Positions 1-43,629 of a stretch of DNA of 43,629 bases are shown here, piece by piece. How positions within the stretch are numbered: position 1 is the first letter of the stretch; each line of letters opens with the position of its first letter. The position numbers and the translations under genes are program-made. This DNA comes from Ignavibacteria bacterium (GTDB lineage Bacteria; Bacteroidota; Ignavibacteria; Ignavibacteriales; Ignavibacteriaceae): NCBI GenBank assembly GCA_030684555.1, contig JAUXVN010000131.1, forward strand, positions 1 through 43,629, read 5' to 3'. The notes under the pieces were generated by a model, which saw only the letters and a list, made by a program, of their open reading frames with translations, was not told the origin of the DNA and did not search any database.

Positions 1-10
1 TTTCTAAAGA

Positions 11-127
11 ATGAAATGTTTGTAGAAAAAATGATAATTACTAAAGCCAAGCCCTATCGGGGCGAACTGTTTGTAGAAATGAAACAGCCAATGAAATTGA
101 GCTCCGTAGGAGCGACCTGTGTACAAA
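11..127 (+). repeat. Hairpin-plus-TGTTTGTAG repeat cluster, three copies
   Basis: TGTTTGTAGAAA occurs at 17-28 and again at 68-79, with a degenerate TGTGTACAAA at 118-127. The second and third copies are each preceded by a small hairpin, CCC-TATC-GGG near 52-62 and GCTCC-GTAG-GAGC at 101-113. The pattern of a variable hairpin followed by GCGA-CTGT-TTGTAG resembles intergenic repeats I recall from Bacteroidota-type genomes. No coding signal is visible. Confidence 0.6.
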
Positions 128-202
128 TCAATATTTAATAACTCACGTTACGCAGATTGGCGGCTGCCGGATGAAATGATCTCAATTTTGAATTAAAAAC
201 AA

Positions 203-273
203 AAGATTGCTTCACTCGAAGACTCGTTCGCAATGACACAAGATAAAAGTCATTGCGATCCCGCATACGGGAT
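203..273. repeat. ATTGC/GCAAT palindromic intergenic repeat pair
   Basis: AGATTGCTTC at about 204 is followed by CGCAATGACA near 229-239, so the outer arms ATTGC and GCAAT are inverted around a short core. A second related unit begins GTCATTGCGATC at 249 and encloses the hairpin ATCCCG-cat-ACGGGAT (about 257-273). These words belong to a very widespread class of dispersed bacterial intergenic palindromes (known in general terms; function unresolved). The stretch from 274 to 554 shows nothing further I can support. Confidence 0.55.
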
Positions 274-554
274 TAACTAACGGACAATGACTTTTTCAAC
301 TTTTAGGACAGCCTCAACAAAATTTGAATATCATTTTGCGTAAGGCGAGTAATTAAGAAGGATATTCCAAATAGCATAGTTTAAGAATAATGCTCGTGCA
401 ATAAGTTTCAACGAATCTTTTCGTTGTTTTTTTTTGTTTTTGGGTTTAGTGGCAAATTATCTCAGTATTTGTTTTTACCACGAAGGCTCCAGGGCACAAA
501 GATTAAACACAGTCTGTTATTCAGATGAATGTCAGAGTTTCTCACTTTCATTGC

Positions 555-754
555 ATACAGATGCTGATATTCATCAGCATGACACATAGCCACTCTTGCC
601 GTCATTCTGACGGATGTCAGAATCTCCCCCACTGCATACAGAAGCTGATAGCCATCAGCATGACACACGCATATCCTCGTTATCATCCCGTTCGCCGCGG
701 CGAATCGTTTCGGGATCTTCTCGTTGCTTAAAGATGCTGAAATAAATTCAGCAT
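555..754. repeat. Nested palindromic repeat cluster A
   Basis: Five inverted repeats follow each other: ATGCTGAT/ATCAGCAT (561-568 and 573-580, loop ATTC); ATTCTGAC/GTCAGAAT (604-611 and 616-623, loop GGAT); GCTGAT/ATCAGC (644-649 and 654-659); ATCCCG/CGGGAT (685-690 and 711-716) enclosing a perfect inner palindrome TTCGCCGCGGCGAA (691-704); and ATGCTGAA/TTCAGCAT (734-741 and 747-754). Hairpins of the TGCTGA type are followed by ATGACA, and a CATGACACAT...ACTCTTG linker joins the first two. The same modules recur at 3781-4002. From 755 to 988 there is AT-rich sequence including a possible Bacteroidota-type -7 element TATATTTG at 909-916 for the next gene, without a matching -33 box. Confidence 0.8.
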
Positions 755-988
755 GACAACCATCTTCTCTTAGTGAACTTAATAGCGAAAAAGATAAACC
801 ATAAAGTCTTATATTTCTCTTTTCTTTGTGTCTTCGAGACCTAGTGGCAAAAATTTTTTTAAGGAAGATGTTAATTCTCCACCAGCAAAACGTATTACAA
901 TTCTTACTTATATTTGACTACAAATTTGTTTGTGTTACTCTGAATACATACTTATCTTTTCAATACGTTAAAAATATGAAAGTATCTT

Positions 989-3757
989 ATGCTTAATAAA
1001 AGCCTTCTTTTGTCAATAGTTATAATCTTCGCACTAAATGCCCAGAATGAATTTACCGATATATTACGTGAAGAAAGTGTTTATTTATCAGCTCCTGATA
1101 ATTATAAAGGAAAAAAGTCGTTCATACGTGAATGGAATTTTAATGAAGAACGGGCTTATCCTTTTTACGAAATTCCAACTGAAGCATATCAACGGGCATG
1201 GGATCAAAAAATGGAAATTCGCAGAAACACTTCTGTAAGAAGTGATCTCGTTTGGACATCAATTGGACCAACTCCCGGCTCTTATCCAAATTATGGAAAT
1301 ATATCCTCACGCATGGTAACAGGAGCTTATCACCCGAATAATCCAGACATTATTTATATAGGTGCAGCAAACGGAGGCGTTTGGAAGAGTATTGATGCGG
1401 GTTTAACATGGTTTCCGTTAACCGATAACAAACCATCACTTTCGATGGGAGCAATAGTTATTGATCCCGTTAATCCGAATATAATTTATGCAGGAACCGG
1501 TGAAGCAACTTACAGCGGAGCTTCATATTATGGTCGGGGATTATTAAAATCAACCGATGACGGAAATACATGGACACACATTACTCAAGGACTTCCGACT
1601 TCATCATATTTTTCGAGAATAAGAATTCGTCCCGGTAACGGTGAGCAATTACTTGCAGCATTAGGAAACGGCGGACTCTACAGAAGCAGTGATGCAGGTA
1701 TAACCTGGGGTCTATTAGCAATCGGAAGATGTGATGATGTAATCTTTACTCCTTCCGGAGATACAGCTTTTGCAGTAGGAAGCGGTGTTGGTTTAATAAG
1801 ATCAATTAATGGAGGAACTTCTTTTACGTCTTTCGGTTCAACCGGTTTACCAACAGCTACAAGAACACATTTTGATATTAGTCAGTCGAATCCATCAATA
1901 TTATTTGCGTCGGTTCATAGCTCTTCAATCGGAGTACAAGTTTATAAATCAACAACATCGGGAATGAATTGGATACGACAGGCTACAACCCAAAACTTTG
2001 ACGGTGGACAGGCTTGGTATGATTTATATTGTGTTATTAATCCAAAAAATCCTGACATTGTTTTTGTAGGTACAATTGATGTTTACAGAACAACTAACGG
2101 AGGAACATCCTGGTCGAATATTACAAATGGATATTCAGGCGGAAATGTTCATGTTGATCAGCATAATCTTCTTTTTCATCCAACTGATATAAATAGTGTT
2201 ATTTCATTAAATGATGGTGGGATTTGGCGTTCAACAAATAACGGAACATCATTTGAAAACTTAAATACAAATCTTACACTAACACAGTTTTACAGAATTG
2301 CAGCGAGTCCGTTTGATTATAAACGGGTATTGGGTGGAACTCAAGATAACGGAACACAACAAACATATTCATCATTAAATTGGGCGGCGGCTTTTGGCGG
2401 TGATGGCGGTGAAGTTTGCTTCTATCCTTTTTCATCAAGTATAATTCTCGGTGAAACTCAAAACGGTGGATTAAGACGAACAACAAACGGCGGAACTTCA
2501 TGGGTTTCGGCAACTTCCGGAATTACAACAACAGAAAGTGTTGCATGGGTTGCTCCAATTATAAATGATCCTTCAACATTAAACACTTTTTATACAGCCC
2601 GGCAACGATTATACAAAACAACAACAAGCGGAAGCAGTTGGGTTGCGGTTTCGGGAAATATTAACGGTACTACCGCGGTTAGAAATTTAAGTGTAAGTCT
2701 TGTTGATCCAAAAGTGATTTTTGCAACTTCAGGTTCACAAATATTTCGCTCAATAGATGGAGGATTAAATTTTGTTAATGTAACATCTGGAACTGCTAAC
2801 AGAACAATTACATCAGTTTATACTCATCCCGATTCAGTAAATATAGCGTTTGTTACGTTCAGTGGTTTTGGTGCGGGAAAAATTTATAAAACCACCAACA
2901 GCGGAACTACGTGGATAAGTATTAGCAGTAATCTGCCCGATTCTCCCGTTAATGATTTTCTTATAATTCCTGAAGAATCAAACAATTATCATTTTGCAGC
3001 AACCGATATCGGTCTTTTTTATACAACCGATGGTGGTAAAAGCTGGACTGAAACAGAAAACGGTTTACCAAACACAGTGATGATGCATATTGATTATTCG
3101 CCTGCTCAACAATTGGTTAGAATCGGAACACACGGAAGAGGAGTTTTTGAATCATTTATCGGTTCATTTGTTCCGGTTGAGTTTATTTCGTTTTCGGTTG
3201 AAGTAAACGAACCGGTTATTTCTTTGAAGTGGGAAACCGCATCGGAAACAAATAATCAAGGTTATGAAGTTGAAAGAAGTTTTAATTTATCGGATTGGGC
3301 TTCGGTTTCGTTTATAAAAGGGAATGGAACAACAACCGCGTTAAGCTCTTACAACTACACTGATCATTCATTGAATAATTACAGAGGAACTGTTTCTTAC
3401 AGATTGAAACAAATCGATTATGACGGAACAAAAAATTATTCCAAAGAAAAATCTATTGAAGTAGATTTTACTCCTAAACAATACGCATTACATCAAAATT
3501 ATCCGAATCCGTTTAATCCTTCTACAAATATTTCATACTCACTTGGCGAAGTTTCGGAAGTTAAACTTTCGATTATTAATACTTTGGGAGAAGTTATTGA
3601 AACCATTGTAAATAGTGTTCAGGATAAGGGTACCCATATTATTAACTGGAACAGTAAAAAGAATACTTCGGGAATTTTCTTTTATAGATTGGAAGCTAAA
3701 TCATTAACAACGAATTTGGTTTATAACGCAACGAAGAAGATGATAGTTTTAAAATAA
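989..3757 (+). CDS. Secreted Asp-box (BNR/sortilin-like) beta-propeller protein with T9SS sorting domain
   Basis: This 922-residue protein starts with a hydrophobic signal peptide (about residues 4-19). Its body carries about twelve Asp-box motifs of the S/T-x-D/N-x-G-x-T/S-W/F type, for example SIDAGLTW at residues 134-141, STDDGNTW, SSDAGITW, TTNGGTSW and TTDGGKSW, as in sortilin/VPS10 and sialidase-like propellers. A beta-sandwich region with a WETASETNNQGYEVER-type sequence follows (about 735-825). The C-terminus from about residue 831 is a type IX secretion sorting domain with NYPNPFNPSTNISYSL, cleaved after export through the outer membrane in this lineage. Sialidase activity is not implied: Asp boxes are structural, and I see no convincing catalytic set. 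It is monocistronic and bordered on both sides by repeat clusters. It probably acts at the cell surface or outside the cell; the ligand is unknown. Confidence 0.9.
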   Translation: MLNKSLLLSIVIIFALNAQNEFTDILREESVYLSAPDNYKGKKSFIREWNFNEERAYPFYEIPTEAYQRAWDQKMEIRRNTSVRSDLVWTSIGPTPGSYPNYGNISSRMVTGAYHPNNPDIIYIGAANGGVWKSIDAGLTWFPLTDNKPSLSMGAIVIDPVNPNIIYAGTGEATYSGASYYGRGLLKSTDDGNTWTHITQGLPTSSYFSRIRIRPGNGEQLLAALGNGGLYRSSDAGITWGLLAIGRCDDVIFTPSGDTAFAVGSGVGLIRSINGGTSFTSFGSTGLPTATRTHFDISQSNPSILFASVHSSSIGVQVYKSTTSGMNWIRQATTQNFDGGQAWYDLYCVINPKNPDIVFVGTIDVYRTTNGGTSWSNITNGYSGGNVHVDQHNLLFHPTDINSVISLNDGGIWRSTNNGTSFENLNTNLTLTQFYRIAASPFDYKRVLGGTQDNGTQQTYSSLNWAAAFGGDGGEVCFYPFSSSIILGETQNGGLRRTTNGGTSWVSATSGITTTESVAWVAPIINDPSTLNTFYTARQRLYKTTTSGSSWVAVSGNINGTTAVRNLSVSLVDPKVIFATSGSQIFRSIDGGLNFVNVTSGTANRTITSVYTHPDSVNIAFVTFSGFGAGKIYKTTNSGTTWISISSNLPDSPVNDFLIIPEESNNYHFAATDIGLFYTTDGGKSWTETENGLPNTVMMHIDYSPAQQLVRIGTHGRGVFESFIGSFVPVEFISFSVEVNEPVISLKWETASETNNQGYEVERSFNLSDWASVSFIKGNGTTTALSSYNYTDHSLNNYRGTVSYRLKQIDYDGTKNYSKEKSIEVDFTPKQYALHQNYPNPFNPSTNISYSLGEVSEVKLSIINTLGEVIETIVNSVQDKGTHIINWNSKKNTSGIFFYRLEAKSLTTNLVYNATKKMIVLK

Positions 3758-3780
3758 AAAATATTTTCCGTCGAGTGAAA

Positions 3781-4002
3781 AGATGCTGACCCGCCCAAGG
3801 CGGGCAAGCATGACACATGCCAACTCTTGCTGTCATTCCGACGAATCCGCCCGCGGCGGACAGAATCTTTAGCTAACTCAGCGATATGGAATCGTTTTGG
3901 AGTCTTCCCATTGCCAGAAGATGCTGATATACATCAGCATGACAATTTGATGGCAACATGACACATACCAACTCTTGTGGTCATTCTGACGGATGTCAGA
4001 AT
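3781..4002. repeat. Nested palindromic repeat cluster B
   Basis: This lies between two convergent genes. Units are ATGCT/AGCAT (3783-3787 and 3807-3811) enclosing CCCGCC/GGCGGG (3790-3795 and 3799-3804); an ATTC...GAAT frame (from 3836) enclosing TCCGCC/GGCGGA (3846-3851 and 3855-3860); ATGCTGAT/ATCAGCAT (3921-3928 and 3933-3940); and ATTCTGAC/GTCAGAAT (3983-3990 and 3995-4002). The linker CATGACACAT-rCCAACTCTTG occurs twice here (near 3809 and 3957) and once in cluster A (near 579). No T-run marks a simple intrinsic terminator, but the hairpins sit where the flanking transcripts must end. Confidence 0.8.
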
Positions 4003-4036
4003 CTTTAGTTTAGCTCAGCATCAAGAAATAGAAATT

Positions 4037-5815
4037 CTATCTTATTTTTATATGAAGTTCTTTTAACTGATTATCGTCAACACTTGAAGGAGCTTCGTCC
4101 ATTAATGAAATTCCACTTGCAGTTTTTGGGAACGCAATAACTTCACGAATCGAATGCTCACCTGCAAAAATCATCGCAAGTCTGTCAAATCCGAATGCAA
4201 TTCCACCGTGTGGCGGTGCGCCGTATTTGAATGCATTCATTAAAAAGCCAAATTTATGTTCGGCTTCTTCAGAAGTAATACCAAGGGCTTCAAACATTTT
4301 TCCTTGAAGTTCGCTGTTGTGAATTCGGATGCTGCCTCCGGCAATTTCACTTCCATTTAAAACTAAATCATAAGCGCGTGCTTTTACATTTATCCGGTCT
4401 GTATCCATTAAAGGAATATCTTCAACTCTTGGTGAAGTGAAAGGATGATGCATAGCATAAAAGCGTTTCGTCTCTTCATCCCATTCAAATAACGGAAAGT
4501 CCGTTACCCACAGTAATTTTGGTTCGGAATCCGGTTTAATTAGTTCTAATCGCTTTGCCATTTCTAATCGCAATGAACCCATCAGCGATAATGTTTTAAG
4601 TTTTGCTCCGGTAAGAATTAAAAGTAGGTCTCCCGGTTTTGCATTCAATTTAGAAATTAAATTTTTCTGTTCTTCTTCAGAAAAGAATTTCATTGTTGGC
4701 GATTCAAGCATTGTTCCATTGTCTGAATCTTTTACGCGTATCCATATTAATCCGCCGGCACCCAGCTTTTTGATAAAATCAGTAAGTACATCAAGTTGAT
4801 TACGGGTATATTCACCGCAGCCTTGTGCATTAAGTCCGCTTACAATTCCACCCTTTTCAATATTATCAAAAAAAACTTTGAATCCCGTATTACTAAAAAT
4901 TTCATTAAGCGTAATCATCTTCAAATCAAAACGGAGGTCGGGTTTATCGCTTCCATAATTTTCCATAACTTCATCAAAAGTTAAACGTGGAATCGGGAGT
5001 TGTAAATCTTTATTCCAAATTTCTTTGTAAAGGGTTTGCATCAATCCTTCCATCATTTCAAAAATATTTTCCTGATCGATGAAGGACATTTCAACATCTA
5101 TTTGTGTAAACTCAGGCTGGCGGTCAGCTCTTAAATCTTCATCACGAAAACATTTAACAATTTGGAAATAGCGGTCTAACCCGGAGACCATTAAAATCTG
5201 TTTATATTGTTGAGGTGATTGGGGTAATGCGTAAAATTTTCCTTTGTGTAATCGGCTCGGGACAAGAAAATCGCGGGCTCCTTCAGGAGTGCTTTTCATT
5301 AAAACCGGAGTTTCAACTTCAACAAAACTATTAGCATCGAAATATTTACGAACCGCTTGATACATTTTATGGCGCAATATTAAATTCTTTTGAACTGAAG
5401 GACGGCGGAGATCGAGATAACGGTATTTTAAACGTAAATCTTCATGAGCATCGGTATCATCTTTAATTTGGAATGGCGGAGTTTTTGCTTCGTTAAGAAT
5501 GATTAATTTATTAACCATAACATCAACAAGTCCGGTAAGTAGACTTGAGTTTTCGGTTCCTTCGGGTCTTTTCCTAACAACACCTTCAACAGAAACCACA
5601 AATTCCGATCTAAGGTCTTTTGCCGTGTGGTGAGCTGTTTGATCATAGCCCGGTTCAAAAACAATTTGAATTAAACCATAACGGTCTCTAAGTTCTATAA
5701 AAATAAGTCCCCCTAAATCACGGCGGGTATCAACCCATCCGTTAAGAACAACTTTTTCACCAATGTTCACTTCTCTTAATTCACCGCAATTATGTGTACG
5801 AGTCTTAAATAGCAT
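4037..5815 (-). CDS. aspS: Aspartyl-tRNA synthetase
   Basis: This 592-residue class II aminoacyl-tRNA synthetase attaches aspartate to tRNA-Asp in the cytoplasm. Visible parts are an N-terminal OB-fold anticodon-binding domain (NGWVDTRRDLGGLIFIELRD), motif 2 (FRDEDLRADRQPEFTQIDVE, about residues 223-242), a bacterial GAD insertion domain in the middle, and motif 3 (GFDRLAMIFAGEHSIREVIA) near the C-terminus. Length matches bacterial AspRS. Whether it is discriminating or also charges tRNA-Asn cannot be settled from this window. It stands alone, convergent with the upstream T9SS gene and divergent from PFOR. The stop codon is TAG at 4037-4039. Confidence 0.97.
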   Translation of the reverse strand: MLFKTRTHNCGELREVNIGEKVVLNGWVDTRRDLGGLIFIELRDRYGLIQIVFEPGYDQTAHHTAKDLRSEFVVSVEGVVRKRPEGTENSSLLTGLVDVMVNKLIILNEAKTPPFQIKDDTDAHEDLRLKYRYLDLRRPSVQKNLILRHKMYQAVRKYFDANSFVEVETPVLMKSTPEGARDFLVPSRLHKGKFYALPQSPQQYKQILMVSGLDRYFQIVKCFRDEDLRADRQPEFTQIDVEMSFIDQENIFEMMEGLMQTLYKEIWNKDLQLPIPRLTFDEVMENYGSDKPDLRFDLKMITLNEIFSNTGFKVFFDNIEKGGIVSGLNAQGCGEYTRNQLDVLTDFIKKLGAGGLIWIRVKDSDNGTMLESPTMKFFSEEEQKNLISKLNAKPGDLLLILTGAKLKTLSLMGSLRLEMAKRLELIKPDSEPKLLWVTDFPLFEWDEETKRFYAMHHPFTSPRVEDIPLMDTDRINVKARAYDLVLNGSEIAGGSIRIHNSELQGKMFEALGITSEEAEHKFGFLMNAFKYGAPPHGGIAFGFDRLAMIFAGEHSIREVIAFPKTASGISLMDEAPSSVDDNQLKELHIKIR

Positions 5816-5855
5816 AATAATACAACGATCTCCGAAATTATTAAAAATAGATTTT

Positions 5856-5886
5856 CAAAATAGCATATTGGAAGGGCGTTAACAAA
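5856..5886 (-). promoter_or_regulatory. Candidate Bacteroidota-type promoter for aspS
   Basis: Read on the minus strand, TTTG (5886-5883) is followed 20 bases later by TATTTTG (5862-5856), close to the TTTG / TAnnTTTG -33/-7 arrangement of the Bacteroidota primary sigma factor. It lies 41 bases upstream of the aspS ATG. The -7 word is one base shorter than the consensus, so this is a motif match only. Confidence 0.3.
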
Positions 5887-6096
5887 CTTAGAAATCTTTA
5901 ATTTTAAGAAAAAATAAAGAATTTAACAGATTTGCTCAAGCGATTCGACTCCGTCAGACATATAAGGTTGGAATCAGATAAAAATTAGGTTTAGATTCTT
6001 AAAATCAAGAAAATAAGGGAAGGAAAAGAGAATCCCACACGTAAAAACATCATTTTTTAACTTAAAAACCAAATATTCATCCTGAATTGTATTTGG

Positions 6097-6160
6097 TATA
6101 ATTTTTGGCATAGAGGGGGGACTTAATATGGGCTTTATCAATTTTAATAATTATAAATAA
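6097..6160 (+). promoter_or_regulatory. PFOR leader with TATAAT, G-rich ribosome site and 10-codon ORF
   Basis: TATAAT at 6097-6102 (also readable as part of TAATTTTTG) is followed by GAGGGGGGA at 6113-6121 and an ATG at 6128 that opens a ten-residue reading frame, MGFINFNNYK, ending in TAA at 6158-6160. The PFOR ATG follows 12 bases later with no comparable ribosome-binding sequence. The rest of the 5816-6172 gap is AT-rich with no other feature I can support. The mini-ORF may be a translated leader that couples ribosomes into PFOR, or coincidence. Confidence 0.3.
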
Positions 6161-6172
6161 CTGGTAGATAAA

Positions 6173-9100
6173 ATGGAAAGAAAAAAAGTAACTATAGATG
6201 GAAATGAAGCGGCAGCGCACGTTGCATTTCACACGAACGAGGTTTGCGCAATTTATCCGATCACTCCTTCCTCAAATATGGGGGAATGGTGTGACGCCTG
6301 GGCTGCTGAAGACAAAAAGAATATCTGGGGAGATATACCGGTTGTAAGCGAACTGCAAAGTGAAGGCGGAGCTTCCGGCTCTGTTCACGGTGCTTTACAA
6401 ACCGGTGCTTTAACTACTACATTTACCGCATCACAGGGATTATTGCTTATGATCCCGAACATGTTCAGAATTGCGGGAGAATTAACATCAACGGTATTTC
6501 ATGTAACCGCCCGATCAATTGCTGCACAAGCTCTTTCGATTTTTGGAGATCATAGTGATGTTATGGCAACACGTATGACCGGTTTTGCAATGTTGGCTTC
6601 AAATTCGGTTCAGGAAGTAATGGATTTTGCATTGATAGCTCAAGCCGCAACTCTTGAAGCTCGAGTTCCTTTTTTACATTTCTTTGATGGATTTAGAACT
6701 TCACACGAAGTTATGAAAATTGAGCAGTTAAATACCGATGATATGCGTGCGATGATTGATGATGAACTTGTTTTTGCACACAGAAAACGTGCTTTGAATC
6801 CCGATAATCCATTTATGCGCGGAACAGCGGCTAACCCCGATGTCTATTTCCAAACTCGCGAAACAGTAAATCCTTTTTACACTCTTTGTCCTGAAATAGT
6901 CCAAAAACAAATGGACAAGTTTGCTTCAATAGTGGGAAGACAATATCATTTATTCGATTATTACGGTGCCCCTGATGCTGAAAGAATAATCATTCTTATG
7001 GGTTCAGGTTCTGAAGCAGTTGAAGAAACCGTACAATATTTAACAAACAAAGAAGAAAAAGTTGGCGTTATTAAAGTTCGCTTATATCGTCCTTTCTCAA
7101 TTAATCATTTTATCGCTGCTTTACCAAAAACCACGAAATCAGTTGCTGTATTAGACAGAACAAAAGAACCCGGCTCATCTGGTGAACCACTTTATCTTGA
7201 TATTGTAAATGCTTTGACTGAAACTTATCTCGATGGAAATTTAGGATTTAATTTGCCAAAGATTATCGGTGGTCGTTACGGACTTTCTTCAAAAGAATTT
7301 ACTCCGGCAATGGTCAAAGCCATCTATGATGAATTGAAAAAAGATAAACCTAAAAATCATTTTACTATTGGTATTAATGATGATGTTGCAAACACAAGTC
7401 TTCAATTTGATTCAACATTTTCCGTTGAAGCACCGGAAACATTCCGCGGTAAATTCTACGGATTAGGTGCTGACGGGACCGTTGGAGCAAATAAAAATTC
7501 TATTAAGATTATTGGTGAAGGAACCGATTTTTATGCTCAAGGTTACTTTGTTTATGACTCAAAAAAATCGGGTTCAACAACAGTATCTCACTTAAGATTT
7601 GGACCGAAAGAAATAAAATCAACTTACTTGATTAATAAAGCAAATTTCATTGCATGCCACCAACAAGTGTTTCTTGAAAAAATGGATATGCTCGGTGATG
7701 CTACTGAAGGAGCTACTTTCTTATTAAATACTAAAATTCATAAAGAAGAAGTATGGAATTCACTTCCAGAAAAAGTTCAGCATGACTTAATTGATAAGAA
7801 GATGAAATTATTTGCGATTGATGCATACAAAGTAGGCGAAGAAACCGGAATGGGTTCACGCGTAAATACAATTATGCAAACCTGCTTTTTCGCAATTTCT
7901 AAAATTCTTGAAAAAGATGAAGCAATCGAAATGATCAAAAATACAATCAAAAAAACCTACGGTTCAAAAGGTGAAAAGATTGTTGCAATGAATTTCAATG
8001 CGGTTGATCAAACACTCGCTAATCTTTTTGAAATTGAAGTTCCTTCAACAGTAACAAGCAAATTGCAATTACAGCCGTTCGTTAGCGGTAACGCCCCGGA
8101 ATTTGTCCACAACGTTACAGAAGAAATTATTGCCGGTCGCGGTGATGCAATCCCTGTTAGTAAAATGCCGATTGACGGTACTTATCCGGTTGGAACAACT
8201 AAATGGGAAAAAAGAAATATTGCACTTGAAGTTCCCGCCTGGGATTTTGAAGTTTGTATTCAATGTAATAAATGCGTTCTTGTCTGTCCTCATGCAACAA
8301 TCAGAGCAAAAATTTACGATGAAGCTCTTCTTGCAAACGCTCCCGAAACATTTAAATCGATTAAATTTAAATCGAAAGATTTTGGCGATAACATGGCTTA
8401 CACAATTCAGGTTGCGGTTGAAGACTGTACAGGTTGTGCTCTTTGCGTTGATGTGTGTCCCGCTAAAAATAAAAAAGAAACTAAATTTAAAGCTATCAAT
8501 ATGGTTGAGCAGATTCCGATCCGTGAAACCGAAAGAGCTAATTGGGACTTCTTCCTTTCATTACCTGAAATGGACAGAACAAAATTAAAACTTGATTCAG
8601 TAAAAGATTCTCAATTCCTCGAACCATTATTTGAGTTTTCCGGTGCGTGTGCAGGCTGCGGCGAAACTCCTTATGTTAAACTTGTCAGTCAGTTGTTCGG
8701 TGATAGAGCCGTTGTTGCAAATGCAACCGGATGTTCATCAATTTATGGTGGAAATTTACCGACAACTCCATGGACAAAAAACAAAGATGGTCGCGGTCCG
8801 GCATGGTCAAATTCATTATTTGAAGATAATGCTGAATTTGGTTTCGGTTTCCGCTTAGCAATTGATAAACACAATACTCAAGCAAAATCACTCCTTATGA
8901 AATTAGCTCCTGAAATTGGCGAAACTTTAGTTGAAGAAATTATTAACGCCAATCAAAAAGATGAAGCAGGGATTTATGAACAAAGAGAAAGAGTTAAAGT
9001 TCTCGTTCAAAAATTGAATGACCTTCAATCAACTAATTCGCTTAACGGAAAATTGAGTGACGCTAAACATCTTCTAACTTTAGCAGATTATCTTGTAAAA

Positions 9101-9769
9101 AAATCTGTTTGGATTATCGGCGGTGACGGCTGGGCTTATGATATTGGTTACGGCGGATTAGATCACGTAATTGCTTCAGGTAAAAATGTAAATATTCTTG
9201 TTCTTGATACCGAAGTTTATTCAAACACAGGTGGACAAGCATCAAAATCAACACCACGTGCAGCAGTTGCTAAATTTGCAGCCGCCGGAAAACAGGGGGC
9301 AAAGAAGGATCTCGGCTTAATGGCAATGTCTTACGGTAATGTTTATGTAGCAAAAGTCGCAATGGGAGCTAACGATGCTCAAACAGTTCGTGCATTCCTT
9401 GAAGCCGAAGCTTATGATGGACCCTCATTGATAATTGCTTACAGTCATTGTATAGCTCACGGAATTAATATGGCAACCGGAATGAAAAATCAAAAAGCTG
9501 CCGTTGATTCTGGACACTGGCCATTATTCCGTTACAATCCTGATTGGCAGACAGAGGGAAAAAACCCATTTAAGTTAGAGTCAAAGGGATTAAAAATTCC
9601 TCTGAAAGAGTATGCTTATATGGAAACCCGTTATAAGATGCTTACTAAATCTCATCCTCATTCTGCAGATGAATTAATGAAAAGCGCGCAGGAAGATGTT
9701 ACCAAAAAATGGAAATATTATGAAGAACTTGCCGCACTTAAATTTAGCAAGGATGAAGAAACTAAATAA
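6173..9769 (+). CDS. nifJ: Pyruvate:ferredoxin (flavodoxin) oxidoreductase, single-chain
   Basis: This 1198-residue enzyme reversibly converts pyruvate and CoA to acetyl-CoA and CO2 while reducing ferredoxin. Domain order matches the homodimeric PFOR: N-terminal TPP-pyrimidine region (AIYPITPSSNMGEW), transketolase C-terminal-like and gamma-like domains, a two-cluster ferredoxin domain with CxxCxxCxxxCP at residues 695-705 and again at 752-762, then the TPP-binding domain with CAGCGE (Cys826 and Cys829), GDGWAYDIGYGG (about 983) and NTGGQASKSTP. A late cysteine in YSHCIAHG (about 1094) fits the third cluster ligand set. Full length and intact. The start has no strong Shine-Dalgarno site. It is the last gene before an intrinsic terminator, so it is probably transcribed alone. 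Confidence 0.96.
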   Translation: MERKKVTIDGNEAAAHVAFHTNEVCAIYPITPSSNMGEWCDAWAAEDKKNIWGDIPVVSELQSEGGASGSVHGALQTGALTTTFTASQGLLLMIPNMFRIAGELTSTVFHVTARSIAAQALSIFGDHSDVMATRMTGFAMLASNSVQEVMDFALIAQAATLEARVPFLHFFDGFRTSHEVMKIEQLNTDDMRAMIDDELVFAHRKRALNPDNPFMRGTAANPDVYFQTRETVNPFYTLCPEIVQKQMDKFASIVGRQYHLFDYYGAPDAERIIILMGSGSEAVEETVQYLTNKEEKVGVIKVRLYRPFSINHFIAALPKTTKSVAVLDRTKEPGSSGEPLYLDIVNALTETYLDGNLGFNLPKIIGGRYGLSSKEFTPAMVKAIYDELKKDKPKNHFTIGINDDVANTSLQFDSTFSVEAPETFRGKFYGLGADGTVGANKNSIKIIGEGTDFYAQGYFVYDSKKSGSTTVSHLRFGPKEIKSTYLINKANFIACHQQVFLEKMDMLGDATEGATFLLNTKIHKEEVWNSLPEKVQHDLIDKKMKLFAIDAYKVGEETGMGSRVNTIMQTCFFAISKILEKDEAIEMIKNTIKKTYGSKGEKIVAMNFNAVDQTLANLFEIEVPSTVTSKLQLQPFVSGNAPEFVHNVTEEIIAGRGDAIPVSKMPIDGTYPVGTTKWEKRNIALEVPAWDFEVCIQCNKCVLVCPHATIRAKIYDEALLANAPETFKSIKFKSKDFGDNMAYTIQVAVEDCTGCALCVDVCPAKNKKETKFKAINMVEQIPIRETERANWDFFLSLPEMDRTKLKLDSVKDSQFLEPLFEFSGACAGCGETPYVKLVSQLFGDRAVVANATGCSSIYGGNLPTTPWTKNKDGRGPAWSNSLFEDNAEFGFGFRLAIDKHNTQAKSLLMKLAPEIGETLVEEIINANQKDEAGIYEQRERVKVLVQKLNDLQSTNSLNGKLSDAKHLLTLADYLVKKSVWIIGGDGWAYDIGYGGLDHVIASGKNVNILVLDTEVYSNTGGQASKSTPRAAVAKFAAAGKQGAKKDLGLMAMSYGNVYVAKVAMGANDAQTVRAFLEAEAYDGPSLIIAYSHCIAHGINMATGMKNQKAAVDSGHWPLFRYNPDWQTEGKNPFKLESKGLKIPLKEYAYMETRYKMLTKSHPHSADELMKSAQEDVTKKWKYYEELAALKFSKDEETK

Positions 9770-9792
9770 TATTCTCATAAATATTTAGTACT

Positions 9793-9826
9793 AAAAAGAC
9801 GCAGCACCAACTGCGTCTTTTTTTTT
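9793..9826 (+). terminator. Rho-independent terminator of PFOR
   Basis: A perfect 12-bp stem AAAAAGACGCAG (9793-9804) pairs with CTGCGTCTTTTT (9811-9822) around a CACCAA loop. Nine consecutive T follow the GC-rich part. It lies 23 bases after the PFOR stop. Confidence 0.92.
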
Positions 9827-9865
9827 GGATGAATAATCCCCGGATTTATAAATATTTGGAGACTG

Positions 9866-10354
9866 TTAAATTGTAGTTGACGCTAACTCTTTTTTCTCAT
9901 CAAGTGATAACACCTTCTCTAAATCTATCAATATTAAGAGACGATCTTCTAGTTTTCCTACAGCTTTTATAAATTCGGAGTTTACTCCTGTTACCATATC
10001 AGGTGGAGCTTCTGTTATATTCGAGGGGATTCTTAATACTTCTGTCACTGCATCAACTATAAATCCGACTGTTTTCCCCGAGACTTCAACTACAACTATT
10101 CTTGTGTTTTTATCGTGCTCTTTTCGTTCCATACCAAGTTTAAGTCGAAGGTCTATTACCGGAATTATTCTTCCTCTCAGGTTTATTACTCCATCAACAA
10201 AATCGGGGGCATTTGGTACTTTTGTAATTTGTACCATTCTGTTAATTTCCTGAACATATCCAATATCAACACCAAACTCTTCTTTCCCAATTAGAAAGCT
10301 AACTAATTGTAAGAGTTCGCTGGATTCCTTCTTTTGATCTTCAACTGATGCCAT
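9866..10354 (-). CDS. cheW: CheW chemotaxis coupling protein
   Basis: This 162-residue CheW-domain protein would bridge methyl-accepting receptors and the CheA kinase. The sequence shows the typical core: LVSFLIGKEEFGVDIGYVQE, the NAPDFVDGVINLRGRIIPVI region, VGFIVDAVTEVL, and LLILIDLEKVL at the end. A polar extension of about 12 residues precedes the fold. The start is supported by GAGGAT seven bases before the ATG. No cheA, receptor or cheR/cheB gene is adjacent, so it is an orphan here. It is divergent from the histidine kinase gene and convergent with PFOR. Confidence 0.92.
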   Translation of the reverse strand: MASVEDQKKESSELLQLVSFLIGKEEFGVDIGYVQEINRMVQITKVPNAPDFVDGVINLRGRIIPVIDLRLKLGMERKEHDKNTRIVVVEVSGKTVGFIVDAVTEVLRIPSNITEAPPDMVTGVNSEFIKAVGKLEDRLLILIDLEKVLSLDEKKELASTTI

Positions 10355-10691
10355 TTTATCCTCATATTTAGATTATTTTTTCTTTTCCTAAATAATTATC
10401 GAAATTTTTGAGTTTTACTTTAACGGGGTTTTAAGATTTTAGTTTTTTCGGAATCAGCGTGTCTAACTCATCTCCTCTAACATGACCCCGGAATCGATTT
10501 TTTCAAAATGTACGTTTTTTATCCTATTTAGTAATATTTTATTTTAGATTAATAAAAAAAAGTGATTTATTAGAGGTGGGAAATTTATCTTTTTCGTAAC
10601 AAATTATTTTAGGTCAGTTGTTGTTTGTTCGATGATCGTTTGATAAATTTTGCCACTCTTTAATTTTTTGCAAATTTTGAATATTTCGTAT
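10355..10691. other. Divergent intergenic region, cheW / histidine kinase
   Basis: This AT-rich spacer must carry both promoters. TCGGAATC and CCGGAATCG form a near-direct repeat around 10450 and 10490. TAAATTTTG at about 10643-10651 resembles a loose -7 element just before the kinase start. No RNA gene or ORF is supported. Confidence 0.4.
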
Positions 10692-13142
10692 ATGATCGAA
10701 GAAGAAAAACTGTTTACATCTTTAACTGAAGAACTTACCGACCTTCGAAAAAAAGTTGCTGAAAAATCTACAATTGAAGCAGCACTAAAAGCTTATCAAG
10801 ATAAACTGAATCTATTTCTGACAAATACTTCTGAAGGGATTTCATATATACAGATAAACCCGCCTCTTGCTTTAACTTTACCAAAAAGGGAATTTGCCCG
10901 GCAGTATCTATTATCTTCAAAAATTGTAGAAGCAAATAAATCTTTTGCAATGATGTATGGCTTCGAGAGTGTAAATGAAATTTTAGGTAAAACTCTAACT
11001 GATTTTTGGGTTGGTGACATTGAAGAAATGATAGATGCGCTTATCCCCTGGATAGAAAACAATTTTACACTAACAAATCAAATTTCAGAAGAGAAGAATA
11101 AAGATGGGAAAATAGTCTATTTTTTGAATAATACTGTCGGAGTTTTTGAAGATGGTTATATGTATGGTTTGTGGGGAACGCAAACTGATATAACAGAGCA
11201 AATAATTGCTCAAAATAAACTTAAAGAATCAGAAATACTGTATAAAAAACTATTTTATTCGAATCCACTTCCAATGTGGGTTTATGATACAAGAAGTCTT
11301 AGGTTCCTCGCAGTTAACGAAGCTGCAGTAAAAAATTACGGTTATTCGATCGATGAGTTTTTGAAAATGACACTTTCTGATTTAGTAAGTACTTCTGATG
11401 TTTCATTAAATCCCCGAAAAACAAATGATTCTTTGGACGCAGTAATTCAAAAACACCATAAAAAGGATCATTCAATAATTGATGTGGAAGTTACGTCACA
11501 TTCTATTGTTTTTGAGGGGTATGATGCTGAGTTGCTTTTAGCAAATGATATAACTGAAAAACTTTTTTTTAATAACGCTATTCAGTCTATTGTTAAAGAG
11601 ACCAACCACGTCGCATACAATTTTCTTCACCCGCTTGTAAAAGAACTCTCAACTCTGCTTAAACTAAAGTACATTTTTATAGCTAAATTTAGTGATGAAT
11701 CAAACTCAAGATTAAAGACTGTTGCCTTCGCAATGGGCGGTGTTATAATTGAGAACATAGAATACAATATTGTAAATACTCCTTCTGAATTATTTTTGCA
11801 GCAAGATTTGAAAATTTTTGATAAAGCAGTACAGCATAAATTCCCGGATGATAAACTTTTACAAACAATGGGAATTGAAAGTTATATCGGAATACCTCTG
11901 TTCGCAACTTCCGGAAAACCTCTCGGACTATTAGCCGGCATGGACGATAAGCCGATGACCAACTATAGAATTACTAATAATTTTCTAACAATATTCGCAT
12001 CAAGAGCAGCATCAGAATTAGAACGCATTCAGATAGATGAAGCACTCAGAGAAAATGAAGAACGACTCAAACTTGCTTTAAAAGTATCCGGACAGGGTTT
12101 ATATGATTTAAATCTTATAACCGGTGTTGCAAAAATTGATTCTGCTTATGCTTCACTATTATCTTATGATCCAAATAAAACAACAGAAACACATAATGAA
12201 TGGATTGAGCGGTTACATCCCGACGACCGCGATATTGTAATGCAAACTTATTCCGACTACGTAAATAAAAAGTCTGATGGTTACATTGTTGAATCAAGAC
12301 AAAAAACAGCTTCCGGTGAGTGGAGGTGGATACTCTCAATGGGTAAAATTGTTGAGTACGATGATAACGGTAGACCTCTCAGAATGGTTGGAACTTATCT
12401 TGATGTAACCGAACGCAAACGTAAAGATGAACTGATAAAAGAGTATTTGACTAATCTTGAAATCAAAAATGCAGAATTAGAAAGATTTACCTATACTGTC
12501 TCGCATGATTTAAAAAGTCCAGTAATTACAATTAAAGGTTTTCTTGGAATGTTATTGAAGGATGCTAAAGAAGGGAACTTCGGAAGACTTGAAGCCGATA
12601 TAAAAAGAATTTCCAATGCGGCTGATAAAATGCAGAGCCTTCTTGAAGATTTACTGATGCTCTCCCGTATTGGTAGAATAATAAATCCATCAACAAAGTT
12701 TAACTCAACTGAATTAGTTAAAGAAACGGTTGAATTATTAGAAGGACTTCTAAATTCTAAAAAAATTACGATAGAAATTGATCAGAATATGCCGGACATC
12801 CTTGCAGACAGAATTAGAATTGGGGAAGTTTTTCAAAATCTAATTGAAAATGCAGTTAAATATATCGGAACGCCTGAACATCCAACAATTGAAATTGGTT
12901 GTTTAACTAATAATGGAATAAATCAGTTTTATGTTAAAGATAATGGAATAGGAATAAAATCTGAATATTTTGAGAAAATATTCGGTTTGTTTGACAAACT
13001 TGATTCATCCAGCGAAGGAAATGGAATAGGGCTCGCTTTTGTGAAACGCGTTATAGAATTACACAAAGGGAAAATTTGGGTTTATTCTGAAGGACCCGGA
13101 AATGGGTCAACATTTTTTTTCACCCTTAATACGGATACATAA
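10692..13142 (+). CDS. Multi-sensor histidine kinase (PAS-PAS-GAF-PAS-HisKA-HATPase)
   Basis: I place the start at ATG 10692 (MIEEEKLF), 816 residues; an upstream in-frame TTG at 10650 would add 14 residues with no better ribosome site. Sensory modules in order are a PAS-like domain (about 35-160, VEANKSFAMMYGFE), a second PAS (about 175-290, FLAVNEAAVKNYGYS), a GAF domain (about 300-450, ending GIPLFATSGKPLGLLAG), and a PAS_3-type domain (about 460-590, RLHPDDRDIV...GEWRWILSMG). The kinase follows: phospho-acceptor His605 in VSHDLKSP, N-box NLIENAVKY, G-box DNGIGI and GNGIGLAFVKRV. No transmembrane segment is obvious, so it is probably cytoplasmic. The kinase region is like those paired with Rcp1-type regulators, and such a gene follows directly. 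Confidence 0.9.
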   Translation: MIEEEKLFTSLTEELTDLRKKVAEKSTIEAALKAYQDKLNLFLTNTSEGISYIQINPPLALTLPKREFARQYLLSSKIVEANKSFAMMYGFESVNEILGKTLTDFWVGDIEEMIDALIPWIENNFTLTNQISEEKNKDGKIVYFLNNTVGVFEDGYMYGLWGTQTDITEQIIAQNKLKESEILYKKLFYSNPLPMWVYDTRSLRFLAVNEAAVKNYGYSIDEFLKMTLSDLVSTSDVSLNPRKTNDSLDAVIQKHHKKDHSIIDVEVTSHSIVFEGYDAELLLANDITEKLFFNNAIQSIVKETNHVAYNFLHPLVKELSTLLKLKYIFIAKFSDESNSRLKTVAFAMGGVIIENIEYNIVNTPSELFLQQDLKIFDKAVQHKFPDDKLLQTMGIESYIGIPLFATSGKPLGLLAGMDDKPMTNYRITNNFLTIFASRAASELERIQIDEALRENEERLKLALKVSGQGLYDLNLITGVAKIDSAYASLLSYDPNKTTETHNEWIERLHPDDRDIVMQTYSDYVNKKSDGYIVESRQKTASGEWRWILSMGKIVEYDDNGRPLRMVGTYLDVTERKRKDELIKEYLTNLEIKNAELERFTYTVSHDLKSPVITIKGFLGMLLKDAKEGNFGRLEADIKRISNAADKMQSLLEDLLMLSRIGRIINPSTKFNSTELVKETVELLEGLLNSKKITIEIDQNMPDILADRIRIGEVFQNLIENAVKYIGTPEHPTIEIGCLTNNGINQFYVKDNGIGIKSEYFEKIFGLFDKLDSSSEGNGIGLAFVKRVIELHKGKIWVYSEGPGNGSTFFFTLNTDT

Positions 13143-13153
13143 AGGAGAGCTAA

Positions 13154-13600
13154 TTGGATAACGATATAATGAGAATTCTATTGGTCGAGGATAATAGCGA
13201 CCACGCTGAACTTGTAATAAGAAGTTTCAATGAATGTGAAATCCCGAATGAAATAATACACACTAACGATGGAGAAGAAGCATTAAATTATTTGAATAGA
13301 AAGTTGAGCGAAAAAAATAATGACTCTTCAAATTTTCCGAATTTAATTTTACTTGACTTAAGACTTCCCAAAATTGATGGAATAAATGTTTTATCATCAA
13401 TTAAAAGTCATAATAACTTTAAGCAAATTCCGGTTGTAATTTTTACAACATCTGAAGCTCCTTATGATATTGATAAATCATACTCAAACCATGCAAATAG
13501 TTATTTAGTAAAACCAAACGATTATCCTAATTATAAACAACTGATTAATGACTTAGCTCATTATTGGTTAGAATTAAATATAAACAATAATCACTCTTAA
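13154..13600 (+). CDS. Single-domain response regulator, Rcp1-like
   Basis: This is a 148-residue receiver domain with no output domain, likely the phosphoryl acceptor of the upstream kinase. The acidic pair lies in LLVEDNSDH, the phospho-acceptor is Asp68 in LLDLRLPKIDG, and the conserved lysine lies in LVKPND. The start is a TTG at 13154: AAAGGAGAG sits just upstream at correct spacing, whereas the first ATG (13169) is too far from it. It begins 11 bases after the kinase stop and ends one base before the hybrid kinase, so the three genes form one operon. Confidence 0.92.
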   Translation: MDNDIMRILLVEDNSDHAELVIRSFNECEIPNEIIHTNDGEEALNYLNRKLSEKNNDSSNFPNLILLDLRLPKIDGINVLSSIKSHNNFKQIPVVIFTTSEAPYDIDKSYSNHANSYLVKPNDYPNYKQLINDLAHYWLELNINNNHS

Positions 13601-13601
13601 G

Positions 13602-15563
13602 ATGTCTATGGAAACACCCGTCAAAAAAATTCTGATAGTAGAAGATGATACAGCTCATTATGAATTAATTCAACGAAGCTTCGAAAGACGCTCGGATGAA
13701 TTTGTTTTGAAACGCGCATCCAACCTTTACGATGCAAATAAGCTGCTTATATCGTTTAGACCTGATTTAATTATTTCTGATTGGAAACTCCCTGACGGCA
13801 ACGGTACTTCCCTAATTCAAAAAGATAAAAAAGATCATCTTAAAACTCCAATTATCTTAATGACAAGCTTCGGGAATGAATCATTTGTTGTTGAAGCCAT
13901 GAAACTTGGAGCACTTGATTATGTAGTTAAATCACCTGAAGTTTTTTCTGACATGCCCCACCTCGTTGATCGAATTTTGCGTGAATGGAAAAATATTAGA
14001 GACCGTATAAGAATTGAAGACAAACTAAATAAACTTTCAATTGCAGTCGAACAAAGCAGTGTAATTGTTGTTATAACCGACCTTGATGGTAAAATTGAAT
14101 ATGTAAATCCCTCATTTGAAAAAGTCACCGGTTACGGAGCCTCTTATGCGATAGGTAAAACACCTTCTATTTTAAAGTCGGGACACACAAACGAGTCCGA
14201 ATATAAAACCCTTTGGGGAACGGTAAGATCCGGTCAAGCATGGCGGAGTGAATTTGTAAATAAAAAAGCAGATGGTTCTTTATACTGGGAAGCAGTTTAT
14301 ATTTCTCCTGTTTTTAATGACGATGGGAAAATTACAAATTATCTTAAAATCGGTGAAGACATTTCCGAAAAAAAAAGAATGGAAATTGATTTAAAAGCTG
14401 CTCTCGGAAAGGCTGAAGAATCTAACCGCCTAAAGACATCAATTCTGGCAAATATGAATCACGAACTCCGAACACCTCTGATGGGTATTCTTGGAATGTC
14501 ACAATTATTAATGGAGGAGTTTACCGAAAATATCGAACATCAAAAAATGGTTGAAAGAATACTTCATTCGGGAACCCGTTTGATGAATACTTTAAATTCT
14601 ATACTCGACCTATCAGAAATTGAATCGGACAGCACCCTTCTTAAATTTTCAGAATACCCTGTATCGGAAAGTCTTGAGTATATTTTGGTTCAGCATAGTA
14701 AACTTGCGGGCGACAAAAATCTTTCTTTCGAAATTTTAAATAAGGATTCCGGACTTTATGTTTTTGTTTATGAAAAATTTCTGAATCAAGCTGTATCTAA
14801 CATTGTTGATAATGCAATCAAATATACACATCATGGTGGAATTACTATCACAGTAGAACATGAATTAACCAATGAGAAATTGTGGGCGAAAATATCCATT
14901 ACAGATACCGGAATTGGAATTGCCAAACATCACCTCGATCTTATTTTTCAAGAATTCAGACAGGCGAGCGAGGGTTTCAGCCGTAATTATGAAGGCTCCG
15001 GACTTGGTTTATCCATCTCAAAAAAAATGATTGAAATCATGTATGGAATTTTAACTGTGGATAGCATAGTCGGGAAAGGAACCACTTTCACAATTTGGCT
15101 CCCCGCAACCAAAATTGGTGAAGAGTCAGAGCAAGAGTTAAAACCTCTTCTTAAAACAATCGAACCAATTGAAATACCGGAAAAAATTGAATTTTCAAGA
15201 AGCATCCACATTTTGTATGTTGAAGATAATGTGATTAATCAAGAAGTAACAAAATTATTTTTGCAAAAGATTGCACGGGTTGATTGTGCAAGAGATGGAA
15301 GAACTGCTATCGAAATGGCAAAGCGATCACCTTACTCATTAATTCTTATGGATATAAATTTAAGCACAAGTCTTGATGGAATTGAAGTTACAAAATATAT
15401 AAGGGGAATTCCCGGATATAAATCAACACCTATTATTGCAACTACAGGATATGCAAGCCGTGCAGATAAAGAAAAATTTCTATCAAGTGGATTAAATGAT
15501 ATTTTAGTGAAACCCTATACAAAACCGGAGCTTATATCATTAATACACAAATATCTTGGATAA
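13602..15563 (+). CDS. Hybrid sensor kinase: receiver-PAS-HisKA-HATPase-receiver
   Basis: This 653-residue protein opens with a receiver (VEDDTAHYE, Asp60 in IISDWKLPDG, about 8-130), then a PAS domain (about 150-270, IEYVNPSFEKVTGYG), HisKA with His287 in NMNHELRTPL, an HATPase domain (NIVDNAIKY, DTGIGI, GSGLGLSISKKM) and a C-terminal receiver (LYVEDNVINQE, Asp584 in LILMDINL, VKPYTKPEL). Receivers at both ends suggest a phosphorelay step: input from the upstream kinase, internal transfer, then output to an unlinked partner. There is no transmembrane segment and no DNA-binding output domain in the operon, so the final target is not encoded here. Confidence 0.92.
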   Translation: MSMETPVKKILIVEDDTAHYELIQRSFERRSDEFVLKRASNLYDANKLLISFRPDLIISDWKLPDGNGTSLIQKDKKDHLKTPIILMTSFGNESFVVEAMKLGALDYVVKSPEVFSDMPHLVDRILREWKNIRDRIRIEDKLNKLSIAVEQSSVIVVITDLDGKIEYVNPSFEKVTGYGASYAIGKTPSILKSGHTNESEYKTLWGTVRSGQAWRSEFVNKKADGSLYWEAVYISPVFNDDGKITNYLKIGEDISEKKRMEIDLKAALGKAEESNRLKTSILANMNHELRTPLMGILGMSQLLMEEFTENIEHQKMVERILHSGTRLMNTLNSILDLSEIESDSTLLKFSEYPVSESLEYILVQHSKLAGDKNLSFEILNKDSGLYVFVYEKFLNQAVSNIVDNAIKYTHHGGITITVEHELTNEKLWAKISITDTGIGIAKHHLDLIFQEFRQASEGFSRNYEGSGLGLSISKKMIEIMYGILTVDSIVGKGTTFTIWLPATKIGEESEQELKPLLKTIEPIEIPEKIEFSRSIHILYVEDNVINQEVTKLFLQKIARVDCARDGRTAIEMAKRSPYSLILMDINLSTSLDGIEVTKYIRGIPGYKSTPIIATTGYASRADKEKFLSSGLNDILVKPYTKPELISLIHKYLG

Positions 15564-16123
15564 ATTTGCGAAATCGTACTGCGGGAATTGGTACCATAGT
15601 TAAATCATCTTTCAAAAAATTTTACTCCTCACTTCAAGTGATGAAATTAACTTGTATGCAATAGTGTATTTGCAAATATCTATAACATCAGGAAAAGGCA
15701 AACATTTAAAACTAAAATTTGAACAAAAGGGTGATTTTATCTTGAAGGATTTTGATTATTAAAAAATCTTTTTTTACTTCCCCGTTTACATTATCTAAGA
15801 ATATTTTCTAAAGACTAATAGTGGCATAATTATTCCCCAATACAAGCCAAAAAAATCATCAAGATTTTCAAAAAAAATGTTAACTTAGCGAAGTTAATTA
15901 CGAGTATTTATATTAAAGATTAATTTCTATTTTGATTAAATACCTTTGCTGTTTGGTTTTATTGAAATATCTCATTTCATTTACGTGCGGGATGGAGAGA
16001 GGTTTGGGGCGACCCCTGAAGAGCAATGAACATTTAAAATGGTATATCGATAAATCGAAGTTATTATTTTGAGTTATACATACAAAAAAATTATTTACAC
16101 TTCAACAATTACTAAGAACCTGA
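15564..16123 (+). other. Long leader of the polysaccharide operon
   Basis: This 560-base AT-rich gap separates the phosphorelay from the polysaccharide genes. TACCTTTG at 15941-15948 matches the -7 consensus TAnnTTTG, though no -33 TTTG is evident. About 50 bases downstream is a locally GC-rich block (15986-16022) containing GGGG-CGA-CCCC. The same stretch opens a 26-codon frame (ATG 15992, TGA 16070-16072) that has no Shine-Dalgarno spacing. I could not match the block to a known riboswitch class. Confidence 0.4.
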
Positions 16124-17308
16124 ATGGAAAAACAATATAAATTCAACTTTTTAGACTTATTGGTTTTAATAGTCAAACATAAAGTAACTATACTTATTAT
16201 TTGTTTGGTTACATTAATAACTTCATATCTCCTTTTAAGATTTGCGGTTGACGAAAAATTCGATTCATCCGCCCTTATTATCCCCTCTGAAGATCAAACC
16301 CTTGGCGGACTTGGAGGGATGTTAAAAGGTTTGAAAGATTTACCCTTCGGGATGGGGACCGGTTCAGTTGGTGAATCAATAGGAATGTACAATACGATAA
16401 TTGGCAGCAGATCCTCTATGGAAGAAATCGTTCGTAAATTCAACCTAATAAGTGTCTATGAAATTGATTCTACTGAAAAAGGTTATCTTGAGGGAGCAAT
16501 CAAATCATTAAGTAAGAACATAAAAACTAATGAAACCGATGACGATGCTTATGCAATTACTGTAAGGGACAAAGACCCTAAAAGAGCAGCCGCAATTACC
16601 AATTATATTATTGATTTATTGAATAGACGAATAATAGAATTAAAGACACAAAAATCAAAAAACAATAGAGTGTTTTTAGAAGAAAGATTAGCAGAAGTAA
16701 AACTTAACTTGAAAAATGCCGAAGACTCCATGAAGGTTTTTCAAGAACAATCCGGTATGTTAAACGCAGAAAGTCAGATTAAAGGAATTTTTGAAGTATA
16801 TACATCACTTGAAGCCGAATTGATAACAAAACAAGTTCAGTTGTCAATATTCGAAAAACTGTATGATAAAGAATCCCCTATTCTTAATCGTGCAAGAACC
16901 GAGCTGCAAGAATACGAAACAAAAATAAAGGAAATTAAAAGCAAAGGGCAACCTCAAAGCATTTTGTTATCCAAAGGTTCAATCCCGGCAAAAACGATTG
17001 AATATTTAAGACATTATCGAAATGTTGAGATAAATTCTGCCATTCTTGAATTTGTGCTTCCTTTATATGAACAATCCAAATTTGAAGAGCAGAAAGATAT
17101 TCCTATCCTACAGGTAGTTGATTATGCAGTACCAGCTCAAAAGAAAAGCTACCCCCCCAGAACATTATTCGCACTGATGATAACAGTTTTTGTTTTTTTT
17201 ACCTCATGTTTGGTTATATTTCTCAGAGAAGTTATTAGTAAATCTAATAATGAGAAGTTCAAATTTATCATATCTAATGCATTCACCATTAGAAAAAATA
17301 TTAAATGA
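16124..17308 (+). CDS. Wzz-type polysaccharide chain-length / co-polymerase protein
   Basis: This 394-residue inner-membrane protein would set polymer length in a Wzx/Wzy pathway. It has an N-terminal transmembrane helix (about 18-38), a long periplasmic region with predicted coiled coils (about 185-310, rich in E/K/L), and a second transmembrane helix (about 350-373) preceded by the proline-rich PAQKKSYPPRT typical of Wzz proteins. The cytoplasmic tail is short and basic, with no Walker motifs, so the tyrosine kinase part of Wzc-like proteins is absent. The gene overlaps the next by four bases (ATGA). Confidence 0.85.
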   Translation: MEKQYKFNFLDLLVLIVKHKVTILIICLVTLITSYLLLRFAVDEKFDSSALIIPSEDQTLGGLGGMLKGLKDLPFGMGTGSVGESIGMYNTIIGSRSSMEEIVRKFNLISVYEIDSTEKGYLEGAIKSLSKNIKTNETDDDAYAITVRDKDPKRAAAITNYIIDLLNRRIIELKTQKSKNNRVFLEERLAEVKLNLKNAEDSMKVFQEQSGMLNAESQIKGIFEVYTSLEAELITKQVQLSIFEKLYDKESPILNRARTELQEYETKIKEIKSKGQPQSILLSKGSIPAKTIEYLRHYRNVEINSAILEFVLPLYEQSKFEEQKDIPILQVVDYAVPAQKKSYPPRTLFALMITVFVFFTSCLVIFLREVISKSNNEKFKFIISNAFTIRKNIK

Positions 17309-18681
17309 CTAGTAGTCTCTTTCATCATCTAAGAGCACCCTCATTAATAGTAGTTGTTTTCGTCTTAATCCTGGGATTGATTGGTCTGTTCGTAACATTA
17401 TCTGAATTGAAGAACTTACATATTGTTCTTACACTATTACCAGTATTGTTTTTATTATTAAATAATTTTAGATATTCATTTTTCTATTTAATCTTGCTGC
17501 TGTTCGTAAACCTTCATATCTATACTCACCACATATCGGTATATTTTGCTTTTGCTTTTATTCTCTCATATTTGATGTGTTTTTATGACCGAAAATTTAA
17601 GGATTTGGTAAATCCCCTATCTGTTCCTATTAGTATTTATCTCTTTTTAAGTTTACCTTCGTTTATAAATAATCAGGAGATACCTAATAGTCTCTTTTTT
17701 ATGAGCAGTATGTTAATATCTTTTGTTATTCTTCATTTCATTAGTGCGTCGGATGATAAAAAACTAATTCCTCTGTTCATAATTTCATTTTTAGTGTTTT
17801 GCTTCATAAACGGATTAAGTGCTGCTTATGAAGGTTTAATAAACCAAAAAAGAGCTTTTGGTTTTGCTGGGGTTATGTTTGTTGACTACATATCGATAGG
17901 GGTGGTCATAACATTTGTGACTTTAGTCTTATCTAATAAAAAAGTTTTTTACTCATTACTTCTAGCTCTATTCTTTCTTTTTAGTATTATTCATCAGACA
18001 AGGGGGGTCTGGTTAGTTTTAGCAATGACTCTTCTAATTATCTTGTCATTTTTTTTCTTTCATAATCAAATGTTTGAGATAAAAAAAGGAAAGCTAGTGG
18101 TCTTTATAGGTGCTACCGTTCTTTTGCTAACGACAGGTTTTGTGTTGGTCACAGGAATAAACCCCGACGTTGAACAACGTGCTACTCAGTTTAATGAATC
18201 TAAAAGCTATATAACTCAAGAGGGAGATATTGATAATTCTCTTGTAACAAGAGCATTAATCTGGCATACGGCATTGAATGCATTCAAAGAACATCCCATT
18301 TTAGGGATAGGGTCGCACTCTTTCTCATTTCAATCACATCGATATTCTACAATAAGTCCTTATTTATACAAAAAATATGTAAAAGCTCTGACCCCACATG
18401 GTACTTATTTTGCAGTTTTACCAGAGATAGGGATTATAGGTTTAATCGGATTCTTACTGCTCGCTTTCTTTACATTAAAGTATTCTTATTCAAATATTAA
18501 AGCATCAGAAAACATGGAGGATAAAAGAATTTCTACCATCTTATACTTTATTCTAGTGTATATCAATATCTCTATGATAATAACAGATGCATGGTTATTC
18601 GGTTCTGGAGCTGTGTTATGGTGCATTATATTGGGTTTAAATATGCTGCAAAAGAAATCATTACTTAAAGAAGTCAATTAA
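17305..18681 (+). CDS. O-antigen polymerase/ligase family membrane protein (Wzy/WaaL-like)
   Basis: This 458-residue protein has about ten or more hydrophobic helices. It carries the late loop signature of the O-antigen ligase family, GIGSHSFSFQ...LTPHGTYFAVLPEIGIIGLIG (about residues 345-385), including the conserved PH-x5-L-x-E-x-G pattern. It would either polymerise lipid-linked repeat units or transfer polymer to an acceptor at the periplasmic face; sequence alone does not separate Wzy from WaaL. It follows the Wzz gene with an ATGA overlap, which favours polymerase. Confidence 0.8.
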   Translation: MTSSLFHHLRAPSLIVVVFVLILGLIGLFVTLSELKNLHIVLTLLPVLFLLLNNFRYSFFYLILLLFVNLHIYTHHISVYFAFAFILSYLMCFYDRKFKDLVNPLSVPISIYLFLSLPSFINNQEIPNSLFFMSSMLISFVILHFISASDDKKLIPLFIISFLVFCFINGLSAAYEGLINQKRAFGFAGVMFVDYISIGVVITFVTLVLSNKKVFYSLLLALFFLFSIIHQTRGVWLVLAMTLLIILSFFFFHNQMFEIKKGKLVVFIGATVLLLTTGFVLVTGINPDVEQRATQFNESKSYITQEGDIDNSLVTRALIWHTALNAFKEHPILGIGSHSFSFQSHRYSTISPYLYKKYVKALTPHGTYFAVLPEIGIIGLIGFLLLAFFTLKYSYSNIKASENMEDKRISTILYFILVYINISMIITDAWLFGSGAVLWCIILGLNMLQKKSLLKEVN

Positions 18682-18685
18682 TTTT

Positions 18686-20179
18686 ATGAACTCTGAGCAG
18701 ATGAATTCTATATGGCTTTCTATAAGATATATTGTTTTACTTTTTTTTGCACTTATAATATATAAAATAAATATCAATCAATTTGGGAAAGAACTTGTAG
18801 GGGCATGGTTTTTAATTTCATCAATCTGGACTTTCGGTAATGCCCTTGATTTGGGTATAGGAACTTCTGTCGTAAAATTCACAGCGGAATATTATTTTAA
18901 TAAAAAGCATGAGTTAAAATTTCTTCTTGCCTCAAGTTTTTATTTGTTTTTTATGCTTGGCATTTGCGTAACAATTATTGTCTATTTTACAGGTAGTCTT
19001 CTTATCTTAAACAATAATGCTCTGTTTGAAAATATAGATATTACTCAAATTCAGGGAGCGTATTTGATACTCGGTTTTTCATTTATAGTCAGATACATAA
19101 CCATTTTTTTTAGATCGGTACTTGAAGGGATGAATGAATTTATAGTAACAAGTAAGATTGAAATAATTTCAACGTTGACATTATTTTTATTTGTGTGTAT
19201 AACATCATTCTTTAACCTTTCAATATCTCATTTGGCTTTGTTTTATGTTCTTGTTGCTATAATAACTCTCGTGTTTTACTATTACACATTTCACCACAGA
19301 CTTCAATATAACCCTTTACGTCTTAGTTTTTTTAAATTGACTTATCTTAAAAAAATATTCAACTTTAGTCTTCACATTCAATTAGTTACTATACTTGGAG
19401 GAGCTATTGATCCGGTTATAAAATACTTAATTGGTGATTATCTAGGCTTAAAATCAGTAACTTATTATGTAATTGGCAGCAGGTTTGCCACTTCGATATC
19501 CGGGTTATTTGCAACGGCGCTCAAGACTATACTACCTAAAACAAGTATTTTGCAGAATGAGAATGAAAAAAGGGAGTTTCTTTTAGTAGATTCAAAAAAA
19601 TATATGCAGCTTGGAGTTTTCTTTGTAATCCTTGCCTTCGGTATAGCGGCTGTTTTTATTGTTTGGTTGATAAAATCTTTATATGGTGATGATGAATATA
19701 TTTATATTTTTCTCATTTTGTCTTTAGCAGAATCGGTGGTAGTGTTTAGCTATACTATTTATATTTTTATGATGGGAATTGGTAAAGGACAATTTTTAAC
19801 ACTACTTCAACTACTGAATCTTATACTCATTTCCAGTGCTGTATTTGTAGGTCTTTATCTTTTCGCCGATATGATTGGCTTAATAGGTTATTTTATTGCG
19901 GTTCTTATATGTAATTTCTTATTATTGTACTATGTTAAAATTAACTTTGAGATTCCAATGCGCGATTTTCTAACTGATGTAGGAATCTATAAGATAGTAA
20001 TATTTCTATCGGGATTAGTAGTTGTATTACTTCTAATTTACTATTATGGTTCTCCGATTTTCATTACAATCGGTATTTTCAGCCTAATTTCTTTGTTGCT
20101 AATTTTGTCTGATTTACGGCTTTACATATTAAATAGTATGCCGATTATATCCAATTATTTTTCTGGTTTTCGAAAATAA
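18686..20179 (+). CDS. Polysaccharide flippase, Wzx/MOP superfamily
   Basis: A 497-residue protein with about twelve to fourteen hydrophobic segments evenly spread. Its N-terminal half has the oligosaccharide-flippase pattern, including [16 protein letters not shown] and [16 protein letters not shown]. It would move undecaprenyl-linked repeat units across the inner membrane. It begins four bases after the polymerase/ligase stop and ends four bases before the acetyltransferase, so it is translationally linked to both. A function as another MOP exporter is possible, but the locus makes Wzx by far the likeliest. Confidence 0.85.
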
Positions 20180-20183
20180 AGTA

Positions 20184-20807
20184 ATGAGAATAATACTAAA
20201 AATATTTTACAAACCACTTGTTATTATATTCGAGCATGTAAAAAAAATCGAATACAAGATGTGGTTTTTTTACATAACCAGTAGATTTAAAAATGTAAAT
20301 ATCTGTAGAAGTATCGTTCTACATCATTTACCTTATTTTTATTTCTCATCAACTTCGAATGTAATTATAGGGAAAAATGTGATTTTTGACAGCGACTATA
20401 AAAACAATTTAGTCGGACTGTATAAGAAATGTACAATCTATGTTGGGAACGAAGCAGAATTATGCATTGGTGATTTTTCTGGTTTTTCAGCCGTATCAAT
20501 CTTTTGTGTAAATAGTATTAGAATTGGGAAACACTTAACTTGTGGAGGAAATGTTTCAATATGGGATACAGATTTTCATCCATTGGGCGTTATGGATAGA
20601 AGAAATAACAACACAGAAAAAATTCAATCCAAACCTATTGAAATTGGTAATGACGTATTTATAGGTGGCAATTCTATAATCCTTAAAGGTGTTACAATTG
20701 GAGATGGTTCAATAATAGCTGCCGGAAGTGTTGTTACTAAGAGCATACCTCCCAATGAGATTTGGGGTGGTAATCCCATTAAGTTTATCAGAAAGATTGT
20801 AGAATAA
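20184..20807 (+). CDS. Left-handed beta-helix O-acetyltransferase (WbbJ/WcaF-like)
   Basis: This 207-residue acyltransferase has a hexapeptide-repeat beta-helix from about residue 60 onward, with late coils such as [38 protein letters not shown] and the closing [11 protein letters not shown]. His132 in DTDFHP is the conserved catalytic histidine of this family. It probably O-acetylates a sugar of the repeat unit using acetyl-CoA. The basic amphipathic N-terminus may lie on the membrane. It sits four bases after the flippase gene. Confidence 0.85.
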
Positions 20808-20809
20808 TT

Positions 20810-21739
20810 ATGAATAATTATGAGGCGGTTAATTGTCCGGTATGTAACAGCAATAAATATAGCATAAAATTCCCTATTCAATATGAAAGCGATGGGGTTT
20901 TAGATAAATTGAAGATAGATGGAAAAAACGTTAAAGTTAAAGTTTACCTGTGCGGAAAATGCTTCCACTCTTATGCGAATCCACAATTAAAGGGAGACTT
21001 GATAACCGAGTACTATTCAAAACTTGATTCTGAATATTACAAAACGGAAAACCCGCCCATTGATGACATGATTACCGAAGATAATAGAATTATTAACATT
21101 ATTAAAAAATATAAAAACAGTGGGAATATTCTTGAACTCGGTTGTGGGTATGGCTTTTTATTAAAGAAATTTGAAAGAGAATCTTGGAATATTTATGGCA
21201 TCGAACCCTCAAAACACGCATCTGAGTTCGGGAAGAAAGAATTATTACTTAATATTAAACAAGGTTTTTTAACTTTAGGTGATTTCCCACCTCAATTTTT
21301 TGATGTAATAATAATGTCCGATGTTATTGAACACCTCAGAAAACCAAATGAATTATTTGAGCTAATAAAACACTATCTAAAACCCGATGCTATCATCTTA
21401 ATTAAGACAGGTAATATTGATAGCCTCTATGCTAAAATATGTGGAAGATGGTGGGGTTACTTTGGTTCATGGGAACATATTTCTTTTTTTTCACCGCGTA
21501 GCATTGAGTATCTTTTAAAAGAGAATAACCTCAAATTAAACGACATATATTTTGTGCCTCATTTTTCTGGTTTTATAAAAAACTTGAAATCAGTAGTATA
21601 TAGCTTAACGGTCATTTTGGTGAAAAACTTAATAAAGTCAGCTTTAAATAAGTTCTTCCAGAAGAACTATAAAACAAGACAGCTTTTAATTGCCTACGAT
21701 CATATAATTGTAGTATCTCGCCCAAGTGATTTGACTTAA
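20810..21739 (+). CDS. SAM-dependent methyltransferase with N-terminal Cys4 zinc-finger-like region
   Basis: This 309-residue class I methyltransferase is likely involved in sugar or repeat-unit methylation. Residues 9-51 carry CPVC (Cys9, Cys12) and CGKC (Cys48, Cys51), a zinc-binding arrangement common in polysaccharide-cluster methyltransferases. The SAM site is ILELGCGYGFLLKKF from residue 107; DVIIMSDVIEHL provides motif IV. The family includes nucleotide-sugar C-methyltransferases such as those with an N-terminal zinc domain, but the C-terminal part here is shorter, so the acceptor is open. It begins two bases after the acetyltransferase stop. Confidence 0.85.
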   Translation: MNNYEAVNCPVCNSNKYSIKFPIQYESDGVLDKLKIDGKNVKVKVYLCGKCFHSYANPQLKGDLITEYYSKLDSEYYKTENPPIDDMITEDNRIINIIKKYKNSGNILELGCGYGFLLKKFERESWNIYGIEPSKHASEFGKKELLLNIKQGFLTLGDFPPQFFDVIIMSDVIEHLRKPNELFELIKHYLKPDAIILIKTGNIDSLYAKICGRWWGYFGSWEHISFFSPRSIEYLLKENNLKLNDIYFVPHFSGFIKNLKSVVYSLTVILVKNLIKSALNKFFQKNYKTRQLLIAYDHIIVVSRPSDLT

Positions 21740-21785
21740 ACCTAATTATGTAATTGTTAATTTGTAATTTGAGATCCATGTTTTA

Positions 21786-22799
21786 ATGAATAAAAATAAA
21801 ATTTTAGTCAGCGCAATCGTATCAACCTTTAACTCCGAAAAATTCATTCGCAGCAGAATTGAAAATCTTTTACAACAGACATTAGCTGATAAATTAGAAA
21901 TAGTAATTGTAAATAGTGGTTCAAAGCAGAACGAGGATAAAATTGTTAGTGAGTATCTATTTAAACATCCGAATATAAAATACATTCGGACCAAGGAAAG
22001 GGAAACTATTTATAAAGCATGGAATAGAGGAATAAAATTATCAGAGGGGAGATATATCACAAATGCGAATACAGATGACCATCTGAGGAATGATGCATTA
22101 GAGATTTTTTCGGATTATCTTGACCGAAATGCTGACGTTGTTCTTGTTTATGCTGATTATTACATCACCAATCTGCCAGACCAGAATTTTAATAATACAA
22201 ATGGATTAAGGCTTCAATCAAATAAGGACTTTAATAAACTCCTATTATTGGAAAGCTGTTATATAGGTCCCCAACCAATGTGGAGAGCTGATGTGCATTT
22301 CAAAGACAATATTTGGTTTGATGAGAGTTTGGAAATTGCAGGTGATTATGAATTTGAATGCAATTTAGCACAGAGATATAAATTTCATCACATAAAAAAT
22401 CCCTTGGGCATATACTACAAGTCAATTGATAAAACAAATAAAGAGTACCAAAACCTTTCTAGAACTTTTATTGAAACCTATAATGTAAGTTATAAGTATA
22501 CAGATTTGTACATCAACTCACTTAGTAACAGCACATTAAAAAAACTAAACTTGAAATTAAACATAAAGTTGGCAGCCCCTCAATTAATTTACAAAGTTAT
22601 AAACAAATTTTTAGAAATATTTTTTCCTTGCAGAACAATAAACTCAAAACAATTTAATGTCTGGTTTAAGTCTATAGTTTTAGAGAAGAGGAATCAAGTA
22701 TCTAAAGCTAAAGCTGTATGTGTGAAATTTCTCAAAAGAAATAACTCCCCTCTCATTAATTATAGATTAGAAATATTAATAAAACGATATGAAAACTAA
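21786..22799 (+). CDS. Glycosyltransferase family 2
   Basis: A 337-residue cytoplasmic GT-A enzyme. The nucleotide-sugar site starts VSAIVSTFNSEKFI, and the metal-binding aspartates are Asp97-Asp98 in NTDDHLRND. A later ESLEIAGDYEFECNL region (about 180-195) fits the catalytic-base segment. The C-terminal 100 residues are basic and helical with no membrane helix. It would add one sugar to the lipid-linked repeat unit; donor and acceptor are not predictable. Forty-six bases separate it from the methyltransferase gene. Its end overlaps the next gene by 11 bases. Confidence 0.85.
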   Translation: MNKNKILVSAIVSTFNSEKFIRSRIENLLQQTLADKLEIVIVNSGSKQNEDKIVSEYLFKHPNIKYIRTKERETIYKAWNRGIKLSEGRYITNANTDDHLRNDALEIFSDYLDRNADVVLVYADYYITNLPDQNFNNTNGLRLQSNKDFNKLLLLESCYIGPQPMWRADVHFKDNIWFDESLEIAGDYEFECNLAQRYKFHHIKNPLGIYYKSIDKTNKEYQNLSRTFIETYNVSYKYTDLYINSLSNSTLKKLNLKLNIKLAAPQLIYKVINKFLEIFFPCRTINSKQFNVWFKSIVLEKRNQVSKAKAVCVKFLKRNNSPLINYRLEILIKRYEN

Positions 22800-23592
22800 A
22801 ATTGGCGTTGGAATAATAACTTGTAATCGGCCAGGTTTTTTTGTAAAGTGTATCAATAGCATGCCAACAATTGATAAACTCGTTGTGGTTAACGATGGCA
22901 AACCTTACGACAAGACAGCTTATGAAAGTCCTATAAATGAAATTATTCAACATGAAAAAAATTATGGTGTTGCAAAATCAAAAAATGATGCTTTTAAATT
23001 TCTGTTAAACGAAGGCTGTACGGATATTTTTATATGTGAAGATGATATAACGCTTAGCGACAGCCGCATATTTGATGTTTACATAAACACTGCACACAAA
23101 ACAGGTATTTTACACTTTAATTATGCCTTTCATGGAAATGCAAACAGAGATTCTAGCGGAAATCCTATAACTAGAAAAATATTAGAGTATGGGGATTCAA
23201 GTATTTGCCTTAATAAACATATCGTCGGCGCCTTTTCATATTATCATAGAGAAGTTATTGAAAAAGTGGGTTTAATGAATGAGGCTTATTATAATGGTCT
23301 GGAACATATTGAACATACTTATGAAATAATTAAACATGGATTTCATCCCCCGTTTTGGTGGTTTGCAGATATTGAAAACAGTTATAACTATATTACAGAA
23401 CTTGATGTAAATTTACATCAAAGTGTGATTAGAAAAAGTTTCTGGTCAAAGTACTATAATCTGAAAAATAAATATATTTTTAAGTCTAAATACGGTTTTA
23501 CTCCTTGGCAAATACCTGATACTATTGAAGATGAAGTCCTTAATAGTATAGAAAAAATAAAAATCAATTATAATGAAAAAAACAAAAACTAA
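22789..23592 (+). CDS. GT2-like glycosyltransferase
   Basis: This 267-residue protein begins GVGIITCNRPGFFVKCINSM, a GT2-type opening, and has an acidic metal-binding motif at CEDDI (Glu84, Asp85, Asp86). The segment GAFSYYHREVIEKVGLMNEA resembles the acceptor region of GT-A enzymes. It is shorter and more divergent than the neighbouring transferases. The start lies inside the preceding gene (11-base overlap) and its end overlaps the next start by 20 bases, so translation of the three is probably coupled. Specific activity is unknown. Confidence 0.75.
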   Translation: MKTKIGVGIITCNRPGFFVKCINSMPTIDKLVVVNDGKPYDKTAYESPINEIIQHEKNYGVAKSKNDAFKFLLNEGCTDIFICEDDITLSDSRIFDVYINTAHKTGILHFNYAFHGNANRDSSGNPITRKILEYGDSSICLNKHIVGAFSYYHREVIEKVGLMNEAYYNGLEHIEHTYEIIKHGFHPPFWWFADIENSYNYITELDVNLHQSVIRKSFWSKYYNLKNKYIFKSKYGFTPWQIPDTIEDEVLNSIEKIKINYNEKNKN

Positions 23593-24424
23593 TATTTGTG
23601 CAGTCGTAATTTTTTATAATCCGGTAATTGAGACGATCACAAATATTAGGACATACATAAATCAGGTTGATCGATTGTATCTTATTGACAATTCCAATAC
23701 TACATCTTTGTCACTGTTGAAAGATTTAGATTATGAAGATAAAATCGTATATCTGCCAAATTATGATAACTTAGGGATGGGGAAAGCGCTTAATATTGGC
23801 ATCCAACATGCGATAAACGATAACTACAGTTTTGTTCTTACTATGGATCAAGACACTCAATTACCATTTGATTATATAAACAGAATTTTTTCAGCAATTG
23901 ATAATTTTGATGGGAAAGGCATAGTAACTGGTTTTCATGATACAGCGAATAAAAAAAGAATTGAGAACAAAAAAAAAAACGTTCTTACAACATTGATGAG
24001 TGGTAATGTTTTAAACCTCAACTCATATAAAGCCTTAGGTGGTTTCGAAGAAAAGCTGTTTATAGATTATGTTGATAACGAATTCTGCCTTAGATTAAAC
24101 AGCAATAAATACAAGGTTATAGTCATTCAAAATATTTTAATTAGTCATAACCTCGGTACAATTAAAGAAAAAAAACTTTTTTTCAAGAGTATCTATACAA
24201 CAAATCATTCGCCTTTAAGGCTTTATTACCGTACTCGAAACAGAATCTTCTGTATTAAAAAATACGGATATATTTTCCCCGGATTTGTTTTTGTTCAATT
24301 ATTTAGCTTTATAAAGGAAGTCCTAATAATTATAATTTTTGAAAAAGAGGTTCTCAATAAATTAAGTAAGATGATTCTAGGATTTTTTCATTCACTCCAA
24401 AATAAATATGGAAGGTATGAGTAG
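23573..24424 (+). CDS. Rhamnosyltransferase-like GT2
   Basis: A 283-residue GT2 enzyme opening ICAVVIFYNP, with NYDNLGMGKALNIGI and the DxD motif at Asp92-Asp94 in TMDQDTQLP. This combination (FYNP, NxGxxxAxNxG, MDQD) is typical of rhamnosyltransferase-like GT2 proteins in O-antigen clusters. A hydrophobic stretch near residues 240-262 may contact the membrane. After it there is an 85-base gap (24425-24509) without any feature I can identify. Confidence 0.82.
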   Translation: MKKTKTNICAVVIFYNPVIETITNIRTYINQVDRLYLIDNSNTTSLSLLKDLDYEDKIVYLPNYDNLGMGKALNIGIQHAINDNYSFVLTMDQDTQLPFDYINRIFSAIDNFDGKGIVTGFHDTANKKRIENKKKNVLTTLMSGNVLNLNSYKALGGFEEKLFIDYVDNEFCLRLNSNKYKVIVIQNILISHNLGTIKEKKLFFKSIYTTNHSPLRLYYRTRNRIFCIKKYGYIFPGFVFVQLFSFIKEVLIIIIFEKEVLNKLSKMILGFFHSLQNKYGRYE

Positions 24425-24509
24425 AATTTCATTCTATAAACAGCAAAATTTGTATTATCAAATTTGCAATATTTTAGTATTAATTTAAGTTATCTATCTT
24501 TTGAATACA

Positions 24510-25397
24510 ATGAAGCATTCTTTTCTAATAATTCTAGTAAACCATAATAACTGGCAGGATACTATTGAATGTATAAATTCTATGCTACAACATCGAATTG
24601 AATTTGAAAACATAATTGTTATCGAAAATGGTTCTACTGACAACTCATTGCAGTTATTGAAAGAAAATTTTCCAGACTTAAACTTATTCGATACAAAATC
24701 AAATTTAGGATTCTCTGGTGCAAATAATGTTGGGCTACAATTTGCAATAAATGGTGGATTAGAATACGCCATTCTGTTAAACAATGACACCATAATTGAG
24801 TCGAATTCAATTGACACTTTGATAGGTGCGATGAATAAATATCAGGATGTAAGTATAGGAACCGGTCAAATCCGTTATTATCCCGATATAAATAAAATTT
24901 GGTATGCAGGCGGCAAGTTAATACCATCAAGGGGATTAGCAGTCCATAATAACTTGAATAGGGAAGTAAGTTCAGTTAAAAACACAAACACCCCTGAACT
25001 TGTGACATTTATTAGTGGATGCTTTATGTGTATCAGAGTGTCCGATTTATCAAAATTAGGGATGTTAAATGAAAAATTTTTCCTATATCTAGAAGATATT
25101 GAATATTGTGCGAGAGCTGTTAAGAACGGTCTCAAACTACTTTATGTACCTAATTCAATAATTTATCATAAATGGCATGGAGAAAGGAAGTTAAAAACCC
25201 AGACTTTGTATTATGCTGTTAGAAATAGAAAACTTTTAATCGAACTTTGTTTCCCCAAAATCGCACTAATTTATTTCAATGTAGTTTTATCTATAAAAAT
25301 ACTCTACTGGTTTTTAACTGATAAAACCCTTCTTAATTCAGCCATCAAGGGTTTAACCGATTATAAAAATGATGTGTTTGGTCCTTACAGAAACTAA
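24510..25397 (+). CDS. GT2 glycosyltransferase, WbbL-like
   Basis: I prefer ATG 24510 (MKHSFLIIL, 295 residues) over an in-frame TTG three codons upstream; neither has a clear Shine-Dalgarno site. The GT-A fold is shown by LVNHNNWQDTIECINSML, NLGFSGANNVGL and LLNNDT with Asp93. GMLNEKFFLYLEDIEYCARA is the conserved catalytic-base region of WbbL-type transferases. It adds a sugar (often rhamnose in this family, not proven here) to a lipid-linked intermediate. It is closely followed by another WbbL-like gene, six bases downstream. Confidence 0.85.
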   Translation: MKHSFLIILVNHNNWQDTIECINSMLQHRIEFENIIVIENGSTDNSLQLLKENFPDLNLFDTKSNLGFSGANNVGLQFAINGGLEYAILLNNDTIIESNSIDTLIGAMNKYQDVSIGTGQIRYYPDINKIWYAGGKLIPSRGLAVHNNLNREVSSVKNTNTPELVTFISGCFMCIRVSDLSKLGMLNEKFFLYLEDIEYCARAVKNGLKLLYVPNSIIYHKWHGERKLKTQTLYYAVRNRKLLIELCFPKIALIYFNVVLSIKILYWFLTDKTLLNSAIKGLTDYKNDVFGPYRN

Positions 25398-25403
25398 GTT
25401 TAG

Positions 25404-26390
25404 ATGTTTATAAAATTATCAATCGTTATCGTTAACTATAATTCGAAAAAAGTTTTGGAGGATTGCCTAAACTCAATTACTAAAAGCCATTTTTTGTTTG
25501 ATTATCAAGTATTAATTATTGATAATGCATCAACCGAAAAAATCAACGACCTTGAAGCAAAGTATAATAATTTTTCTTTTATTTTAAATAACAAAAATGT
25601 AGGTTTTGCTGCAGCAAATAATATTGGTATTAGATTGGCAAAAGGAAAATATATTTTGCTTCTCAATCCCGATACAATTGTTAATCAAGAGTCTTTTGAG
25701 CCAATGATAGAATACCTCGAATCTCATGAGGATGTCGGGGTTGTTGGTCCAAAAATTTTTAATGCTGTTGGAGATATTGAACGTTCCACTCACTCCTTCC
25801 CTTCTCTGTTAAAAGAATTTTTTCATGCAAATGAATTTTTTAAATCATTTTTAGGTTATAATAGTAAACTAATTGCACTATTAAAAAACTTTATCGGGGC
25901 GAAATCTCTCGAAAGTTATTGGGAGCATAACTCCCGCAGAGAAGTTGACCATGTAACAGGTGCATGTATGATGGTAAAACGAGAGGTTATTGATAAAGTC
26001 GGTTTGTTAGACGAAGCGTTTTTTCTATATAACGAAGAAGTTGAGTGGAGCTTGAGAATTAAAAAAAGTGGATATAAATCTGTTTTTCTTCCTGATTCCA
26101 GCATAGTCCATCTATTCGGACATTCAACTCAACAAAAAGTTCAAAAACAGACCGTGAATAATCTATTAGTAGAACGGTACCGGGGAATGTTCTATTTTTT
26201 TCAAAAGCACTACGGACAATTTAGGCTATTGATATTAAGAGTAATTGTATTTCAGGGTTTTATTTTTAGATTTGTCTCAAAATTTATAAGAGTTATGTTT
26301 TATCCGTCAGGAAAAAAGGAACTTTCCTATTTAACACAAATACTCAAACTAACGTTTAATAATAATTTCGATTGGAGAAAAAATAAATGA
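25404..26390 (+). CDS. GT2 glycosyltransferase, WbbL-like
   Basis: A 328-residue GT2 enzyme related to the preceding one. It shows IVIVNYNSKKVLEDCLNSI, NVGFAAANNIGI, LLNPDTIV with Asp90, and LLDEAFFLYNEEVEWSLRI as the base-containing region. A basic, partly hydrophobic C-terminus (about 270-328) may associate with the membrane. The pair may have arisen by duplication, but they differ enough to imply different linkages. Its stop overlaps the radical SAM gene start by four bases (ATGA). Confidence 0.87.
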   Translation: MFIKLSIVIVNYNSKKVLEDCLNSITKSHFLFDYQVLIIDNASTEKINDLEAKYNNFSFILNNKNVGFAAANNIGIRLAKGKYILLLNPDTIVNQESFEPMIEYLESHEDVGVVGPKIFNAVGDIERSTHSFPSLLKEFFHANEFFKSFLGYNSKLIALLKNFIGAKSLESYWEHNSRREVDHVTGACMMVKREVIDKVGLLDEAFFLYNEEVEWSLRIKKSGYKSVFLPDSSIVHLFGHSTQQKVQKQTVNNLLVERYRGMFYFFQKHYGQFRLLILRVIVFQGFIFRFVSKFIRVMFYPSGKKELSYLTQILKLTFNNNFDWRKNK

Positions 26391-27892
26391 ATGTTGCTTT
26401 TATCAACCCACCATTCCTTCCAAAGTATTCACGAGGATCGAGAAGTCCTGCTGTCACCAAAAGCGGAACAGTTTATTACCCGATTTGGTTAGCTTTAGCA
26501 GCAGGTTTTGTGGAAAAAAAAGGTCATAATGTAATTTTAATCGACGCTCCCGCAGAAGTTATAGATATTACTATCACACTCGAACGATTAAAGCAATTCA
26601 ATCCAGATTTGGCTGTTATTGAAACAAGCACTGGGAGTATTAGCAGAGACATTGCTTTTGTTACCGAACTAAAAAAAACTTTCCCGAATGTTCATGCGTG
26701 CCTGGTTGGAAATCACGTAACTGCACTACATAAAGAAACTATGGAAGAAAATCCTATTGTTGATTCTGTAGCTAGAAATGAATATGAGGAGACAATCGCC
26801 GAGTTAGCTGATTCTTTAAGCTATGGTAAAGAATTAGACTCGATAAATTCTTTGACTTTCCGGAATGGAAGTGTAAATGTAAATCCTCCAAGACCTGCTC
26901 TAACCGATCTTGATAGTATGCCTTTTGCAAGTGAAATATTTAAAAGGTATTGCAATCCAAGAAATTATTTCTTCTCTGCTGGAAGGTACCCTCAAATTAT
27001 GGTTTATACCGGAAGAGGCTGCCCTTATTTATGCACATTTTGTGTTTATCCTCAAAATTTTTATGGTCATACTTATAGACATAGGTCACCTGAAAGTATT
27101 GCGGCAGAATTTAAATATATCGAGAAAAATTTTTCTGAAGTTGTTGAAGTTACAATTGAGGATGATACCTTTACTGTTTATAAAAACCATATTATTGAAG
27201 TATGTAAATTACTTATTCAGCAAAAGAATAAATTAACATGGACATGTAATGTTAGAGCTGATCTTGATGAAGAAACAATGCGTTGGATGAAAAAAGCTGG
27301 TTGCAGGTTAGTTATTGTTGGTTTTGAAAGTGGTTCAAATGAAATATTGAAATTAATGAAAAAGGGGGTTAAGGTTGAACAATTTAAAGCAGCAGAAAAT
27401 GCAAAAAAAGCAGGTTTGCTGATCCATGCTTGCTATATGATGGGAAACCGGGGGGAGACAATCGCTACAATGAAAGAAACTTTGGAATTAGCGAAACGCC
27501 AAAACACTGATACTGCCCAATTTTTCCCGCTTATGATTTATCCTGGAACAGAGGCGTACGATTGGGCCAAAAAGGAAGGATTGATTAGTGCTAATTCCTT
27601 TAACGATTGGCTTACCCCTGAAGGTCTTCATAATACTGTTGTTCATACCCATGACTTAACTGCTCAAGAAATAGTTGATTTTTGTAATTATGCCAGAAGT
27701 GAATACTATTTACGTCCGGCATATTATATTATGAAAGCTAAAAATATTTTAAGACATCCTTCTGAATTGAGAAGAACTATAAAAGCATTTTTCGTCTTCT
27801 ACAAACATCTTTTTAACAAAAACAATAAGAACTTGAAAGAGAAGTTCGAAGATAAGCTTGAAAAGACCGAATATATTGATAAGAAAGTATAA
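26387..27892 (+). CDS. Radical SAM protein with B12-binding-like N-terminal domain
   Basis: This 501-residue protein has an N-terminal cobalamin-binding-like Rossmann domain (about 1-140, MNVAFINPPF...GHNVILIDAP, then LVGNHVTALH) but no DxHxxG motif, so base-off B12 binding is uncertain. The radical SAM core starts at RGCPYLCTFC with Cys212, Cys216 and Cys219 holding the SAM-cleaving cluster. VTIEDDTFTVYKN and a glycine/glutamate pattern in GFESGSNEILKLMKKG follow. The family includes BchE-like and methyl-transferring enzymes. In a polysaccharide operon it might C-methylate, deoxygenate or otherwise modify a sugar or lipid carrier. It is translationally coupled to the preceding glycosyltransferase. 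Confidence 0.85.
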   Translation: MNVAFINPPFLPKYSRGSRSPAVTKSGTVYYPIWLALAAGFVEKKGHNVILIDAPAEVIDITITLERLKQFNPDLAVIETSTGSISRDIAFVTELKKTFPNVHACLVGNHVTALHKETMEENPIVDSVARNEYEETIAELADSLSYGKELDSINSLTFRNGSVNVNPPRPALTDLDSMPFASEIFKRYCNPRNYFFSAGRYPQIMVYTGRGCPYLCTFCVYPQNFYGHTYRHRSPESIAAEFKYIEKNFSEVVEVTIEDDTFTVYKNHIIEVCKLLIQQKNKLTWTCNVRADLDEETMRWMKKAGCRLVIVGFESGSNEILKLMKKGVKVEQFKAAENAKKAGLLIHACYMMGNRGETIATMKETLELAKRQNTDTAQFFPLMIYPGTEAYDWAKKEGLISANSFNDWLTPEGLHNTVVHTHDLTAQEIVDFCNYARSEYYLRPAYYIMKAKNILRHPSELRRTIKAFFVFYKHLFNKNNKNLKEKFEDKLEKTEYIDKKV

Positions 27893-27954
27893 AATCCCAA
27901 TCGACAGCTCATACTGAAACAATAAGCGTAGAAGGTTTAAGTAACCTTTATCAT

Positions 27955-27982
27955 AACCGGCTGAGAATACTTAGCCGGTTTT
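27955..27982 (+). terminator. Hairpin after the radical SAM gene, possible weak terminator
   Basis: AACCGGCT (27955-27962) pairs with AGCCGGTT (27973-27980) around a ten-base loop, followed by only a short T-run. It sits 62 bases after the radical SAM stop and may divide the polysaccharide locus into two transcription units or attenuate read-through into the last two genes. Confidence 0.5.
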
Positions 27983-28054
27983 CCATTTAAATATTTCCTA
28001 TCTACTTTCGTGTTAATTTGATAAATTGGAATATATATTAATATTTTTTAGCAG

Positions 28055-29212
28055 GTGTTTTTGATTTCAGAAATTCTATTTTTTGTTACTTTCCTTTTAA
28101 TAGTCAACTCTTATTTGCTTTATCCTATTCTCTTGATGGTATTGGCAAAAAGAAACAGAAGTACTGAATTATCTGAATCTAAATTATCGGTTTCTATTCT
28201 CATCTCTGCATATAACGAAGAAAAGGTCATCAAGCAAAGAATTGAAAATATTGAGTCGCTTGATTATGATAAGGAATTGCTTGAAGTTATTGTTGGTTCA
28301 GATTGTTCAAACGATAATACAAATCAGATACTCACTACTCTTGCATCAACTTCCCCATGGTTAAAAATTTATATTTTTGAAAATCGGCGTGGAAAAGCAG
28401 CAGTTATTAACGACCTCGTACAAAATGCCACCAATAATATCCTTGTCTTTTCAGACGCTAATACCATATTCGATAAAATGGCTTTAAAAAATCTTATTAA
28501 CAAATTTTGGGATGACAGCGTTGGTGGTGTTTCAGGCAAACTAATTCTTTCGGATGAAAACGTAACTACCCAAAGCGTTGAAGAAAAAAAATACTGGATG
28601 TTCGAAACACTTATAAAACAGGCAGAAGGGAAATTGGGTATTCTTATAGGTGCAAATGGAGGTATATTTGCTATTCGAAAAGAGTTGTTCACATCAATCC
28701 CAATCCGGAAAGCCGTAACAGATGATTTCTTTGTATCCCTTTCCGTTTTATCTAAAGGATATAAATTCCTGTTTGCAAATGATGCGATTGCTTATGAAAA
28801 TGTAGCCAATGACATTGCTGCAGAATATAAACGAAAAAAAAGATTTGCGGCTACAAATTATCAAACTTTATCATTTTTTAAACATCTATTATTTAATAAT
28901 AATCTACTGCTAACATACGCCTTTTGGTCACACAAAGTATTAAGGTGGTTTCTTCCTTTTCAACTGATAATTATTTTGATTTTAAACATGCTTTTATTCT
29001 CAACTGGAATTCTCTTTGAAATATTTTTTTATTTTCAAGTTACACTGTATACTTTTGCCCTTATCGGTTTTCTTTTTTCCTTAATAAAGGTTCGGTTCAT
29101 TTTGTTTTCATTACCCTATTTTTTCATTGTAACCAATATTGCTCTTGTCTCTGGTTTTATCAAGTTTTTAAGAAAGGAACATACTGTTATTTGGGAGTCA
29201 ACTCCAAGATAA
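28055..29212 (+). CDS. Membrane GT2 glycosyltransferase (processive-type fold)
   Basis: A 385-residue protein with an N-terminal membrane helix (about 5-28), a GT2 domain and three C-terminal helices (about 295-370). Motifs are LISAYNEEKVIKQRIEN, GSDCSNDNT, Asp134 in FSDANT, Asp223-Asp224 in TDDFF, and KKRFAATN at the position of the QxxRW-like motif of cellulose/hyaluronan synthase relatives. The start is GTG at 28055; a TTG two codons on is the only close alternative. It may act on a lipid-linked acceptor at the membrane. It precedes the phosphotransferase gene by 11 bases. Confidence 0.83.
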   Translation: MFLISEILFFVTFLLIVNSYLLYPILLMVLAKRNRSTELSESKLSVSILISAYNEEKVIKQRIENIESLDYDKELLEVIVGSDCSNDNTNQILTTLASTSPWLKIYIFENRRGKAAVINDLVQNATNNILVFSDANTIFDKMALKNLINKFWDDSVGGVSGKLILSDENVTTQSVEEKKYWMFETLIKQAEGKLGILIGANGGIFAIRKELFTSIPIRKAVTDDFFVSLSVLSKGYKFLFANDAIAYENVANDIAAEYKRKKRFAATNYQTLSFFKHLLFNNNLLLTYAFWSHKVLRWFLPFQLIIILILNMLLFSTGILFEIFFYFQVTLYTFALIGFLFSLIKVRFILFSLPYFFIVTNIALVSGFIKFLRKEHTVIWESTPR

Positions 29213-29223
29213 GTGATTAAACA

Positions 29224-30624
29224 ATGAACAAGAATAAACCTTATATTATCTTCGTGTTTGATTTCATTGCTATTAATTTTGCCTGGCTAATTTTCTTTTA
29301 TTTTAGAGTTCAAACCGGATTGTTTGACTTTGTGATTATGCCTGCATTCTTGATTCCAATGTTTGTCGTTTACTGTTTCTGGCTTATAATTTTCACCTTC
29401 GTAGGGATGTATAAAACATGGTTCGCATCAAGCAGGTTTGATGAAATTTCCACGTTGTTCAAATCTTCATTTATCGGGGTATTAGTTTTATTCTTCCTTA
29501 TTTTTATTGACGATGTATCTCATGGTGTAGATTCCCCAAACAGGTTCTTGATTTTTATTTATTGGGGAGTCTTGTTTCTTTTAGTTTCTATCGGCAGAGT
29601 TACGGTTAGAAGCATTCAAAGAAATCTACTTATTAAAGGTATTGGAAGGCGGAATACTATTATAGTTGGTTTTAATAACAAGTCTAAAGAAATTGGAGAC
29701 GAAATAAAATTACATCCCGCTCTCGGTCTTGATGTGGTGGGATTTCTGGCTGTAAAAAATGAAAATCTTGGTAAGGAACATAACGGACAAAAGGTAATCG
29801 ATAACATTGAGAAGATTAGTAAAGTAATTGATGAATTAAATATTAAAGAAGTAATCATCGTTCTTGAAACCCATCAGGAAGATACATTGATTGATATAAT
29901 CAGTAAATGTGAAAGTAAAAATGTGGGTCTCAAAATCGCTCCCGACTTGTATGAAATCTTAAGCGGTCAAGCAAGAACGGCTCAGTTATATGGTTTTCCA
30001 CTTATCGATATAAATCCACAGTTAATGCCAGAATGGGAAAAAAAAATTAAACGAATACTTGATATAGTAATCTCGTTTATAGCTCTGATAATTTCATCCC
30101 CGATAATATTATTAATGGCACTTGCTATAAGGATTGATACACCCGGCTCTGCTTTCTTTAGGCAGGAGAGGTGTGGTAAAAACGGAAAAGTATTTAAACT
30201 TTTCAAATTCCGCTCTATGTACGATGATGCTGAAAAACTTTCAGGTCCGGTTTGGTCGCAAAAAAATGATCCACGTGTAACGAGAGTTGGAAAATTTATA
30301 CGCAAAATACGCCTTGACGAACTCCCCCAAATGATAAACGTCCTAAAGGGAGAAATGAGTTTAGTAGGTCCGCGCCCGGAGCGACCGTTCTTTGTTGAAA
30401 AGTTAGCGGAAGAAATTCCATACTATAAAAGAAGACTTAAAGTAAAACCCGGTATTACCGGCTGGGCTCAAGTGAAACACAAATATGATGAAAGCGTCGA
30501 AGATGTGAAAACGAAACTCAGATTTGATCTTTTTTATATTGAAAATATGTCTTTACGTATGGACTTTAAAATACTCTTCAGAACAATATTTGTAGTATTT
30601 CTTGGCAAAGGTCATTATGATTAA
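29224..30624 (+). CDS. Polyprenyl glycosylphosphotransferase, initiating enzyme (WbaP/WcaJ type)
   Basis: This 466-residue enzyme transfers a sugar-1-phosphate from a nucleotide sugar to undecaprenyl phosphate, the first step of repeat-unit assembly. Four N-terminal membrane helices (about 7-130) are followed by a CoA-binding-like Rossmann region (about 145-250). A membrane-inserted hairpin at about 277-302 leads into the catalytic domain: FRQERCGKNGKVFKLFKFRS, Asp365-Glu366 in DELPQMINVLKGEMS and LVGPRPERP, then KPGITGWAQV. The sugar (glucose or galactose are commonest) cannot be assigned. Placement at the end of the operon is notable because initiation genes often come first. Confidence 0.93.
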   Translation: MNKNKPYIIFVFDFIAINFAWLIFFYFRVQTGLFDFVIMPAFLIPMFVVYCFWLIIFTFVGMYKTWFASSRFDEISTLFKSSFIGVLVLFFLIFIDDVSHGVDSPNRFLIFIYWGVLFLLVSIGRVTVRSIQRNLLIKGIGRRNTIIVGFNNKSKEIGDEIKLHPALGLDVVGFLAVKNENLGKEHNGQKVIDNIEKISKVIDELNIKEVIIVLETHQEDTLIDIISKCESKNVGLKIAPDLYEILSGQARTAQLYGFPLIDINPQLMPEWEKKIKRILDIVISFIALIISSPIILLMALAIRIDTPGSAFFRQERCGKNGKVFKLFKFRSMYDDAEKLSGPVWSQKNDPRVTRVGKFIRKIRLDELPQMINVLKGEMSLVGPRPERPFFVEKLAEEIPYYKRRLKVKPGITGWAQVKHKYDESVEDVKTKLRFDLFYIENMSLRMDFKILFRTIFVVFLGKGHYD

Positions 30625-31039
30625 TTTCAACTTATAATTGTAAATCGATCAAATTACTCCATTAATCAACTTCAAAATATAAATACTGTTTGACTATTTT
30701 CTGTAGTCTATCTTTTACTCTACATCATTAGTCCGTACGTTTCGGCAAAAATATTTTTGCTAAATCAAATCTTGCCTTAACCAGCTCTTATAATCTAATG
30801 TTTTTTCTGAGTGTTTTTATTATAAATATCGAATTTGGCATGAGCGATTTTGTCAACTAACAATCTTTTCAGAAGTCAGTTTATCTCTCCGATTGAAACC
30901 CCCACAGTTATTCCATATTGAAGTTATTATCCCAAAAAAAAATTAACTTTGTTTGATTGCAGATTAGCAAGATCGGGAGCGTTTAATGAAAAGGGATTTT
31001 ATTACAATAATGTTTATAATAAAATCCCCGTTGAAATTT
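30625..31039. other. Convergent intergenic region without a gene
   Basis: AT-rich sequence with stop codons in all frames and no conserved signal I can name, apart from the hairpin at 30993-31028 listed separately. It separates the polysaccharide locus from the oxidoreductase operon. Confidence 0.6.
30993..31028. terminator. Large inverted repeat, probable bidirectional terminator
   Basis: A perfect 12-bp inverted repeat, GGGATTTTATTA (30993-31004) and TAATAAAATCCC (31017-31028), lies between the ends of two convergent transcription units. On the minus strand the hairpin is followed by TTTT; on the plus strand by GTTGAAATTTTT. The stem is AT-rich, so its strength is uncertain. Confidence 0.65.
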
Positions 31040-31303
31040 TTATGAAGTAAAACTGGAGATAATCCCGTCGAGAGATTGAGAACGGGCATGAATTTCATTC
31101 AACTTCTGAATAATCCTCAAAATATTATTTCTTCTCTCGTCAATAAGATCAGAAAGAAAATTTCTGATTTCAGGTGAATGACATTGATCAAAGACTCCCT
31201 CATAAAACCGCACAGAAGCAGTTTCTTTTCGTAACGCTTCATTCAGCATTGCACAGGAATTCTTGCATGCGTGTCCACATTTTGTATTTTCATTTTCGGT
31301 CAT
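31040..31303 (-). CDS. Small ferritin-like/rubrerythrin-half protein, function unknown
   Basis: An 87-residue, highly helical protein with a cysteine-rich start (KCGHACKNSCAML). One helix has the E-x6-Y pattern (LRKETASVRFYEGVF) and a second ends in LSDLIDERRNNILRI, echoing the first half of a rubrerythrin four-helix bundle, but the usual ExxH iron-ligand histidine is replaced. It is well translated on paper: GGGGGA precedes the ATG. It lies 34 bases after the gamma-subunit gene and is probably the last gene of that operon. A role in protecting or loading iron-sulfur enzymes is a guess from context only. Confidence 0.6.
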   Translation of the reverse strand: MTENENTKCGHACKNSCAMLNEALRKETASVRFYEGVFDQCHSPEIRNFLSDLIDERRNNILRIIQKLNEIHARSQSLDGIISSFTS

Positions 31304-31337
31304 ATAATCCCCCGAACAATAAATTCATTTAAATTTA

Positions 31338-31901
31338 CTAAATAGTTTCTTGATACTGTTTCTGAATAATCTCTTTCCCGATACCAATTGCTTTTTCATT
31401 TAACGGAATTAAGTGATGATGTCTTTCAGGAAGTACTTTGAGTAATGCTTTTGATACACTTTCCAACTTCACAATAGAACGCACTTCTAAAAATGCTCCG
31501 AGCATTATCATATTTGCAACTTGTTTTTTGTTCAGTTTGTTTGCTTCTTCTGTTGCAGCAATTTTAAAAATGTGGATATCTTCTCTGGTCGGAGGATTTA
31601 CAATTGTAGATTCTTCGTAAAAAAGAAAACCCCCGGGTTTTACACATGACTCGAATTTATCAAGCGATGGCTGATTAAGAATAATAGCCGAATCATATCT
31701 TGAAACTAGTGGAGAACTAATTCTACCATCTGAGATTATTACTACACAATTTGCTGTTCCGCCTCTCATTTCAGGACCGTATGACGGCATCCAGCTTGTT
31801 TCTTTATCTTCTATTATTGCTGAGTATGAGAGAACTTGTCCTAAAGATAGAACGCCCTGTCCTCCAAAACCCGCAACAATTATTTCTTCTGTTTTAATCA
31901 T
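31338..31901 (-). CDS. 2-oxoacid:ferredoxin oxidoreductase, gamma subunit
   Basis: I choose ATG 31901 (MIKTEEIIVAGF, 187 residues) because AGGTGAT, an excellent Shine-Dalgarno match, ends just upstream; an in-frame GTG at 31910 would add three residues but destroys that logic. The protein shows the gamma-domain signature VAGFGGQGVLSLGQVLSYSA and SYGPEMRGGTANCVV, typical of the POR/KOR catalytic gamma subunit that binds CoA. It overlaps no gene but follows the beta stop by nine bases. Substrate is set by the alpha/beta pair. Confidence 0.9.
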   Translation of the reverse strand: MIKTEEIIVAGFGGQGVLSLGQVLSYSAIIEDKETSWMPSYGPEMRGGTANCVVIISDGRISSPLVSRYDSAIILNQPSLDKFESCVKPGGFLFYEESTIVNPPTREDIHIFKIAATEEANKLNKKQVANMIMLGAFLEVRSIVKLESVSKALLKVLPERHHHLIPLNEKAIGIGKEIIQKQYQETI

Positions 31902-31910
31902 TTTAATCAC

Positions 31911-32705
31911 CTAATTATTCTCTGTTGAAGGAGCAGTTATATTTTTGCCTGGAACTTTAATATCACCCAGCGGATACATAGGAAACATATTTTCTTCAAT
32001 CCACTTTTGTGATTCAAGTGGTGATAGTTTCCATCCCGAAGGACAATTAGAAACAATCTCAATAAAGCAAGTTCCTTTATTTAGCTTTTGATATTCAAAT
32101 GCACTTCGAAGAGCTTTTTTCAATTTTCGAACAGCATTAGGAGTGTGAACTGCATGACGTGCAACAAAATATGCACCGGGCAGTTGAGCAATCAATTCGG
32201 TAATTTTAAGCGGAAAGCCAATTTTTGCCGGGTCTCTACCATACGGAGTTGTTGAAGTTACTTGCCCGCATAAAGATGTCGGAGCCATCTGACCGCCGGT
32301 CATTCCGTAAATTGCATTGTTAATAAACACCATTAAAATATTTTCACCGCGGTTAACGGTATGAATAGTTTCTGCTGTTCCTATTGCTGCTAAGTCACCA
32401 TCTCCTTGATATGAAAAAACATATTTTTCAGGTAGAACTCTTTTAATTCCGGTAGCGGCTGCACTTGCACGACCATGTGCTGCTTGTTGCATATCAATAT
32501 TCATGTAATGATAAGCAAATACAGAACATCCTACAGGGGCAACACCGATTGTCTCTTCTTGAATTCCTAATTCATCAATTACTTCCATTAAAACTCGATG
32601 TGCAACTCCATGTCCGCAACCCGGGCAATAGTGAAAAGGAGTATCGGTTAGAGTTTCAGGTTTCTTATATACTACTTCTAAATTTTCTAATACAGGTATT
32701 TCCAT
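31911..32705 (-). CDS. 2-oxoacid:ferredoxin oxidoreductase, beta subunit (TPP-binding)
   Basis: This subunit binds thiamine pyrophosphate and a 4Fe-4S cluster. I place the start at ATG 32705 (MEIPVLENL, 264 residues) because GAGGAAGAT precedes it; an upstream ATG at 32729 lies inside the alpha gene. Key motifs are YCPGCGHGVAH and VGCSVF (cluster cysteines), HGRASAAATGIK, and the TPP motif GDGDLAAIG...FINNAIYGMTGGQ. The pattern matches KorB/VorB-operon beta subunits of the four-subunit family. The gene begins seven bases after the alpha stop. Confidence 0.92.
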   Translation of the reverse strand: MEIPVLENLEVVYKKPETLTDTPFHYCPGCGHGVAHRVLMEVIDELGIQEETIGVAPVGCSVFAYHYMNIDMQQAAHGRASAAATGIKRVLPEKYVFSYQGDGDLAAIGTAETIHTVNRGENILMVFINNAIYGMTGGQMAPTSLCGQVTSTTPYGRDPAKIGFPLKITELIAQLPGAYFVARHAVHTPNAVRKLKKALRSAFEYQKLNKGTCFIEIVSNCPSGWKLSPLESQKWIEENMFPMYPLGDIKVPGKNITAPSTENN

Positions 32706-32712
32706 ATCTTCC

Positions 32713-33801
32713 TCACACTTTTTCTTCATGATGAATGAATTTTTCTTCTAATGCTACGGCTATTTCTTCGGGTGTGGGAATCATTCCCCCCATTCTTCCT
32801 TTGAAATAAACCGGACATTTACCATTCACAGCAAGTTGAACATCTTCAACCATCTGACCTGCATTCATTTCAACAACCATAAATCCAACTGCTCGATTAG
32901 CAGTCTCGGAAATAATTTGTTTCGGAAATGGGAATAGTGTTATCGGTCTGATTAATCCTGCTTTAATTCCTTTTTCTCTAACTATATCAACAGCTTTTTG
33001 GCAAATTCTGGCAGATAAACCGAAAGCGACAAAAACGATTTCAGCATCTTCCATAAAGTATTCTTCATAGCGAACTTCAGCTTCTTCAATTGCCTTATAT
33101 TTAGCTTGAAGATGATGATTTATTGCTTCCATTTTTTCGGGTTGAATATGGAGAGAGGTTATAATATTTCTTTCTCTATCTTTTGTTTTACCCGTTGTTC
33201 CCCATTCAGGAGTTACGTGAGGAAGCGATCCTTCTTCCGGCAATGTAAGTTTTTCCATCATTTGTCCGAGAGCGCCATCAGCAAGTATTAATGCGGGAAT
33301 GCGGTATTTCTCTGAGACTCTGAATGCATCAAAAACGAAATCAGCCATTTCTTGAACTGAAGAAGGAGCCAGTACAAACAACTTATAATCACCGTGTCCG
33401 CCCCCTTTTACTGATTGAAAATAATCACCTTGTGACGGCTGAATTGTTCCTAATCCGGGACCTCCGCGTGTGATATTAACAATCAAACAGGGAAGTTCTG
33501 CTGTTGCGATGTAAGAAATTCCTTCCTGCATCAAACTTACACCCGGACTTGACGATGATGTCATAACACGGGCACCTGCACCTGCAGCCCCGTAAATCAT
33601 ATTAATTGATGCAACTTCACTTTCAGCTTGCAAAACTGTAAAACCCCGTTTCGGGGCTTGTTCTTCAAAATATTCTAATATTTCCGATTGTGGAGTTATT
33701 GGGTATCCGAAGTAAGCATGTAGACCTGCACGAATTGCAGCCTCTGCTAAAGCTTCATTTCCCTTCATCAAACGGACTTCTTTTTTATTTGTGTTTTCCA
33801 T
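32713..33801 (-). CDS. vorB: 2-oxoacid:ferredoxin oxidoreductase, alpha subunit (VorB/KorA type)
   Basis: A 362-residue alpha subunit starting at ATG 33801 (MENTNKKEV), which is preceded by AGGAGT; the longer open frame to 33882 has no support. Motifs are LMKGNEALAEAAIRAG, FGYPITPQSEI, ESEVASINMIYGAAGAGAR and TSSSSPGVSLMQEGI, a run I recognise from proteins named 3-methyl-2-oxobutanoate dehydrogenase subunit VorB. The true substrate may be branched-chain 2-oxoacids, 2-oxoglutarate or pyruvate; the sequence alone does not decide. The reaction forms an acyl-CoA and reduced ferredoxin. The presence of separate PFOR in the window argues against pyruvate as the main substrate. Confidence 0.9.
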   Translation of the reverse strand: MENTNKKEVRLMKGNEALAEAAIRAGLHAYFGYPITPQSEILEYFEEQAPKRGFTVLQAESEVASINMIYGAAGAGARVMTSSSSPGVSLMQEGISYIATAELPCLIVNITRGGPGLGTIQPSQGDYFQSVKGGGHGDYKLFVLAPSSVQEMADFVFDAFRVSEKYRIPALILADGALGQMMEKLTLPEEGSLPHVTPEWGTTGKTKDRERNIITSLHIQPEKMEAINHHLQAKYKAIEEAEVRYEEYFMEDAEIVFVAFGLSARICQKAVDIVREKGIKAGLIRPITLFPFPKQIISETANRAVGFMVVEMNAGQMVEDVQLAVNGKCPVYFKGRMGGMIPTPEEIAVALEEKFIHHEEKV

Positions 33802-33812
33802 TTGTAATACTC

Positions 33813-34043
33813 CTAAACTGCTTTCTTTACTTTTGCTTGACGATAAACTGTAATGGCTGCATCGGGACAAACGAGCGCACAATTAATACAGCCGGTACAT
33901 TCATCGTTAATTAGTTCTGCGTATTTATATCCTTTGGGATTAATTTGTCGGGATAGACTTAAACTATGCTGTGGACAAGCTGCAATGCACAATTCACATC
34001 CTTTGCAGATGTCGGAAGCAATAAAAACTGTTCCTCTTATCAT
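33813..34043 (-). CDS. 2-oxoacid:ferredoxin oxidoreductase, delta (ferredoxin) subunit
   Basis: A 76-residue protein with two CxxCxxCxxxCP motifs (CKGCELCIAACP and CTGCINCALVCP), each closing a 4Fe-4S cluster. It would pass electrons from the TPP site to external ferredoxin. It is the first gene of the operon, 11 bases ahead of the alpha subunit, giving the order delta-alpha-beta-gamma. The start ATG at 34043 fits a normal N-terminus. Confidence 0.92.
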   Translation of the reverse strand: MIRGTVFIASDICKGCELCIAACPQHSLSLSRQINPKGYKYAELINDECTGCINCALVCPDAAITVYRQAKVKKAV

Positions 34044-34286
34044 GATTGTCTCACTAATATTATTAATGGTTTGAAAAGTGCAACTTATATGCCAAAGGAA
34101 TATTCAATTGGTTTTTGTGGTTTATGTAGAAAAATCAAATGAAAAGCAAGTAATTTTTCAAAATTTGGAAGATGTCGGAAACTTCTTTTCTTGATTTTGG
34201 GAAGTCAATATTAGTTGCTACAGGGAATAATGAACCGACGGTTAATTGTTGTTGAAGGTCAACAATATTTTATTTTAAGAAAGAAG

Positions 34287-34328
34287 AAGTGAGGATTTTC
34301 AGAGTTAAAACTTTCAAAATCCTCACTT
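34287..34328. terminator. 13-bp inverted repeat at the end of the A2M gene
   Basis: AAGTGAGGATTTT (34287-34299) and AAAATCCTCACTT (34316-34328) are a perfect inverted repeat; the loop holds a smaller AGTT-AA-AACT palindrome. It lies nine bases past the stop of the minus-strand alpha-2-macroglobulin gene. Read on the minus strand it is followed by a broken T-rich run, consistent with intrinsic termination. The remaining gap (34044-34286) should carry the oxidoreductase promoter; no clear box is seen. Confidence 0.75.
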
Positions 34329-34336
34329 AAATTTTT

Positions 34337-37300
34337 CTACTCGCTTACACTAATTTTTTTACTTTTTCCAAGTTCCATAATTTCGGGATAATACATTAAA
34401 GATACTTCAGTCGGAACAATTGAATAATCCCCCGGAATTTGAGCTTTTAGTAAGTATGTAAAAGTCATTTGTTTTTCCGGGTTTGTAACAAAAAATGAAA
34501 TTTTTTCATCACGTATTTCTTTATCGGCATATCTCCAAATCCACGGACGTCTTCCATATATTCTATAATCCCCCTCAAATTCAGAATACTCATTTTCGTT
34601 TTGAATGTTATAATAAGTTTCATTTTTAACAACTTCAAAACCTGCGGGAAGAAAATCTTCTATAATTATATACTTATCTTCTTCATCTATAAAATCGATT
34701 TTAAGTTTCACAAATATCATTTCACCCGATTTTATACTTTTTTTGATTTCCGATTTTTTGTAAATAATTCCTTTTGGAGAAGCATCCGGGAGCAATCGAA
34801 ACATTTCTTTTGATATTTTAAAATGTTTGGCAAATTCATTTTTCTTTTCTTTTTGATAAAACTCATTCTTCCCCGAAAAATAAATTTTACCCGTTCCTTC
34901 TTTTCTAACTAACAAAATATTTTTACCGTGCGTTAGAATAGAAGTGGAATTGTTATCAACTACAATTTTATTTTGATCGGTAAAAATATTTTTATCAGTA
35001 AACGTTTGACTATGAATTTTTACATTATTCAATTTAACGGTTGCTGTATAATCGGCTGCAAGTTCTCCTGATATTTTCAGAAAATCAGTTAATGCGAAGA
35101 TTACTTTTGCCGTTTGCTGAGTTGAGTTCCATGAATATCCTCTTTGCTGCTCAATCAGTTTGGTTACGATTTTTTGAATTAGTTTGCTCTGCGGATTTAC
35201 CTTAATCAACAGTTTCAACGAATAGGCTGTTGTTTGTACTTCATCATACTGCCAGCCAAATCGGTTTGAATATTCTTTCCAATATGCAGTTCTTTCAGTT
35301 TCAATAATTTTACCAAGTAAAACATCCATTATCTTTTCACTCTCTTTTATTTGAGAAAGTGAAAAATAAGCTAACCCCGTTAACGAAAGTGAATAAGCAT
35401 CAAGTGTCTCGTTCGAAAATTTGTTTAAGGAAGAAATTAAGTAATCGCGATTCTCCTTAACAAACTTGCCATTCTTACTTAACACATATAATACATAAGA
35501 ATAGGTTGTTTTATCAATCGAAGAAATATCTTTTGTTCTATCCAATAAAAAATTTGTTGAGTTATCGATATAACTCTGTTCTATTTTATAACCCGAGAGC
35601 TGTGCTTCGAGTAATCCATTTAAAACATAAGTGGTCATAAACAAATCACTTTTATCATTTTTCCACCAGCCCCATCCACCGTCGCCATGAGCAAATGAAT
35701 AGAGTCTTTTTAATCCGGCGTCAACAATTTTTGGTAATTCGTTTGTAGCATTAGATGAAAGAGGAAGTTTCAACTCCTTGAATGTTTGCGAAGCTATAAC
35801 CGCAGGAAGAAATCTGCTCATCGTTTGCTCGACACAGCCGTATGGATACTGGATTAAATCATCTAATGATTTTAGGATTGTCCCGGCAATTGTTGGCTGC
35901 AGTAAGAAAGATAAACTTACCGTTCGTAAATCAACATCGTTTGGAATTGTAAACTCATACTCTAAATCAGTCTGCTTATCTACAATAAGATTTATCGGTG
36001 TAATTTGTTTAATCCCGTTTGGATAAACAGGAAGAGAGATTTTAACCGCATCAGATTCTTCATTTGTTAATACTTCGGTATAAAGTTCAACTTGTCCCAT
36101 TGGTTTAGTTATTTCAACTTCCCAATCAAATCGTCGAGCTGAATTAGCCTCAAGGAAGAAATCAAATTGATTATCATTTTTACTATTTACTTTGTGTTCT
36201 CCGGCTAACCCGATAACTTTTAATTCATCAGACTCAAAAAATAAAAGAACTTTCTTCTTTTCACTTAAATAATTATGAACTGTTGTAGAAATAAAATGTT
36301 TATCCCCTTCTCTTAAAAAACGGGGAGTTTCTAATCTTACAAGAAGATTTTTTCTTGAGATTACAGTATTAATTGATTGTCCCGCACCGTTAACTTTTGT
36401 TATTCCTCTAACGGTTGCGCGCCAGGTTGTTAGATTATCGGGCATTTTGAATTTGACAGAAGCTTCACCATTTTTATCGGTAACAAGATTTGGAATCCAA
36501 ACTATTGCATCAACAAACTCCGACCGAACTTGTGGTGTTTGGAAATTATCAGCTTCAACACCGGCTCCTTTTGCAAAACCGGTTTGAACTGCAAGCCTGT
36601 TTTCTGCAGTCGAAGATCTTAATATTTGGTCACTTGCCACCTCTTCCAGCATAATCGGAAAATCTGAGGCCGGAATATCAACCAATAAATCAATAATGTT
36701 TTTTGCTTTTTTAAGTGATACACTTTTTATAAAGACAAAATTATTTCGTTCGGTTATGAGAGCTATATCATAGTCAGCTACGGATATATTTTTCAATGAA
36801 TATTTTCCGATTGAATCGGGAATAATTTGTCTTACTTCATATTGATTAATGAATAAGAGTCTAACACCGTTTTTAATAACATTTCCGGTCGACTTATCTT
36901 TCAGAGAACCTTCAACAGTTGTTTTTTCCGTAACACTTTTTTTCTTATTAAAGTAGTCTTTATCCAATAATGAAGCATATCTGCTTAAAACAGAAAAATA
37001 ATTTGATGTAATGGTCGAATATGTCTGCACATAATTATGCCGTGGAGAAAAGAAAAAGTTGTTAATGGGTAAAGTGGTTTCATTTTTAATCGCATAAATA
37101 CTTTCATCAATTACACCGAATGAAACCTCACTATTTGGAACAACTCTTCCCTTATAATCTTTCACTCTTATTTTATACTCGGCTTCGTCTGAGGGTTTAA
37201 ATATCTCTTTGGAAGGAGTTATATCAACAGTTAATATCTTACTTACAGGCAGAACCGGCACCATTTTATTTTGCGAATAAACATTCTTCTCAAAAACATA

Positions 37301-39298
37301 AATTGTTGAAATGTTAAATGAAGGGGAAAGAGATTCATCCAGAACTATCTTCAATTCATGAACTTTTCCTTTGATTGAAATCTTCTTGAAAAAAGTAACC
37401 TTCGAATCTATTTCATATGTTAATAGTAAATCATTTACCTCGTGAGGAAGTAGAATAATTGCGGACAAAGTATCACCGGGCTCGTATGCCTCTTTATCTA
37501 AATTTATTTCTGTTCCGCCGCTGTAGTTATAGGAGTAAGGGAATTCTTTATCATTTACATAAAAACTTGCGGCGGCGGTTAATTTATTTCCCTGTTTATC
37601 CTCACAACTAAAAATAAAGCGATAATTCCCCGCAGCTTCGGCGAGAAAAGGAATTGAAAACTTACCGGCTTCATCTGTAGTTCCTGTGAGAGTCTTAATT
37701 GTCTTTTCAAAACTTGTATTGTTTGCATAATCAACTTTATTGATTATCAATTCGAAAGATGTTTGTACCGGATTATTACTAAAATCATAAGCACGAAGAT
37801 TTAGTATAAGCGATTCCCCTTTTTTTACAAAGTATTTACTCGAAAATGCAGAAAGTGAAAACTCGCCGCGTGTAATCATCACTTCGTGAGATCCGGAAAT
37901 TGTGCGTCTTGATTCATCAGTAACTTCTGCAACAAATGTATAGTTGAAATCAAATTCATCAACTTCACTAATTTGATAATCGAAATTGAACTTCCCGTTT
38001 TTATCAAGCTTTCCGTCTATTTGATTTACAAACTCTTTTTGCTGATTCCGGCTGAATACATTTCCCGCAAATGATTTATAAAACCATTGATGTTCTGACC
38101 AATACCACCAGGGGAGCCAAAATCTTGATTTATATATTTTTACTGAAACATCAGCATTGGCAACGGGAGAACCAAAATAGTAATCGCTTTGAACTTCCCC
38201 TGTAACAATATCCTTTCTTGTGAAATTCTTTTTGGATGTTGTAACTGTAACTTTATATTCGGGTTTTTTATATTCTTCAACTTCGAAGTTGCCGTAATAA
38301 TTTCCCTTTTCATTAGAGATGCTAATTGAGTAATTGCCAATATCTGCTTCATCCTCTAAAACAAAACTACTCCATACGCTTCCGAACTCGTTTGAGGTTA
38401 ATTCGGTTTTATACACTTCTTTGTTTTTTGGGGAGCGAATAACAACTTCCAATTTTTCATTTGTTAATGGAAATAAATTGTTGAAATCTTTTTTCCTAAC
38501 TATTCCTTTGAAATGCACTTCCTGTCCGGGGCGATAAACAGGCTGGTTTGTGTATATATACCCCATTGTGTTCGGAATATGAAAATCTCTGAAAAAGATG
38601 TACGGATTGCTAAAGACAATCTCCTTTCCCGTGTCGCCGATTAGGAGTAATTTTTCCGAAAAGGATTTTGCAGTATCAATTTTAATCAGATGAATTCCAT
38701 CCTCAACCTTTTGCGAAGCTATTAAATTTTTATCTTTACTCAACAGAGAAACAGTTCCGCTGTTTATAAATTCTCCGCTTTTAACATCAGTTAGAAAAGC
38801 GATTATTTCTGCGCCGGAAACTTTATAAACGAGTGCTGAGTTTGATACAATTACCGGACAGTAAGCTACTTGATCCCCTTGAATCGCTTGCACAACATAA
38901 ATACCGGTTTCATCAACTTTACCGATTTCAATTTTGTGCGAACTCCAACGAGTTTTTATATCCGAAAAATCTTTCTTCCAGTTTTTAACTTCTTTTGTAT
39001 ACTTTAGGATGTGTGAATCGTTTTTTCCCCAAATGTCAAACCCATTTGTTTCGTTTTGAAAGCTATACATCTCTTGAAGAATTTTCAGCGGTTCGGTTAA
39101 TTTTAATAATCTGAAGTTCATTTCTTTAGCTTGATATTCGAGGAACAAATCGACCGCTAAGTTTTCATCAATTGTAAAATTTGTATAATTGGAAAGTCTA
39201 AATCTAATTTCCGAATCTGTTTCGTTTGAACTGCCTATAATGAAAGGGAGTGAAAAAATAATTAGTAATCGGGTTATTTTTAGTTTTAAGGATTTCAT
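34337..39298 (-). CDS. Bacterial alpha-2-macroglobulin family protease-trap protein
   Basis: A 1653-residue exported protein. A basic start and hydrophobic stretch (about 8-22) form a signal peptide without a lipobox cysteine, unlike the lipoprotein form of E. coli YfhM. Macroglobulin domains include the MG-type YTNQPVYRPGQEVHFKGIV. A carboxypeptidase-regulatory-like beta-sandwich (VEGSLKDKSTGNVIKNG) is inserted before the bait-like region. The ANA2M hallmark MPDNLTTWRATVRG is followed by the thioester-domain motif GCVEQTMSRFLP, with Cys1155 and Gln1158 able to form the thioester. The C-terminus is receptor-domain-like (IEDFLPAGFEVV). The family traps attacking proteases in the periplasm. The usual partner pbpC is not adjacent; a divergent S9 peptidase gene is. 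Confidence 0.93.
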   Translation of the reverse strand: MKSLKLKITRLLIIFSLPFIIGSSNETDSEIRFRLSNYTNFTIDENLAVDLFLEYQAKEMNFRLLKLTEPLKILQEMYSFQNETNGFDIWGKNDSHILKYTKEVKNWKKDFSDIKTRWSSHKIEIGKVDETGIYVVQAIQGDQVAYCPVIVSNSALVYKVSGAEIIAFLTDVKSGEFINSGTVSLLSKDKNLIASQKVEDGIHLIKIDTAKSFSEKLLLIGDTGKEIVFSNPYIFFRDFHIPNTMGYIYTNQPVYRPGQEVHFKGIVRKKDFNNLFPLTNEKLEVVIRSPKNKEVYKTELTSNEFGSVWSSFVLEDEADIGNYSISISNEKGNYYGNFEVEEYKKPEYKVTVTTSKKNFTRKDIVTGEVQSDYYFGSPVANADVSVKIYKSRFWLPWWYWSEHQWFYKSFAGNVFSRNQQKEFVNQIDGKLDKNGKFNFDYQISEVDEFDFNYTFVAEVTDESRRTISGSHEVMITRGEFSLSAFSSKYFVKKGESLILNLRAYDFSNNPVQTSFELIINKVDYANNTSFEKTIKTLTGTTDEAGKFSIPFLAEAAGNYRFIFSCEDKQGNKLTAAASFYVNDKEFPYSYNYSGGTEINLDKEAYEPGDTLSAIILLPHEVNDLLLTYEIDSKVTFFKKISIKGKVHELKIVLDESLSPSFNISTIYVFEKNVYSQNKMVPVLPVSKILTVDITPSKEIFKPSDEAEYKIRVKDYKGRVVPNSEVSFGVIDESIYAIKNETTLPINNFFFSPRHNYVQTYSTITSNYFSVLSRYASLLDKDYFNKKKSVTEKTTVEGSLKDKSTGNVIKNGVRLLFINQYEVRQIIPDSIGKYSLKNISVADYDIALITERNNFVFIKSVSLKKAKNIIDLLVDIPASDFPIMLEEVASDQILRSSTAENRLAVQTGFAKGAGVEADNFQTPQVRSEFVDAIVWIPNLVTDKNGEASVKFKMPDNLTTWRATVRGITKVNGAGQSINTVISRKNLLVRLETPRFLREGDKHFISTTVHNYLSEKKKVLLFFESDELKVIGLAGEHKVNSKNDNQFDFFLEANSARRFDWEVEITKPMGQVELYTEVLTNEESDAVKISLPVYPNGIKQITPINLIVDKQTDLEYEFTIPNDVDLRTVSLSFLLQPTIAGTILKSLDDLIQYPYGCVEQTMSRFLPAVIASQTFKELKLPLSSNATNELPKIVDAGLKRLYSFAHGDGGWGWWKNDKSDLFMTTYVLNGLLEAQLSGYKIEQSYIDNSTNFLLDRTKDISSIDKTTYSYVLYVLSKNGKFVKENRDYLISSLNKFSNETLDAYSLSLTGLAYFSLSQIKESEKIMDVLLGKIIETERTAYWKEYSNRFGWQYDEVQTTAYSLKLLIKVNPQSKLIQKIVTKLIEQQRGYSWNSTQQTAKVIFALTDFLKISGELAADYTATVKLNNVKIHSQTFTDKNIFTDQNKIVVDNNSTSILTHGKNILLVRKEGTGKIYFSGKNEFYQKEKKNEFAKHFKISKEMFRLLPDASPKGIIYKKSEIKKSIKSGEMIFVKLKIDFIDEEDKYIIIEDFLPAGFEVVKNETYYNIQNENEYSEFEGDYRIYGRRPWIWRYADKEIRDEKISFFVTNPEKQMTFTYLLKAQIPGDYSIVPTEVSLMYYPEIMELGKSKKISVSE

Positions 39299-39437
39299 AT
39301 AAACTCCGGACTTTTATCACTTATACTTTTCTTAAAGTAAAAAGTGCCAAATAAAAATGAGATTAGATTCTGCTACTCCAATATAACCAAACATTCTTAT
39401 TTTAGTCTTTCAATTTTATATTTTGATTGGAGCTAAG

Positions 39438-41405
39438 ATGGGTCGATTATTTTTATTATTGATTTTAACGGTTACCGCTTTTGCCGGAGATAAATTTACC
39501 ATTCAAGATAAGCTTTCAATGATTATTCCAAACTCGGTTGTGATTTCACCAAACGGTGATAAGGTTTTATTCACAATTCGTAAAGCTGATTTTACTGAAA
39601 GCAAATGGAATACACAAGTTTTTATTCTTGATGTGAAAACGGGGGTCTATTCACAGTTCACACAAAACGGAACAAGCTGTACAACTCCTCAGTTTTCCCC
39701 CGACCAAAAGTGGGTAACTTTTTTATCATCCCGCGAAGGACTTAATAAAGAAAGCAACAAACTTGAAAAAGGAACTACCCAATTGTGGGCAACTCCTTTA
39801 TCCGGCGGTGAATCTGATAATTGGACTTCACTCCCAAACGGAGTTGATGAATATATATGGGCAAAAGACGGGAGTAAAATTGCTATCCTTTCTGACCGAT
39901 ATGATGAAGATGAAGAAGATGCAAAGAGTAAAAAGTTAAAAGTTAAACGTGATGAAATTGTATTTCCAAAAACCAATCCAATCAAAACCCTTCATGTTTT
40001 TGATGTGAATAAGAAAATTATTATCTCTTCGTTTGATCTTGATGCGGGAGTTTCAAACATAATGTTTAATTCCAACGGAGATAAAATCATCTATCAAACA
40101 AATATAACAGGGGAATATAATGATGATCAGAAGCAGGATATTTATGAAATTGATCTGACGGGTAAAATACGGCAGATTACTTCTGATGAAGGTCCTGAAA
40201 CTTTACCTGTTTTCTCTATTAACGATAAATTTATCGCTTATAAAACTCAAACTGTTCCTGACATAGAATTTGCAGAATCCGATCTTACCATTATGAATTA
40301 TTTGAACGGTTCAAAAGATAATCTTACTTCAGATTTTGACTATTCGGTTAACTCATTTTTATGGAAAAATGCCGAAACAATTTTATTCACCGTTAATGAA
40401 AAAACCGATATCCATCTTTATGAAGTAAATATAAACTCAAAAGCTATTTCTAAAGTGAGTAAAGGGAATGTTTCGATTAGTAATTTAAGTATTTCAGCAA
40501 AGGGACATCTTTCTTATAAAGAAGAAGACTCAAAAACCTACGGCGAAATAGCCGTAAACGGAAAGAGAGTTTCATCTTTTTCAGAACAATTGAAAAGTCT
40601 GCCCAAATACTCACAAGAAGTTATTTCTTATAAAAGTAAAGATGGTAAGTTTGATATAGAAGGAATTCTTTTTAAACCTGAAAATTTTAATCCGAAAAAT
40701 AAATATCCGTTAATTTCTATTCTGCACGGTGGACCTTATGGCAACTTCCGCAATACTCTAAACCAAAGTTACGCTGTTGAACTTATGACTCAAGAAGGTT
40801 ATCTCGTTTTTGCACCAAACCCGCGGGGAAGTTCAGGTTATTCTGATAAATTCGGACAAGCAAACAGGTACGACCTTGGCGGCGGTGATTATGAAGATAT
40901 TATGTCGGGTATCGATTTTCTTATCGCTGAAGGTTTTGTCGATTCAAACAGAATGGGAGTAACAGGGGGAAGTTACGGAGGTTATTTAACTAACTGGATT
41001 ATTTCCCAAAACAACCGCTTCAAAGCTGCAGTATCTTTATTCGGAATCTATAGTTTCTTAACTGATTGGAGCAACTCATGGCAGCCAGAATTTGAGAAAA
41101 TGTTTTTCGGATATTACTATTGGGAAAAACCGATTGACATGAATAACTTATATATAAATAGATCACCTGCATTTTATACTCAAAATATCAAAACTCCTAC
41201 TTTAATTTTACAAGGTGAAAAAGATCAGTACACTGACATTTCAAACTCAAGGGAAATGTATCAAGCGTTAAAGCAAATCGGAACTCATGTACAGTTTGTT
41301 GTTTATCCCCGTGAAGGTCATGGAATAAGAAATGAACCCAATCATTATTGTGATAGTGTTGAGCGGGCTATTGAGTGGTTCAATAAATATTTATTAAGCA
41401 AATAA
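39438..41405 (+). CDS. Exported S9 family peptidase (dipeptidyl/acylaminoacyl peptidase type)
   Basis: I place the start at ATG 39438, preceded by GGAG at good spacing; an in-frame TTG at 39423 is less likely. The 655-residue product has a signal peptide (MGRLFLLLILTVTAFAG), a seven-bladed-type propeller region with repeated SPDQKW-like blades (about 20-380), and a C-terminal alpha/beta hydrolase. The catalytic triad is visible: Ser512 in GGSYGG, Asp596 in GEKDQYTD and His628 in EGHGIRNE. NPRGSSGYSDKFG is the family hallmark. It would cleave short peptides in the periplasm or outside. It is divergent from the alpha-2-macroglobulin gene, with a shared 139-base intergenic region. Confidence 0.93.
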   Translation: MGRLFLLLILTVTAFAGDKFTIQDKLSMIIPNSVVISPNGDKVLFTIRKADFTESKWNTQVFILDVKTGVYSQFTQNGTSCTTPQFSPDQKWVTFLSSREGLNKESNKLEKGTTQLWATPLSGGESDNWTSLPNGVDEYIWAKDGSKIAILSDRYDEDEEDAKSKKLKVKRDEIVFPKTNPIKTLHVFDVNKKIIISSFDLDAGVSNIMFNSNGDKIIYQTNITGEYNDDQKQDIYEIDLTGKIRQITSDEGPETLPVFSINDKFIAYKTQTVPDIEFAESDLTIMNYLNGSKDNLTSDFDYSVNSFLWKNAETILFTVNEKTDIHLYEVNINSKAISKVSKGNVSISNLSISAKGHLSYKEEDSKTYGEIAVNGKRVSSFSEQLKSLPKYSQEVISYKSKDGKFDIEGILFKPENFNPKNKYPLISILHGGPYGNFRNTLNQSYAVELMTQEGYLVFAPNPRGSSGYSDKFGQANRYDLGGGDYEDIMSGIDFLIAEGFVDSNRMGVTGGSYGGYLTNWIISQNNRFKAAVSLFGIYSFLTDWSNSWQPEFEKMFFGYYYWEKPIDMNNLYINRSPAFYTQNIKTPTLILQGEKDQYTDISNSREMYQALKQIGTHVQFVVYPREGHGIRNEPNHYCDSVERAIEWFNKYLLSK

Positions 41406-41425
41406 ACTTAAAAAGTGGTGGGTTT

Positions 41426-41448
41426 CGACTATTATACCAAAATAGTCG
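41426..41448. repeat. 8-bp inverted repeat between S9 peptidase and RlpA genes
   Basis: CGACTATT (41426-41433) and AATAGTCG (41441-41448) flank a seven-base loop just downstream of the peptidase stop. There is no T-run, so it may slow transcription or protect the mRNA end rather than terminate. The sequence from 41449 to 41558 has no other supported feature. Confidence 0.4.
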
Positions 41449-41558
41449 GATATTCCGTATTTATCCGGACAGCAAAATAGTCCCTATGTTTTATTGAAAT
41501 TACCTTCTAACAAAGATAATTTTGGTTCTCTAAATTATTTAACAAACATGAGGGTATA

Positions 41559-42050
41559 TTGAGATCGATAACAAAATTAATGTTGTTCTCATTGCTCCTG
41601 ATTTTGGCTGGTTTTACGGCGGTTAGCGAAATCGCAACTGAGGAGGAAGAGCCAAAGTTCGAAGAGATGATTACATCGGTTAATGAAGTTACAAATGAAA
41701 ATACGACTATCATTAATTACATCGACAAAGGAACAATGAGGGCTTCATGGTATGGTCCCCGTTTTCACGGTAAGACAACAGCCAACGGAGAAACTTTTGA
41801 TCAAGAAGCTTTAACCGCCGCACATCGAGATTATAGATTTGGAACTTTGTTACGATTAACAAATCCGGCTAATAATAAGTCGGTGATCGTCAGAATAAAT
41901 GACCGTGGTCCTTATATACAGGGTCGACATATCGATTTATCACGCGCAGCAGCAGAACAAATCGGAATGATTAGACGGGGAGTTATGAAACTTGAGGTTG
42001 AACAAGTAAGCCTTAAAGGAGTAAACTTTCCGGTAATTGCTTTCGATTAA
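41559..42050 (+). CDS. rlpA: RlpA-like septal ring lytic transglycosylase / double-psi beta-barrel protein
   Basis: A 163-residue exported protein with a hydrophobic signal segment (about 8-22), an acidic linker, and a C-terminal double-psi beta-barrel with RASWYGPRFHGKTTANGETF, AAHRDYRFGTLLRLTN, VRINDRGPYIQGRHIDLSRA. These match the RlpA fold, which in studied members cleaves peptidoglycan glycan strands lacking stem peptides. The SPOR domain often found in RlpA is absent, and there is no lipobox. The TTG start at 41559 follows AGGG and keeps the Arg/Lys n-region of the signal peptide; ATG 41580 would remove it. Confidence 0.85.
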   Translation: MRSITKLMLFSLLLILAGFTAVSEIATEEEEPKFEEMITSVNEVTNENTTIINYIDKGTMRASWYGPRFHGKTTANGETFDQEALTAAHRDYRFGTLLRLTNPANNKSVIVRINDRGPYIQGRHIDLSRAAAEQIGMIRRGVMKLEVEQVSLKGVNFPVIAFD

Positions 42051-42082
42051 ACTTACTCTAAAGAGTTAAGTTAACTTTTCAG

Positions 42083-42136
42083 TCTCCCATTCATTCAGGT
42101 ATTTTTTATACCATTGGCTGGGAGATTTTTGTTTTA
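42083..42136 (+). terminator. Branched terminator after the RlpA gene
   Basis: TCTCCCA (42083-42089) pairs with TGGGAGA (42119-42125), enclosing an inner hairpin GGTAT/ATACC (42098-42102 and 42108-42112). TTTTTGTTTT follows. It lies 32 bases after the RlpA stop. Confidence 0.8.
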
Positions 42137-42291
42137 CCTTGGGTTAGCAACTTCATACATTTAGTGTTGAAACGGCTTTCCATATACATAAAGTTTGCAA
42201 AAGACTCTGCACAAGCACTCCGCTGAATTATTTATATTTTAGTTTTACTGCTTCTTCTATCGAGAAGTGGTTCTCGACAGCCGTGGGATTA

Positions 42292-42322
42292 CCCCGATGC
42301 CGCCCGCATCGGGGATTTTTTT
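42292..42322 (+). terminator. Strong terminator with no gene directly upstream
   Basis: CCCCGATGC (42292-42300) and GCATCGGGG (42306-42314) form a GC-rich stem around CGCCC, followed by A and seven T. Orientation is plus. Another inverted repeat, TCGAGAA/TTCTCGA (42260-42266 and 42271-42277), lies just before it. The RlpA transcript should already have ended at 42136, so this may end a small RNA, act as a back-up, or serve the convergent gene without a T-run. Confidence 0.8.
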
Positions 42323-42323
42323 A

Positions 42324-43629
42324 TCATTTTATAATCATTATAATCGCGTTGTTATTGTGACTGCCTGCTATTGCTGTTAAACTGCTTCTTGAATCTATTC
42401 CGCGCCAAATTAAATCCATTTGAGGATTGTAAGGCATCCCGATCTGTTGCCAGCTCAAACCGTTGAAGTGTCTGACAGTATTTCTATCGCCTGCCAGCCA
42501 TATATTATTGGAAGCAATTGCTCGGATTTTTGTAATATACCCCCGATAAAATGTACCGGGATTTCCCCCTATATAATTTTCTGGCAAAGAATTTAAATAG
42601 TCCCATTTATTGAATTTATATTGATAAACCAAATTACCTGCTGCGTATAGCGTATTTGAATTATCAACGCTAATTGATGCGATTGTGCCGTGCAATTTGG
42701 GATTAAATAATTGTTCAGCAGTAATATTATCACCTTCAACTAAAATATTAAAATTAATCCCATCCTCAGATTTAATAATTATTCCATCAATACTGGCCAT
42801 GTTTAGTCCACATATAAATATTTCTTCACGACCATTAGCTTGAATATCTAATAAAGTTAAATCAGTCCCGCTTGTCCCTATGGGACTTTCTATCTTCTTC
42901 CAACTGCTCCCGTTCCAATGGGCGATGTTGCCTCCGTTGCCAACTGCATATAAATCATCGCTGCTTGTGCCCCAGAGTTTGTTGATTTGCCAACCCATAA
43001 GAAGATTCGGAATAGCCAATTCAATGAACTGACTATTTAAATACCGCATATAACCTGAAAACCAAATATCGTTGTCGTTAAATGCAAATATTGTTCGTAT
43101 AGGCCATATCCCGCCTTTGTAAAATATTTTTTTTAGCTCCCATTCTGTTCCATTCCAATGAACTGCATTATAAAACGTTGGGTCGGGATTGCCATTCGAG
43201 TCATTCATATATATTTCACCAACAGCCCAAATGTTGTTTTCATCTATTATTGCTACATCGTAAAGTACACTGCTGCTGTGCTGTCCAAACTCAAATGTCT
43301 GCCAGGTGAAATTGTGGCTTGTGGTGTCAAGGGTGGTTATTTCTGTTTGGTTGCTTTTATGTTCGTTGTTCTTTAATTGGTATTTGTAGTTTTTCTTAGG
43401 GAGGAGGTTTTCTATTACTATTGTTGTATCTGCTTTATCTATTGTTACACTTCCTTTTTCTTCTCCGTTTTCTGTTAGTGTAAATATCTGCGGTAGTAGA
43501 GTATTAGGGGTTTTAACATCAATCCAAACCTCAGTACAAGAAGCGTCGGCTGCAATTATTTCAAGGTCATACTTCTCCGGTGGTGGCGGCTCTGTTGGCT
43601 TATTACAACTCACCGCAGTAAAGAGTAAC
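42324..43629 (-). CDS. Lipoprotein with WNG-repeat beta-propeller, N-terminus beyond window
   Basis: The frame stays open to the last base of the window. The upstream residues read LLFTAVSC, a lipobox-like end of a type II signal peptide, so the true start lies outside and the GTG at 43613 is not the start. The mature part has a proline-rich linker (PTEPPPPEKY), a fibronectin-III-like domain (about 20 to 100 of the visible part) and a propeller with repeats such as VHWNGTEWE, IAHWNGSSWK and VRHFNGLSWQ, alternating with DIWFSG / DLYAVGN-type strands. It is probably anchored in the outer or inner membrane and exposed to the periplasm or surface. Ligand unknown. It has no T9SS sorting domain. 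Confidence 0.85.
   Translation of the reverse strand, partial: LLFTAVSCNKPTEPPPPEKYDLEIIAADASCTEVWIDVKTPNTLLPQIFTLTENGEEKGSVTIDKADTTIVIENLLPKKNYKYQLKNNEHKSNQTEITTLDTTSHNFTWQTFEFGQHSSSVLYDVAIIDENNIWAVGEIYMNDSNGNPDPTFYNAVHWNGTEWELKKIFYKGGIWPIRTIFAFNDNDIWFSGYMRYLNSQFIELAIPNLLMGWQINKLWGTSSDDLYAVGNGGNIAHWNGSSWKKIESPIGTSGTDLTLLDIQANGREEIFICGLNMASIDGIIIKSEDGINFNILVEGDNITAEQLFNPKLHGTIASISVDNSNTLYAAGNLVYQYKFNKWDYLNSLPENYIGGNPGTFYRGYITKIRAIASNNIWLAGDRNTVRHFNGLSWQQIGMPYNPQMDLIWRGIDSRSSLTAIAGSHNNNAIIMIIK

Follow-up and report, generated by a model that had tools for sequence, protein, structure and literature searches.

The window, by which we mean the whole analysed stretch of 43,629 nucleotides from an Ignavibacteria bacterium, carried a radical SAM gene that ended a Wzx/Wzy-type polysaccharide gene run. 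Our best explanation was that its product is a cobalamin-dependent radical SAM enzyme of an HpnJ-related glycan family, which may rearrange a sugar of a lipid-linked glycan. This explanation as a whole was tentative and drew on comparative analysis. A role in glycan biosynthesis was highly probable, and a sugar residue was fairly likely to be the substrate. That the reaction is a non-methylating rearrangement was plausible, at somewhat less than even confidence. Through this gene cluster, the cell may incorporate a sugar of unusual chemistry into its outer coat.

The radical SAM gene and its gene run

The radical SAM reading frame was a genuine ORF with an ATG start (Table 1). The CxxxCxxC motif was formed by C212, C216 and C219 and was invariant across the 32 aligned family members, in agreement with the preliminary description, which had reported these cysteines as intact. 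It had also reported a B12-like N-terminal domain without DxHxxG. The domain was confirmed by a PF02310 score above the cut-off, and DxHxxG was absent from the window protein in a motif scan of 42 aligned sequences. The motif occurred in three of the 42, at residue 242 in one BchE, residue 334 in one HpnJ and residue 90 in the over-extended L103 ORF. The N-terminal domains of the three HpnJ and three BchE proteins compared also had no DxHxxG, which meant that its absence was not unusual in itself. The family signature loop followed the first strand (E2-7) of the B12-type domain, at about the position of DxHxxG in other B12 domains. Residues 15, 19, 20 and 21 of the loop, including S20 and P21, were invariant in 32/32 aligned members, and the SR..RSPxVTKS-type loop was present in the window protein, which was also a member of the clade. 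The loop was modelled with lower confidence (pLDDT 63-70).

Table 1. Positions of the radical SAM gene, its domains and the neighbouring features in the window.
Feature	Position	Strand	Detail or evidence
HpnJ-related B12-binding radical SAM enzyme	26387..27892	+	501 aa
B12-binding domain, codons 22-140	26450..26806	+	Pfam PF02310, 54.8 bits, cut-off 32.1
Radical SAM core, codons 207-369	27005..27493	+	Pfam PF04055, 82.2 bits
CxxxCxxC, codons 212-219, [4Fe-4S] cluster ligand motif in superfamily	27020..27043	+	alignment
Family signature loop S-R-G-S-R-S-P-A-V-T-K-S-G-T, codons 15-28	26429..26470	+	alignment, model
GT2 glycosyltransferase, ATGA-coupled upstream gene	25404..26390	+	Pfam GT2, 89.8 bits
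GT2 glycosyltransferase	24501..25397	+	Pfam
GT2 glycosyltransferase	23573..24424	+	Pfam, NCBIfam
Putative glycosyltransferase	22789..23592	+	sole match TIGR01556, weak; nothing in Pfam
GT2 glycosyltransferase	21786..22799	+	Pfam
Class I methyltransferase	20810..21739	+	Pfam
Hexapeptide-repeat acetyltransferase	20184..20807	+	Pfam, NCBIfam
Wzx-like flippase	18686..20179	+	Pfam, NCBIfam
Wzy_C family O-antigen polymerase/ligase	17305..18681	+	Pfam
Wzz-like chain-length determinant	16124..17308	+	profile matches
Membrane-type GT2 glycosyltransferase, downstream	28055..29212	+	next downstream GT in 8/8 Ignavibacteria loci
Polyprenyl glycosylphosphotransferase, initiating enzyme	29224..30624	+	TIGR03025 over cut-off
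Terminator-like hairpin after radical SAM gene	27955..27980	+	hairpin scan

The start codon of the radical SAM gene overlapped the stop codon of the upstream GT2 gene by four bases as ATGA. This overlap had been described before, together with the name "WbbL-like" for the upstream product. The overlap was correct, but the name was a loose label, since the top NCBIfam model for this glycosyltransferase was "rhamnosyltransferase" with 80 bits, which missed the cut-off of 200.55. The acetylation and methylation genes that had been reported alongside were found in the same gene run. A terminator-like hairpin separated the radical SAM gene from the 28055 GT2 gene, and this suggested that the two are probably separate transcription units in the window. 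The scan found 8 terminator-like sites in the region against a shuffle mean of 6.4, and the hairpin was therefore weak evidence alone. Comparable hairpins with T runs likewise followed the gene in L012, L014 and L017 (the shuffle control covered the window), and a CCTCC/GGAGG stem lay 3' of the gene in L010, so that similar hairpins were present in 4/7 sister loci. The preliminary description was silent on this hairpin and on the kinship with HpnJ.

Family identity and predicted structure

The relationships of the window protein were examined with NCBIfam models. HpnJ (TIGR03471) ranked first with 374 bits and BchE (TIGR02026) second with 166 bits. All models below BchE scored at most 132.5 bits, and the PhpK P-methyltransferase model came next. 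HpnJ was also the first model for all 10 further proteins (8 family members, L106 and L026); BchE was second in 9 of them, and for L026 HpnJ was the only model listed. The similarity to HpnJ extended over the full length, with 33% identity to a Mycetohabitans protein and the same domain order. Both had a PQ motif after CxxxCxxC and an adjoining glycosyltransferase gene, which for HpnJ was HpnI in L032. Kinship with HpnJ and BchE suggested that the enzyme uses cobalamin.

However, the family was separate from HpnJ. The window protein and the family members (328-442 bits) missed the HpnJ cut-off of 577.6 bits, while true HpnJ proteins reached 717-771 bits. In the tree, 32 loci formed the family clade with support of 100/99, and a HpnJ clade of 9 stood apart with support of 99/99. 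Three duplicate records were dropped (L018 = L014, L019 = L012, L023 = L013), L020 was kept out of the trees and the 32 with its gene split over two frames, and L028, L106, L026, L027 and L108 fell outside the family clade. In eight genomes, a family member coexisted with a genuine HpnJ that scored 717-771 bits. Several family-invariant positions differed from the three HpnJ proteins compared (H110/K, E258/D, R290/K, D375/H, F379/(V/A) and P381/L), and the N-terminal loop was SR..RSPxVTKSGT in the family and GSRYQAKRE in HpnJ. At positions 110 and 290, and mostly at 258 and 375, other relatives agreed with the family and it was HpnJ that departed. These differences suggested that the reaction may differ from that of HpnJ. 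The setting also differed, as the window gene lay in a polysaccharide locus and HpnJ occurs with hpnI-hpnK. HpnI- or HpnK-type neighbours over the cut-off were not found; the 28055-29212 protein matched HpnI with just 22 bits (cut-off 310), and an HpnK-type deacetylase was absent from the 13 gene-run proteins. Hopene cyclase (TIGR01507) had no match in the 99.97% complete genome of the window and was over the cut-off in 0/15 searched genomes of its 16-row clade. It was over the cut-off in 14/35 searched genomes, which belonged to other family subclades, and part of the wider family could therefore act on a hopanoid glycoside.

BchE shared the B12-binding and radical SAM architecture and is described as a ring-forming, non-methylating enzyme (PMC13142503). 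However, the 166 bits of the window protein were far below its cut-off of 481.35, and BchE was on a long branch from the family. Pigment-synthesis families had no match among the 13 gene-run proteins except the weak BchE match of the radical SAM protein. Membership of plain HpnJ, BchE and AprD4 was rejected on the basis of curated cut-offs, the tree and genome content.

The AlphaFold2 model of the window protein had a mean pLDDT of 89.9 and matched radical SAM structures along the whole chain. The top match was AprD4 in its paromamine complex (Z 35.7, rmsd 3.2, 435 residues), followed by CysS, MgmA, OxsB and TsrM at Z 28-30 (OxsB 29.0). TokK matched at Z 23. The whole-chain matches included structures solved with cobalamin (OxsB, TsrM and TokK). 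MiaB and RimO also matched most of the chain with Z of about 23, and neither is known to use cobalamin, which meant that the fold alone was no proof of cobalamin binding. When the family profile was compared with PDB sequences, AprD4 was again the top match with 91 bits, and OxsB had 41 bits. The nearest known relatives by two routes, NCBIfam score (HpnJ) and fold (AprD4), therefore work on the ring of an aminosugar that is already part of a glycoside; HpnJ, the nearest characterised relative, acts on a sugar ring borne by a lipid, a point that the preliminary description had missed.

Glycosyltransferase neighbours and distribution of the family

The association with glycosyltransferases was determined across the family. 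In 28/32 family loci, a same-strand glycosyltransferase ORF was no more than 300 bp away. Over-extended ORFs made apparent overlaps in the GC-rich loci L098, L099, L102, L103 and L104, and the count was therefore repeated on aligned protein parts, which gave 27/32 within 300 bp and 28/32 within 500 bp. The glycosyltransferase profiles were built from 16 neighbour proteins (Pfam GT2, 11; GT4, 4; GT9, 1), so that the count was partly seeded by its own members. For comparison, 8/22 other radical SAM genes in the examined loci also had a glycosyltransferase within 300 bp (24 rows, in which two from L109 repeat L024 genes). Five of these eight shared loci with a family member, and one was HpnJ itself. 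The tie to polymer synthesis, which had been proposed from the single ATGA overlap, was thus supported more broadly, and the earlier interpretation was partly supported. It would have been refuted if close homologues lay mostly elsewhere than in polysaccharide loci and had an assigned unrelated role; this was not the pattern in the 32 loci. The upstream ATGA-coupled GT2 was rejected as an obligate partner because a GT4 took its place in L013 and L017. The downstream 28055-type membrane GT2 followed in 8/8 Ignavibacteria loci and also in L024.

The distribution of the gene was patchy. It was present in 6/79 relatives, counting its own genome. The radical SAM protein was 73-78% identical across 7 Ignavibacteria loci, where the 28055 glycosyltransferase was 44-56% identical and the best match of the 25404 glycosyltransferase 31-66%. 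This higher conservation would be expected if the target unit of the enzyme is shared by polymers that differ in other respects. The radical SAM protein kept 73-77% identity where a single housekeeping protein that was compared ranged from 48 to 77%. The patchy occurrence and the high identity against this wide range suggested horizontal transfer of the radical SAM gene. Family members neighboured glycosyltransferases in Ignavibacteria, Planctomycetota, Chloroflexota and one Woesearchaeota bin, and one member was part of a glycan island carried by a Lawsonia plasmid (Desulfovibrionaceae). These results came from genome samples of 79, 395, 392 and 400, the first two partly overlapping. A viral origin was considered, but a scan of viral_contigs gave two weak matches only (26% and 29%). 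In L021, L024 and the Lawsonia plasmid locus, there were nucleotidyltransferase-, GHMP-kinase-, SIS- or HAD-type genes, which we take to recall GDP-heptose synthesis; the labels came partly from N-termini and were annotated for Lawsonia only. Heptose as a general substrate was rejected, as the L024 kinase was found in 1/7 searched Ignavibacteria carriers. A search of titles and abstract beginnings of openly licensed papers found no paper on the family, which was weak evidence of absence.

Candidate reaction and its alternatives

Known systems offered several models for the reaction. HpnJ is described as performing a ring contraction that gives bacteriohopanetetrol (BHT) cyclitol ether (PMC8590665). 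PMC12583986 places HpnJ at the end of the pathway, behind HpnI and HpnK, and describes its product as a modified glycolipid; in its account of HpnJ, the reaction is traced to Schmerk et al. 2015 and to a gene-lipid match, and not to in vitro work. The preprint PMC13142503 counts HpnJ and BchE among the few non-methylating cobalamin-dependent radical SAM enzymes, with OxsB and PbsB. OxsB contracts the sugar ring of a nucleotide (PMC13142503), and this sugar-ring contraction and its whole-chain fold match made it similar to the window protein. However, it differed in its longer chain (the match began at its residue 118), its nucleotide substrate and its weak sequence similarity.

In the proposed mechanism, the glycosylphosphotransferase (29224-30624) and the GT2 enzymes would work at the inner membrane and load sugars onto a polyprenyl carrier, and the sugar substrate would be carried on this lipid. 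A 5'-deoxyadenosyl radical would then take hydrogen from one sugar residue, and cobalamin may hold the substrate radical during the rearrangement of a ring bond. If the reaction is analogous to that of HpnJ, the ring would contract and leave a carbocyclic residue with an ether link. Wzx would then flip the altered unit, and Wzy would polymerise it. The exact chemistry would presumably be ring contraction, C-methylation or deoxygenation. The specific proposal that the family performs an HpnJ-type ring contraction on a lipid-linked repeat-unit sugar, which would place a carbocyclic, ether-linked cyclopentitol in surface polysaccharides, was distinctly doubtful.

It was unlikely, at somewhat below one chance in three, that the enzyme is a C-methyltransferase, which would use methylcobalamin to methylate an unactivated carbon of a glycan sugar residue. 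Methylation is the predominant reaction of cobalamin-dependent radical SAM enzymes (PMC13142503). The fold matches with the methylases CysS, MgmA, TsrM and TokK and the rank of the PhpK model after BchE were consistent with it. However, the top sequence relatives, HpnJ and BchE, are not methylases, and the remaining models scored clearly lower.

A lipid substrate (polyprenyl carrier, terpenoid or glycolipid anchor) in place of the repeating sugar was improbable. The HpnJ product is a modified glycolipid (PMC12583986). In addition, the C-terminal stretch from residue 440 was basic (16 K/R, 7 D/E), and a helix at 459-475 had the top hydrophobic moment of the protein (0.67; helix 295-303 was close with 0.63), which would suit a membrane surface. 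However, different glycosyltransferases accompanied the gene in different loci, and a change to the carrier should be spread more evenly among the relatives than the 6/79 observed.

A radical diol dehydratase like AprD4, which would deoxygenate a sugar residue already in glycosidic linkage and yield a deoxysugar, was about equally improbable. AprD4 was the best match in structure and in PDB sequence, and its substrate is an aminosugar inside a glycoside, the pseudodisaccharide paromamine (PMC5461906). The closest fold being that of a dehydratase also counted against the HpnJ-like rearrangement. However, the AprD4 model (NF033070) scored 80.7 bits with a cut-off of 500, against 374 bits for HpnJ. 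AprD4 works with a reductase partner, AprD3 (PMC5461906), and reductase or dehydrogenase families had no match among the 13 gene-run proteins, in which 22789-23592 had no Pfam match of any kind. A plain HpnJ making hopanoid cyclitol ether in this organism, a name that best-match annotation would transfer from its top NCBIfam model, was hardly credible, given the score below the cut-off, the separate well-supported clade, the genome without a hopene cyclase match, the 8 genomes holding both genes and the neighbours described above.

The separate HpnJ-related glycan family and its tentative reading as sugar-rearranging enzymes would have several consequences. The preprint also mentions proposed non-methylating enzymes for ladderane rings and archaeal tetraether rings (PMC13142503), and the glycan-locus family would be a candidate addition to the few enzymes of this kind. 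The name "hopanoid biosynthesis radical SAM protein HpnJ", if assigned by best match, would be wrong for the family and could distort gene-based hopanoid predictions. If polysaccharides are the substrate, surface glycans would contain a sugar skeleton that could be overlooked in routine sugar analysis. If the ring-contraction reading is true, cyclopentitol residues would be present in the carrier bacteria and in at least one archaeal bin, ordinary glycosidases would be unable to cut at the cyclopentitol position, and the trait would move between phyla as a cassette.

The radical SAM protein and its relation to HpnJ

The preliminary description had reported a CxxxCxxC motif, a B12-type domain without DxHxxG and an ATGA overlap with a glycosyltransferase (GT) gene. 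All of these were borne out by ORF calling, Pfam and a motif scan. The cysteines were residues 212, 216 and 219, and the ATGA contained the start codon of the radical SAM gene overlapping the stop of the GT2 gene at 25404-26390. The motif scan found no DxHxxG in the protein, and the N-terminal domains of the three HpnJ and three BchE sequences compared had none either. The assembly was 4.34 Mb in size and 99.97% complete, and the near relatives of the genome were bins named Ignavibacteria.

Features of the radical SAM protein and of the genes around it
Feature	Position	Strand	Remark
Gene run closed by the radical SAM gene	from 16124		Wzz-like, Wzy_C, Wzx-like flippase, hexapeptide acetyltransferase, methyltransferase, five glycosyltransferase-type genes
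Radical SAM ORF	26387-27892	+	501 residues
B12-binding domain	residues 22-140		Pfam, over curated cut-off
Radical SAM core	residues 207-369		Pfam, over curated cut-off
Terminator-like hairpin	27955-27980		directly after radical SAM gene
Membrane-type GT2	28055-29212		next after hairpin
Initiating polyprenyl glycosylphosphotransferase	29224-30624		TIGR03025, over its cut-off

The best NCBIfam model for the protein was HpnJ with 374 bits (cut-off 577.6), and BchE was second with 166 bits. HpnJ was also the top model for ten more relatives (eight family members and the outside relatives L106 and L026) at 348-444 bits. No NCBIfam model reached its cut-off for the nine family members, including the window protein, among the matches shown. 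A maximum-likelihood tree was calculated for 48 proteins, comprising 32 family members, 9 HpnJ, 3 BchE and 4 other relatives. All 32 family members formed one clade (ultrafast bootstrap 100, SH-aLRT 99), and HpnJ formed a separate clade (99/99). The relatives L026, L027 and L108 were nearer to the family than HpnJ was (97/94), and the placement of L106 was weak (86/42). In an earlier quick tree with 57 rows and more long branches, the family also stayed together, but L106 fell with HpnJ.

The nine HpnJ of the tree included sequences from six searched genomes, five of which also had a family member. HpnJ from genomes with a family member still clustered with proteobacterial HpnJ. When whole genomes were searched with the HpnJ model, 9 of the 35 yielded a protein scoring above the cut-off (717-771 bits). 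Because 8 of these 9 also held a family member (355-441 bits), the sequences indicate that the two are old coexisting paralogues and not one mis-scored gene. A limited literature search found no paper on the family.

Alignment of the 32 members gave a loop of approximately SR..RSPxVTKSxT after the first strand of the B12-type domain. S15, R19, S20 and P21 were invariant, and other loop positions varied, such as R16, which was S in six rows of the Planctomycetota sample. HpnJ shared R19 with the family, whereas S20 and P21 were replaced by Y and Q. In addition, H110, E258, R290, D375, F379 and P381 were invariant in the family and differed in the three HpnJ compared. The four other relatives and BchE also had the family residue at 110 and 290, as had three of those four relatives at 258 and 375, so HpnJ was the departing one at these four positions. 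F379 and P381 were the family's own. The signature loop presumably sits about where DxHxxG-type B12 domains carry that motif, so it may shield the cobalt on its lower side.

Glycan context of the gene

The suggested tie to polymer synthesis was well supported across the family. In 28 of the 32 family loci, the strand of the radical SAM gene carried a GT2, GT4 or GT9 ORF no more than 300 bp away; this is a raw count with no random-gene background, with GT profiles built from 16 of the neighbour proteins counted and genes called as six-frame ORFs. Measured between the aligned protein parts, a GT was found within 300 bp in 27 loci and within 500 bp in 28. In the case of L088 and L089, which had no such GT, a methyltransferase gene was located at 37 and 112 bp, respectively. 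L097 had a Wzy-type gene at 7 bp and a methyltransferase gene at -1, and the Lawsonia plasmid locus L031 was an annotated island with GT2, galE, SIS, GHMP kinase and five methyltransferase genes. The GT stop also overlapped the radical SAM start by four bases in L010, L021, L022 (GT2) and L095 (GT4). Among other radical SAM genes in the examined loci, 8 of 22 had a GT within 300 bp; five of these shared a locus with a family member, and one was HpnJ beside HpnI. Outside the clade, L026, L027 and L108 had no same-strand GT within 6 kb, and L106 had one at 218 bp.

The downstream GT was the counterpart of the membrane-type GT2 at 28055 in all eight Ignavibacteria loci, and the same pair occurred in the Planctomycetota locus L024 with a seven-base overlap. 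Terminator-like sites were not enriched in the region (8 found vs 6.4). The radical SAM gene was followed by comparable hairpins with T runs in L012, L014 and L017 and by a CCTCC/GGAGG stem in L010; no clear hairpin followed it in L011, L013 and L015.

The window also encoded a bacterial alpha-2-macroglobulin of 1653 aa at 34337-39298 (-), followed by an S9-family peptidase gene on the opposite strand. On a small contig, the window's genome encoded another B12-type radical SAM protein (G000:C67:3094-4209; L016 2998-4404; 32% identical), with no adjoining GT gene in the profile test. L031 was Lawsonia intracellularis plasmid 1 (NC_008012.1; record source Sus scrofa), with the family member at 9531-10994 (46% identical) and also a HAD gene and a second radical SAM gene in the island. 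Three genomes of the Planctomycetota sample that are related to one another had, along with the family member, a GT9 gene and a second radical SAM gene that was conserved and very divergent (L090 11117-12559, L091 11450-12892, L092 6302-7744). A section of PMC4267127 describes a Brachyspira hyodysenteriae plasmid on which several radical SAM genes stand amid genes for GTs and rhamnose; eight strains with reduced pathogenic potential lacked a four-gene block of it. The matches listed for the family included no Brachyspira record.

Conservation and distribution

The radical SAM protein of seven Ignavibacteria loci was 73-78% identical to that of the window. In the same loci, identity was 44-56% for the downstream GT2, 31-66% for the best match of the upstream GT and 32-67% for that of the initiating transferase (six loci). 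Counting the window's own genome in each case, 6 of 79 relatives (E up to 1e-60) and 3 of 395 genomes of the phylum sample (1e-70) carried the gene. In the phylum sample of G437, 20 of 392 genomes had it (1e-130; the centre genome is counted, and one of the 20 lies outside the clade), and in that of G435 it occurred in 2 of 400, again counting the centre genome. G001, a genome of the same genus (86% complete), gave no match to the gene, though its housekeeping protein AspS was 92% identical.

AspS identities between the window's genome and seven carriers were 77, 76, 76, 72, 70, 61 and 48%, and the radical SAM identities in these genomes were 73-77%. The clearest contrast was G442 (48% vs 77%), and in four of the seven the two values differed little. 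This comparison for transfer used one control gene and is thin evidence, with a second AspS in G039; the contrast agrees with the patchiness and the spread over phyla.

Near the family member, L024 (5845-8757; Planctomycetota bin) and L025 (4992-7948; Woesearchaeota bin) each had two more B12-type radical SAM genes side by side, and these paired in the tree; the likeness stems either from transfer between domains or from mixing within a bin. In bin MAG_BO79 (L020 5965-7550), the family gene was split over two frames (159 + 349 aa), by either decay or assembly error. An IMG/VR viral contig (L029 7824-9794) encoded a weakly related radical SAM protein of 656 aa (26% identity).

Structure, and proposed substrate and chemistry

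The AlphaFold2 model from 14 aligned sequences had a mean pLDDT of 89.9 and a pTM of 0.89. AprD4 was its first structural match (Foldseek E 6.5e-25; VIA-align Z 35.7, rmsd 3.2, 435 residues), followed by CysS, MgmA, OxsB and TsrM (Z 28-30) and by MiaB, TokK and RimO (Z about 23). AprD4 was also top in the profile search of PDB sequences (91 bits), and no HpnJ-named entry was among the structure and PDB matches listed. The paromamine ring on which AprD4 acts is an aminosugar.

Hopene cyclase was over the cut-off in 14 of 35 genomes searched, all in two family subclades: four in a 5-row group (L088-L090, L092) and ten in a 10-row group (L093, L096, L098, L100-L105, L107). A hopanoid glycoside may be the substrate in these two subclades. 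In the window's 16-row clade, none of the 15 genomes searched was over the cut-off, so there was no sign of hopanoid synthesis; weak matches below it occurred in G052, G503, G654 and G755. The window's genome gave no match. The sixteenth row was the Lawsonia plasmid, whose chromosome was outside this search. G534 had a strong HpnJ (725 bits) and no hopene cyclase match, and its near kin G641 and G685 had both.

Part of the preprint PMC13142503 groups OxsB, HpnJ, PbsB, BchE and ladderane synthase as non-methylating cobalamin-dependent radical SAM enzymes that all form or rearrange rings, and proposes for OxsB a substrate radical stabilised by cob(II)alamin. Passages of PMC8590665 and PMC12583986 credit HpnJ with converting glucosaminyl bacteriohopanetetrol to the cyclitol ether, which the former terms a ring contraction. 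For AprD4, a passage of PMC5461906 gives paromamine as the substrate. Each of the two nearest known relatives thus acts on an aminosugar that is already glycosidically bound. By analogy, we infer that the window's enzyme would act at the membrane on one sugar of a saccharide attached to polyprenyl, ahead of flipping and polymerisation. That the gene closes the run and is conserved where the loci around it vary would fit a modification made to a common unit, such as one that the initiating transferase and an early GT determine. As the reaction, rearrangement is our tentative first choice; C-methylation, the second choice, seems somewhat less probable. This chemistry, with rearrangement as the leading candidate, is testable.
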